This document shows positions 1 to 64,000 of a stretch of DNA of 64,000 nt, in pieces. Position 1 is the first letter of the stretch; the number at the start of each line of letters is the position of its first letter. Source of the DNA: Paramacrobiotus metropolitanus (taxonomy: Eukaryota > Tardigrada > Eutardigrada > Parachela > Macrobiotidae). Both the position numbers and the translations under genes were made by a program. The notes under the pieces were generated by a model. It saw only the letters and a list, made by a program, of their open reading frames with translations, had not been told where the DNA came from and did not search any database. The stretch spans positions 248,001 through 312,000 of the forward strand of contig NW_026570305.1 of the NCBI RefSeq assembly GCF_019649055.1, in the 5' to 3' direction.

Positions 1-230
1 TGTTTTCCTGTAGAAGGCCATTACCTCCTCATTAGCCATGTTGTTTATTATTCAGGAGAACCTTCCTTTCAAATCGCTGCCGACAGCGAGAACGTGTCTT
101 ATCCTGTAGCGGGCTGCTTTCTTGCAGACCACCGTTATATGACCTCGGTATAAACATTTTCGCTTGCGCGATTTCTGAACAAGCATTCATGGTTAATTTC
201 TGTTGATAGCTGTGTCAAAGTTGTTTAAAA

Positions 231-1253
231 ATGAATAAATCTCTGTCAGCATTTGACCTATCGCAACACTCCCAGTCTAGCAATGACAGCTGCCTGCTAA
301 CATCGCATGCTGTGTGGGACCTAACGAGCATCTTCACCCTGTTCCAGTTTTTCATAACCTTAACTGTCAATACCGCTGTCCTTCTTGTTTTTGCAGTGCG
401 ACGCTCATTGTGGACGCCGTTTAATGTATACCTCTTCAACCTGCTGGTGGCCAACGTGCTGTACTGCTTAACCAGCAACATCTTCGATGTCCTGCACGCA
501 TTTTATCCTGTCTTTTGTTTTGGACGGGCGCTGTGCAATTTGAACATGTACGGTATGTGGGTGGTGACCTTGGTGCAGATGCTTTCGCATCCGTTGATCG
601 CGCTGAATCGTCTGTGGGCGCTGTGGCTGCCCATTTCCTATCACAACCATTTGACCATTAGAACGGCGGTCGGGTTAAGCGGCATCGTCTGGCTAATTGC
701 ACACTGTGTTGCTCTGCCCGGACTGATCATGGATATTGCGTTTTACCGGCAAGCGGAAGACCAGTTTGGTTGCAATATTAATTTTGATGCCAGTCGCGGG
801 CAGAAAACTTGGTTAATATTGATACAGTTCTTCAGTATGATGTGCCTGCTAATTGTGTTGGCTGCGTATCCGTTGATCTACCACAAGGAACGACACCGAA
901 AAAAGGTCAGATCAACGAAACCCACAGCAACACCGGCAACCGAGGTCTCGACGAACCCGGTTAAGCGAATGTCCAAAGAAATCGCCGTTACGCTTTCTCT
1001 ACACCATAATCCGCGGCGTTCTCGAGCGTTTTTATTGCTGACGGTTTTAACCATCAGTGTCTTCATCAACTGGACAACCGGGGTGTTCTACTACTTCTCG
1101 CAACCGTTCACCGGCTACAGTAATCCGATTCTGGATAGTGTAACGCAGTACACCTTCACCATCCAAGTGGTCGCTGACCCGGTGTTATTTGCGCTGGCGC
1201 TGAAATCTGTGCGCACCGCTATCATTGATATTGTTTGTTCCTGTCGAGCTTGA
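231..1253 (+). CDS. Rhodopsin-like (class A) orphan GPCR
   Basis: A single-exon 340-aa protein with seven hydrophobic segments, at roughly residues 35-58, 67-90, 105-125, 145-168, 188-210, 262-285 and 300-325. The second segment carries LLVAN. The motif after the third is NRLWAL, where DRY is usual. Segment six has FINWTTGVFYY and segment seven has ADPVLF, which resembles a degenerate NPxxY. The N terminus has N-glycosylation sequons and a basic third cytoplasmic loop lies near residues 215-260. Known: class A receptors couple to G proteins at the plasma membrane. Inference: an orphan, possibly lineage-expanded receptor; no ligand can be named. It converges on the gustatory-like gene downstream. 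The ATG at 231 is the first in frame. Confidence 0.75.
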   Translation: MNKSLSAFDLSQHSQSSNDSCLLTSHAVWDLTSIFTLFQFFITLTVNTAVLLVFAVRRSLWTPFNVYLFNLLVANVLYCLTSNIFDVLHAFYPVFCFGRALCNLNMYGMWVVTLVQMLSHPLIALNRLWALWLPISYHNHLTIRTAVGLSGIVWLIAHCVALPGLIMDIAFYRQAEDQFGCNINFDASRGQKTWLILIQFFSMMCLLIVLAAYPLIYHKERHRKKVRSTKPTATPATEVSTNPVKRMSKEIAVTLSLHHNPRRSRAFLLLTVLTISVFINWTTGVFYYFSQPFTGYSNPILDSVTQYTFTIQVVADPVLFALALKSVRTAIIDIVCSCRA

Positions 1254-1782
1254 CCTAAGCAATTAGATAGATTCTGGATTCCCGGAAGTTTTTGCGGATT
1301 GCGGAAGTCTTGGGCACGTTTTCTTCATGAAACTGTTTTTGAAATTCAACCTCGCAGCAGGATTATCGGCAATTATCCGTCTTAAAAAGAGATTTCCGTA
1401 ATAGGTCGCTAGCTTTCTTAATATTTAATTGGATTCCTCATATTTAATTGCGTCCCGCTATCGACTACGGACTATGTAATTATTGATTTTTTCGGGCAAG
1501 CATAAAATCGCTTCAGTTTTTGTCGAATACATAAATTTCACTTTAATATGTTCGGCGCAAGGATCATGCCTACGAAGAAAAGATACTGTCATAAAAAATC
1601 AGTAATTCCTTTCTCTTGTCACTATATAAACAGTCACTGATACCTGGTGTTTATTTGAAAATCCATTAACATAAATAAAGTAGCGCCAAATATATTACGC
1701 CTCATTCAACGATTTTAGTCCAGCCAGACGTAGGAGCGCCCGTGAAAGCTGTTAAATTTTCATCTTAAGTGAGTTGATCATT
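1254..1782. other. Intergenic gap between convergent receptor genes
   Basis: About 530 bases of AT-rich sequence between the GPCR stop and the last exon of the minus-strand receptor. It should hold both 3' untranslated regions. I see no further exon or repeat. Confidence 0.6.
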
Positions 1783-3232
1783 TTACAGTGTGGCGTTCGC
1801 AGAAAGCAGGCATCCGGCTTCGCTTTTGGGAAAGATTTCCTTCGTAATCAATGCCACGGAAATGATGAGCGTTAAAGCCTGGAAAATTGTAAGCGGCAGC
1901 AGAATGCATTAAACCACCAACTCAACGTGAATTATCTGAATACGACATAGCGTTATTTGTCCCCTTATTACATATTTTGCTCACCTTCATAAGAAGTGAC
2001 AGTGTGATCGGTATTACATCTCCAAGAAGAAGTTCCAGTTTCAAGTCTTTGAAAATTTTACGAGCTTCCATAATGGCTGCTTCCAGCGCTTTTATATCCC
2101 TGGAGAAAATGAGGCAAACAGGGTTGTATTGGCTAAACATGCAAAGTCAACCAAAAAGCTGTACTTACCGGCAGAGTGTCACGGCTTTGGCGTTGACAGC
2201 AGCAGTTTTCAAGAGGATGGATGACGTCAACGCTGGCAGCACGATATTCTAAATTAAAACGACCGAATTTGACAACGCCTATTACCCAGTACTCATGCGG
2301 GAAATTAGGATTACCTCTTGGCGTACTACTGCCGCATTAAATGGGAATAACACCAATATCAGCGCGTAACACGTTATTACGAACGCATCATTCAACAGGG
2401 AACCCGTTACGAGGCCCGCTGCAAAACTGAGCACAAGAGTTAAGTCAAAAACAAATGCCGCGGTTAATACGCTGCCCAGTCGATTTTGCAGGACGCTGTC
2501 CAAACGGTCCAGAGTTTCATAATAACACAGCACTTCCTTAAGGTCATCAGTCGCCGTTGCGACATTCTTCGATGACAGGTCATACAAAAGCTTTCTAATA
2601 CCAAGCAATCTCTGACATACAAATTCGTTGCCGGTTTGCAAGACCAGGGCGACAAAGACGAAAGTGGATTGAATGTGCAGTGAATACAGAAATGGCAGAG
2701 CTACTGAAAAAACCCAGTAAAGATAATTCTGCCATCCAACAGAAACCATTCCCAGGAAAACGGTGTTTTCAGTTAGGTACTTCATCCGTGTATTATCACT
2801 GTTCAGCCACCAGAGACCATCGCCGATACAGAACAGTGTCACCGAGATGAAAAGCACAATCAGCATCCGCCGGTTGAGATGATGCATGAAACCGGCTTTC
2901 AGCTGATTGGACGTGTTCATTGTTTTGATGATCGTGGTGGATAGCGCGTTGAAGAATTTCTCGTTGAGGTGTATGTTGAGCATATTCAGGGTGATGACTA
3001 AGCCAGCGCGACAGGAAATGAAGAGATGTTGGCTGGCCACGAAAACGTCACCCATTGTCAAAGGCCGGTTATTCTGCATGGCCCGCTGGATGTTGTTAGT
3101 GAAATAAATTGCTCCACTGCTGAACGAAAGTAAGACAAAAATTATACCAAAAATTCGCGAAATTATCTTAGCTTGCCGACCGTAGCCAAGTGGGAAGGTG
3201 AACAAGACGGTAAAATGCGAAGACTGGGTCAT
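1783..3232 (-). CDS. Gustatory-receptor-like seven-TM chemoreceptor, four exons
   Basis: Proposed exons on the minus strand: 3232-2315, 2248-2169, 2132-1985 and 1878-1783, about 413 aa. Every junction has GT-AG borders and matching phase (0, 2, 0). An alternative acceptor at 2099 would shorten exon 3 by 11 codons. Exon 1 encodes six hydrophobic segments with a long cytoplasmic loop (around residues 175-245), and exon 4 adds the last one (ALTLIISVALITKEIF). Length, topology and several short 3' exons resemble the invertebrate gustatory receptor superfamily, whose members are ligand-gated cation channels. The diagnostic TYhhhhhQF motif is not visible, so the family call is inference. The open frame runs on past exon 1 to 2282, which would give a truncated protein without the last segment. 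Confidence 0.55.
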
Positions 3233-6003
3233 TGTAAGTTTGTAACTTGAATGACAGTGCACCCTCCATACGGTTTCGGAAATCTAAAAATCCAGCTCAA
3301 GTCGTTACAGCGTTGAGCCGTGGAATGTGTCGCTCGGAGAGAGCTGACGATTTTGAATCTCCTGTCCTGTATTATTCGATGAGTGTTTGCTTAATGCAGT
3401 TTGTCTCCTCTACTTGGAAGTATGTGGAAAGTGTGTGCTCAGCATTAGCTGATCACACACTGTGTAAGGCAATCCCGATACCCTGGGACAACGAGGGCCG
3501 TTGGATTATCTACACGGTATTCATAACGTTCAGTACTATTGCCTAAGCGATTGGTGATGCCCATGGTCTATGACTCCATGGTGATGGCTGGTAAAGTTGA
3601 CGAACGCTTGCAATGCAATCCAATATATTAATAAAATAAGCCTTAGCGAATTCCATTTCTGTCACCCTTTTGTGAGCGAACCACTAAACCCAACTTTGAT
3701 GTCCATATGTCACTCAATAGCGCCCAACTTACAGATTTGCAGAAACCAGTCAGTTTTTCGAAAGTATGTAAGGTTTAAGAGAAAAATTAAAAAGAATTTA
3801 ACATAAAAAGTCTATGGGAAAAGTGGAGAACCCACCACTGCAAACCCACCCACGCCACCACTGTCACGAACAGCATACGAAAAGCATCCATCTACACTTG
3901 ATGGAACTTTGGTGTCAATTAGTTATCGGAATGCCTTTAGTTCATAAAATTTTTATTAAGAGTTAGTTTTTAAAATATGTAGGCTTTGAAAGTGATGTTT
4001 CGTGAAGACTGAACATGCAGAATCTCCTGGAAAGTGGGAACAACCCAAATTCCAAAGATAAAGTAGTTGCCTTTCGCAACGGGTTTATTAGATTTATTAA
4101 TAAAACTGCTTCTACAGAGCGGTTGGCTTTGGTAATATGTATCGTGCTGATGTGCCAATAAAGTGGAAACCCCTTTTTTTTCAAATCGCCAATAAACATG
4201 ATTTTGTGAGAGACTGAAAGTCGATTTTGAGAATTTTGGTGTTCGACTGGAATTGATGTGGACTGCTTGAGCAAATCAGCGAGTCCCAGTCCCACCGGGC
4301 GTACGGACTAGGATTCGAGTCTAACCACCGCCCGGGGGGAGAAGGCGGCCCAAGGCCGCAAATCTTTTCCGGGGAGTGAAGTGAGGAACGCGTATTTTAA
4401 AAGTCCGCAGGGGGAGGGAGTGGAGGTTAAAATATTTTTCGAAAGGCTAAGGAACGTAGACAAAAACGGTTTTATGATAACAAAAACCGCATTTTTAGCA
4501 TTTAAAAATTAAAGTAAACAGAAGTATTAAAAAGCGAAACGTATCCGCATTCTAATCTGCCTTTCCGCCAGCTACAAAGCAATCCGTCAGATCATCTCCC
4601 ATCAAAGGTCAAAACAAAAAAAATTAGGGGAACACCCTCCCCGGTGCGCCTGGGTGCGCCTACATTAATGAACCATCTGTGCGGACGTAGGCGTGAAGCG
4701 ACAATGCGTCTATCGGGTTGAAGATGTTGTTGGCGTTTAATGGGTTGAGTTGGGGATGGGTTGGGGTTGGGGATGCGACAATGCGTTGGGGATGTACTAC
4801 ACGAATGCACAGATTTTTGCCAAAGTTGAATACGCACGTACAGTAACAGAAATCGGAAGCATAGGCGACACCTATCTGCAGCGGGGGTCGCAAACAATAC
4901 ACTGCGTTCAAGTTGTCGACGTTAATTAATAATAAAAAATTCACCAACAAACACAACGAAATTTTGAAGTCTTCATCAGGTTTAAATTGTTTTGTGTGTA
5001 AACAGTAGGAGGAAACTGGACACTGAACATAATTTTATTCTAAGTGGTCTAAACTCTAAAGGTTAACATCTTTGGTCGTACCGTCGTATCACTGGATTGT
5101 TTTCTCGGTCACAACGCACTGACTAAAATTTAACGAAGCTCCGAATGGTATCTGAACCAATAGAATTACTGTAATACGGCTACAAAAATTCCAGTAATTA
5201 GTAATTACAGTATGGAGCTTTTCTTATTTGCAGTTCTTGACAACTGACCGCCATATGCTGCTGATTGATTTGGGAGAAGCTTAAAAACTTTGTTTAATAA
5301 TTGCAAACAAAAAGCACACATTCCTGAAAATTTTCAAATTTTTCGGGTCTACTTTAAGGTTAAATCTGAAATCAGCGGAACGCGACAATGTTTTCTCAAA
5401 ACAGCCTTAAACATTTAATTAGTAAACTGTGATACATTCTAACTGCTACTATTCTGTCAGTGAACTATGGCTAAAATAAAGAATAATTTACGACAAAAGT
5501 TATGATAAGCAGTTAACCAAATATATATTTGGGAAATACTGTCTGTCTCTTCCAATGAAACTAATCAAACTATATTATTGTTATTATTATTATACGCTCC
5601 TCCGCTCAACAAAATTAAATGTGCTGTCATGGGTTAATGCTTTGTAGTTTTCTTAAATAACAGTTTATCGCCGATTTATTCCGCGCAGTTTGCGCGGGGT
5701 CTGCTATTGCCGTTTAATTCCGGTTTCATAGTCCGTGGGACTTGCAGTATACGTCAAACAGCTTTAAACTACGCATGCTATCTTGGGGTCGGGTGCAAAA
5801 TTTTGACTTTTCTCCAGTTTATTTTGTACGGCGCTTATGGTACTGTTGATATTGCCAGTGCAACTTTAGTTAAGCGCCAAAGAAATTTATCCCGTTCCAA
5901 AATATCATCACCAAGCCTACAGTCTGTTTTTTCCGACGGACCGTGCGGATACCGCATGATTACCATGCATTTCGCAGGGTTTTAGTTACAATATCGTACA
6001 CAG
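3233..6003. other. Gene-poor interval
   Basis: No convincing gene; open frames are short and lack splice support. It contains a G-rich tract at about 4742-4772 with four runs of four G separated by 2-nt loops or a short GGG run, short AT-rich stretches, and a GC-rich patch at 4270-4350 that is faintly tRNA-like but does not fold as a tRNA. Confidence 0.5.
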
Positions 6004-6571
6004 GTGTAGCCGCTCGCGTGAGTTATGCCACACAGTTGGTGTACGGGAAAAACGCGCACCAAATATACCCACGCTGACCGGGCAAAATGCACGACTCTTA
6101 GCTACCGTACGAGTACTCTTGCTAGCTTTTTTCCATTTTGATTTCTCGTTTTGAATGACGTTGGTATTGTCTAAAATTAGAAAAATTAGAGCTCTGACAA
6201 TTAATTTTGTCTTGTGTTCCATAAGAAAGGCATAAACATAGGGCTCTGATGTGTATAATAAGTCAACATCGGATTTGTTGTGGTTTTTGGGGTGCCCCTA
6301 ATGGGGGGAGGCAGACTGAGCAAACACTATTCTGGTGTCTAGAGGACGACTGCTGTGAGATACAGAACGGTTTGTCTCGGAAAATTATAAAATAAAACTG
6401 AGAATAGAAAATGTCCATCTTAAAAATCAATAACAGAGGCATTTTCAAACTAAACGTTAACTAACGTACCACCGTACTGTCCGTGCATATTGCCCGCCCA
6501 GCGTGTGTATATTTGGTGCGCAGTTTTCCCGTAAACCAACTGTGTGGTATAACTCAAGCGAGCGGCTACAG
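6004..6571. mobile_element. Non-autonomous TIR element, family 1, older copy
   Basis: The two ends are inverted copies of each other for about 100 bases (6004-6100 against 6571-6470), with mismatches. They share GTAGCCGCTCGC near the tips and a GGGAAAA...CGCACCAAATATAC core. The right end is followed by TA. The middle contains a GGGGTGCCCCT motif preceded by a TTGTTGTGGTTTT stretch that also occurs in the copy at 23577-24128. No coding capacity. TA flanks suggest a Tc1/mariner-type parent (inference). Confidence 0.7.
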
Positions 6572-6702
6572 TACCATATCGTATCGCTGTTTCGGAGTGG
6601 CCTGCGCTGAAAGTCTGAGTCTGAATCTGATTCTGAATGCTAAAAGTCTGAGTCTGAATACTAAAAGTCTGATTCTGATTCCTGCAACTCTGAATCTGAA
6701 TA

Positions 6703-7345
6703 CGAGGAGGAGCTACCTTGGCCCGATCAAAGGCATATGCGCGACCATAAACCGATCACTGTGCCCGTGTCTGTACACGCTGAGCCACGTGATTTTGTAC
6801 ACCGCTTAGGCGCCCTGCGATGGCAGTGTACGGCACGCACATCTGTTGATCATTCAACCTTTTACACCTCGTGCTATTTTCACTTTTTTTAACTTTCCAA
6901 CTAGTGTTTAAAAATATTTAGGAAACAGAAATTTTTATGCAGTTTGCTAGGGGCTGTTCCATTGTAAGCCAAGAAACTTTTGAGTGGCGGAATTTCTCGC
7001 AGACATAGCACAGGACATCGGTCAACAGTGCCAAGAAGAGGCTGCACTTACGAAAACTGACATGGTTCTCTTGGCAGAAATATAAAATTAATATCTGCAT
7101 GTCACCTTTTTTTTCTAAATTTTGGAATATTAGTTGACAAGATTTTAAGAGATACTGGAGAGCTGTTCGTCGAGATACCGTTCGTCGCTGTTCGGATTAG
7201 ATAATAAACGGTTGATTAAACTTTACATGCTGCTGCGTGCAGGCTGCCGTCGCTGGGTGGTAATCCGTGTTGCACGCACATGGAAGCAGTGATCGGTTTA
7301 TGGTCGGGTGCATGCCTTTGATCGGGCCAAGGTAGCTCCTCCTCG
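6703..7345. mobile_element. 643-bp TA-flanked TIR element nested in the fold-back arm
   Basis: It begins CGAGGAGGAGCTACC and ends with the inverse. The inverted ends match for about 55 bases with few mismatches, and TA lies on both sides (6701-6702, 7346-7347). The right arm of the host element, near 22060-22100, shows the matching site without the insertion, so the boundaries are well defined. No open frame of note. It behaves as a Tc1/mariner-type MITE. Confidence 0.85.
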
Positions 7346-8024
7346 TACCAAACTCTGAATCTGAATAATAAGACACTAAGTATGGCAGGTGACGACCCGA
7401 GTCTCTAATTAAAATTGTAATAATGAAGTGGTGTTAAGACAATAATTAATAGCTCGTATAGATAACACTTATCTATACGAGTAATTATAAATTATAGACT
7501 AGTATTAGGCGGTGGGAACTCAGAACTGCCCGTAAACAACAACACGGGGCGCGGGACAGGGACGTTACGAATACGCTTGTGCGGTAAAAAATGTTGTTTT
7601 GCGTCCAGTGTAGGATGAGATAGCCGGTAATTCCTCTGAATTTACCGAACGAGCCTGTGCCAGCATAATATGCGCCATTTAAATGTGCTTTTATGTTGCA
7701 TACTGTGCATAGAGTAAGGAACATGCATGTATGCAGTAATTATACGTGTTATCAGCTAGCTAGTATCAGTTATTTGCTAACGGCATTTTTCATACGTCAT
7801 GTTATTCGTTGTTTCTAATTTTGCCGTTTAATTAGCTTTGCCGGCTCTCCAAAAAATAACTGGTAAAATAAAATTAGTAATCCAGTAAAGCTGGTCTGAA
7901 CTGATCAATTTATACCAAATCTAGATATACTGGGTTTGACAGAAGTTTGTAATTACTGCACTTTATCGCAGGTGTTAACGTACGGTAGCCACGTCACAAG
8001 TTAAACCACCAAAATTAATGGTTG

Positions 8025-8545
8025 TGACATGCTCTGGTGTACTTGTACTCACAAGTACAGCAGGATGACCAACCTTACTCAGGCAATAAAGATGGAATAT
8101 GCTCTAGATGTACACTAATGGAAACTCCTCGGAAATATTAGCACTAATATTTCCTACACACACGCGCGTACACACACACTCAGGATCCTGCTAGGACGAT
8201 GTTGTTGTCCCAGATTTAGTCGGATGATGTTACTTCCGACTCACACACACTGACTTCCGCTCAGATAACTATCCCTAGTTGTCTTTACGAAGGTCACCAC
8301 AACACACACGAATATCCGGATATCTCAACACAAGTTTATTTGATCTTATTTCGCTAGCTCACAAATCGATCGACTGATTCTGCCTCCAGAATCAGGTAAA
8401 AACCCAGCGTGTTACAACATGGAATTACTCGTAATAAATCACTTAACACAGGACAAACCGCACCGTCGTACAGACGCGTGCCGGAGCTCATACAAGTTAA
8501 CCAAAAGCAATACTCGTACTGTGGTACATGCGCCATAGCATGTTA
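8025..8545 (-). repeat. 3' LTR of the retroelement
   Basis: A 521-bp direct repeat offset by exactly 12,891 from the other LTR. In element orientation it starts TAACATGC and ends GCATGTCA, an imperfect inverted tip. It contains perfect short hairpins: 8039-8058 (8-bp arms), 8131-8154 (10-bp arms) and 8374-8395 (9-bp arms). Confidence 0.95.
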
Positions 8546-8553
8546 TCCCCATC
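8546..8553 (-). promoter_or_regulatory. Polypurine tract (short)
   Basis: GATGGGGA lies immediately before the 3' LTR in element orientation, the expected place for the plus-strand primer. It is short and contains one T. Confidence 0.5.
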
Positions 8554-8718
8554 AACAAAGGTGCACGTCCGCGGGCACAAAACCCGACAAAGAACAAAAG
8601 GAAATAGCAGGAACATGTTATTCTTACAACTAAAGGGAATCCATTCCTCCACGCGATCGCTCCAAGTCGTGCCCAAATTGATGGTCCGGTCCCGGTCCTT
8701 CCACTGCTTTCCACGTCG

Positions 8719-11009
8719 CTACAGTTGATCCACTTTGTCCGCTTTCTCCGCGTCCAGTTCCACAATGTTGTCCAAGGCCAGGAGGGAATTGCGCCATTCC
8801 ACCTCCGCACGAACAATACGTGCGTATTGTTCAGGGTTGTTCTTCTTCTGCTGCTCCAGTTTCTTGATGGCTGCAGTGATGTCCTTACTGTAAGTAATCA
8901 GATTGGACGGCTCTGGCAAACCCCACTCTGCAAGGATGTTAGCCGCATCCTTATGCGCCTGCAGTGCCATACTAGCACAGGCCGTCTGTACCAAGTTCAG
9001 TGCATGAGCCAATCGAGCTGGCTCTTGCAGTGGTTCCGGCATGTTCATCCAGGATGAATAGTCGCGAATGACTGGTGCACTAGCTTCCTGCGGGACGAAC
9101 TTCACAATCCCGAATTTCTCCGACAACGCCTCGGACAGGTCCACCACAGCGTAATGCATACGCCAGTACCATGGAGAGTACTTTTCCACGTTGGCCAGCG
9201 CATTGACAGCCTTGCGCACATGGGAGAACATCGCTTCTTTCTCCTTGACGAATGACAACTGCTGGTCGTTCTGCACCACTGTCTCCGCTTGAACACGCCA
9301 TTCCGGACCAGCACCATAAGCGTGGTTTATCACCTGCTGAGCCACAAGAAGAGCTGATGGGCGCGGATGGAAGAAAGTCTGCTTTCCCGGCAATGGCACC
9401 AGTACTGGTGTCATTTCGGCTATTTCCATGTGGTCGACGACAAACTGCACTACCTCCAACATAAACGTGGCTGAGGAACGAATTTTCCCCATCGAAAAGC
9501 CTTTTCCGTTTGGCAGCTTCCGCGCAATAATCAGCGCGTTCACTTCGCATCGCCGTTTGTCAAACTTGCCGTATCCATGTTGATCGGCATGAATCTCTTG
9601 AAACTGGGGAATCTCTGGTTGTGCCACCGCCAAGATATCGTCCGATGTCTTGAACGTTCTGGTATCAGGAACCAACTCCAAAAACTGCACATGCTGCTGA
9701 AGGATTAGAAGCAGATCCTTCCATGCACCTCTTTCCAGTAACTGAGTGCACTCCTGTAGCACGTACACATCATCGGCATTCTCCACCATGACGTCTCGCA
9801 ACATTCCCAGTACGCTCGGTCGAGAAGTGTTCTGGTGGTCGTATTCGCCCATCGAAGGCTTCATCAATTCCTGCTCCACCGCTGGCATTCCACCACGGAT
9901 CAGGGTAAGCTGATCCATACGATCCAGCACGCACACCTTCTTAAACAGCGTCTTTGTGGTTAAGATGTTGTTAACCACTCGGACGGACGCTGTTGTCTTC
10001 TGATGAGCATGTTCATGCTCCTCGCGTCCCTTGACGACCGGTGCAGTGAATTCCTTCTCTTTCTCCTTATCAAGGATTGCGAAGCGACTGTGTGGCGCTG
10101 TGTGTGTAACAGACACTCCCAAGAAGGTGACTTTCTTCTTTTGGTTCTGCAAGTATTCGCGCCCAACAATATAAAATACAGTACTGTATTTTGTAGCAAA
10201 AATGTATTTGCTTACTCACTCATCAGAACATTGTACAGTGTTTTACCGACATCAGCAATCAACTATCGGTCTTTTAGTTGTTAGCACTGGTAGTTTATTA
10301 TTACCGTAACTACATTTACTGTAGTAATCTTACCACAGAATTCAACGTTGAATTCATCCCGCTTTCAGACGGTGCCATGCGACTGCGGCCTCGTCCCACT
10401 CCCGCTGAGCGGAGTTTCGCGTCCGACAAACGCTGGAACTGCAATCAACATGTACATGTTGATTTACTAATACATTGGTATTCCTGTAGTTCTATGCTGA
10501 TACAACAACACCTCATAAAATACTGTCCAGTATTTTATCGCTTTTAATGGTTACCTAACATTAGCAATGATTATGCTGTATTGGGACAGTTGCTGTACAG
10601 TAACACATTTTAGCAGTCTTCCACCGTTTACCCGTTCGTTCTGGTCCTTGAACTCACTGCTCAGAGTACCCACGTCTGCAGCATCCGTACCGCTCTTCTA
10701 CAATCAACATGAACGTGTTGATTCACATACTTCACGACTCTCGTTTTACAGTTAACAATATGAGCATATTGTTACTCTAATTAGTCCGCAGTAAGTTCCT
10801 CAACTTACAGCTTCAGTTTGTAGTCCTTCTGCCTTCAGGATTCCTCTCCCAGATCCAGGCATCAGTGCTTCACACACTTTCATCTGCGGAGGTCTCTGTG
10901 TGGGTTGATTCTGTCCAGAATCAACATCGTCCGCATCCAGACCGTGCACATAACTTCGGTAGAGTTGACCGTGCTCTTCTTCAGAGTCAGGACTGGATGC
11001 ACGCTGCAT
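8719..11009 (-). CDS. Retroelement accessory gene 2, two-exon protein of unknown family
   Basis: Exon 1 (11009-10809) begins MQRASSPDSEEEHG and is acidic. It ends at a strong donor (GCT|GTAAGT). Exon 2 (10146-8719) begins after an ACTTGCAG acceptor in the same phase (0) and gives a product of about 542 aa. Exon 2 is open for 476 codons but has no usable ATG near its start, which supports splicing. The protein is largely helical in composition, with no signal peptide, membrane segment, zinc motif or enzyme signature that I can see. It occupies the place where errantiviruses carry env but does not look like an envelope. The intron (10808-10147) is filled with perfect palindromes. Confidence 0.65.
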
Positions 11010-12735
11010 CTTGACAGTACTCACGAGCAGTACAAACAACGAAAACTAATAAAACTGAACAGTTTTATTTTCAAATAGAATACTTATACTCGAAGGCACG
11101 AAAAACTTAAAAGATACAGATCTGCACTTTTACAGTTTTACGCAGCACACTACACTGACATGTGCGGTTCTGAACTTTTCGCTCAAGAGCCGCGTGCAGC
11201 AACACACCGCCATGTGCTCTGTGACGTCACCGACACCGCAAGTAGTGAAGGCTAGCCTTCCTCCGACTAGTTCACTTCCGGTAGTACTTGTACTAGTACT
11301 AATTCTTTAATACACAATAAAAGTGTGATTTTAGTTTGCATTTACCAATGCATATTTCTTTTGTTTTCTCACTTTCTTATCCGCTGATTAACAGTTAGCT
11401 TTTTGTGTTTAAACTGCAGTTTTACTGTACTTTCTCAAAACACAGTCAATTCCAAACCACAGCATGACTTTAATGAACTTTCCAAGCAAAGTCAGTTACA
11501 CCACGTCAAGACAGATGAAATAATGCGACTGCATCATTAGTCAACATATTATTCTGAACAGGATAATTTCCATAAAATTCCCAATCAGAATTTTTAATTA
11601 ACTAACTGGCTATTGTCGGGAACAGATCAATCAGTACTGATTGATTTTACATTAATAAACACCACTTCCCAATCACCATCGGTTTTGGTTAGGAAAACAC
11701 AAAACAACTCACAAGTTAGACAACTGTAATTCGCGATCTACATCCGGTTCTGACTCGTAATCAGACAGCTCCGCAGGTTCCACAGCTTCCGCCTGCATAA
11801 CACCTGCCATGTACGGAGTGCATGTAGATACTCGTACTAGTGTCTATGAAAGGTCAACGTTACCTTCAACACACTGCGGCATCGGGGCACCCTGTCCTGG
11901 GGCTCCAGCCACCATTGCTTGCTGTCCAAATGCAGCATCACCTGGCAAACCCGCATTGCCATTTCCGTTGGCGATATTGACATCCGGCATCGGTTCATCC
12001 ACTTGAATCTGCTGTCCAGCAGGTTCCTGTCGAGCGATCAGCATTTGCATCGGAAGTTGAGCCGGTTGAGCCACTTGACCTTGAGCTTGACCTTGGCCTT
12101 GGTTGCGATGTGCCAACCATTCCGGCCAATCACAGTCCACCGGTGCCAACTCCGGAAACTTGCACCAACGGGCCAACGCGTTGAACTTCTGGCTCGCTGT
12201 GTAAGTTCGCCATCCAGCATAACGGTTCCCGGCAGGCACCACACCTTGCACAATAACTTCTGCAGGCTGGTTGATCGGTCGACCATCATCCAGACGTCGC
12301 TCTCCACGTTGGAAATGGGCCTGAGCCGGTGCATTTCCTCCGGCTCGCTGCTGATAACGGAAACGAACTTGGTCCCGATTAAAGCGACCACCACGGCCAC
12401 GACCGCGACCGTAGTTCTGATATTGCTGTTGATGAGTCGGGGCTTCATCTCCATACAGCGCAGTAGTCAACATACTGTACAGGGATCGACGAGGACGGTC
12501 CATAATGAATATAAGAGTACTATTATATTCAAAATCGAAAGGTCACTTAACGACTGTAATCAACGGAAGTAAGATATGACTTTTCCACAATAAGAAAAGT
12601 CTGCAAACGATTTAAAAGCACACTGAAATACTGTCTCCGGATTTCAGCCAGATAAGCCATGCAGCTGCTCAGTTGCATGCTCGTACACGTCGGCACGTCT
12701 TCCACTCAGTTCGTACAAGTAGTACTTACTTGTAC
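10173..12735. repeat. Cluster of short perfect palindromes and hairpins in the accessory region
   Basis: Examples with perfect arms: 10173-10192 (20-bp palindrome), 10338-10355 (18 bp), 10443-10464 (22 bp), 10515-10538 (11-bp arms), 10753-10774 (10), 11048-11069 (10), 11626-11645 (20-bp palindrome), 12507-12530 (8), 12578-12601 (8) and 12713-12735 (9). All have loops of 0-8 nt and lie almost entirely between coding exons. Similar ones occur in the LTRs and the leader (for example 20599-20615 and 20817-20833). Confidence 0.85.
11709..12503 (-). CDS. Retroelement accessory gene 1, RG/Q-rich, probably spliced
   Basis: Downstream of integrase. The 219-codon ORF from ATG 12503 has an RGRGRGGR stretch near residues 33-40, a central region around 95-135 with several Trp (GWRTYTASQKFNALARWC), and a Gln/Ala-rich tail. 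A donor (GAAG|GTAACG) at 11864/11863 and an acceptor (GGCAG|GTG) at 11804/11803 share phase and add an acidic 30-residue tail ending in TGA at 11709-11711. The spliced product would be about 244 aa. I do not recognise the family. RG-rich segments often bind RNA; that is only a suggestion. It has no membrane segment or signal peptide. Confidence 0.6.
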
Positions 12736-14363
12736 TTAGGATTCTGGTTAATTAGTCTACCAGCTCTCGACTTCTTTACCTGGCTCTGCACCTGTGCAGG
12801 CCCAGGGTTCACCGCTTGCTTAGCTGGCACGGCTGCAGCCGGTACAATTGGTTGCAGTGCCTCGACCGGATCAATGTCAAGATCAAGAACATTATCCGTG
12901 GCCAACATCTTTTTTGCCCTTCGTGGTTTATGGGAAAAGTCAAAAACAGTCTCATCGGTTTTTGGCTCTTCCGGCATGGTATAATCCACTGCCAACCTGG
13001 GATTATACTTTTTCATCCTTGACACATGTACTTTGTCGATGCGGGCTTTACCGCCACGCAACGATTTTACCACGTAGTTAACTGGGTCGAGTTGTTCAAT
13101 CACTTCATACCCAGACAACCAGATATCGCAGAATTTCATCAGTTTTCCTTTCAGTTTCTGCTTCTCACGCAACATAACTAAATCACCTCTGTGAAAGGTG
13201 ATGTCTTCCCTTTTTTCATCGTAACGGGACTTATCACGCAGTTTGCGAAGCAGTTCGCCCGTACGAGCGATCTGCAAGGCATCGCCTAACGCGTCTTGCA
13301 TCCGTTGCACATACTGGTACACCGGGATTTCAAACTCTTTATTCGGTTGTGGAATAAAGTTTTCCACAGGCATACGCAGTTCCGAACCAAACATCAGCAA
13401 CGCTGGGGTAAATCCAGTACTGGAGTTTACCGAAGAATTGAATGCGTAGCATAAACCCGGAATATAGAAATCCCAGTCATCTTGCTTAGATGACACGTAT
13501 TTTGAAATGGCTTTATTGAATTCTCCGATTCTTTTTTCCACCATCCCATTCGCCTGCTGGTGATGGGAAGTGAGCACATGCGCAACCCCCATCAGGTTGG
13601 CAACTTCCTGGAAAACTTCAGACATGAAGTTTGTGCCTCTGTCGGAGATCAATCTCCGCGGGCATCCGTACACACAGATTACGCGACGATATAAAAAATC
13701 GGCCACCGCGAATTTATCGTTTTTCTGTACCGCTTCGGCAACTACGAACTTACTTCCGTAGTCCTGGGCAACTATTAAATGATGGTTTTTTCCTTTTGTT
13801 TCTGGCAATGATGAGTCCACATCAATTGCCCAAACATGACGCGGTTCTGCTAAGGGGACGGTTTGCTCATACCCTCCCGGGGCGGTTAGCCTAGGGTTAC
13901 GTCTCTGACAGGCATCACATGACTTCGTATACATATTTACTGCTGCGCGCATCTGCGGCCAGTAAAAATGCATATACATTCGCTTGTACGTAGCATCCGC
14001 TGCCAGATGCGCAGCATATGGCACATCATGGTTTTCGTGAATCAGCCGTCTTCGCCACTGTTCAGGGACGTAGAACTGCTGGATGAATCCGTTGTTATAC
14101 TTTCTGCGAATGTATAGAATTCCGTCTTGTACCGTAAGATGTTTCAATGTCTTACGTTGTCTATTAGACATCAACTGTTTCGGGTTTTGCAACAGCTCGA
14201 ACCAAGCTGTCATCTGCGGATCTTTCTGTTGTTGGGATTTCCAGTACTCCGTTTCTTCAGGCTTGAAGAAATCATATTCTTTGATTTCCTCTTCTTCCAG
14301 TTCATGATTCATCAGTGTCATATGCTTGTACAAAGCACATGGCAGTATCACTTTATCTGCCAC
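12726..14363 (-). CDS. pol: Integrase part of pol, separated by a one-base shift
   Basis: 545 codons from the first ATG; the open frame extends further upstream, to the shift near 14487, so this ATG is probably not a real start. A zinc domain (H near residue 108, CDAC) is followed by the DDE core: AIDVD near 179, SDRGTNF near 241 and a Glu in NGMVEK near 276, close to the D-35-E spacing. A GPY/F-like C-terminal region follows at about 400-450. No chromodomain is seen. Known: integrase inserts the cDNA into host DNA. The last codons overlap a GTAAGT donor-like motif and a 9-bp-arm hairpin (12713-12735). Confidence 0.85.
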   Translation of the reverse strand: MADKVILPCALYKHMTLMNHELEEEEIKEYDFFKPEETEYWKSQQQKDPQMTAWFELLQNPKQLMSNRQRKTLKHLTVQDGILYIRRKYNNGFIQQFYVPEQWRRRLIHENHDVPYAAHLAADATYKRMYMHFYWPQMRAAVNMYTKSCDACQRRNPRLTAPGGYEQTVPLAEPRHVWAIDVDSSLPETKGKNHHLIVAQDYGSKFVVAEAVQKNDKFAVADFLYRRVICVYGCPRRLISDRGTNFMSEVFQEVANLMGVAHVLTSHHQQANGMVEKRIGEFNKAISKYVSSKQDDWDFYIPGLCYAFNSSVNSSTGFTPALLMFGSELRMPVENFIPQPNKEFEIPVYQYVQRMQDALGDALQIARTGELLRKLRDKSRYDEKREDITFHRGDLVMLREKQKLKGKLMKFCDIWLSGYEVIEQLDPVNYVVKSLRGGKARIDKVHVSRMKKYNPRLAVDYTMPEEPKTDETVFDFSHKPRRAKKMLATDNVLDLDIDPVEALQPIVPAAAVPAKQAVNPGPAQVQSQVKKSRAGRLINQNPKYK

Positions 14364-14478
14364 TTCAGACTGCGGAACGTTCCAGTTCGGCAGATAATCT
14401 TGAATGTCGCAGGATTCTGCCGAACTGGGTTCGTTCGGCTGAATCCCTTCGTTACGCGACAGTGCGTCCGCCTCAACG

Positions 14479-17382
14479 TTATCTTTCCCCTTTGATATGA
14501 TGATTAGTCATATCATATTCCTGGGATAATATCGCCCAACGGCCTAGACGTCCACCTACATCCTTCATGGACTTTAGGTACTGTAACGCTGAGTGATCCG
14601 TATAAACGTCGAAATGACGTCCCGACAAGTAATGCCGCCACTTTTTCAGTGCGGTAACTAGAGCGAAACACTCTAGTTCTGTAGGAAAGTAGTTCAACTT
14701 CTGTGTACGATTCAGTTGGATACTCAAGTACTCAATGGGTTTCCAATCTTCGCCAAACTGTTGTTTAAGGACAGCACCGACTGCTACTTTCGAGGCATCG
14801 ATGTAGAGTCTGGTTGGTGCTTCGGGATCGTAACGGGCCAAAATGGGAGCACTGCACAATGCTTCCTTTATGTCCGTTACTGACTGTTCTTGTTCTTCAG
14901 TCCAATTCCATTGAACATCATTGCGTAATAGCCTTGTTAGAGGCTCTGCACGGGTTGCATAATTCTGTATGAAGCGACGGTAGAAGCCAGCCATGCCTAA
15001 GAACCTTTGGACATCCTTTACGTTCCTAAAAGGGCCAAAGTTCTTTACGGCTTGTACCTTCTCCCCGTCTGTGTGGATGCCTTGCGCATCGACCACGTGA
15101 CCAAGAAAAGTAAGCTTTTCCATAAAGAATTCGCATTTCTCTAAGTTGATTGTCCAACCAGCTTCCCCAAGCCTGGCAAGGATTTCATCAACATCTTTGC
15201 GATGTTGTTCTTTTGTTTCAGAATAACAAATTATGTCATCCACAAAGATAAGCGCATTTTTCCCTTTGAGGTTTCCAAGTGACATGTCCATGGCACGTTG
15301 GAACGCTGTCGGCCCGTCCTTAATACCAAAAGGTAGGACTTTGAACTGATAGGAAAATTCCTCTCCTATCATCGTAGCTTTATGCTTATCAGTTTCAGCC
15401 AAACGGATTTGCCAAAATCCGGATTTTAAATCAATTTTTGAAAAATATCTAGCCGATCCTATCTGATTTAGGATGTCGTCGATCCGCGGCATCGGGTAAC
15501 TAGAACCCTCCAGACAATTGTTTAGTTTCCGAAAATCGACTGTCAGTCGTTTTTCAGTGGTGAATTTTTTTGGGACCAAACAGATAGGAAATCCCCACGC
15601 GCTAGTCGTGGGCTCGATGATTCCATCTGCCTGCATTTCTGCCGTTTTTTGTCTGAGATATTTTTTATCTGCGTAACTTGTACGATAAGGGGGCACTCGT
15701 ACTGGTGCGTGCGTACCAGTATTAATCGGGTGCTCGTACAACTTACAGCATCCGATCGGTCTTTCCTTGCTAGGAATGACCACCGCATGTTCTCTGAGTA
15801 GGTTCATCAATTGATCACGCTCGCGATCATTTGCGGCCGAACCCACTTTGACTTTTTGTATAAGACCTTCCTGTTCCTCTGTAACAGAAGCCTGTACAGT
15901 CTCCGCATTATGGGCTTCAACCCGGTCTGATGAGTCACTTCCGGTGCCCTCAGTCTTTGGCGGTTCCGCGGTTACGTAACCTGTAACAGCCTCATATGCC
16001 TCTACTTCACCAACCGGACGTTGGTTATCAAGAACGTAGGGCTCGAATGACAAGTTTGTCACACAAACTTGCAATTTCCCATTATGCTTAACTCGTACGA
16101 GTCCAGCCTCCGGGATGACATGATCATTGTCATCCGGTGTATTACCGAAGAACATTGCAAGCTCTTGCAATCCTTCGTTATTTTCTTTATCCAATTTACG
16201 AAAATCCCTGACTTCCGCTGAAACCCATTTTGATTCAAAAGGGTTCATACGGATAGATTTTTTTGGATAGACTTCAGTACGTCTCATTTCGATAGTTGTC
16301 GCCTTAGGCGGTTGCAAGGGCTGAGTTATCAGCTCTTCTGTCGACGGCAATTTAGCGTTCTCCTCAATAATTTGTTCTTCCAAATTATTGTCCATCCCAT
16401 GTTTCCGTAACGATCCCCACTCGAGATTCGTTATCCTGTTACTGGGATTACCTTTGCACGTCTGTGGGTCCAGTGCTTGCTTCAAAACCGCCTGGTCGGG
16501 CTGTTGTATGGGCAACTGGTCATACATGACATCATCTGACAGGACTGCTTCCGCCACGGGAGCATCCAATTTACGCATGTAATTTTGACAAAATTTACAT
16601 TTTTGTTCAATTCTGACTAGGGATTCGTTCATACCAGGCCAGTAGAACCTTTCGAGTACTGTTCCTCTGAAGGAAATCTTCTGTGGGGCATCAATATCGT
16701 GATACTTCTGGTGGTAATGCCACATCAGTGCTTCTGTACGCTGCTGTGGTACCACAAAGCGGTTCTTTGTATTCGGTCCAGTGCGCTTTCGCTGGAGAAC
16801 ACCTTTCCATTTTGAGAACGTACTGATCTCATCCCGTTCAGCCGATGTCATATCGACATGCGGATTTTCGAACAGATATATCCAATGTCGTATATCTGAC
16901 GCTGCGCGCTGTTGTTTGCGCCAGTAATCGTATGACTCATAATCTACATGCTCATGTTGATTACCGTGCTTACGAATATTCTTATTCGTATACGTTACAG
17001 TACTTTTGGGAGGTTCCTCATCCCCACCAACAAGCGATGGCACCATCGCTTGCGCACTTCCGGAGGCAGCTGTATCAGGTGCCTTGCGTTTAAGCACTGC
17101 AATTTTAGGTTGCACCTTCTGTTTTTGTGCCGTTTTATCCACGTTATGCATACCAGGTTCTACTTCCGCGGTATTTGCTGTATCTAGACTATACAAGTAG
17201 TTTTGATACTCCTGATATGTGACATCCGTTTTGTTTAGATTCTTCCCGTCCGCAATGACACGTACCGTGCCATATGCTGCAATCTCAAGCATTGCCGGGA
17301 TTGAATCCTCAGGGCGGTTATCCGCTAACTGCGCCGCTTTCAAACATTCACCGAAGTACGGAGATCTCCGTACTACGAACAT
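14479..17382 (-). CDS. pol: Pol: zinc-binding module, reverse transcriptase, RNase H
   Basis: 967 codons from the first ATG; the open frame begins directly after the gag-pro UAG. A histidine-cysteine zinc module of the integrase N-terminal type lies near residues 215-265 (WHYHQKYH, FYWPGM, CKFCQ), ahead of the polymerase. RT follows at about 590-780 with KIDLKSGFWQI, LPFGIKDGPTAFQR and the catalytic FVDD near 710. RNase H lies at about 855-960 (YIDAS, PTELEC, YTDHSALQYL). The frame closes at 14479, just past RNase H. The coding of the RNase H-integrase linker continues one base out of phase; see the run of four C at 14487-14490. Confidence 0.9.
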   Translation of the reverse strand: MFVVRRSPYFGECLKAAQLADNRPEDSIPAMLEIAAYGTVRVIADGKNLNKTDVTYQEYQNYLYSLDTANTAEVEPGMHNVDKTAQKQKVQPKIAVLKRKAPDTAASGSAQAMVPSLVGGDEEPPKSTVTYTNKNIRKHGNQHEHVDYESYDYWRKQQRAASDIRHWIYLFENPHVDMTSAERDEISTFSKWKGVLQRKRTGPNTKNRFVVPQQRTEALMWHYHQKYHDIDAPQKISFRGTVLERFYWPGMNESLVRIEQKCKFCQNYMRKLDAPVAEAVLSDDVMYDQLPIQQPDQAVLKQALDPQTCKGNPSNRITNLEWGSLRKHGMDNNLEEQIIEENAKLPSTEELITQPLQPPKATTIEMRRTEVYPKKSIRMNPFESKWVSAEVRDFRKLDKENNEGLQELAMFFGNTPDDNDHVIPEAGLVRVKHNGKLQVCVTNLSFEPYVLDNQRPVGEVEAYEAVTGYVTAEPPKTEGTGSDSSDRVEAHNAETVQASVTEEQEGLIQKVKVGSAANDRERDQLMNLLREHAVVIPSKERPIGCCKLYEHPINTGTHAPVRVPPYRTSYADKKYLRQKTAEMQADGIIEPTTSAWGFPICLVPKKFTTEKRLTVDFRKLNNCLEGSSYPMPRIDDILNQIGSARYFSKIDLKSGFWQIRLAETDKHKATMIGEEFSYQFKVLPFGIKDGPTAFQRAMDMSLGNLKGKNALIFVDDIICYSETKEQHRKDVDEILARLGEAGWTINLEKCEFFMEKLTFLGHVVDAQGIHTDGEKVQAVKNFGPFRNVKDVQRFLGMAGFYRRFIQNYATRAEPLTRLLRNDVQWNWTEEQEQSVTDIKEALCSAPILARYDPEAPTRLYIDASKVAVGAVLKQQFGEDWKPIEYLSIQLNRTQKLNYFPTELECFALVTALKKWRHYLSGRHFDVYTDHSALQYLKSMKDVGGRLGRWAILSQEYDMTNHHIKGER

Positions 17383-17397
17383 CGATGACTTTAGGTC

Positions 17398-17415
17398 AAC
17401 TCCTCCCTAAGAAAC
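17398..17415 (-). promoter_or_regulatory. In-frame UAG between gag-pro and pol, readthrough-type context
   Basis: Gag-pro ends in UAG and the following codons, in the same frame, run directly into pol with no second stop. The bases after the stop are GGAGGA. The gammaretroviral gag-pol readthrough signal has UAG followed by GGAGGU and a pseudoknot, so the resemblance is notable. Inference: pol is made by readthrough rather than frameshifting. No pseudoknot was computed. Confidence 0.55.
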
Positions 17416-20049
17416 AATATTCATCGTTTCGAAGTCGAAGTAAAACGGTTTAAATACCCAGAAGTCTGTTCCTAGTATTATGTTGTCCTTTCTACTTCCG
17501 GTAGAGACAAACGCTGCATGTTCGTACCATTTGCCAAATATGCACACATAAAACACTGTGCATAATGGTTCGATCGGGTTAACATCCGCTATTCCTGTTG
17601 CCAGTGAAATGCCCTGTACATGGTCATTACACCTGTAAATTTTTAGATTCAGTTTCTCTGCAATTGCCATAGGTACTATGGAGATACAGGCTCCTGTATC
17701 TACCATAACCTTAACGAATTCCTTATCATTAATTTTCAATGCAAAATATGCTGCCTGAGTATCCAGCGACGGTAGATACTTCTTAGGGCAAGTCTCGTAT
17801 TGTGCGAGTGCAGGGTCATCCACCGACTGCACCGGTTCCACCGTATTTGCTTCCACAAATACTTCGTTGTTATTGTTTTCCTTTTTTGTGACTTTTTTCA
17901 ACATATAATCCTTGATTAATTGTTGAGGTGGTTCTGACATCTTCGGTTTAAGTGTAGTGCTCGTACACTTTAAACTGACATGACCTCCGTGACATTTAAA
18001 GCAGATTGGTTGCCCATCTGGGAAAAACCATTTGCTAAAGTCAATCATCACGTTGCTTTTTGTTTCAGGCTCTGAAGCAATTTTCTTTTCCTGTTGAGAC
18101 GAGCTGCTTTGCTGGGGATCACTACGCTGGTATTGACCTGCAGCAGGCCTCCTGTTAAAAATTGGCCTGTTGTAAGAATCCTGTCCAGGCTTCTTACCAG
18201 TAAACTGTCTCTGTTTACTGTTATCGTGTTTTTCGCTAATACTGGGATTGCTGTCTCGCAATCTTTGTTGCAGTTTCAGGCATGATAGAAACTTCTCTAC
18301 ATCCTGAACGTCCTGCTCCTCCATATACTTATACCACCCAAACCGGTGTTGTTTCAACCCTTGTTTGAGGTAATAAGTACGTTCCACTTCATTTAAATTT
18401 AACTTTTTAAATGATGTTGTGAACCAGTCAACGTAAGTGGTGGGCGTGTCGTCATTGGTATAGCTGCGATTCGCAACTTTATCCCTGACTGCCATTAAAT
18501 CCTTTTCATCAGACAAATGCTTCCGCGTTAATTCCTTCCATTCGTCCCATTTCTTACGTTTATTATCCTGGTACCGATCATTGTACCAAGTGAGAGCGGT
18601 TCCTTTGAGAGAACGGGACAAGCACTTGTCTACTACCTCTCTGTCTGTCCAGTTATTGTGTTTTTTGCAATTATCGATGCTCTCGATAAACGCTTCGATT
18701 TTATTCGAGTCTGTTGTGCCATCAAATTTCTCAGATGGGTACATCACATCTGTTTTGAATGCGCCTTTCAGAGCATTCGTAAATTGCTTGTAATCAAAAG
18801 GTGCAGCCGCTACCTTTTCTTCATCCTCGGACGATGATGAATTCTTTTGAATTTTCAGCTTTTTAACTTGCTCTTCCAATTTTCGGATTTTCTCCTGGTA
18901 GATTAAATGGTAATTCGGTGCTTGATTACCATCTTCCATTGTTCCAGGTTCACTGAAAGATTCACCTTTTCTCTCTGGGATATCGTGCAGTACTGAACGA
19001 TTATCCTCATGTTCATTTTGTCGGTCTTTTACTGAAGCATTTTCTGATAAATAGCTTGTGTTTGGATTCAAAACATCTTGAACCTCTTTACGAATATTCC
19101 CAATTTCCTTGGAAATATTGCTTTTCGAACCAGACGATGTTTTCTTACCGACTTCCTGTCCCTGGAAAGAACTGCTCCGAATTCTTTCCGTGTTTACTTG
19201 TTTCAAACTGTTTTCGTACAGGCTTTTATCCTTGAGAAACTGCTCGTACTGCAATTTCAGTGCGTTAGCCGTTTCGTCAATTTTGGCCTGAACCTTCTTT
19301 CTCTGTTTCCGCTCAAGTTCACGCTCATCCTCCAGTTTTTCGCGTTCATGATTAACGTAATCATGTGCTTGAATCTGAAGTTCTTTATCCTTTTCATGTC
19401 TTTGGTTCAAAGATTTGATGTCTAATTTCAAAGTGTCTTTTTCCTGTAGAAGCTTGCTTTTCTCAAGCTTCCAGTTATCGCTTTCGTCTTTCCACTGGGT
19501 ATTTAGCAATAAGGCGTGCCTATGCAAACCTTCCAGTTCCGCATATTTAGCCTTTTGCTCGGTTAACTGTTTACGCAGTTCATCGACCTCGAGGTGCTGA
19601 AAGAATGGCGATGGGCCATCTCTTTGCACATTAAAGGGAAAATCACGTTCCGCTCCCTTCTCTTGAGAAAGTGGATTTTGCAATTCTGAAATTGCAGACG
19701 AAGCATTGATACTCAGTCGGATATCTTCCAACATGGTAGTATCGTAACCTTTTTCTTTTGTGGTTGACGAATCACTATCCTCTCCCTGAGCAGTAGTGAT
19801 TTTATCGCCCATCAAGCTGTCAACAGTGACTGTACTGCACCTCTTCAGCGAAATCTGCTGACCAGCAGATTTCCCAGGTGCGGCTGCCGTGCCTGGAGCA
19901 TTGTTCTCAGGTGGCTGTGTGATAGGCTGTTTCTGCTTATCAGAATATCGTACCCATACTTCCGCTAAGTTCGAGCCATACTGTATGTCATAATCTTTCA
20001 ATGACAAGTGCGTAGTAAAGCGACTGGGGATTTTCCTTCCGGAAGTCAT
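17407..20049 (-). CDS. gag-pro: Gag-protease polyprotein of the retroelement
   Basis: 880 codons ending in UAG at 17407-17409. Order: a variable N terminus; a long charged coiled coil at about residues 165-290; a basic linker; a gag capsid-like region at about 445-610 (KFDGTTDSNKIEAFIESI, then LTWYND); a zinc knuckle near 680 read as C-x2-C-x3-H-x4-C, one residue shorter than the usual C-x2-C-x4-H-x4-C; and an aspartic protease near 783 (VDTGA, then ILGTDF). Known: Gag packages the RNA and the retropepsin cleaves the polyproteins. The start is the first ATG, but the frame is open upstream for about 30 codons. Confidence 0.88.
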   Translation of the reverse strand: MTSGRKIPSRFTTHLSLKDYDIQYGSNLAEVWVRYSDKQKQPITQPPENNAPGTAAAPGKSAGQQISLKRCSTVTVDSLMGDKITTAQGEDSDSSTTKEKGYDTTMLEDIRLSINASSAISELQNPLSQEKGAERDFPFNVQRDGPSPFFQHLEVDELRKQLTEQKAKYAELEGLHRHALLLNTQWKDESDNWKLEKSKLLQEKDTLKLDIKSLNQRHEKDKELQIQAHDYVNHEREKLEDERELERKQRKKVQAKIDETANALKLQYEQFLKDKSLYENSLKQVNTERIRSSSFQGQEVGKKTSSGSKSNISKEIGNIRKEVQDVLNPNTSYLSENASVKDRQNEHEDNRSVLHDIPERKGESFSEPGTMEDGNQAPNYHLIYQEKIRKLEEQVKKLKIQKNSSSSEDEEKVAAAPFDYKQFTNALKGAFKTDVMYPSEKFDGTTDSNKIEAFIESIDNCKKHNNWTDREVVDKCLSRSLKGTALTWYNDRYQDNKRKKWDEWKELTRKHLSDEKDLMAVRDKVANRSYTNDDTPTTYVDWFTTSFKKLNLNEVERTYYLKQGLKQHRFGWYKYMEEQDVQDVEKFLSCLKLQQRLRDSNPSISEKHDNSKQRQFTGKKPGQDSYNRPIFNRRPAAGQYQRSDPQQSSSSQQEKKIASEPETKSNVMIDFSKWFFPDGQPICFKCHGGHVSLKCTSTTLKPKMSEPPQQLIKDYMLKKVTKKENNNNEVFVEANTVEPVQSVDDPALAQYETCPKKYLPSLDTQAAYFALKINDKEFVKVMVDTGACISIVPMAIAEKLNLKIYRCNDHVQGISLATGIADVNPIEPLCTVFYVCIFGKWYEHAAFVSTGSRKDNIILGTDFWVFKPFYFDFETMNIVS

Positions 20050-20119
20050 CCAGTTATCGTAACCTGCGGGTTTCTCTTTCGAATTATCTACTTCATATTT
20101 AAGCCATTCCTGGCTCAGT

Positions 20120-20398
20120 TCACGCAGAGCCGAACCATCCAGTTATCGTAATTAGTAGTCTCCACCTGGTCACAAAATGTTGCAATGATTGCTGTTCTGG
20201 TACAAACCACTGTACTGCAGGCGGCGTCTCATACACTGATTTTTGAAGAATTTTTTCGAAATCTTCAGCTGTTACCAGACCTTTTCGCCTTGCATTTTTC
20301 GTTCTGCTCGACGGTTCTTCCGTAGAATGTGCAGTTACATCAGCAGTAATAGAAGGATCTGTCCCTGAACCTTCCATATTTACCACTTGAACGAACAC
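20120..20398 (-). CDS. Small leader ORF upstream of gag
   Basis: A 92-aa ORF beginning MFVQVVNMEGSG, rich in Ser, Thr and Glu, with a more hydrophobic C terminus. It lies in a different frame from gag. The sequence around its end (20138-20155) and around the gag ATG (20047-20065) shares a 16-base repeat (CATCCAGTTATCGTAA on the + strand). Gag's own frame is open upstream of its ATG as far as 20143. This ORF may therefore be a displaced gag N terminus or a separate leader peptide; the sequence does not decide. Confidence 0.4.
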   Translation of the reverse strand: MFVQVVNMEGSGTDPSITADVTAHSTEEPSSRTKNARRKGLVTAEDFEKILQKSVYETPPAVQWFVPEQQSLQHFVTRWRLLITITGWFGSA

Positions 20399-20897
20399 TA
20401 CTTTCCAGTAATGTACTTTTAATCGTTGATAAAGTTAGAGATAAACCAGGTGGCTGTGCTCACAACTACTTGTAGTTCCTCGTAACTTTCCTTTCCTGTT
20501 TACAGCTTCCACTGTAATTTTGCGTAATGTTCAAACTACCTCTAGCTTTAATGCTACTCTATAGTAAAAGGTAACCACTTCCGTGAATACCTCTACTCGT
20601 ACAGTAATTTACTGTAAAATACAATTTCTCACCTTCCCGGTGATACCAATGACCTCCTCAGGTCAAGTACTTCACCCGACTCCACTTAGGAGCGGTACCT
20701 CACAGCCTTCCACTAAGGAACCTGTGGATCGCTACTTCCGTAGCGGACAGATAAAAATGCCACTTGGCTTAAGGCTCTGCCTCCCGGTCCCACTTAGGAA
20801 CCAGTACCTCGTAATCCCCTCTAAGGGGATCACGGACACAGTACTCCTCAGTACTAAATTTCCACTAAAATACCATCCAGAATTCCAAGGGGTTGTT

Positions 20898-20915
20898 AAA
20901 ACCCGGTGGGCGCCA
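20898..20915 (-). promoter_or_regulatory. tRNA primer binding site
   Basis: Directly inside the 5' LTR the element reads TGGCGCCCACCGGGTTTT. TGGCGCCCA complements the 3' end of a tRNA ending in TGGGCGCCA, as in lysine tRNAs used by many gypsy-type elements. The remaining bases do not match the lysine tRNA arms I know, so the exact tRNA is open. Confidence 0.75.
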
Positions 20916-21436
20916 TGACATGCTCTGGTGTACTTGTACTCACAAGTACAGCAGGATGACCAACCTTACTCAGGCAATAAAGATGGAATATGCTCTAGAT
21001 GTACACTAATGGAAACTCCTCGGAAATATTAGCACTAATATTTCCTACACACACGCGCGTACACACACACTCAGGATCCTGCTAGGACGATGTTGTTGTC
21101 CCAGATTTAGTCGGATGATGTTACTTCCGACTCACACACACTGACTTCCGCTCAGATAACTATCCCTAGTTGTCTTTACGAAGGTCACCACAACACACAC
21201 GAATATCCGGATATCTCAACACAAGTTTATTTGATCTTATTTCGCTAGCTCACAAATCGATCGACTGATTCTGCCTCCAGAATCAGGTAAAAACCCAGCG
21301 TGTTACAACATGGAATTACTCGTAATAAATCACTTAACACAGGACAAACCGCACCGTCGTACAGACGCGTGCCGGAGCTCATACAAGTTAACCAAAAGCA
21401 ATACTCGTACTGTGGTACATGCGCCATAGCATGTTA
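20916..21436 (-). repeat. 5' LTR of the retroelement
   Basis: I see no difference between this LTR and the copy at 8025-8545. It should hold the promoter for the minus-strand element; I could not assign a TATA box or start site with confidence. Confidence 0.95.
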
Positions 21437-22183
21437 GTTGTGCGGAAAAGACTGAAAATTCAATTCATTCATCCATCAAATGAACCTGATTAACCGATTA
21501 AAATATCGCGCAGTTTCACGCTGAACCGCAAAGCTCGAGGCATATTCCTTCGGTTTGCCTTCGACAGTAGATCTGGAAGTACTGCGATTGTTTTTTAACC
21601 CGCCTCGTCATTCTGTTTTTGCGGTAGTTTGCGCAAACGGCGAACAACTATGTGACCTTTAAAATTTTGTATGTACTCTGTATTGCTGTTAAGACTTTGT
21701 ATGAATAAATGGAACGTGTAAATACTGCATATGTGTACAACATAACAGCACATTTACATGGGCGTACGTATATTACGCTGGCGCAGGCTCGTTCGGTAAA
21801 TTCAGAGGAATTACCGGCTATGTCATCCTACACTGGACGCAAAACAATATTTTTTTACCGCACAAACGTATTCATAACGTCTCTGTCCCGCGCCCCGTGT
21901 TGTTGTTTATGAGCAGTTCCCACCGCCTAATACTAGTCTATAATTACTCGAATAGATAACTGTTATCGCCAGAGCTAATAACTATTGTCTAAACGCAACT
22001 GCAGTATAATTTTATTGAGAGACTCGAGTCGTCACCCGCCAGACTTAGTGTCTTATTATTCAGATTCAGAATTTGGTGTTCAGGTTCAGAGTTCCAGGAA
22101 TCAGAATCAGACTTTTTGTATTCAGACTCAGACTTTTAGCATTCAGAATCAGATTCAGACTTTCAGCGCAGGCCTTTCGGAGT

Positions 22184-23132
22184 TCGTGCTAACTTATTGC
22201 TGACATATAACACTGTTGAATAAATTCGTACTTTTTGTCCCCTCTTGCGAATTCCTTACAAGTATAGCCCCACAACGCAAACGTCAATGTACTCGTAGAT
22301 GCTTCCTAACAACGATACGCTGCCGGTCAGTGTAATCGTGCCCTTGAGAATGGCTTCACGCATAGTGGTGTTAGCAAAGCTTCGACGACCACGTTTGCGT
22401 CACTTCACCGTATTCCCACCTGTTTTGATTCCGCAATATGTTGTGACTTGAGAATACTTTTAGCATATTTTTCTTTTAGCAGATTTTCTTTTAGCATTTT
22501 TTATTTTTCAATTTTTTTAAGCATATTTTTCAAAAAATTTCCAGTAGCCTAAACACCCAAAGGTTTTCACCTTAGGGTTAAAGTCTCCTGTAATGGAGTT
22601 TGGCTACTGTAGTTGCTATAATACTAATAATAATAATACTAATTAAGTCAATCGCACTACATACAGTATGTACTGGAAGTACGGTACAACTACAGAGTAC
22701 TTTTACATATTTCCGCTTTTGTCCTGCAATATTACAGTACACTCACTGTTGTTGAGCGCAGCTTGATAAATCCCTTTTAAAATGCTTGCTTCGTTTTAGC
22801 ATTAGCATAATAACATTGCACCAGTGGGCAATGATTCAGTAATTCCAAGTTAGCGACGCACAGAAGAATTCACAATCCACCGTTGTTCTCACGACAGCTA
22901 TGCATCGTATGCAGTAAAATGACAATTGGAACGTGCATATCCGCTTGAATAGACAGTACGAAGCGGAAAGCTTTGATGTGCCCGTTCCAGTATGAATATG
23001 CTCCACGTGAGCAGTAGAAAAATTTTTTAGAGGGCCGCATAAAACTTATACCGACATAAGTGAGCTGTATACCTGCTTCCGTTTACTCTGCTTCGAACTG
23101 TGCAATTATAGCGAACCGTGTTACCTACCAAA
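22184..23132. other. Intergenic sequence, nothing recognised
   Basis: AT-rich sequence with a repeated TTTTAGCA/ATTTTTC motif at about 22455-22545. No coding region or element boundary seen. Confidence 0.5.
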
Positions 23133-24722
23133 ATGTTCGCCTGCAAACATGCCATCATGTCGGTGTGGTTGATTGTTGGATGGTTCTTCTGCGTTCCGCA
23201 AACTGTATCAGGCGCGTTCGCTTTAAACGATCAACTTTCGGATACTCCCAGTTATTAATATATATTTCGTTCCTATCTTAACCTTAACATAATTACTGTA
23301 TTTACATTTTGCAGCAGTCAAGCCGATCGCATGTAAAGCATGCTCCTCTTCTCATGCCTTATCGGCATGTGGATATCCCGTCAAAATGGCGGATTTGGCG
23401 TCCAACAACACTGAACTGATTAATTTGTATTCTGTCGTCTGTTTTCATGGCTGTGCTCAGCAGATCTTTACAGGTAGGATTAAAATTGTGCATGATATTT
23501 CGTAGTCACATGTATGATTACTGCAGAGCAGAGAAGTGTTTTAAGTCTAGAGATACCCGATGAAATGCAAATATTACTGTATTCGCTCGCACATCTTGGA
23601 CCACAGAGTGTGTGTACGGGAAAAACGCGCATTCAATATACACACTCTAACCGGGCCAAACGCGCGATTCGCGATTTGATAAATTTCTGATGTCTTACAA
23701 CATCTGGACTGGAGAACTTCTTGAATAATGAAAAAAATTAGAGCTCTAACAATTTTTATCATGTTTAGGCTCGAAAGCAGCCATTAACATACAGCTTTGG
23801 CGTAAGCACGAGTTACAAACGGATTTTGTTGTGGTTTTGGGGTGCCCCTGGAGGGGGAGGGGTACGTTCCGCGTCAACATTCTTGATGGCGATGAACCAC
23901 CGAACAATGCGAGCTTTCAGCTACAGAACCTTTTTTTCCAGAGTGAATTGCCATTTAAATGAAAAGACTTGATTTAATAAACAAAAATTCACAAGAAGAA
24001 CTGTTCATCTTGAAACCAAATGAGGAATATTTCGTAGTCGTGCATTTTGCCCGGTTAGAGTGTGTATATTAAATGCGTGTTTTTCCCGTACACGGACTCT
24101 GTGGTTCAAGATGTGCGAGCGGATACAGTATTTGGTAAAGAAGTCAATCACCGCGTGCATGCAAAAAGTCAGCGCGAAGAGACCATTAACCAGGTACCAC
24201 ACCGTACCAGGACCTCTCGAGTTATTCTCACTGCTAATACTCAGTAGATCTCAATAAATCCAAAGGTGTACAAGTATGTACTGTGTGTGCATCGGCATTT
24301 ATCGTACTCTGATAAAGCGTAGTTACGGATATTAATAATCAGGTGGGAAGCGCACAAATTTCTCCTTGGTCTTTTAATTTACATTGGTCGAACTGCAAAC
24401 TTGGCCAACGCGTACCTTCTTTCCAGATGGTCGCTCGCAGTACGTGGCGTTCGGTTGCGTTGATACCGGCTCTCCACTGGACCAGTTTGGACTGAATATG
24501 ACCAACTGCCCCAGTTCATCAAACGGTCAGAACACTGCGCCGAAGAAGATGGGTCGTTTTACGGTATCACACTGCTTTCGCTGCGACGAGGATGATTGCA
24601 ACGATCCTGCCATTAACAGTCCAGTGCGCGGTGCACCACGCTCGTGGCCTCCAGTGGAAGCCAATCCAACCGGCATCGTAGCGCGGGTCAAAGGAATTTT
24701 AAAGTCGATTCGGTTCACATAA
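23133..24722 (+). CDS. Secreted or anchored Ly6/three-finger-type protein
   Basis: Exon 1 from ATG 23133 encodes a signal-peptide-like start (MFACKHAIMSVWLIVGWFF...). Its 3' border is not settled. Exon 2 (23315-23473) and exon 3 (24427-24722) have good splice sites and matching phase 1. They give IACKACSSSHALSACGYP, then a spaced Cys series and a terminal CFRCDEDDCND, matching the Ly6/uPAR pattern C-x2-C...C...C...GC...C...C-x2-C-x4-C-N. A hydrophobic C terminus for GPI anchoring is not obvious; the tail is basic. Known: Ly6 proteins modulate channels and receptors or act outside cells. The element at 23577-24128 sits in intron 2. Confidence 0.6.
23577..24128. mobile_element. Non-autonomous TIR element, family 1, younger copy
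   Basis: 552 bp with inverted ends of about 95 bases starting CTGTATTCGCTCGCAC, flanked by TA on both sides (23575-23576, 24129-24130). The centre shares the GTTGTGGTTTT and GGGGTGCCCCT motifs with the copy at 6004-6571. It lies inside intron 2 of the Ly6-like gene. No coding capacity. Confidence 0.8.
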
Positions 24723-25309
24723 AAAAGGGTACTCGCAGTGTATACTAAAGGAAGTGCAGAAATTTCTTTAAAAAGATAGCTTGGTAGTAGCGATCGAATT
24801 CTTATACCAGCGCTGTTCCGTTGCAACTACGGGCTTCTACAGTTTCCGTTATTGTTGCTTGCATTTGCTTCAGTCGTATTAGATTAATTTTTATAAGCGC
24901 AATTTTACATTGTGCAAATGTTCCACGACCCACTGGTGCTATACGGTTTGTTTGGCTCAGATGCCAATCTGAATGCTGTCCACAAATGGATAAACTTTTT
25001 ATCATGTCGAAGGAAAAAAAAACAAACGTAACAACAGACTAAAATTTTGAAAAGTCAAGATTCTCTTCCTGAATACTAACATGCACATTGTAATCAAGTG
25101 CGTTATACTGCTAGACGCACAGGTAAACATGACATCTCATTCCCATATGACATCTCATTGACATTATGACATCTCATTCCCATAACCGCAATGAATAAGA
25201 ACGGTTTTAAAAGTCTGTAGATACTCGTACGGTACAATACGTAATTCAACAACTGTACACAAAAAGGAAACAAAAACTGTGGCAAAGCGAGGCCGCTTTT
25301 ACAAACTCG
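24723..25309. other. Intergenic sequence
   Basis: Contains three tandem copies of a CATTC/GACATCTCATT motif at 25130-25185. No gene recognised. Confidence 0.5.
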
Positions 25310-25850
25310 TCACGGGGATTCGCACATCCTGAAAAAAAATTCATTAATGCCACGCCATAAAAAACATTGGCTGCACAGTGCTCGGGAACGTACGCTTTGG
25401 TTAAAATCTGGGCAGTCAATCTGTGAGATCCTTTTGATTTCCGACCACTCTTCCAGCCACCCATCCTTGGCGGCTGCCATACTTTCCAACTGTACCGCCA
25501 GCTCCAACGGCTGCATCACGTGCTCCTGCCCGTAATGCAGTTTGGGGTAGCGCTCCGGGCGGAATTTCCGCTGGGCGGAGCTGTAGCCGCTCTCCGGAAG
25601 ATTCAGTTCCTCCAGCGATTTCGCGGTGCGCAGATCCTCACGGAAGCGCGAGTCGGAGCGGGACAGCTGCATGCAGGCCATTTTTAAAAGGTCATCGGTG
25701 GTCCAGTTGTGGTTGACACAGCGCTGGCATTTGGTCTCGCGCCGGCGCAGCGTCACACCGGAGGGGTCGGTGGGCGGGGCGGGCGGGGATTCGGAAGGGA
25801 TGCGCTGGATGAGGGAGTGGTTGAGGGATTTGAGTTTACGCTGGTCGAAC
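25310..25850 (-). CDS. Exon(s) of an unrecognised gene
   Basis: On the minus strand an acceptor (AAATGTAG) at 25851 opens a frame, GC-rich compared with its surroundings, that runs to a stop at 25310. A possible donor (AGC|GTACGT) at 25394/25393 may end the coding part earlier. The protein is hydrophilic: a Pro-rich start, a Cys pair (CQRC), then Glu/Leu-rich helices (SLEELNLPESGYSSAQRKF). No family recognised and no upstream exon found before the proton-channel gene, which lies upstream on the same strand and has its own stop. It could be a terminal exon of a separate gene. Confidence 0.4.
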
Positions 25851-26363
25851 CTACATTTCGAAAATACAGAAGGATACTATTACATACGGCTGATTTTGGC
25901 AGTTGTTCAACTTGTTTTCAACCGGTTGAAAGAAACATCAACTCGCTATTGCTGTAAATGGGAGAAAATGCTGTGCAAAATGTGTTCTGTTGCAGCCATA
26001 AATCCTTATCCCATGCCAGTTTGAATTATGGCGACAACAAACACAAACGGAGAACATAATTGCAGTCAAGCAAGGCATTTCCCAATGCAAAAATGAGTTT
26101 ACGCTTCTGAGGATTTAAGAAAAACCCATGTGCGAACGGATTTGAATATTAAAACTGATGAAACGCCGGATACGTAGTTCGTAAACATAATGATTTTTGT
26201 AACATCTGTCGTAGTGCAGTGGCAAATTCTTGGGTCATGGGCTAGGATCGTAACAAATTCAAAAAATAATAAATGTTATGAAATTAGGTTCAGGCTACTA
26301 CTTTCACAAATTTTTTCTTAGCTGTAAATTGTAATTCTGTTTCTCAGTGCGTCCGCATAGTTT

Positions 26364-29300
26364 TCATAAGGTAATGCGCAAATAATTGTCTGTGCGATCC
26401 ACCGACATCACTTGATTTTCTGTTGTAACGTACGTTAGTCGGCGGTTGTCCGTCTGCAGGCGTTCCATATCCCGTTCAAGCTCCTCAATCTTGAGCATCA
26501 ACGTGGCGATATTCTGCTCCGCCACGTAGGTCTCCACCGTGGCCACGGAAGATGTCGTGGAGAAGGTGTGGTCCAGATGGGCGTCGCTGGTGTAGCGGTA
26601 TTTGGACAGCGGGGCACCCAGCAGCTCCAGTATGCGCCACAGCCGGAAGAGAATTATAAACAGGCTAACCTGCTTGCCCACGCTGTAACTGGCAAGAACG
26701 GCGACATTCAGAGAAAAGGTCAGCAGCGTGATGAGCGTGTCGAAGAGCTCCCAGTAGTTGCGCACCAGATGCCGACCGGAAACGAAAGAGCGGAGTGATA
26801 CCTGCCCGAGAATAACACCTTCAAACTCGCAAACGATACCTTCATCGTTAAGGGTTTACAAAATCAGTGTATCAAAATTCTTGCGCAAAAAAATAGATTT
26901 TTGTGGAAGGTACAAGAATTACATGGTTTATATTTTATTTTGCAAATTTGTTTTCGAGCAAATATACGTATTATTATAGCATTTCTTTTACTTTGTATGT
27001 GTTAAAAAAAAAGTTGACCCAAGGATTCATTCACACAAAAAAAAAATTCACACAAGGATTCATAGTAAACCAGCGATAGAAGGAATTGTAGAGCAATGGC
27101 AAAGTGATGCATAATAGTTGCGATCTTATTATTAATGTCCTGCATATTTCTGAAATAAGTTCTGATGGCATCCATAAATATGAAAAATGCGATATTTTTA
27201 TAAATAATCCAATGGGTGATACATTAATTATTTATAATTAATATTCATTAAAAGGGTCGGCTAAAAACTCGACATCACATAACCAATAAGAACTGCACCA
27301 CTTACCTCTAAGAGGAAGGCACATAACAGTGCTGTAGATGTGCACTGCATTGGCCTTTTTAAATCATCTTCTGAAAAATTCCTAATGTAATTCAGCGAAC
27401 AAGGAAGACGAAAGAAAATACGTAAACATGTTGTAGCGTAAACCGGCACTTAACCTACCAATATAACTGGCAGTCAGACGTATCCCCGTAAGATTGTGTT
27501 CGGTGGAATTCCAGCAGGACAATGCGCGAAATGAATCTAAAATTATAAAATATTCATAAAAATATTTGAATAATATTTTGGCACGTTAATGGAATGTATG
27601 GCTGCGGTGCTATTTTAACCGAAAGATGACCCTTGCAATCCATCAGCAGGATACCTCTTTCATATGCATCTCACTAGCCGTATCAACTGCTTTCACTGCA
27701 GTTTCCGCCATTCACAGCCAGCCTGTTTTCTTTTTTTACAACATACTTCACATAAGCGTAAAGTAGTCTACAATAACACTTGCTTCTTTCCCATTGAAGA
27801 ACGTGCGCAACTTGCTAACATAATACTGTGAACGTCGCAATGTAGGGAACATCATAAATAATTTGAATACATTATCAAAGAAAATATGTCCTGGTACAAA
27901 CATTTAACCTTTCATTAACAGGCTTGACCTTTACACGTTCGTAATGGTAACGTTATATTAACAACCACATGCTGGTTTAATATATTTAATTAATTCATTT
28001 ATTCAGCGATAAATCACGGACGATAACAAATTTCTGCAAAATTACTTGCTGTAAATTCGAGCGCACAAAACAAACATTTCTTGTGCAAATTAATTGTAAC
28101 AAATTTTACGGTCGGTCAGCAGGACGCCATTGTGGAAAAAGAAAAGGTGTAGTGTTTTTCTAATGAGGCCGCATTATAGTGGCTTGCGCCAAACGACCGA
28201 TCAACCGGCATTTCGTAAAGAGCCCAGCCATTGATTGCACGCAACGACATTGGATTTATGGTAATTTGGCCAATTACTATTGGCATACTTGGCCATTATT
28301 ATTTGCGCAAATTATTTCTAAGCCAAAAAGGTGTCAACGAGCGAGCGCGGGAATACAAGAGAGTGTGTGAGTGCTGCCGTATATATCCGTCCATGTAATC
28401 TGATTATTAGCTGCATATATTGCGGTATATACCGTGTTAATGGGATTATACACGCAATTGACTGCCGGTGCAGTATTTTGCATTCAGCGCCGCTTTTTGC
28501 GCTGAGTGCTGCGGTTTGCAACAATGCGCTTATCCATATGAAAATATTAAAATTATCGGCATTATCGCATTGAGGTTGAATAAACATTTGTTGACAGAAA
28601 AAACATTCACATCCTCTCGTCGAAAATAATTGTTTATCCAGGGACGAAAATTTATACTGTAGTGTTTGTTGATTAGAGGATTAGGCGGAGAATTATGCAT
28701 AGCAAAAATAAAAATATTTAGAAATGTTAATCACGTTCTTTTTGATCAGCAACCTTATAAGATTCTCTGCAGTATTTTGAAAAGTTTTATGCACTGCACT
28801 ACGCTGAGCGCCAACGTTTTACCTGTTCGCTGTTAACTTTGCAAAACAGATTCTGTAATAATCTATCTATCCTCTTTGTTAAATATGATTCTAAATTACA
28901 AAATTTTTGCCCATGAAAATAAATAAAAATTCATGTACCCATATGCTTTACACGACGAAGTGTGCAGTTTTACCGGAAATTGTAGCTACAAGATTCATTG
29001 TTAGTTTACTTTGCGATTATAATTTATCGCTAAATTATCGACAAGTTTATGTGCAAGCATGAAAGAATGGACATTATTTAAAGGGTGTTGCCGGAATTTC
29101 CACGATCCCGTCGATTTACATTTAATTAAGAGTAGCCCAACCGGTCCGTGGAGCTGGAATAATTAAAAATCCGGAAATGATATATTCGGTAAGCGGGTTT
29201 GGAATGCACATAAAATGCATAAAGACAGTGATTAAACGCCGACAAAAAAACCTTGTTGCACCTGCTTTAGCGCTGACAATAAGCCGGTGTGTGGTTGTTA

Positions 29301-30197
29301 ATGGTAAAGTGTCCAGTTTTTTATCTGTTGTCAAGGTTTTCCATTATACGCTGTGCGCTCTAATGCAAGGACCAGTGTGCATTGATGAGTGTTTGACAAT
29401 GCGCAATGTCAACATGTTACATAAAAAACACACGCCAAACAGCGCCTACATTAAACGCGACATGTCCGACCGGTATCTTTACATGTACTGATTTGTCAAT
29501 CAAACACCATGACACTTTTCCTGCTGGTTCCGCTGATGAATTTCTTTGCAGAAAAAGATTACTATAAAATCATCACTGAACTTGAAGGTTTGGTAATGAA
29601 TTAAACTTTCTACATTATTTTATTAAAATATAGCAGTGCCTGCATCTTCACTGAAATTACTTTTTTAAATGTTTAACTAAAGTCCGCTCGTATGAATAAA
29701 ATGCAAATAACTATGTAAGCAAATTCTGCTAGCATTTAATTAAAAATGAAAAAAATACAAGTAGAAAAACCATTAAAAAAAATGTAGACTTGCAAGTAAT
29801 ATAAATTTTAAACGTCAAAGCGCTTGTTTTCGATAAGGAAATCACTTTACCAAATTATAAATTTATATGCAACAGTAACAGATGCATACTGTATTACGCA
29901 GATACAACAGATACTGAGATACATAATATGTGCTTTATTAAGCTTGCGTGCCTGGCTTAGCTTTAGTTCAGCAACCAAAGTGATATTTGCGGGAAAAAAA
30001 TCATAGTGAAGACATTGTATTGACAAGTTGACATTCTGCTTACCTTGAATGGAGATGTCCAGCAACAAGAGAAGAAATATGAGCACCCCTTCGACCACCA
30101 CCAGCACGACGCTGGCCATCGTAGCACAGGGGCTCTGCAGGCAAGGAGCCAATAAATCCCGCACTCTGCGAACACATCTTTTCAGTTTCCGCCCCAT
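26364..30197 (-). CDS. Voltage-gated proton channel (Hv1-like), three exons
   Basis: Exons 30197-30044, 27370-27306 and 26801-26364; phases match (1, 0), with donors GTAAGC and GTAAGT; about 218 aa. S1 (residues 26-48) ends LLLLLDISI, S2 has CAFLLEVSLRSF, S3 has NYWELFDTLITLLTF and S4 has ILFRLWRILEL. A coiled coil (LKIEELERDMERLQTDN) closes the protein, as in dimeric Hv1. Known: Hv1 extrudes protons at depolarised membranes. Aligned by eye to human Hv1, the selectivity Asp112 position is Glu, Asp185 is Asn, and the third S4 Arg (R211) is Glu, while Glu153 and Asp174 are kept. It could also be a relative of the non-conducting TMEM266. The start may be further upstream. Confidence 0.75.
27371..30043. 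other. Large intron 1 of the proton-channel gene
   Basis: About 2.7 kb of AT-rich sequence between exons 1 and 2 with no coding region recognised. Short microsatellite-like and poly-A stretches only. Confidence 0.5.
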
Positions 30198-33100
30198 ATT
30201 TCAACATTCTTCATAGCATACAATTCATATTAATTTTCTGCCTCAATAAAATCACTAATATGCGTATAAGTTTTATTTAACAATTCTAATAAAGTGTTCG
30301 TAACAGGATAAATATGGTGGAATTAATCATAATAACGCCTAACGTTGCCCAAATGTATAATCGATAGAGAGTGAAAAATAGGAGAATTTGAGAAGTATGG
30401 CGGATGCAATCGATGGCATACACCGGGATGGGAAAGTAGGTTATACAGTGCGCGTCTAACGCGGCGGAAGTGGCTGCAGCGGTGCATATGCACAGGTAGA
30501 GAAGTGGGGATCATCATAAATATGCGCCGGTATATGGCATAACACAGCGGTGACTCATCTGCGCGTAGTTCGTGCTTCCTAACGGTATCAATCGTAAATA
30601 CGGAGGAAATTAATCGATATGCACTTTGTAGTGCGCTCAATAACCAGCGCTTGATCAAAGTATTTCAGCTTATTGTGCAAACCTCCAAATAGAATTTCCC
30701 TAAATTTCTTTATATAAGTAATATTTTTGAATTTAATATTGAATTTACACAAGATAATAATTAGTTGCACAAAATTTTTTATTTGTATTTAAATGGATAA
30801 TAAACTGCTGCTTATGCAAATAAATGAAAAAATAAAATGTATGACCTTTTAATTTTAATTTGACGTTTTGAGGTTAGAATAAGGATTTTTCAGGCATATT
30901 TTACAGGCGGCGTTGTTAGTCATTTGTTGCCGTTTTGCTGTTAAAAAGCGCTGGACAAATAAAAAGCAATGAACCAACAAGGGAAAATTTCCGTCAATTG
31001 CGCATCGGTTGCGCATCAACGGGCGAATGGGATATTGATGAAAAGAAAACAGCGATTAAATCGTGGTATTTTGTTGCGCTGAGTGTCGGTAAATGGTTGT
31101 AGCCACTGCACTAGGCTGCGCACGACTGCCCACGTCCCGGCAATTAGGCATCGCACGCGCTGCTGACTCGCTACTGCGGCCATCTTCATCATCGTGCGGT
31201 GTATCTCTCTATCTCTCTCGTGATCGTGCTGCTGGAAGCCGGCGAACATGCAGAGATGAAACACGCTTGTAAAGATATCCGCTTGATCTACTTATCTTTT
31301 TTTATTTCTGCCACCGAATGACCAATTGCTAAAGTGCCTGAGTGCACTTGACGTATGTAATCCAATCAATGGATGACAGTTGCTCCTCTAATTATAACTT
31401 TCGGCTTCCTTTTATTTAAAATCCACTCATCGCGTGTATTGTATCAGAAAATTAATCGATAAAAAAAATTTTATATAAAAATTGTATACAAATTATTTTA
31501 TATGGTTTAAATATGTACTTTGTTTTACGTAGATTTGGTAATTATATAAAATTATTATTTTGTAGTCGATAAAACTGATACATGTAAGGGAAATGATAGT
31601 ACTCTTTTTAAAAAATAAATAATGTGTTGAATTTACCAGCGCACAATTTCTAAGCATTGCTTCGATTTCATAGTTTGAAAAATAATTTTAACAGTGGCGA
31701 AAATACGAATAATATTGGTAAAACTAAGTTAAAAACTTAGCATAAATATAAAACTAGATTAAAAATTTAGCAGAAACATGCAATTAATTTTTGTTGCCCA
31801 GTAAAAATATTTAATGCATCTTTTATCTTATATAAATAATTTATTTCCTTCTAATTATCATCACGAACGTCCAAAGCCATTATTTGCATTAATCAGCCAA
31901 AAGATAAAACACACCAAAATCATCAATTACGACGTCCGGACGCGCATTGTCCAGAGCAATTTTCGCCGGTTTAAAACTGAGCTTCTTTGAAATGGATCAT
32001 TGCACAAACAATCGGCATAATGCGATGTAACTATCATAAATTACTATGTTTGGGCCAAAATATTTTGACGGACGAAGAAAAAATGCTGGTCAAGGCAATT
32101 GTGACATAACGCGTATATATCAAGCGCTGACACACCGAGTACATGTTGTGGTTTCATGTAGCAGCGACGCGGCAATTGTTTATGACAGGTGCTCGGCATT
32201 TTCACTAAAATGTCACCGGCTGACCGAGCATCGACCCATTTTAAATCAGCCACAGCGGTTGATGCATTCTCCCTTTTGCGGTTGATGCCGGTATCATTGG
32301 CTCATAAAACAACAGGATTTCTTGATGGAGATTAACGAGCGCGGACCAGTAGTGATCATAATATATTCTTGTACAACGGCGAACTTTATGCAGGTTCGCC
32401 AGACCGCCATCAGGCTTGGTTGTTTTAATCAATTTTGATTTATGCGCTTTTGACATTTTCGTATAATTATATTTTTAAAAAATAAAACCATTGCGCTTTA
32501 TATTCTTCAAATTTCCTTCCAAGAATCTTTAAAAAAACGGGCAGTTGTACATATAAATAGTAAAATAAAATGTAAAATTATTTGTATTGGTAGTGCACTT
32601 ATTTTACAAGCTGATTACGCTCTGCCTACCCTCGTTCCGCGTGTAAAATGTATTTGATCACCTTATAACGCCATAACTCTACGAAATGCGTAAAAATTGA
32701 AGTCTGGTTCTTAGAACAACTAGACTGTTACTGAATCTAAAATATTTCTAACAGAAATGAATATTAAACTGCCCCTTTGTAAAATCGGTTTTATTTTGCA
32801 TTCACAATTTATTTTTCTATTAAGTTTGACCGACCAGCATATGTCGGTGTCGTAACATCACCAGTATTTAAATTTCTATCCCACTTTTTCCTAGATTTTT
32901 CTGCAGTAATAATCATCCTTTTTTTGCAATAACTTAGTCGCCAGCTAAACGTATTTTTGCGTCGAAAATCTCTGGTAAAAGTACGTATTAACTGGCTTAA
33001 TTTTTGTCAAATCTCAACTACCGCCGCTTATGTAATCCATTAAAAATTTGCCGGCAATATTTTGCCACTATTCACTTCGACGCGCCGGTCGGGCCAAACG

Positions 33101-33811
33101 CGGTGAACACACACAATAAAACAACAGCACTTGTGTTGTTTAGCCAAAAGAAAGTTCTCCTCTTGATTGTCAATGCTTTCGCGGCTGACTGTATGGGAAT
33201 AATTAGCGGACATAAATAAAGCGATTAGTGTAACACTTTGTGCAGAGGATGCGCACTTGAGCGTGTACTTGACAGGCATTCCTCAGCGGTAAAAAACGAC
33301 ACTCAAGTGCAATCTGCGCCAGACGCTGCAGCCGTTGGGCAATACAGGTATATACACGGCGTCGCTGATTGCACTGTGCGCCGGTAATTGCCACTTTTAT
33401 CAATTTGTTGGGGTGGTTTTGCCGGCACACTTCGCCGACAATTGGGACAACAGTAGATGGTTTTGTAATTTTTTTAATAGTGCTACATAACTGAACCATA
33501 TTTTCGTTGATCTGAACTTGGAAATACACCGCTGCTTGAAAGCGAAATTAAATCCATTAAAAACACTAACAATATTTAATAAAACTTTTTCCAACACAAT
33601 GTTTTCTTTTTAAAAAATTCTACGGGCAAAGCATGCAACATGACTGCAAAATTTTTAATTGATTTGAATACGAATATCGCACAATATTAGATTTTTCGAT
33701 TATCATATTGTTATCTACAGAATAATTAACAGCATAAAAATATATCGCATTACATGTATAATAATTTAAAATTATTGTCAAATTTGGAGAAATTATAGAG
33801 TTGCTACTTAC
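30198..33811. other. AT-rich non-coding interval
   Basis: No supported gene. Several open frames of 60-110 codons occur on both strands without splice or domain support. Confidence 0.5.
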
Positions 33812-33921
33812 GCATCAACTCCGGATCGACACCGTTTCATGCTAGTATTCCGTCGACGCGAACCCGGGAATGGAACAAACACCGCCCTGGGTTGCTGCTT
33901 TGGATCCACAAGCTCTTCCAT
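33812..33921 (-). CDS. Possible first coding exon of a minus-strand gene
   Basis: From ATG 33921 the frame reads MEELVDPKQQPRAVFVPFPG... and ends at a strong donor (GATGC|GTAAGT) at 33812/33811, phase 2. GC-rich, SP/RG-type cytoplasmic sequence in an AT-rich setting. It could be an upstream exon of the proton-channel gene, but I could not find a linking exon in phase. Uncertain. Confidence 0.3.
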
Positions 33922-36900
33922 AGCAAGCAGTTTGCAAGCAACAAGATATCAATATAAAAATAATTTCTCCCAATGGTTTAGGCCATTCGGTAAAAATCAG
34001 CGAAAGTTAGCTCAGTGGAACAAAAAGATCCGGTTGGTAAATCACAATGCTTTGGATAATAAAAACTGTAAATCAGTGACCTTTCCGGCCCACATCAAAT
34101 TGTCCCCAACGAACACGAAAATGGCCGAATTGTTGGCCAAAAAAATAATAACAGACAATTCAACGTCCAGATTTCCGCTGTAGCGCCGGTAACTGATCAC
34201 CACTCGAGCCCAACGAACGAACACACACAGAGCGACACTGTGACAGAATGGCTGCACTTCTCGTCAGCTGATGGCAGAACCCGACCGCAAAGAGCGGAAG
34301 GCCTCGATCAGATTCCCCCGGCGCGCAGTGGCGCTGGTCAGTTAGTGCATAGTAGAGAAGAATATTATGATCAGATAGGAAGCGATCAGGTGTTGGTGTG
34401 CTGTAAGCAGAAACCGGTCAGTGTGATTGTCCCTCTATAACCAGCGTATAGTACAGTGCCGCGCTCTCCAACTGATCGACAGCTCCACGATCGGCTGCGA
34501 CATTTGAGAGCTGCCGGTTTGTAGTGCTGCGGTGTTGTTGTGTAAAGGTACATACGGTGTCTTTGAATGAAGACGTATTATTGCGTTGTACAGTGCGCCG
34601 GTGGGCGGTGCTCAAGTCGTACGGCGGGAAGTGGTTAACCAATCTCAGTTATACCAGGATCGCGGGATAAGTCTTTCAGGTAGCATATCTAGATTTCCTG
34701 TATTAATCATTTCGCGCATTAAACTGTCGTGACCAGTCTTACGTATGATTTATTAAATAATATTCTATAGATACAATGAGACGTACAACAAAGTCACTAT
34801 AATTTTTTAAGTAATGGCTTCTTTCTCGTATTAACTTAAACGAAAAAAGTTTAGTAACTATTTCCGTGCGGATGTCCACTGTCCAGTACAAAGAGCGCAT
34901 GCATATTCTTCCTTTTACCATGAACTTTCAGGAGTGCTAAATGCCCTGGAAAACGGAAAAATTTAAGAATTATGTGTAAAAAGATTAACTTCAGTAGTAG
35001 ACTCGGCAGCTACAGCCAAAAACTATCCTTTTATTCTGTAAGTAATAAGGCTGTAATTTTTGTTTCTTCCCTGTGTAACGACAAACCCGAAAAAGTTTTT
35101 TTTCGTTAAATCAATGTTAGTTATAATATAAAGCAAAATCAGGCAATCAGTTCGATGCCACCTTTATCTTTACCTTACGTAAAGCCCTTACACATTATTG
35201 GCAGTGCACTACGCTTTCCACACATTTCACTGTACAGCGTCGAACAACCAAGTTTATTATGCATTATATCATGTTCGACAATAAAAGGCAGTATATTATT
35301 AAGTTCGACAAAATGTACTAATTTTACCGCATATTATCCGACTTGAGAAGACTTTATTCTCATCAGATAAAATACATACACCATAATATTCTGAAAATCT
35401 GACACCGCTGAATTTTATAATTGCGATTAATTGTTGTTTCTGCTGGTGTGATGCATAAATACGCATACAATACCTAGTCATCTCAAAAGCAGAACAAAAA
35501 CAATTAGCGCTGTCACAGTAAACAGGCCTCTCGACAACCAAATGGTCATTTCGCGGTTTCATAAAAGTCTCCAAATGGCACTTGAGTGTGATGCGGTAAG
35601 AGCACAGTGGCCCGGTATCATTTACCACTGCTGAATAGCCGCGTAGTCTCCTCCACCGCTGCTTAATAAATATTACCTTATCCGCATCTTTTCCGCCCCC
35701 GATTACCATTATACCGCGACGGAACAATGCGTGTGTTTTCTCCACTTTGTTTATCAAAGCGACAAACTGCGCAGGTTACGCATACACACAAGTGAATCTG
35801 GGGGCTGCGGTAGCGGCAACGCATGCACTCTGTGTTTTGCGTGTGGAGGTGGAAGATGCGGCGGAAATTGTGCTGCGTGTACTAGGAAGTCAGATTGTGG
35901 TGGTTATGGCGTTTATTATGTTGTCACGAGGATAAGTATACAACTATCAGCGGTTATTGATGCGTGAAGTTCACGTTTTAATAATAAGGATACACCGCCG
36001 CTTTGAAGTGCCCATATAAAGCATAATAGCGTCAACTATGTAAAATTCGAAAATTAACATATAATAATAAAATAAATCTTTAGGCTTCCATAAAAAATTA
36101 CGGTAAAATCGTAGCAGGAAGCCGGTTAATATGCTCGACAGCATTCCTCGTGGTGTTTCCACCGTAAAAACTCCGCCTCCCATTTTGCCCATCATAGACA
36201 AGACATCAGCTGATTGTGTAACCCTAGACAACACTTAACAATGCGCATACAGATCCATGAATCGGCTAATGATGAAATTATATTATTTGCCGATTTTATT
36301 TGGTTAATGCCCGGTGTGCTGTATGTGATTTGCCGGTCGATTGCATTTGGCGCTGACAGCGATGTGTAGTATTTGTGTGTACAGTACCTGATCTCATTCT
36401 GTGTTGTTTTTTCGCTGACGGACAGTGTCGCGCTTGACTGCCGGTGTTGAAGGCTAACTGCCGGTGTGCAGAGCTGCTTCACACTCCTGCTCACAATTTG
36501 TGGCACTATCGCGTTGTTGTTCTCGCCTTTAATGATCGGCTTGGTTAGCCAATTTGCGCAATTAAGATGTGTAACGTGCAGCAGCTGGGATGATTTTTAA
36601 TTAAGGTCAAGGCGAGCAGCGAAAACCACACATCGTGTGCGCAGTCCGTGCATTACTTTTCAAAAATACAAAGGATGCAAAGGTTGCACCCCGCGCAAAA
36701 TCCAACCTAATTAAGAAATTGTGATTCGTAAGAAGGAAGAACCACCGTAGTCAGGAAGAATAGAGGGCAGTGACCTTTTTCTGTTTAGAACAGCAATTTT
36801 AGAGATTTCTTAAGCAAAGGAATACGCGTTTGTTATTAAACAGAATTATGAATACACAGTTTTATTTAATTTAAAAATTATTCGTTTGAACAACAACCTT

Positions 36901-37430
36901 AGTAACATTATACTGAATCAACCTTCCTAGGCGGTCGAGGTGTAATAAAATTTGGATCAAAGTTCGACCCAAATTAATTTAATTGGTCCCAATCGGCACC
37001 GTTCCCTCAATAGGTGCCTCGTTGGATTTCGATGCTAATTTGATGGGGTAAATATTCCGCGGGCTTTTTCTCGCCGGTTTCCTCTTGGAACCTTTGTCGT
37101 GCGGTTAGCTTCCGATGCGCATGGCTGTACGTTACGTAAAGTACAGCCATGCGCATGCAGCACTGCACCAGCGCGCAATGTTGGAGCTGAGATCAAGACG
37201 TTGTGCTTGAGCCAACCAGCGCTTTTGCGGCGGATGTCGCGAGCATGGGACGGATCTAATAGAAACATCGCCGGACATAGCACCAGAACCAAAAAAACTC
37301 TGAGCGATTATACTTTGCAGTGGATTACGCATTTATGATTTATGGGAAGTTAGGTGTACTTTGTAATTCCGGTAAAATTGTGATTTGTCGTGGCTATTCG
37401 GACAAAGCGCAGATAAACTGCGCAAACGGC
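33922..37430. other. Non-coding interval
   Basis: No supported gene. At 37115-37156 there is a hairpin with 16-bp perfect arms (ATGCGCATGGCTGTAC) and a 10-nt loop, in a GC-rich patch (37080-37280) that is otherwise unexplained. Confidence 0.5.
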
Positions 37431-37439
37431 AACTGCGCA

Positions 37440-37575
37440 ATTTGCACTCTGACGATATCTGATAGAAGATAACGGAAGGCGAGCCATGGATAAGCATCGG
37501 TTTTGTACAGCTCACCGGAAATACTGAAAGATTTTGCAGCGATTATGCTTTCCTGTAGTGGGTTAGAAGAAAATT
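37440..37575 (+). promoter_or_regulatory. Upstream region of astacin gene A, duplicated at gene B
   Basis: The stretch from CTGACGATATCTGA to TTTCCTGTAGT (37448-37560) closely matches 47908-48032 upstream of gene B, including GGATAAGCATCGGTTTT and CTCACCGGAAAT. Both lie 120-190 bases before the signal-peptide exon. Likely promoter or 5' UTR, conserved since the gene duplication. Confidence 0.6.
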
Positions 37576-37739
37576 AATAATAGGTAAGATCTTTCTGTAG
37601 GCAATTCTTCAGTTAAATCAATCTAATCAGTGGTATGGTATTCAGTAGCCAACTCGGTATGAATACTTAAATTAATTTTGTTATTTTTTTAAAAATACGA
37701 GTAACAATTTAAATTGTGTTGGGCTTACGGTGGAATATC

Positions 37740-40700
37740 ATGAACCGGTCGTTTGTATGGAGTACATTTGTCGTCCTGGCGTGGTGCAGAGGCTGCACTG
37801 CTTCAGAATTACCAACAGGTAGAGACGGGCCGTCTCAAAAACAGCCACAGATACAAATTATTGCAAGACTAAGAGTCTTAGTAAGAGACTTAGTACTAAG
37901 TTTTATAAAGCATTTTGTGCTTTATTTGGCTGATCATGCTCATGAGCTGATTACGATTACTTACTGGTTAGCTTGAAATTTTTCGAGTGCTTAAATAAGC
38001 ATTCACGTTTTGTTTAAGGGCGGCAAATAGGAAATCAGGTAAGATAATAGAACAACAAAGTCTATTCTGACAGCTAATGAACATTTTGAGAAAGTTTTGT
38101 TGCCAAAAGCCAGATTGTTTTTTTTGCCCACCCAAAAGGTCAACCAGTTAAAATTCGCCGCTTTTGCTCTGTACTTCTGGAATTTAGTTAAGTACGTGCT
38201 TGTTTTTCTGCTTATCCTCTTTTTCTCTCAATCCTAGCTGCAAACGTTGCTCCGCTCTGGAATAACCTTGTGATTAAGCATGCCGTGAGTTTCGTTATTT
38301 TGTACAACTTGAAACGCTTGAGACGAACCAGGGCCATCCCAGATTTAGCTAATTAGGCGCACGTAAACATCGTTCTCGGCGGCATGGTTGTCTTATGTGA
38401 AGACCAGCAAAACGGCAGTTAGGTAATACGAAATACACAATTTGGGCAAGCTGCAGCAGTACAGTACAACACAAATGGCAACAACAACAGCCGTCCCATG
38501 CTGTGTTTACGAGGCGGTCATTGATATTTTAATTGGTATTGCTGCTGCCGCAGTTTGTCTGATTTTGTCTTCTAACATGGGATGAACGGCTAGTTCACCC
38601 CTGTGCGCGAACAGAAACGGAAACTGAACGCCAACACACTGCACACTTTATCTCCCTCACATACATCACATCAAAGGCCACCGCAGCACCTTGCTGCGGG
38701 GCACATCCAGCTCAGACGACGAAATCTAGCAACTGAAGAATCTACCAGATTTAGAATCTGGTAGATGGAGAAAAACACGGCAAAAACAGCAAAACAACCT
38801 AGCAGCCGCCTGTGCGCGGGTGAACGGAGAGGCCACTCCTCCTTACAGTCTAATCACTTGGCACAACATTACCCTATACCATCATATTACCAAACCTTAA
38901 GGTTTAAATAATACTAATATTAAGGTGTAGTAATATTATATTTAGTAATATTAGTACTAAATGTTAAGATTTAGTAATACATATTATGCCTATACAATCA
39001 TATGCCTCGACAATGTTTCAGGGCGGATTTCAGTGCAAAATGTACTAGGAAAGTGCAAAATGGACCAGTAGCAGAAATGTAGCGGGGTGCCCACTCCTCC
39101 TTACAGTCTAATCACTTGGCACAACATTACCCTATACCATCATATTACCAAACCTTAAGGTTTAAATAATACTAATATTAAGGTGTAGTAATATTATATT
39201 TAGTAATATTAGTACTAAATGTTAAGATTTAGTAATACATATTATGCCTATACAATCATATGCCTCGACAATGTTTCAGGGCGGATTCGAAGAATCAGTG
39301 CAAAATGTGTACTAGGAAAGTGCACTCGCTTTTGGCGGGCACTGCATGACCGAAGCGTAGCAGGAATATAGCTAGCCGAACCAATGTACTTGATGTAAGC
39401 CAGCTGGTGGTTTACGTTGTGGCTTGACAGTGTTTTATGTAAAGCGCTGCTATTAAGATTGCAGGTACTGATAACAGGTAAGCTGCACTCGTACAACTGC
39501 AGGTAAACAGGCTAAAACTGTATTATAGCCCGGACCTGCCTGGTGCAGCTAATACCACATGTACCGTCAATGCCGCACAGTCTTAATAGCAGCGCTTTAC
39601 ATAAAACGCTGTGCAGCCACAACGTAAACCACCAGCTGGCTTACATCAGAAGTACAAGGGATTGGTTCGGCTAGACACATTTTTCCCCTATATAAGATAG
39701 ACGTAATAAATATAAGACAGATTCATATTTAGGACGTTTCCGGTGCCGTTGCATTATATGATGTTTACAATTATTAGCATATTTTGAACTCGTTTACAGC
39801 ACTTTATCTTCTGCAGAGCTACCGCAAATTAGTAAAATGGATGTTACAGCAAAAATCTATAGCCGGTACATACAACAAAAAAGTACACCAAAAATCCATA
39901 ACCGGTAAAACCGCCCAGACAGATACGAACATTTCGTTGCTCTTACAACTGCGTAAATTCTTCCCGGACAGTTTCTTTAGCTGTGCAAGTAAAGTTCTTC
40001 ATGCTGGAATCACATTTCGAATCTCAGAAAGTTTTTGAATTCCCTAAAGCAACACACACATGGCAACTTTTCAATAATGTTTCTAATTTAGCAGAATTCA
40101 TTCTGATTCATTCATTCTAAGTAATTTTTCTAATATAAGAATTATTTTTCGATGAAGATTTTGTTTCGTCTTGGTGATATTCAGTCTACGCTGGCTGCAA
40201 TTTAGGTATTTATATGTAAAGGTAATAGATTACGGCAATTGTTCAAAAATTACGATTTCGGTGTGAAACTCTCATTTCATCGTTCTTGCCGAAGGTTGCC
40301 TCTTCAACGATGGTCAGGCGAGGGGGCAACAGAGAGTCTGGTAAGAGTTTTTGATGGACGTTTCTACCGGTCACAGTCGCAAATTTTAGAAAACCTAGAG
40401 GGCGGCATATATTTGGGACAAATTACGACGGACGGTTAGCAGAGCCCGAAGATGACTGTGCCGGTATTACGTAGAGGCATTGTTAGACAACACTTTTTAA
40501 ATTTTATCTATCACAGAAATGGCAAGGGATGTAGTTTTGGCTTTTTTTATTTCGCCGCATACGCAACACATTACAAACATCGCACATGGAGCTTCGTGTT
40601 ACTTTTTTCCGTACGAGGTGGTGCTTTATCATCGAGCGGCTCAAGTATTCTAAAGTATTTTTGGAAAAACATCTGCATAAGGATAATACTTAGTTAGTAA

Positions 40701-43700
40701 ATAGCGCACCGGAACCAAAGGGGATTGGAACCAAAGAAATAACACCACGGCTATTACTAGCCGTGAGTGTATAAACGGCCACCACCGGGCCCTTTCCGTT
40801 TTGTGTGCGGTAACCGACGGACGATACCACCAAGTTCATGGGGCGTTAGTATAACGGCCATGGAGCTGGTGTGTATCCAGTAACAAATACTACTGTCCAT
40901 ATGTGCATTTGGTGGCGGTGACCGACACACAGACACCACAAATTGTATGTATCGTGAGTATAAACGGCCACTGTATCTATTCACTTTCATATGCGGTAAC
41001 CGACGGACGGATAGCACCAGTTACATAGGCCGGGAGTACAGATATATGCGGCCACGGCGCATGTGTGCATTTGAAAGAAACGGCCACTGCGCACATGTGC
41101 ATTTGGTGGCGGTGACCGACGGACGGACACCACATTTTCCATATTCGCTGAACATAGATGACCTTCGCTACGCTTCGGTCGAATATCTTTAAATTCCGAT
41201 GCCACAAACATAGAAGTACAAAACAGCTTCTTATTAAAACATTTTTTGTTTAGACTGGGAAGCGTACATTTCTCCAGAAATCTTGGAGAGATATGCCGGA
41301 AAGCCGCCTGATAATTCTTCGGCTGAGCCGCAATTCGAGGAAGACATCCTGGGCATCGATCTAGCTGAGAACGAGATGAATGTCAGTTCCACCACAACGG
41401 CGGAAACTGTGTAGAACCATTCGCTTTGCAGCGTGGCTGTATGTTTATTTTTTGTTTAGTTTTGCATACAGTTACCCTATTTTGTAGGCGTCGCACACAG
41501 ATAATAACTTTTTTGACACCTCGTACTCGCGTTGGCCCAGTGGAATCGTTCCTTTTGAAATCAGCACAGCCTTCAGTCAGTAATCGTTTCATCATTTTTA
41601 CTTAATATTACTGAAGTACCTAGTACCTAAGTTGAAGTACCTAAGTTGTCAATAAGTAGCATGCTGAAACGTATTTCAACTTTTAACAGCTGAAGAAGAA
41701 AGATTTACCATCCAAACGACCCTAGAAAAAATGTCTAAAACCACCGGGAACTGCATTAACTTCGTTCCTCGCATGCACCATCGGGACTACGTGCAGTTCG
41801 TCCGCAGCAAAGAGTAAGTCGCAGCACGGCCTGACAGCTCTGCACAGCCTGACAGCAACTCTACTGTGCAAGCAGCAGATATGTTTTGTGCATACTGCCG
41901 CTGTTGCTTGACCTTTCGCAATAACAGTCCTTTCGCGGCTTTGATTCACAAGCAGCAATAGGGCTTTATTCGTTTGTTTATTTAATTAGAATTCCTCGGT
42001 TAATAGACGAGTGGCTGCTGATCAAAGTAGTAGTTCTTAACTTAATAGTGAGTAATTTACGTATGACAAAATGACAAACCGTTACTCACACAATGTTTAA
42101 ATTTCTAGATGCTCATCCTATATCGGACGTCAGACGAGCGGTAGGCAGCTGATTCGGCTAGCTCCCGCATGCGCCTCAGACCCGGGAGACATTCAGCACG
42201 AAGCAATGCATGCGCTAGGTTTCTGCCACGAAATGAGTCGTCCTGATCGTGACCAGTATATAAAGGTTATTTACGAAAATATACCACAAGGTAGGCGCAT
42301 TACTTGTTAGTTGTCTCGTATGAACTGTCACAAACGATCCAAAATGTGACCCTATAATACTCTCAACAACTCTGTAAACTTCATCCATTTTTGCGTTCCA
42401 GAAAACTGGCACAATTTTGAAATTCGGGTGCGAAATACTCGCACTTTTGGCCTGCCTTACGATTACGCTTCAATTATGCATTATCCAATTTTTGCTTTCT
42501 CCAAAGACACGACTAAACCAACCATAATTCCCACCAAAAAGCCAGCACAGTGCATTGGACAGAAATATGGCATAAGCTACCTGGATGTGTTGAAAATCAA
42601 GATTGCTTATGGCTGCTTAGACGAATCGCAGATCAAATCAACTAACTGGACAAAATATTTACAAGAGAATACAATGTGCTCGAAAGGTACAGACACTTAT
42701 GCAAGAGCATCTTAATCGTTTTGAACGGCGTATAACATTTTGTTCGCGATGTAAAGCACGAAATTATTGACAAAATAGCGGCTGTGCAAGAAAAAAGGCT
42801 GACAACAGTAACTGTGAAAAAGAATCATTGGAGCCGGCATAGTTAAACATCATTTCATTCAGCATCATAAATATATAAGATTGTCTGCGTTCTCAAGACT
42901 GCTCATACGCTTTTGTAAATTAAATAAGGTTACATCAATAAATTCTGCTTTTCAGTGGCTTTGCGACCCAGTGAAGGTTTTGAAATTGGCAAGGATTACT
43001 TTTCCCCGTTAAAGACTCACAGGTTAACCCTGCAAACCGATAAAAACCTCGTAATGTATCGCGAATGTGACGGGAAGTCTGTATTCGCTACTTTTACTTA
43101 TGGTTTTCCGAAAGTCAAAGCAGTGTTGAATGAGGACGGGCAATTTGAAATGGAAACATATGTGAGCGCAAAGGAATCGCAGCCACTCAGATACTGGGGT
43201 TCTGAAACATGGGGGTATCAAGGCTCAGAACTGTTCGTGTCGGACGCGGGATACTTTTACTTATGTAATTACGCACACGGATGTTATTGGCGCTCTAGCG
43301 GCCATCATATTCGCGGCTGCAACGGAACTACTAACTATTTCCCATCCATAACGTACAAATATCGAGGTAAGTAGTAGGTAATTACTCTGAGTTTTAATAG
43401 TATCCTGCACGAAAAGTAGCGGCGAAGTTTGGCCGGCGTAGCGGCCAGGCTGCTGACTGAACGTGATCGGCTTTAGCTCTCACTCGCCTACACTGTACAG
43501 TATATTCACACCGTACAAAAGTCTGGACAAAAGCAGTGTAACAGTACTTGTACAGTACTTTAGTAATAATTATTTATGTATCCCATAAAGTCATAATTAT
43601 AATTACCCACAGCAAGCACAACAAACATCGTCATCACCTAGTAATTCGTCTTTCTTCGAAATAATAAGACTTAGTGGTAATGAGTGGGAGCTAAATAATT

Positions 43701-46337
43701 ACTACACAGGTGATGGTACACGACGACTACTTCAAGTACCGCAAAGATAGCAAAAACGATGACATTTTTAAAATCGGATGGGGTCTGAGTTCTGACTTAT
43801 CTGAGTCAAATTTATGTCGACTTTCTCAGCGACAATGTCGACAAAATTAACTGTAATTGCAATAATTTAGCAAACAGATCCCATATTGGTAGTTTTAGCA
43901 CTAACCGTGTACGATGACGAATAAATTGAAAAGATGTTTACGCCTGCAAACTGTCCGGCCTATTAAGCACACCTTAAAATTTCTGAAATTGACAAGTAAC
44001 CAAACTAGCAATAATGTCTTGTTAACAGTGATCATCAAATCCGGAGAGAACTTGGACCTCTCATCCACATACCTCTCTTACAATGAAGAATTTAGCGTGA
44101 CAGTACATAAACGAAGAGCGATTGTGGTATGGCGAAGATGTGATAATCGGCAAGCATTTCGAGCAGTGGCCCGGAAAGCAATAACCAGCATTACCCTACA
44201 TGGGACAGGTAATCTAGTGGCATATGCGGCGGATCAGTCGTATGTCTGGTGGTCGGGTACTGATGGATCCAGCCATTTAAAGCCGGAGCTACGACTGTAC
44301 GATAACGGATTCCTTTACCTGTGCGATGTTAATGGATGCTACTGGCAGTCAAGTGGCTTCCTGGATAAGTGTTCTGCAAATACGCGCAAATTATCGCACA
44401 AACACAAAGTGTGTGCGACCTTATGGTACGAGACAAACTATACAAAAGGAGAGACTCCAGTCGTGGCAGGAACGGAGAGCAACGTATACGAAACTTCCCA
44501 AGATAAATTTAGTTCCGCTAAGGTAACTTTGGACTGCACTTTGGTGCTATATAGTCATGTGAACTATGGTGGAATTTCCACCGCTTTTACCTCAACTGGC
44601 CCAACAAAGGATGGATATCGCTGGTACACGTTTCAAGGCCAAGGATGGGATAATACTGCCCGTTCGCTGCGATGTTATTGTTCACGAGGGCAGAAAATCG
44701 TGGCCGCTGTTCCACATAAACAAACTGATTTGGAAATACAAGAATCGGTCTGTGCTACCTTGTGGTGGGAGTCAAATTACACTGCACAGGAGACGGTAGT
44801 GGCTCGCAACAGTGATTTTAATCTGGACAAAACTATGCAGGACAAAATCAGTTCCGTCAAGGTGACGTTTGGTTGTACATTAACACTTTACAGCCAGATA
44901 AATTTTCTCGGAAATATGACGAGTTTCACTCCTGTCCGGGATGGATATGGATGGTACAGCTCGCTCGGAAAATCTTGGGATAATACTGCACGCTCGCTAA
45001 TATGCTACTGTCGTGATCACCAAGTGTCGGTTCCTACAATAACGATCGAAGCTGCAGGTCAACAGGAATCACTGTGCGCCGTTCTATGGACAGATCCGGA
45101 CTTTACACTGGGAGAAACATTGGTGAATAATGGTGCAGAAAGCAATCTAGATGCTAGCCTCCATGCTAAATTTAGTTCAGCTAAAGTTACACCGGGATGC
45201 ACACTAGTGGCATACACTCTAATCAATTTCAAAGGAAAGGCAACGGTTTATTCTCCGGTGAATGAAAGTCATATTTTCTTTTTATTCGAGGGTGATGGGA
45301 ATACCACGGCGCGATCTATTAAATGCTTTTGCAGTTCAAATCATCCAAGAGACCCAACGTTGATGCTCACTTCTGAGACAAGTTATTCCCAGGCTCCACG
45401 ATGTGCCTTTTTTTGGCTGGATGCAAATTACGAAGGGAGCTCCTGGTATATAGATGCCGATACAGAAGGCAATATCGTCGAAGCCGCCATAAACAGTGTC
45501 AGCTCCGTTAAGGTCACGCTTGGATGTGTACTGGTATTTTATAGCTCGAAAAATTACAGAGGAATCGCCACGGGTTTCTGCCCAACTGTAGAGAACGAGT
45601 TGCACTACTCTTTCCAAGGCCGATCCTACGACAATACTGCACAATCATATCGGTGTTTTTGTTCTCGACTAAATCCGGAAAATAAAGCACTCACACCAGA
45701 TATTGGTGCAGAGCGTCCCAACTTGCAGGAAGGACTGTGTGCTGTTCTTTGGTTGGAACCAAACTTTACAGGAGTCGAAATACCAATCGGAAGAGGAACT
45801 GCTGCCAACCTGCATACAAGCATTCATGATAAAGTCAGCTCTGCAAGGGTTACAAAGGGATGCCAGCTAACTATCTACTCGGTAACCGACTTCCAAGGAA
45901 TTTATGCACCTTTCAGCCCATCCGAGGTAAATGGTCGCTATATCTTTGATAATAAAAATTACGATAATACTGCACGGTCAGTTGAGTGCTATTGCTCTCT
46001 CAAACGGCGGGCACTTTCAACAAGTATGCCAACATTGTACGCCGGAGAAAAGGTTCCGCGGAAGCCCGTGTGTGCATACCTGTGGCTGGATCCGGATTAT
46101 TCAAACGGGGAGACGACAATAGCTGTCGATGAACAAGGAGATCTGTCAGTTCATTTGCAGGATAAATTCAGCTCAACTATTGTGACGGTCGGCTGCACGC
46201 TCGTAACATACAGTTTGACCAACTTTAAAGGGAATGTCACGGCGTTCACTGCTACGGGCAACGAAAATAAAGCGTTCTGTTTCCAAGGACAGAGTTATGA
46301 TAATGATGCGCGATCAGTAAAGTGCTACTGTTTTTAG
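37740..46337 (+). CDS. Secreted astacin metalloprotease with lectin-like and six crystallin-like domains (gene A)
   Basis: Exons 37740-37818, 41254-about 41385, 41690-41813, 42109-42290, 42402-42686, 42956-43366 and 44029-46337; phases agree; about 1173 aa. Signal peptide (FVWSTFVVLAW), propeptide with FEEDILGID, then the catalytic zinc motif HEAMHALGFCHEMSRPDRD near residue 141 and Met-turn SIMHYP. Next come two bulb-lectin-like domains; the first has the full Q-x-D-x-N-x-V-x-Y motif (QTDKNLVMY). Last are six repeats of about 90 aa, each with four Cys, a QDKFSS-type motif, an LYSxxNYxG-type motif and DNTARSxxCYC. This resembles beta/gamma-crystallin domains (inference). The exon 2 donor is weak (A|GTTCC) and is placed by phase. 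The ATG is internal relative to gene B. Confidence 0.85.
38833..39348. repeat. 258-bp tandem duplication in intron 1 of gene A
   Basis: Two copies, 38833-39090 and 39091-39348, starting CCACTCCTCCTTACAG. The first about 196 bases appear identical and the remainder differs by small indels. Rich in TTAAGGTTTAAATAATACT palindromic motifs. Confidence 0.85.
39375..39671. mobile_element. 297-bp TIR element in intron 1 of gene A
   Basis: Inverted ends of about 100 bases (GCCGAACCAAT..., with GTAAGCCAGCTGGTGG inside) fold back almost completely. TA flanks both sides (39373-39374, 39672-39673), within CTAG. No coding capacity; a mariner-type MITE. Confidence 0.8.
40767..41140. repeat. Degenerate minisatellite in intron 1 of gene A
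   Basis: About five diverged units of 75-110 bp. Each contains GAGTATAAACGGCCAC, ATATGTGCATTTGGTGGCGG and GTAACCGACGGACGG followed by CACCA. It ends about 110 bp before exon 2. Confidence 0.75.
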
Positions 46338-46407
46338 AACCTTCGCACTGTTGGATTAGTAATCGAAACAGTATGTCGTGCTCTCTTCTCCCTTCGATGC
46401 TTCTATC

Positions 46408-46413
46408 AATAAA
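46408..46413 (+). terminator. Poly(A) signal of gene A
   Basis: AATAAA 70 bases after the stop codon, followed by a T-rich stretch. Immediately downstream lies the hAT-type element. Confidence 0.6.
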
Positions 46414-46476
46414 CACGATTGTCTCTAACTTTCTTTTATGTCCAGTTCCAGTATTTACACAACCTCATGTAGAAGC

Positions 46477-47068
46477 TAGGGATGGCAAAAACTTGGCGAA
46501 GTCGACTTTTCAAGTTAAAAACTTGAGTTATTCCGAAAAACTTGGGGAAAAAGTCAAGTAATATACTTGGAACTTATCCTTTCAAACCAAGTTACTCCAG
46601 TCGACTTGGAAAGTGAAACCAAGTCTCCAAGTTCTGCTTCAAGTCGACTTGAGATTTTTTTTATAATAATTCGAAAATATTCAAGCAAACCGATAAAGCT
46701 CAAAATATTTTGTTAAGATTACTGTCTTCTCGATCACCTTTGCGACTTTTTTGCCCTATTGCGCGCGGCAGCACCGGCAATTATATTGATATCTGTGCAT
46801 CTATCGATGCTGGACCGCGCACTAGGGTAAAAAGATATGACCGGCTGACTGTTATCGAGTAAGCACATTAATATTAGCACGTACAGTAAAGAAAATTTGC
46901 AAATCGACTCAAGTCGGTTTGAAGTCGACTTCAAGTTAATAACTTGGTTTGGACTCCCAAGTTAAGTATTGAAAGTTGACTTGAATTTCTAAGTATTTTG
47001 AAAATTTTTACTTGTCGAAAAAACCGAGTCGAAAGTCAAGTAGAAAACTCAAGTTTTTGCCATCCCTA
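46477..47068. mobile_element. hAT-type MITE
   Basis: 592 bp, beginning TAGGGATGGCAAAAACTTG and ending with the inverse, flanked by a perfect 8-bp target duplication GTAGAAGC (46469-46476, 47069-47076). The interior is full of AAGTCGACTTG-type subrepeats. An 8-bp duplication and YAGGG tips are characteristic of hAT elements. No transposase. Confidence 0.9.
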
Positions 47069-47431
47069 GTAGAAGCACGAATTAAACAACAACTAGCAAT
47101 ACGGGGTGGGGAAAAAGTTAACTAGTTACGAGTTACGACTAAGTACTCTCTGTATGTGATGATCACTGCAAAGCAATATCTTAGGCTCTTTATCAATCAC
47201 GTTAATTTTTAATTTTTGAACTAATCAACGTAACAAGCCCTGTACAGATATGTCGTTGTGTTGCTTGTCTAACTGTTGAAAATTTACGGAATAATACTAT
47301 CGTTTATTTTGGCGTAGGACGGTTCTCAAAATCAGCTGTAGGCTCTTTAAATTATTATTATGACGACCTGGCTTTTTCTAATACCTAAATTCTTAGTGCT
47401 TATTTGCACAAGGAATGACTGTCAAAGCGGC

Positions 47432-47635
47432 CCTAATGAACAGAACGCCGCCAACAGCGCTTGTGGCAGGAATCCCACCGGTCCGCTTGTGATTCCCCAT
47501 TATACCTTCGCTCTCGGACCATCTCTGCCTGGAACGCGATGGTTTTGTGCCCCGGTGCTTCTCTTGGCACAATTCGTCGGGAGAAATGGGGAACATAAAA
47601 TCAGGGTAATCGGTTGTTGGGAAATATCGGGTCAC
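47432..47635 (-). pseudogene. Decayed last exon of an ionotropic receptor
   Basis: The minus strand matches the last exon of the receptor at 54573-54804: the same TM4 run (GIPATSAVGGVLF against GIPATGAVFGFLL) and alignable DNA upstream. A run of four G replaces three and shifts the frame, and the matching stop region and upstream exons were not found. It lies between the two astacin genes, where a duplicated receptor would be expected. Confidence 0.65.
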
Positions 47636-47904
47636 CGGCGCCGAAGCTTAACAATGGTTCGGACAGTCTTTTGTTGGCTTGTAATTAGACGACTTCCGGT
47701 GAACCATAAACCCTCTACCGGCGGCAGGCTGTTCATTTTCTTTCGGTATTACACAGTCACAAGAGGCGCACGACTGCGCCTGTACATGTAACCAATAGAC
47801 TTATTAACCGTGATGTTCGTCACAAGATTGCAGTTTGTCATGATTCATGATCATGCGTACAAAGGGCGGTAAAACTGCGTACACTGCAGTACAAGCGCAA
47901 CTGC

Positions 47905-48040
47905 TACTCTGACGGTATCTGAGACCGGCAGTAGAAAAACGAAAGCCAGACCACGGATAAGCATCGGTTTTATGTCAATCTCACCGGAAATCTTACCTGA
48001 TTGCCGTCACGTTTGCTTTCCTGTAGTCTGCTAGTTAGAA
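47905..48040 (+). promoter_or_regulatory. Upstream region of astacin gene B
   Basis: Counterpart of 37440-37575 upstream of gene A; shared blocks include GATAAGCATCGGTTTT and GCTTTCCTGTAGT. Probable promoter or leader retained after tandem duplication. Confidence 0.6.
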
Positions 48041-48152
48041 CAAGTCATACGGTAAGCTGTCTTCTGGAGGCTAAAATCCCAACCAAAACCATTGATATAC
48101 TTTGTTCAGGCTGATTATTTAATTTTTTAACTGCAACCATTGGTACTGTACC

Positions 48153-51100
48153 ATGCTGGTTGTCTGGCGGAATGTTCTAAACTGGTCGTGTATCTGGACC
48201 GTTTTCATCGTCCTGTCGTGGCCCACTGGATTCGTTGTTTCTGAGCTACCTGCTGGTATGTACCGGATGTCTAGATGAAAAACTACATTGTTCCAACTTG
48301 TGCCTGTGTATACAGTTATAAATTTTATATCGATGCACAAAACAAAGTAAAGATAGAATCCAAGTAAAAAGTTAAACTAAACCGTGCCACTGTTTGTTTA
48401 ATTTCTTTGTTTAATGTGTTCAATGTTGTGTAGATTGGGAATCCTACATATCCCCAGAAATTTTGGACCGATATGCCGGAAAGCCAACTAATGACCCTTC
48501 CGCTGAACTAAAATTTGAGGATGACATCCTGGGCATCGACCTAACCGAAAGCGAAACGGACGTCAGTTTCACCGTAACCGTGAATTACTGATTAATTTTG
48601 TTCATTTGTTCATTTTGATTTAAACTGTTTTGTGCAGGCCTGTACCATTATTTTTACAGACAGCAGATACGGGAAACAACTTTTTCGATACTTCATATTC
48701 GCGATGGTCCGGTGGAATCGTACCTTTTGTAATCGCCCCATCGTTCAGTCAGTAGTCATTTCCGAACGCTGCTTAAAATTACTGAAGAAGGTAACTAATT
48801 GAAGTGCCTAACTGGATGTTTTAAACTTTTCAGCTGCAGAAGAAAGACTAACCATCTTGACTAGCCTCCAGAAAATGTCCAACGCCACCGGACACTGCGT
48901 AACATTCGTTCCTCGCGTCCACCATCGGGATTTCGTGCGATTCTTGCGGCATACAGAGTAAGCCACCGTACTGTCTCGAAGCAATACAGCACGTTTTTGC
49001 GCGTTATCTGTACAGCCAAGTTTCATGCTGATCTCGACACGGTGAACCTGCCATGTCGCCGTTAACCATAGACTGCTGTATATTACGTCGGTCTGCACAC
49101 AGATGCAGACTTAACACTATGTATGAAAAGAAGAAGACTAGTCTTCGCATAGGAATAGTGTTAACGTCTTGTTTTTGGTTTGTCTATGGAGATTTGTAAC
49201 CAAAATGTTACACGCCTTTGATTCGCCCATTTTAGGGGAGTGGTTTAGTATTTTCCGGAGGGCAAAACCCTGCTGAGCGCAGTGAGTCATCCATACATAA
49301 AGATACTGTATACGTTATGCATACAAGGACTAAGTATATACGGCTTGTTTTTGAATGGTTAATACTTTTTAAGAGGGTAGTTTAGCATTGCTGGCAGTGT
49401 AACTGTGCAACCATCCACAGTTGGTTTAGTTACTTAAGTAAGCCGCTGACCGCTGGTTGCGTTCCAGACTCCATCGAATTGAACGCTAGCTTTGAGTGTT
49501 ATCGACTCATTCAATTTTGCTGAATCACCCAAGCATGGACTTTGTAAGGATATTAGCACTTACGTTTAACGCAAAAGCCAAAAACATTTAACGCATACAT
49601 GCACAAAGATACAAAATCAGAAATTTAGCAAATTTTCTGATTTAGAATTTGCCTTTTCAGTTGAAACCGGTCAAGGGAAAATACTGATTGCCGGTTCCCG
49701 AGCACTACAAAAACTGAAGGAGGCGGCTGTGGAGTAAAACGTACAAAATCGGTTTTGCATTCTTATCACTTATTCAAAATGAACTTAAACGTTTCATAAG
49801 CGTGATTCCGCATGTATTGAAAATTCTTGGCAGCGACAAAGGTTGTCACAGAAAGCAGCATGTTCTAAATCTTTGAAGTTGGTTTGTTTTAGACAGTGAC
49901 TGATCGAGCCACAAGAGTAAGGAGTTATCTTGCAAGTCCGAGAGAAACAACCAGCCGTGAGAAACTGCATTAAACCGTCGCCTGTTTGCGATTGCATCAG
50001 TTACAGTGCACCTGTTACGGGTTTTTTCAAAATATCAAATTTTTTAAGTTTTGGTTCGATCCACACCTAAGGGGCTAATTTCAACATTTCAGGCAGGAAA
50101 TGGGTGGTAGAATGAGCACATTCTCATTCCAGCAGCACGCTGCTGGAATGAAAATCTTCAAAAATTCGTAATTTTGTTATTTTGCGTGCTGAATTTTTTA
50201 TATGCGCTTAAAAAGATAAAATAATATATACTATTAGGAAGAATAACTGATTTTCTGGTTTGGTCTCAAGGTTTGGGACGCAGAGCATACGTGCTCAGCA
50301 TAGCCCGCCTATGAGAAATCTCGAATGAGTCTTCCATAGACAGGTACTTATGTTAACAGCAAAGGCTCACAGTGAATAACCCAGAAATAAAAAAAAAACT
50401 GAGAATCAGTTTTTTTGCCTAACGGTATGCGTTATTTTGTATTTTTTAAACTTATATAAAAGAATTTAACACTAAAATTTACAAAATTACGAATTTCGAA
50501 GATTTTCATTCCAGTAGCGTGCTCCATGGGCCACCGCACGCGCACTTCAGCTACGTTGCTGCTAGACAGCTGGCAAAATTTTGCCAGCGGCCCAGCAGTA
50601 TGGCAAACAAAATCGACAATTGATTCAAGAAATAAGAATGGACTGCTTCGTAAATAGTATGCTCTCGTCGTACATTGTATAATACTTAACTACCCTCCAA
50701 AATTGTTGCAAAACAGTTGCGTGTCACAATTTGGTTACTGACTCCCGTACACTGTTCAGAAACAAGTCGTATAATTATAGACTATAGAAAGTCTCATGTA
50801 TTCTCGATAAATACCACGACCGACGGAATTATTTCCGCGAGGAAATGCCACGAAGTGTTTTTTATTTCACCTGTGGTACAACGTAATTTTATAATAATTG
50901 AAAACATCAGTCAAAGACCATAGACTGCTTCGTGGTTTGTTCGACACATAAAATATTGCCGATTACTGTTTACTGGTACGCCGATGGCCCGATAGGCGTA
51001 CTAATCGTAGGAGTAATCGGTTTCCCAAACCTAGATAATAGCCTCGACAGAATAGTTCGCTTTCACTTCTCCGTAATTTTTCTCATTTAAATCACTGAGT

Positions 51101-53616
51101 TTATCCTCGAAAAAAATGCCCAAAGCACATGGAAGAGAACTGCATCAGTTTATTCGGCAAACGCCATAAAAAAATAATAAAAAAGTGCGTACGCGTATCA
51201 ATACTTAGGCCTCGTCCCGAATTCAAAGCGAATCTCGTTGCGATACAGCAACTCCACCTCGCGAGGTGGCTTTGCGTACCGTATCTGTAGGCGTGGCCAC
51301 TGCATACAGCCACCTCGTGCGGTTGAGCAACCGTACCATAGCGAGATTCGCTTTGAATTCGGGACAAGGCCTTAATATGATCCAGATAGGAGAAGAGAGC
51401 TGTGTTATGTAAAATACGTTACGCAGTTACCCCCATCCTGTCAGAAAGTATCGGAATGCCGAAATTATTTCACAACCAACCTGCGATCTTTGATTTCGCA
51501 GGTGCTCGTCTCATTTTGGGCGTCAGGGAGGCGGACAGCAGCTTCGGCTCTCTCCTGCGTGTGCTATGGACCCGGGCGACATTCAGCACGAAGCGATGCA
51601 TGCGCTAGGTTTCTTACACGAAATGAGTCGTCCCGATCGTGACCAGCACATTAGCATAAATTACGACAATATACTACAAGGTATGCATTATCTGGAAATT
51701 GGAAAACAATTTCGACAGTTGTTTCTAACCTGATCATCTGCATGCAGGCAACCGACACAATTTTGATATTCGGGTGCGAAATACTCGCACTTTTGGCCTA
51801 CCTTATGATTACGCATCAATTATGCATTATCCAGTTTTTGCTGCTGCAAAAGACAAAACGAAACCGACCATAATCCCCACTAAAAAACCGGCGCAATGCA
51901 TTGGACAGAAATATGGCCTAAGTTTTCTTGATGTTGTGAAAATCAAGATCGCGTATGGTTGCTTAAGCGAATCAGAATTCCAGGCAACTAATTGGACAAA
52001 ATATTCACTGGAAAATACGATGTGCTCAAAAGGTAAAATACAGTTTAGCTTTTAACGACGTCAAAAGCGTCAAGGTGGTTGCTGCACGAGTATGTTTACA
52101 ACAGGTGCAATGCGCGTGACGGTCAGAATTCTTCGCAGACTGAACAGAACTTTCTGCGCGATTTCAAATATTAAAATAATTTAATAGTGTTACCGAATAA
52201 AAATCAAAATAAATAAGAAATCAAACTTCGATGTTATATATTTTTAGTGGCTTTGCGAACTAGCGAAGGTTTCGAAACCGGCAAGGACTACTTTTCCCCC
52301 TTAAAAACTCACAGATTAATTCTTCAGTCCGACAAAAACCTAGTAATGTACCGTGAATGTGACGGAAAACCGGTCTTTGCTACCTTCACATGGGGTTTTC
52401 CAAAGGTCAAAGCAGAGCTTGATGAGAATGGGCAATTTCAAATCGAAGCATCAACTGCAGAGGAGGCGCAACCGCTCCAGTATTGGGGTTCAGGAACATG
52501 GAGCTACCGAAGCTCCGAGCTGTTTGTATCGGATGCGGGATATTTCTATTTATGCAACTACGCAGTTGGATGTTATTGGCGCTCTAGCGGTCAACTCAAC
52601 AACGGCTGCAACCGAACTACCAACTATTTTCCACTCGTAGCTTATAATTATAGAGGTATGTGCACGATGCAACCCGTATTCCAGTTGCAAAACTTAATGT
52701 TGAAATTTAAACTTGATTTCGTCTGCCGCCGGTGACCCGTAGTTGCAATTCTTTAGTGGCCAACACTTAACTTTAGAGTTTTTGGCAATAAAAACCCACG
52801 ATGGCCATATGAATAAATTACTGTATAAAATAGCTGGCAATCAGCATCATCGTTACATACTCACTGATTCGTTTTCTCTAGTTAACATTGTTGTTACTTG
52901 TTGTTACCTGAGAAACTAACAATAACATCTCATGAACAGTAATCATCAAAGCCGGAGAAGATTTGGACCTATCATCCACATACCTCTCGCCAAACGAGGA
53001 ATTTAGCCTGGCAGTGCACGAGGAAAAAGCCATTGTGGTATGGCGCAGATGTGATAATCGGCAAGCGTTCAGAGCAGTAGCCCGGAACGCAATAAGCCGT
53101 ATAACCCTGCATGGGACCGGTAACTTAGCTGCACATGCGGCGGACGGCTCGTATATCTGGTGGTCCGACACTTATGGATCCAGCCAGCTGAAGCCTGAAC
53201 TGCGACTGTACGACAACGGATTCCTGTATCTATGCGATGATAACGGATGTTACTGGCAGTCAAGCGGATTCCTGGATAAGTGTCCTCCAACCATACCCAA
53301 GTCATCGTACAAAGTGTGCGCGATTTTATGGTATGAGGCCAATTATACAAAAAGAGAGACACCTGTCCTTGCAGGAACGGAAAGTGTTCTACACGAGGCT
53401 TCCCAAAACAAATTCAGTTCCGCTAAGGTATCTTTGGGGTGCGCTCTGACGATTTACAGTGAAGTAAACTATGCGGGAGCTACAGATACTTTATCCCCAA
53501 CAAGGAAGGGATATCTCTGGTATTCGTTTCAAAACACTTCATGGGATAACGCTGTGCGTTCGCTGCGATGCTCCTGTTCAAAGGACGAGATGGCGGAATT
53601 TCTCATTCACAGCTGA
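48153..53616 (+). CDS. Secreted astacin metalloprotease with lectin-like domains and one crystallin-like domain (gene B)
   Basis: Exons 48153-48255, 48434-about 48565, 48834-48957, 51502-51680, 51748-52032, 52248-52655 and 52940-53616. Five of the six completed introns have clear GT-AG borders and all junctions are in the same phase as in gene A; about 635 aa. Signal peptide (WTVFIVLSWPTGFVVS), propeptide (FEDDILGID), zinc motif HEAMHALGFLHEMSRPDRD near residue 149, Met-turn SIMHYP, two bulb-lectin-like domains (QSDKNLVMY in the first), then a single crystallin-like repeat (QNKFSS, IYSEVNYAG). Known: astacins are secreted zinc endopeptidases activated by propeptide removal. Inference: the lectin and crystallin-like parts target it to glycans or matrix. 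Intron 3 carries two inserted elements. Confidence 0.87.
50134..50523. mobile_element. 390-bp inverted-repeat element in intron 3 of gene B
   Basis: The left end (AGCACGCTGCTGGAATG, then AAAATCTTC) and right end are inverted copies for about 45 bases with a few mismatches. The left tip also makes an 11-bp-arm hairpin with the flank. No clear target duplication. Probably a MITE. Confidence 0.6.
51208..51371. mobile_element. 164-bp PIF/Harbinger-type MITE
   Basis: Inverted ends of 30 bases (GGCCTCGTCCCGAATTC and GAATTCGGGACAAGGCC, one mismatch) with TTA on both sides (51205-51207, 51372-51374). TTA target duplications are typical of PIF/Harbinger. The inside is itself partly self-complementary (CCACCTCGCGAGGTGG). 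Confidence 0.8.
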
Positions 53617-54068
53617 TTTAATTTAAATCTATTCTTTTAGAACCGTTTATACTACTTTTCTTTATTATGTCATAATACACTACCATGTTGTAGTAACTCA
53701 GTGAAAAGTTACTGACTTTCTGTGGATTCCATTGTTGCAGTCCAGTTAAATTTGCTGAATTAGTATTTGGTCAGTACGGTCCTGTACGGAACACTCGCGG
53801 TTTCTTAGCCTTTCTAGCACTTAATACGGTAATTCTCTCGATACAGATAGCAAGATAAATATATTTAATTACTATCAAGCGGCAGCAAATAAAATGAGAC
53901 TAATGGCTGTCCTGGCATTCTGGTTCAGTGCATCAGTGATTGAAGTAATCTTTTAATATTGATCAAAAAGACAAGATTCCCCCAAAAGAGAATCTCCTCA
54001 TTATTGGCTTGCGGCACAACTTAAGCCCTCCCTTTTGGAGATTGGCCAGCGGTCAGCTCTGGATGAGG

Positions 54069-54076
54069 TATATAAA
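54069..54076 (+). promoter_or_regulatory. TATA box upstream of the SAP-domain ORF
   Basis: TATATAAA, about 190 bases before the ATG at 54259, in a moderately GC-rich stretch. Position suits a start site near 54100. Confidence 0.5.
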
Positions 54077-54258
54077 CAACCGGCTGCACAGCCGTTGTTA
54101 ATGCCTTCGCAGCTATCTGAAGAAAATTTTAGCTTTTAGCAATCATTTTAGCTCTTAGCAGCAGATTCTCATAGCTTTGCAGCAGTAACAAATTTTTTGC
54201 TCTAGCATACTTATTTGTGCAATAAATTGTGACCTTTTCTCGACAATCGCCGACAATC

Positions 54259-54861
54259 ATGGTTTCAAAGAATGAACTGAAGAAGCTGAAGGTTCCGCAG
54301 CTCAAGCAGGCATGTCGTGACGCTGGGTTGGATGATACTGGCGTCCTTCTGGCCCGCCTGGATGCCCATAACAGCATTCCACCATCACGCATGGAAGATG
54401 TTATAGAGACCAACGCCGCGGCCGCACCGAATGATCATTCTGTTGGACCTCCAACCGCAATAGCCGCCGCTGGACCGTTGGCGGAACTCGCTACTGTATG
54501 TGGCCTAGCACCAGCAACCCTGTTTGACTTGGAAGAAGCCGGCTTCACCAATCTTGACAAACTTCGCCTCCATCACTGGCATGTTCTATTATGCAAGTGG
54601 TGCTCCACGGCAAAAGCCATAATCGACAACGCGAAACCAATGAGCAAAAAGCCGAATACAGCACCAGTGGCCGGGATCCCCACTGGGGCCGCTTGTGATT
54701 CCCATTGTACTTTCCGCTCGCGGATCCTTTGTGCGTTGAACGTAATGGTTTTGTGCACCGCTGCTTCTCTTTGTACAATTCCTTGTTGGAACATTCTCAG
54801 CATTCTACGAAACGTTTATCTATTTGGATACTCATTTTATCTGGAATCTCAACTGACTTGA
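54259..54861 (+). CDS. SAP-domain ORF
   Basis: ATG in good context (ATCATGG). Residues 1-37 match a SAP motif (LKKLKVPQLKQACRDAGL, then LLARLDAH), a short DNA/RNA-binding helix-turn-helix of chromatin proteins. An Ala-rich linker follows, then a second helical segment with LAPATLFDLEEAGFTNL. From about 54573 on it runs antisense to the last exon of the ionotropic receptor, so the C-terminal third may be an accident of that overlap or be removed by splicing. 200 aa if unspliced. Confidence 0.5.
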   Translation: MVSKNELKKLKVPQLKQACRDAGLDDTGVLLARLDAHNSIPPSRMEDVIETNAAAAPNDHSVGPPTAIAAAGPLAELATVCGLAPATLFDLEEAGFTNLDKLRLHHWHVLLCKWCSTAKAIIDNAKPMSKKPNTAPVAGIPTGAACDSHCTFRSRILCALNVMVLCTAASLCTIPCWNILSILRNVYLFGYSFYLESQLT

Positions 54862-56775
54862 AATTATTACTTACATCTTCGAAAACGGCTTGTACAACGG
54901 GGAATGCCTTTTCAATTGATATGTCGATACAAAGTTGAAGATACCAATCCGCGCAGCGCGTGCAAAACTAGCGTTCTGGCAGTCCGGAATTTCGTCCATG
55001 GCGCAGATTATGGTGATTTTTTCCGTCTGCGAAATATTATTTCCGTAGCGCATCAAATCCCTTGCTGAATTCGAAGCAGTATACAGAATGCTACGGTTAA
55101 TGGCTGATTTCAGTTCAGCTGAATTCTGTAAGTAAGAGCAAGTAATAATTCAAATAAGCATGCCCTTTGTCCTATTTATGAGCTTCTTACCAATACCAAG
55201 TTGGTAGCGCGATTGACCAATGGGTTGAAATCCGACTCCAGAAAATCTTTTACAGTTGAGAAAGGTGGCGTTTGTATTGAGCTGGTCAGTCTGGCATTCA
55301 AACGGGCAACAATCACAGAAGAAATCACCAAGCAGAACAGTGTCCAAAACAAGGCTACAAAGTAACTGCTGTGTAGATATTTTGGAGGCAGCAAATCGTC
55401 TGAAATCAGATTGACTGAGTTTTTCGCACCAATAAACTTTGTCACATATTAAAATTTAGTTCCGTCGGAGAGATGCTTGCCTTGGTTGAAAAAACTGGCA
55501 AACATGTCCCAGCTCATATTACGCATTCGTTTCCGACTGAGCCGAAACGCCACAGACAACTTCTGACCGGTTGCAATGCAGTTATTGGCACTCTGGACTA
55601 GCCACATTGTGCAGCATGCAACCAAGCAGGTTATCACAATGCCTATCCACGATCCCCATTTGAAGCTCTTAATAATTCCCCATAACAGCGCTTCCGACAC
55701 TCCGCCAGTTGATTCTAGATATCGCGAGTGGACTGCTAATTGGTAATCGCGAATGAGGAAGGAATGGATGAGGTCGAAGTGGCGCATGCGATCCGGTGAG
55801 GCGAAGAGAGGGGCAACACTGAGGGTTACACGACCCGCTAAAGCGTCGGCCGGTGGTCCTTCGTAGGAGGTATTCTCCACACTAACACGGCTGCCATCGT
55901 AAATAGGCGCTTGGAACTGAAGGCTGCAAATTTAACTTGTTTTAAGCAGCCGCGTAAAACGCAACGTCACTCTATTTGCTGATCATACGGGGCATTATCG
56001 ATTATTCTAAGTGTTTCCAACCAAATTTACTTACGTTTGGTAAACTTATTTTGGAATGTGTCAAGTTGTGGCTCACCGTGATTTCTTAATTAAAGATCGG
56101 TTTTATGTCCAGCTAAATAAAAGGTCACCCAAACCCGCGTAAAAGTACAACCATTTCAAAAACTTGCATAAAAGGAGAATATGAAAAAGAAAATTTTAAT
56201 AACGAAATTACAGTACAAGTATCTGAGATAAAAAACCGCAATCTTTTATCTGAAAAAACTGAACGCTTCAGAGTACATACGGCATTAACAGCCATATTAA
56301 TTATTATGCGATTAGCGGATTGTCATATATTATAAAAAAGCCGGTGATCGACCGATCAAATCGTACGCTGTAATTAAAAGTAAAAGATGAATAAAATAAG
56401 CGAAAGACAGTTCAGTAGAGTGATTGTAACACGTGCAAACACACTGCGGGGTACAACTTTTTTTTGTCTGCGGTTTTACCGGTAATGGAGATGTTTGGCA
56501 ATAATCGACAGCAGGCTCACGGATATCCCGCAAAAACAGCCAGAATCAGCCGGTGCTTCGTAACTGTAGGGCGCAAAATTAGCGACACTGGCATATAAAA
56601 TCGCATCTGCAGCCGCGGTGGTGGTGCTAGTGATATCTCGATGGCGAGAGGCATCCAACTGACCATTACATACGGTATAACCCAGTTCGTTGCAGACCCT
56701 TGTAATCCCATCCATTCGGGTCGAAATTCTGGGCGATGGTGAAGACGTTGGCACAATCTGTGCTCCCATCGCCAT
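54573..56775 (-). CDS. Ionotropic receptor (iGluR-like chemoreceptor channel), five exons
   Basis: Exons 56775-56480, 55923-55481, 55399-55191, 55125-54875 and 54804-54573 with consistent phases (2, 1, 0, 2); about 476 aa. Ligand-binding lobe S1 (FAPYSYEAPADSGCFCGIS, then VAPLFASPDRMRHFD), TM1 (WIGIVITCLVACCTMWL), pore (MFASFFNQ), the next membrane helix (WTLFCLVISSVIVARLNARL), S2, and TM4 in the last exon (GAVFGFLLIGFALSIMAFAV). Known: ionotropic receptors are ligand-gated cation channels used in chemosensation. Intron 2 is 81 nt with GC-AG borders. No signal peptide is seen; an upstream exon may be missing. The glutamate-binding Arg is not evident. Confidence 0.82.
55400..55480 (-). other. 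GC-AG intron inside the receptor pore region
   Basis: The frame here is open except for one TAA (55449-55451). Reading AAG|GCAAGC as a GC donor and CTGATTTCAG as acceptor removes exactly 81 nt and restores the spacing usual for the pore loop. Without this the gene would carry an in-frame stop. Confidence 0.6.
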
Positions 56776-57926
56776 GTCCAGTGATCACGCTGACCTCGCA
56801 GGTCACACAGAGTGGATTGGCATTCAAAGGTTATGCCGTGATAAAATGCGGGATAAGGTTTCGTGGTTACTGCAAACGGTGGTCATAGTCAGTAGGTATA
56901 TTAAAAAGTGCAGAATAAATACATAGATGTGTACATTGAGGACACATAAATGTTTACTTGGCTGATGCATCTAACCAGATTGCTTTACTTTGTGATCAAT
57001 TATAACCATTCAGATTTCATATCATCCCATCGACCGTTTCCATGCACAGAAGTATCGACCGCGTACTACTGTGGGCACAAATATTTTCACAACCTTGATG
57101 GAAATGAATTACTGGCTATTCTGAAATCGAAAATCGATCAGGGTGATAAGTTTTTAGTTTGTGATAACCGTCCAAAAATGGAAACTTTAAAGTACTCCTG
57201 GTAGAAGTAAGTCAATATTTTTGTATTTTCAGAAATAAACGCCTATAAAGTGCGTAATTCTACCACAAGTCTGTTTGCATTATGCAGTGTATTATGTTAC
57301 GGGTAAAAAATTAAAAACTCTGGAACGAATTGTTCCAGTTGCCGACAACATGAAACATAAAACGGGCAAAAATACGCTAAAAAATACAGACAGAGATTTC
57401 TTCTGGTAGAATAAAATCGTTGAAGTGGCGGCGGCGGTTCGCAGTAGTGTTGGAATTATCACACACACAAGTAAATTCTAATATCGTTTTATCCTGAGTA
57501 AATTCTGCCCTCGAAAACTACTTTGGTTCGCTATGCACTGTGAGTGTTGGCATCTGAAGCTTCCTTCGTTCCGGAAATATTTATAATAATGGGTGGGAAA
57601 GCAAATTTAATAGTACAGCGTCTGCATCTATCGTCAGTTTAATCACACACCCTAACAACACCAAACGGTTTATTGTGTCGGGCAACCAGAACGGCGATAC
57701 ACTGCAGATGATAAAAAGTTTTCTTACATTTATTACCATCATCAAGAAACTGTAAAGTGGACAAGACAACGAAATTCAGTACAAAAAAAAATTCAGTATT
57801 CAGTAATTCAGCATTCAGAAAAATTCAGTATTTATGACAACAAAATTCAGTACAAAAGTAAGTTTACCGGAACGCTTATAAGTACATCGGAAATAAAAAA
57901 TGGCTTTGAAATGCTGTCAGCGCAAA
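56776..57926. other. Interval between the receptor and F-box gene 1
   Basis: No supported gene. A simple ATTCAGT-type repeat lies at about 57774-57858. The 3' end of F-box gene 1 should fall here (AATAAA on the minus strand at 57729-57734). Confidence 0.5.
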
Positions 57927-59906
57927 TTAGATTCCTTGCAGCTTCGCCAGCTTTATACAGAAGTGCTGCGTCAGATGGGAGAGCTTTTCCATTTTCAAAT
58001 TTTGAAGACCTTCGATGCACCATTGTTTCTCGCGGTAGTGCGATGACAAGCGCGGGTCCACTGTCTGCGTCGCACACAAAGCCTGCAAAAACGATATGAA
58101 GAAAAATTATTTAACTAATACTAACCGGACTCACCTTGCATATTATTTTGGTACTTTTTGAATCTGCGTTCTGTAAAGCTGTATGAGACTGCAGCCACTC
58201 GGATAGCGTTTCCAACTGCTCGCTGCTAAGTGCCGGTAACGCAGCTTCCAAGACATCCCACATTTCGCAGCCGAAATCAGGGAGCGTTTTCACCTTTACC
58301 TTGGGACTGTTATTCAACAAATGTAATCGCAACTCCGAAGGAGAACCGCCAAATATGGTCCATTCCAGAAGGACAGTACAACCATTCAGCTGAACGGCTT
58401 TACACGGGAGGTCCCGGCATAACTCAATGAAATCATGAAGACCAACAGCAGATAAGCTTAGTTTTCCGTATTCTGTTGATTCACCGCGATGCAGCACGCA
58501 CTGGTTGTAACCTACATGGTCGTAACGATTGCCGAATACCAAACGATATTGCAAGTTAACCCAGTGGACGGTTTTCAGATGAATTCCTCCGTTGCGTACG
58601 GCAACGTAGTGTATCATTTGCGGGACATTCAGCAAGAAATCCTTGGCTTCCATCAGCCGACGCTGATTAACGACGACGATGCGCTGCGTGGATGCGGTAA
58701 GACATTTAAAGATCGGTGACAACAGGTCATACTCCAGACGGCCAGAACTCTTCTTCTTGTTGCTCCCCGAGTTCGTGATAAGAATATTTGCTGTTAATGT
58801 AGGAGACTCGAGGATAGAATTCCATCCTGGACAAACCACACGCAGGGCTGTCTGTGTCATGGTGTCCAAATGGGAGAAGACTTCCAACCACAGCTCCACT
58901 GGTAGTTCTCCGAAATGATCGCTGGATGCCGAATCAGTAAAGTCGGGGCTGATTCTATCGATGGTGCGTTCAAAGTGTTCATGGAAGTCTTCCCGAGATT
59001 TCTGCAAGAGCCCCCATCACTGATTAGTCAATAACTCGCAAGTTCGTAACGTTGAAAAATTCTCCTATGACGCGTTTTGTATCAGTCTACAAAAACCTTG
59101 TTTTTCCAGAGATTTTACAGACACCCAGTGCCGGCGTGCCGCTGTACCTCGAAAACTGGATTTTCGGCTTTACTTTCGCCTGTTAAATTACAGGCTCGAG
59201 TGTGACGCACGATATAGCCCAGCCGTCCATCAACGATTTCCACTAAAGAAACTTCACAGGAATATCTTGATCCGAAAATCATCTTGGTACGATTCAGTTG
59301 CTTGAGCAATTTTTCAGCAGAAATCGAGCTAGGGCATTTCGGTATCTGCACACTACCCTTAACGAACTCCCCGCTTTGGACGCAGTTAACCATTTCGCGC
59401 AGTGTATCCGAATCCCCCCACCACGAACGAGCAGGCACCAGCGGGAGTGGGAGTGGAACATCGTGAGTTCGACCCAGTCTCATCCAAAACTCACTGGGCA
59501 GACGATAGCGCACACGTTCAATCGGGACGAAATCCGAACAGCTTGTTCCATTCCGCCAGCTTACCACGGCCACATGGCAGGCTGTGTGGCAGATTCCGCG
59601 ATTTATATTGACAATTTCCGCGGGGAACCACGTCCACGGGCCGGAAGGTGAGTCCCGCATTAAGACTTCTACTGGTTTCGTAAATGCCCTTCCACCATGG
59701 AATTCCCCTTGGTGGACACGGCGCGATTCGGTGGAACGGTAGATGCGATCGAAAGGAATAAACTGTCGTCGTCGCTCAGGACACAAAAGATCAACGAATA
59801 GACCGTTATCGGTCACGTCCACCACGCGTCCGCAGCGAAAGAGCCCGTCTTCGCCCAAGACGTCCGCGGTGTTGGATTGGTAAATTCCAGTAGGCATTTC
59901 TTGCAA
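57927..59906 (-). CDS. FMRP-like Agenet/Tudor module fused to F-box, copy 1
   Basis: Exons 59906-59148, 59001-58135 and 58082-57927, all phase 0; about 593 aa. Exon 1: two Agenet/Tudor-like units, residues about 15-55 (VVDVTDNGLFVDLLCPERR, IPFDRIY) and 70-130 (WTWFPAEIV, VPIERVRYRLP), then a segment that may correspond to the KH0 region of FMRP (about 170-235). Exon 2 opens with an F-box (LPVELWLEVFSHLD, VCPGWNSIL) and continues with unassigned sequence. Exon 3 is a conserved 51-aa tail (LTQHFCIKLAKLQ). Known: F-boxes bind SKP1 in ubiquitin ligases; Agenet/Tudor units bind methylated residues. Inference: a substrate adaptor. Confidence 0.72.
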
Positions 59907-61104
59907 GTTGCAACAAATGTCAATCCTATTATTATTCGACTAACGATAATCAGGGCGTGTAATTTGAATTCTTCCGGTATAAGTTGCAAATTGGTGGCAG
60001 TTGGGGATGCTACCGTAGTCGAGTATGCGTACTTTTTTAATACCGATGGAACCAACAAATTCAAGCATCCAAGTTAAACTTCAAACAAGCGACACAAAAC
60101 CACTGACGGCTTAAATGGTACGCGCACACCGCGCTTCGTTTCGCTGGCTGGAATGCCAAACCTTGTGAAACGCGCTACTTGATGCGTACAAGTATGTGTT
60201 CTGATTCACAGATAAACATGCCAGTAGTACAACGTAGTATGCCATGCATATAATACAACTTGTATCATACAAGCCCGTTTTCAAGCCCGGGCTTGTACAA
60301 TACGATTACGAACTTGAACGTCAAATTTTTGTGTAGCAGCCTAGCAGGATATACGCGCGGCACGCATTCCTTCTTGTATCGTGCGCCATAAGTGCAGTTT
60401 CGTTCCACTTTTACCTCCAAACGACTCGTTTACACTTTGGAATTTCCGTCGTCAGTTAAGCGCCCTATCTGCAACATACAGGGGCACATGTTGAAGTCTA
60501 CATGTTAGTTTTATTCTTATTATACTACTGGACCAGGTAGTCCACTTCCGGCTAGAGTGACGTACGTATGCTGTATGGCGTCAACATGAGACGCTGTACA
60601 AACTCATTACGAAACACGCTTAAATAATTAAAGTCCAATCGTTCCAATAGAAGTATCGAAAATATCAGAAGAATTACAAGTACAGAGTCTGTAGAATCAA
60701 CGAGAAATATCCACAATGCATTAAACTTCCAAGGTACAAAGTAGTTTTCCCAGCTTTTTCATTCGCTTTGACCGGATTATGACAGAAGTCCTTACGATAC
60801 CAATTTGAGCCACTGATTCGCGTCGGGCAAAAGCCAAAAGGAGGCAATGCACTTAGAAATGATCGATGAATCAGAAAACGTTTCCAGCAAATCAAAGTTA
60901 TAAGATGTTATAAGACAAAAAAAACGTTTCCAGCAAATCAAAGTTACAAGACGAGTATGTTTGCATGCTGCGAAATAAACTGACCACCGAAGCGGAACAG
61001 AAAAAGTCAGCGGTAAGTACGAGTAAACTCATCGCCACAAAATCAAATCAGCATAACCAGTCTTCGTAAAAACATATCTGCCAGCCGCTGTACTGAAGAA
61101 GTTA
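59907..61104. other. Intergenic region between the F-box paralogues
   Basis: No gene. Contains a palindromic ACAAGCCCGGGCTTGT near 60281-60296, and a 32-base direct repeat (AAACGTTTCCAGCAAATC...) at about 60876 and 60923. The promoter of copy 1 should lie near 59907-60100. Confidence 0.5.
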
Positions 61105-63159
61105 TCATCCTCGTAATTTCGCCAGTTTAATGCAGAAGTGCTGTGTCAAGCGGGAGAGCTTCTCTAGTTGCAAATCTTGTAGACCAGCAACGCACCATTT
61201 TTTTCCACGGTAATGCGATGACGGACGTGGATCCGCGGTATGCATCGCACACATAGCCTGCAAAATAACCAATAATAAAAAACAATAATAAAACCAATAA
61301 TAAAAATAACCAATAACAAATAAATAAAAAACTATAAATAAATAACCAAAATAACCAGTAATAAAAAACCAATAATAAGTCACACTACGTTACGCAGCAC
61401 AGTAATAAAATAATGATAACTGCCACTACGGATTTCCGGAGCGTGTGCAACCACTAAATGCCGGTCGTTGAGATGACAGCATCGGCTTACCCAGCAAAGC
61501 AGTCTGCCATTGGTCGATGTGTATTCTCCAGCAGCGGACGATTGTATCCATTTGGACAAAATTTGCAGCTCGTCGCTACTAGGTGCCGGTAGCGCCGCCT
61601 CCAGAGCATCCCACACTGCGCAGTCGAAATCGGATGTGGTCTCCAGTCGCATCCTTGGGATATGAATTGGCACAATTAATCGGATCTGCGAAAATTGTGG
61701 ACCCGAAACCATCCACTCCAGATTAATAACGCAAGAGTGTAATTGAATGGCTTTGCAAGGGAGTTTCCGGCACGACTCAATGAAATCCGGGAGCCCAATA
61801 GTGGATACACTGAGATGGCCGGTTGACATGGCTGTGTTGCGATGCAGCACGCATTCGTGGTAATCAATACTATCGGCACGGTTGCGGATTAAGAGCCGGC
61901 ATTGCAGATTTACCCAATGGATCGCTTTCAAATGAACCCCGGAATTTTGTTTTACAGTCCACTGTATCATGTTAGGTACGAGTACGAAGAAATCATTCAC
62001 GTCCATCATCCGGCGTTGATTGACTATGACAATCCGCTGCGTGGCTGAGCTCAGGCACCTATAGATCGGTGATAACAGGTCATACTCTATGCGGCTAAGA
62101 CTCTTCTGCTTATCGCTTCCAGAATTCGAGATAAGAATGTTCGCTGTCAACAACGGGAGATCGAGGATGGAATTCCACAATGGGCAAACGGCACGCACTT
62201 TTGTCTGCGTCAGAGTGTCCAAATGGGAAAGAACCTCCTGCCACAACTTAACCGGCAGCGCACCAAATGTATCTGTGGGGATCGGGTCAGTTTGCATACG
62301 AGCAATGTGTTCAATCAATCTGCGATGGAATTCTTCACCATGTGTTGCCTGAAAAAGCCGTCAAAAGAATTTTTCACATAACCGCGCATTTTTTAGATCT
62401 CACCGCGACTCTTGGAGTTCCGGCTTTCTTTCCATCGTCCACAGTTCGATAACGGTACACGATATACGACAGCTGCCTCTCCAAGATTTCCACGAAAGAC
62501 ACTTCGCAAAACTGTGCTAACTCGGAACGGACCTTCTTGCTGTTCAGTCGCTTTAGTAGTTCTTCAGTAGAAATCGAGCCGGAAACTTCGGGTATCTGCA
62601 GGCTGCCTTTAAAATAATCGCCGTTTTCAACGCAGCTCACCATTTCGCGCAGCAGTGCCGAACCACCCAACCACGAACGAGTGGACACGAATGGACGCGG
62701 TAGTTGCACAACATGGCTTCGATTCAAAAGTGCCCAAAAACCAGTGGGTAGCCGGTAACGCAGGCGTTCAATTGGAACGATATCTGTGCAGGTTGTGTTA
62801 TTGGTTTTATTCCACCACTGCACAACGGCTACCTGGCAGGGTGTATGAGCCATATTGCTTGGAAGCCCACTGAGAATTTCTACGGGAAACCATGTCCATC
62901 GCCCAGAAAAAGATTCTCGCATTAGCACTTCTATAGGCTTTTCTGATGTCGTCGACGCATGCAGATCCGTCGGCTTGACAAATCGGGTTTCGGTAGAACG
63001 GTAGATAATATAGGAAGAGACATGCTCTCGTCGCCGATCAGGGCATAGGAAGTCTATGTACAGTCCATCGGAGGCCACATCCACCACGCGTCCGTGCCGA
63101 AATAGACCATCCTTGTCCAGAACATCTACACAGTTAGGCTGATAAATTACAGCATGCAT
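61105..63159 (-). CDS. FMRP-like Agenet/Tudor module fused to F-box, copy 2
   Basis: Exons 63159-62404, 62348-61491 and 61257-61105, phase 0 at both joins; about 588 aa. Intron 1 is only 55 nt. Same architecture as copy 1: Agenet-like units (VVDVASDGLYIDFLCPDRR; WTWFPVEIL, VPIERLRYRLP), possible KH0-like segment, F-box (LPVKLWQEVLSHLDTLTQ) and the same C-terminal tail (LTQHFCIKLAKLRG). Intron 2 holds an A-rich AATAACC/AATAATAAAA simple repeat (61262-61380). Conservation of all three exons between the copies supports both gene models. Confidence 0.74.
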
Positions 63160-64000
63160 TTTGAGGCGGGACCCTGCATTAAGCGATCACGGCAGCCTGC
63201 GGCTGAACTAAAAACTACTGCGATATGGATTACTAGAGTAATGGTTCGCTCCACTGCGCCTCCAGATAACAGCATAGCCTAGTGTTAGTCAGTGATTCAA
63301 CATCAATTTTCTGCTGCTGTCAATAGACACGGAAAAGACTTACGTTATACCTTTGTACAAATCGGCTAATATCATGCAAGCCGATGAAACAACGAGACCG
63401 ATAAGAAACAAGGTGTGACTAGCAGGCAAATCCTTACAGTTTAATCATGCGCCTAGTGGACCACCGCGGCGCTCACATGTGATCAAACTCACCAAACCAG
63501 TTGAACGAATAATAATTATTCACTATGATGTAGCGAGACGTGCCGGAACTCAAGTGCGGCAGTACTGTACATGTGAATTTGATAATTATTATGGAAGTCA
63601 GCCGGTCAGCACGAATACACACTGCATACAGCGCGATGACTACTTACGTATTCAGCAGTATATCATTTCCGGATGACTAACCCTCGCTTTAAAATTTTTC
63701 GTGTAGTTCTGGAACGTATAACAGTTATCTAACTCGAACTTCTCCTGCATTGGCTGGCAACGAAATATCTGTGCGTAATGCAGGTACGTGTCTAAAGAAA
63801 TGGTTTTAACGTTTAATAAACAGTGACGGGTTATATTAATGGAAAACAGACTGTAATGATAATGAGAAATAGTAGACTTTAATCTGCCGAACATTGACAG
63901 TACGTACCATGCCGCGCTATAGTATACACAGGCCATTCGCCCGTGCAAAGAGACTCCGGTACGCTGGAAAGGTCGATACCGGTTTTTGCCGAAACTCAGC
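63160..64000. other. Right edge of the window
   Basis: Upstream of F-box copy 2. A minus-strand stretch at 63690-63768 has an acceptor, a CYTF-containing frame and a GTTAGT donor, but it could not be linked to any other exon. Confidence 0.4.

Follow-up and report, generated by a model that had tools for sequence, protein, structure and literature searches.

Do an astacin catalytic domain and a tail of bulb-type lectin domains and beta/gamma-crystallin repeats belong to one tardigrade protein, and what could such a tail do for the protease? The question is raised by LOC129596021 of Paramacrobiotus metropolitanus, uncharacterized in NCBI, which occupies positions 37740–46337 (+) of the window, the whole stretch of 64,000 nucleotides that was analysed. 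The ATG lies at 37740 and the last base of the stop codon at 46337, exactly as delimited in the original prediction, which was made from the sequence alone. The spliced model has eight exons and seven introns, GT-AG at all of them, and encodes a protein of 1201 amino acids identical letter for letter to the NCBI protein P0001 (equality was tested). It is composed of a signal-like start, a prodomain, an astacin domain, two bulb-type lectin domains (D1 and D2) and six beta/gamma-crystallin repeats (R1–R6).

Exon layout and the astacin protease

All exons lie on the forward strand (+). Exon 1 (37740–37818) carries the start codon and a signal-like hydrophobic stretch with a hydropathy peak of 1.86 over residues 5–15, and in the gene model exon 2 (41254–41381) encodes the prodomain. 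The aspartate switch of astacin prodomains is FXGD; here it reads F54-E-E-D57, the aspartate being retained and the glycine replaced by glutamate, and FEGD is found in the relatives P0005, P0006 and P0007. The catalytic domain begins in exon 3 (41488–41575; RWPSGIVPFEIS) and continues in exon 4 (41690–41813), which holds C120, the equivalent of Cys42. Model and Pfam together place the zinc motif in exon 5 (42109–42290; HEAMHALGFCHEMSRPDRD), the Met-turn and C272 (equivalent to Cys198) in exon 6 (42402–42686), and D2, all six crystallin repeats and the stop codon in exon 8 (44029–46337). D1 is encoded by exon 7 (42956–43366); the earlier exon scheme is corrected to eight exons in all, with D1 in the seventh and D2 and every repeat in the last one.

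Pfam Astacin (PF01400) matches the protein with an E-value of 1.8e-50 and 171.7 bits (cut-off 22.5) over profile positions 1–188 of 189. The astacin motif, defined in PMC9848320 as HEXXHXXGXXH with EXXRXDRD, is complete (H170-EAMHALGFC-H180-EMSRPDRD). So is the Met-turn with its tyrosine ligand (S224IMHY228), and the claim of intact zinc and Met-turn motifs is thus borne out. Both astacin cysteine pairs are present by position (C120/C272 and C141/C161). These features and the prodomain are shared with family M12A, including crayfish astacin, BMP1/tolloid, meprins and nematode NAS proteins. A match of the catalytic domain to the NCBIfam model named LegP (152.1 bits) falls far under the model cut-off of 300 and was read as general astacin similarity.

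Lectin domains and crystallin repeats

D1 was assigned from homology, a structure model and a motif scan, and is followed in exon 8 by D2 (44031–44375, +). Homology to solved bulb-type lectins is seen with pyocin L2 (9.6e-7 with the single sequence, 2.7e-16 with a profile), and both the best PDB profile matches and the best Foldseek matches are pyocin L1/L2 and LLPA. An AF2 model predicts the bulb-type lectin fold (beta-prism II). Site 1 of D1, QTDKNLVMY, is the sole full QxDxNxVxY among six possible sites, the other five scoring 0–3 of 5. The motif is incomplete in D2, where the best site, HGTGNLVAY, has three of five key residues, and in D2 of the neighbouring paralogue (1/5); in D1 it is complete in all 11 lectin pairs compared. 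The original prediction had thus read the full signature correctly, once and in D1, but had missed the second lectin domain.

Pfam B_lectin (PF01453) reaches 19.8 bits in P0001, under its cut-off of 32.4 and in D2 only, with no match to D1 at E ≤ 10. A search of the P. metropolitanus genome with this profile gave six places, one over the cut-off and none within LOC129596021, and precomputed annotation lists PF01453 in P0003, P0004, P0008 and P0009. NCBIfam LLB_putidacin (NF033557) matches at 1.3e-12 in two stretches, its 47.7 bits not reaching the cut-off of 275. With bulb-type or monocot mannose-binding lectins and lectin-like bacteriocins, such as pyocin L1, putidacin L1 and Scilla SCAfet, the protein shares the fold, the tandem pair and the D1 motif. 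Unlike them, it is an animal protein fused to a protease, has one complete site of six possible ones and shows a CxxxxxxCYW-like cysteine motif towards the end of both lectin domains.

The crystallin repeats lie at 44409–44684 (R1), 44748–45014 (R2), 45072–45335 (R3), 45399–45665 (R4), 45735–45998 (R5) and 46068–46334 (R6), all on the forward strand (+). Each is 88–92 amino acids long, with pairwise identities of 35–58%, and contains four cysteines, with a fifth in R4 and R6. Six four-cysteine repeats with DKFSS had been predicted; number and cysteines hold throughout, whereas DKFSS is absent from R2–R5, which read DKISS, AKFSS, NSVSS and DKVSS, respectively. Over the whole of P0001, PF00030 (Crystall) scores 51.8 bits, above its cut-off of 25, and PF03995 (Inhibitor_I36) gives the strongest match of the tail (1.1e-18, 67.4 bits, cut-off 21.1); R4 is the strongest stretch for both within the full protein. 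Among 21 single repeats, 13 matched I36 and seven PF00030 at E ≤ 0.01. The AF2 model shows a double Greek key crystallin fold, and, Pfam and structure prediction agreeing, the repeats are crystallins by fold, as proposed, rather than members of an unrelated one.

The canonical calcium motif, N/D-N/D-X-X-S/T-S, occurs at none of the 12 sites of R1–R6 and at none of 42 across the 21 repeats; 30 of the 42 sites have three of the four positions. Arginine at the fifth place of this motif lowers calcium binding, and Suman et al. in 2011 reportedly found crystallin stability to be gained at the expense of calcium binding. The Greek-key signature YxxxxY/FxG, taken from PMC3551895, is present in the second key of all six repeats and in the first key of two, with W replacing the first Y. 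Two Greek keys per repeat, this signature and the position of the serine-rich motif are common to microbial-type beta/gamma-crystallins (clostrillin, Flavobacterium 3hzb, Protein S) and I36 inhibitors; the tardigrade repeats differ in their four conserved cysteines, the six-fold tandem and a calcium motif off by at least one residue at every site. The C-terminal part of a fungal GH29 alpha-L-fucosidase (4ni3) is also among the closest systems, though it belongs to a different enzyme and shares 12% identity.

One gene among related architectures

The tandem paralogue LOC129596022 (P0002, isoform X2, 663 aa) lies at 48153–53616 (+), its start being taken from the ORF 48123–48278 and its end from the ORF 52936–53616. 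It encodes an astacin, two lectin domains and one crystallin repeat, the tail (within 52247–53580, +) comprising D1 at 52247–52615, D2 at 52939–53283 and the repeat at 53314–53580; the order astacin–lectins–crystallin is therefore common to both neighbours. Other contigs carry an astacin with two lectins (P0007, P0003, P0004), and at nine other loci an astacin is followed directly by one crystallin domain. The Cys42 cysteine of the astacin is missing in all eight readable loci with this direct fusion. LOC129596021 is one of several related architectures within the same genome and not a one-off.

A merger of an astacin gene with a separate lectin–crystallin gene by the prediction software could be imagined, since introns of 269 and 662 bp precede the tail parts, NCBI lists lectin-only proteins in this species (P0008, P0009), and crystallin repeats occur without an astacin in the sequence stretch examined at L033, L034 and L035. 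Yet the domain order recurs in the paralogue and, in part, on other contigs, the junctions are in phase 1, the NCBI model is identical, and astacin and crystallin share one unbroken reading frame at eight of the nine direct fusions. Values of dN/dS in the exons measured are 0.09–0.35, indicating purifying selection, and together with the conserved order they argue against such a chimera, which we regard as highly improbable. As far as sequence can show, the protease and tail exons appear to belong to one gene. The E-values, the paralogues and the outcome of the selection test rule out chance.

Outside P. metropolitanus, protein searches gave no animal relatives: 4 of 5954, 2 of 13 and 6 of 3539 candidates reached E ≤ 0.001, the queries' own records included. 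This is weak evidence for absence in other tardigrades, because the search is word-based and limited in length. The sole matches from elsewhere are bacterial lectins of Aquipuribacter (P0010, 1.2e-21) and Streptomyces (P0011, 3.4e-8) and a metagenome protein (P0012, 9.1e-5); a search of GTDB genomes for a bacterial source of the lectins gave 51 stretches that fitted a pattern, and none was confirmed. Scoring the P. metropolitanus genome with the Pfam Crystall profile yielded three candidates and no matches, which reflects the sensitivity limit of the profile search rather than absence, as single-protein queries gave 22 to 41 matches. Bulb lectins and crystallins are absent from the astacin partners given in the legend to Fig. 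1 of PMC9848320, which include C-type lectin, ricin, pentraxin and LysM. The claim that no astacin with this combination was known agrees with the legend and with our limited searches. Literature linking astacins with beta/gamma-crystallins or bulb-type lectins, or tardigrades with bulb-type lectins, was not found in a search of largely open-access literature.

Possible roles of the tail

Differences between astacins lie chiefly in the tails, which presumably set the site of action. We consider it somewhat probable that LOC129596021 encodes a secreted M12A astacin that is synthesised in latent form, is then processed and is retained on glycan-bearing surfaces by its C-terminal lectin–crystallin tail. 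The zinc endopeptidase, which has a signal-like start and complete catalytic motifs, is predicted to be secreted and active. The complete motif of D1 suggests putative binding of mannose-type glycans, which may bring the protease to its substrate on the surface of prey or microbes or in the animal's own glycan-rich matrix; the unusual combination of domains probably tethers the protease to targets that bear a sugar coat. The six crystallin domains, whose cysteines may form disulfides, would most likely serve as a stable, largely calcium-independent spacer or as a second binding surface. Points that weigh against this reading are the B_lectin score of P0001 under the cut-off, the result that none of the six B_lectin places in the genome falls within LOC129596021, the incomplete motif of D2, a prodomain reading FEED instead of FXGD and the larger number of single repeats that match I36 rather than PF00030.

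Two special cases of the glycan-anchor reading concern the target. One tentative and less likely option is a protease of hatching, cuticle or egg coat that belongs to a large expansion and cuts the animal's own glycoprotein matrices: the genome holds 164 astacin matches, counted exon by exon, and relatives are labelled hatching enzyme 1.2-like (P0006) and nas-4-like (P0005) by NCBI. These names, however, stem from the shared catalytic domain, and the transcriptome paper on P. metropolitanus (PMC11191345) mentions neither protease nor peptidase nor lectin in its main text. An antimicrobial protein, with the lectin pair binding bacterial surface sugars as in pyocin L1 and putidacin L1 and the protease as effector, seems unlikely. 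The top structural matches and the two LLB_putidacin stretches point towards it, but the NCBIfam score lies far under its cut-off, the lectin domains are arranged differently from those of bacteriocins (rmsd of 16 over 187 residues), and VIA-align puts single lectin domains of other proteins ahead of bacteriocins.

I36 metalloprotease inhibitors have the crystallin fold, and the crystallin domains might instead regulate the protease in cis, derived from or acting like such inhibitors and restraining or stabilising the attached astacin. The rank of PF03995 in the tail and the position of the crystallin directly behind an astacin lacking Cys42 favour this, and, with I36 matching more single repeats than PF00030 (13 against 7 of 21), a regulatory role suits the repeats as well as a spacer role. 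Pfam I36 is, however, a sequence family and not an activity, and an inhibitor acting in cis would hardly be expected as six copies after two lectin domains; we consider cis regulation quite doubtful. The AF2 model of a direct fusion is poor in the C-terminal half of the protease (mean pLDDT 57.3), so it permits no claim on docking of the crystallin at the active site. Still more speculative, and to us very unlikely, is a history confined to one tardigrade lineage, in which a crystallin domain was captured at the astacin end in place of the Cys42–Cys198 staple, later combined with a tandem lectin of the mannose type and amplified to six copies, inhibitor-like cis regulation or stabilisation leaving the enzyme on only at a glycan-coated target.

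Whichever target the glycan anchor would serve, the combination of astacin, bulb-type lectin and beta/gamma-crystallin is a new architecture of a known family and by itself no new mechanism. It adds two tail types to the astacin partners listed in the PMC9848320 legend, and the genome contains a stepwise set of forms (astacin plus crystallin, plus two lectins, and plus both) from which the order of assembly could be derived. LOC129596021 offers a ready test of whether tardigrades employ glycan-anchored proteases in feeding, defence or matrix turnover.

Domain architecture of the window gene

The 1201-residue translation of the eight-exon model at 37740–46337 (+) is identical, when tested for equality, to P0001, the NCBI entry "uncharacterized protein LOC129596021" of Paramacrobiotus metropolitanus, from the 169.8 Mb genome holding the window (C85:248001–312000). 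Residues 84–272 form an astacin domain (Pfam, 1.8e-50), followed by two bulb-type lectin domains, D1 and D2, and six beta/gamma-crystallin repeats, R1–R6. The original prediction had named one lectin and six repeats for this tail; the repeat count stands, and domain searches raise the lectin count to two. Intron 1 contains a 205-bp direct repeat (38825–39029 and 39083–39287, 99% identical) and a long inverted repeat (39391–39648; 71-nt arms, 94% complementary, 116 nt apart) resembling a short mobile element. Elsewhere in the window, tandem F-box proteins are encoded at 58111–59016 (-) and 61380–62360 (-) (PF00646, 2.1e-9 and 2e-6), each adjoined by a same-strand ORF of about 270 aa without a Pfam match (59115–59939 and 62374–63186). 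Matches under cut-off were obtained for a ligand-gated channel at 55452–55931 (-) (0.0013) and a SAP domain at 54226–54858 (+) (3.9e-5).

Searched against PDB sequences, D1, which exon 7 encodes, matches pyocin L2 (9.6e-7). Pfam B_lectin does not hit D1 by itself at E ≤ 10 and hits D2 under the cut-off (19.8 vs 32.4 bits); a B_lectin search of the genome listed only six places, the window gene not among them. Eleven lectin pairs, including ten taken from paralogues, were combined into a profile; it matches pyocins, Scilla lectin and numerous bulb lectins of plants, and PF01453 (B_lectin) is found at E ≤ 0.1 in all 11 rows. The five key residues of D1 site 1 are complete in every row, the remaining two D1 sites keeping 0–2. 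D2 site 2 retains all five in 6/11 rows; the others keep four (P0007), three (P0001 and L038/P0008), two (P0003, first unit) or one (P0002). D2 is thus eroded in both crystallin-bearing genes, P0001 and P0002, yet also in rows without crystallin, and the idea that the crystallins took over its role is speculative.

With the whole of P0001 searched, PF00030, PF03995 and PF15138 all exceed their own cut-offs for the tail repeats; among 21 single repeats, they match 13 (PF03995), seven (PF00030) and four (PF15138) at E ≤ 0.01. The calcium motif N/D-N/D-X-X-S/T-S, as given in PMC3551895, is complete at none of the 12 sites of R1–R6, three of its four positions being present at 10. The fifth place of the second motif is Arg in five repeats and Gln in one. 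Calcium binding would accordingly be weak or absent.

A family of astacins with variable tails

With 150 of 445 candidates scored and each exon counted separately, the genome has at least 164 astacin matches; D1, exon 8 and one crystallin domain of class (a), defined below, gave 30, 41 and 22 matches as queries. The window gene therefore belongs to a family and is not a one-off. Four classes can be drawn from the examined loci and NCBI models.

Class (a), astacin with one crystallin domain, comprises nine loci: L026 (two), L028, L029 (two), L030, L031, L032 and L036. In eight, a single frame stays open from the final astacin segment through the crystallin, the exception being L032, with stops in the stretch as translated. 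The 372-aa model of L026 gene 2 is 100% identical to NCBI P0005 (372 aa) over the region searched. Class (b), astacin with two lectins, includes P0007, whose lectins are those of L037, and P0003 and P0004, both on a second contig and each modelled with two lectin pairs. Class (c) adds crystallin to this arrangement: six repeats in the window gene, one in its tandem paralogue LOC129596022 (P0002; 48153–53616, +). Class (d) consists of the lectin-only models P0008 and P0009 and of lectin pairs or crystallins with no astacin match in the stretch examined.

The 6.2 kb examined at L027 (C85:319300–325500, -) contain fragments of two lectins and of four or more crystallin repeats, broken by stops and changes of frame, and lack an astacin match; this locus is probably a relative of the window gene that has decayed. 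The class (d) lectin pairs are those at L005, L009 and L010 (3.4 kb examined), and the class (d) crystallins those at L033, L034 and L035 (5 kb examined). Near-identical crystallin loci at C94:558519–558785 and C319:22497–22763 are perhaps two haplotypes of one gene. The Met-turn is altered in L029 gene b (5435–5644; SIMHSG, Tyr ligand lost) and in P0007 (SVLHY), possibly marking inactive or altered proteases.

The Cys42–Cys198 staple of astacins differs between classes. At the Cys42 place, located by visual alignment as the third residue ahead of the xRF Phe, the eight class (a) loci with a readable exon (all except L036) have V, A, A, A, V, T, A and L, and the C64/C84 equivalents are retained. 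In both L026 genes, L028, L030, L031 and L036, the first crystallin cysteine lies two residues after LY/MY, directly behind the last astacin helix; the two L029 genes place 19 and 13 further residues before it. By contrast, the lectin-bearing P0001, P0002, P0003 (first unit), P0004 and P0007 have Cys at the Cys42 place and a chain ending in YGC or YKC. Loss of the C-terminal staple thus goes with direct crystallin fusion, and we infer that the crystallin may take over its structural role.

Between the two window genes, dN/dS, covering exons 5 and 6, D1, D2 and R1, is 0.18, 0.10, 0.09, 0.11 and 0.35, respectively, with dS of 0.71–1.46. Both genes have long been maintained as proteins, with looser constraint on the crystallin part. 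Silent sites are mostly saturated among R1–R6 themselves, so the crystallin array is old.

Possible function and novelty

The best reading of these sequences is a glycan-anchored, predicted-secreted astacin, which would be held on glycans through D1 and in which the crystallin tail would serve as a stable part. Alternatively, the crystallins could act as a cis-regulator of the attached astacin, as the inhibitor I36 (PF03995) match of the repeats may hint, or the protein could be antimicrobial, its lectin pair being bacteriocin-like.

The original prediction knew of no astacin with both lectin and crystallin. This agrees with a 2023 astacin review (PMC9848320), where the legend to Fig. 1 names neither bulb lectin nor crystallin among the partners and the word "crystallin" occurs zero times, and with literature and database searches of limited sensitivity, which found the architecture in no organism outside P. 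metropolitanus. The catalytic, lectin and crystallin parts all come from known families, and it is their combination that appears to be new.
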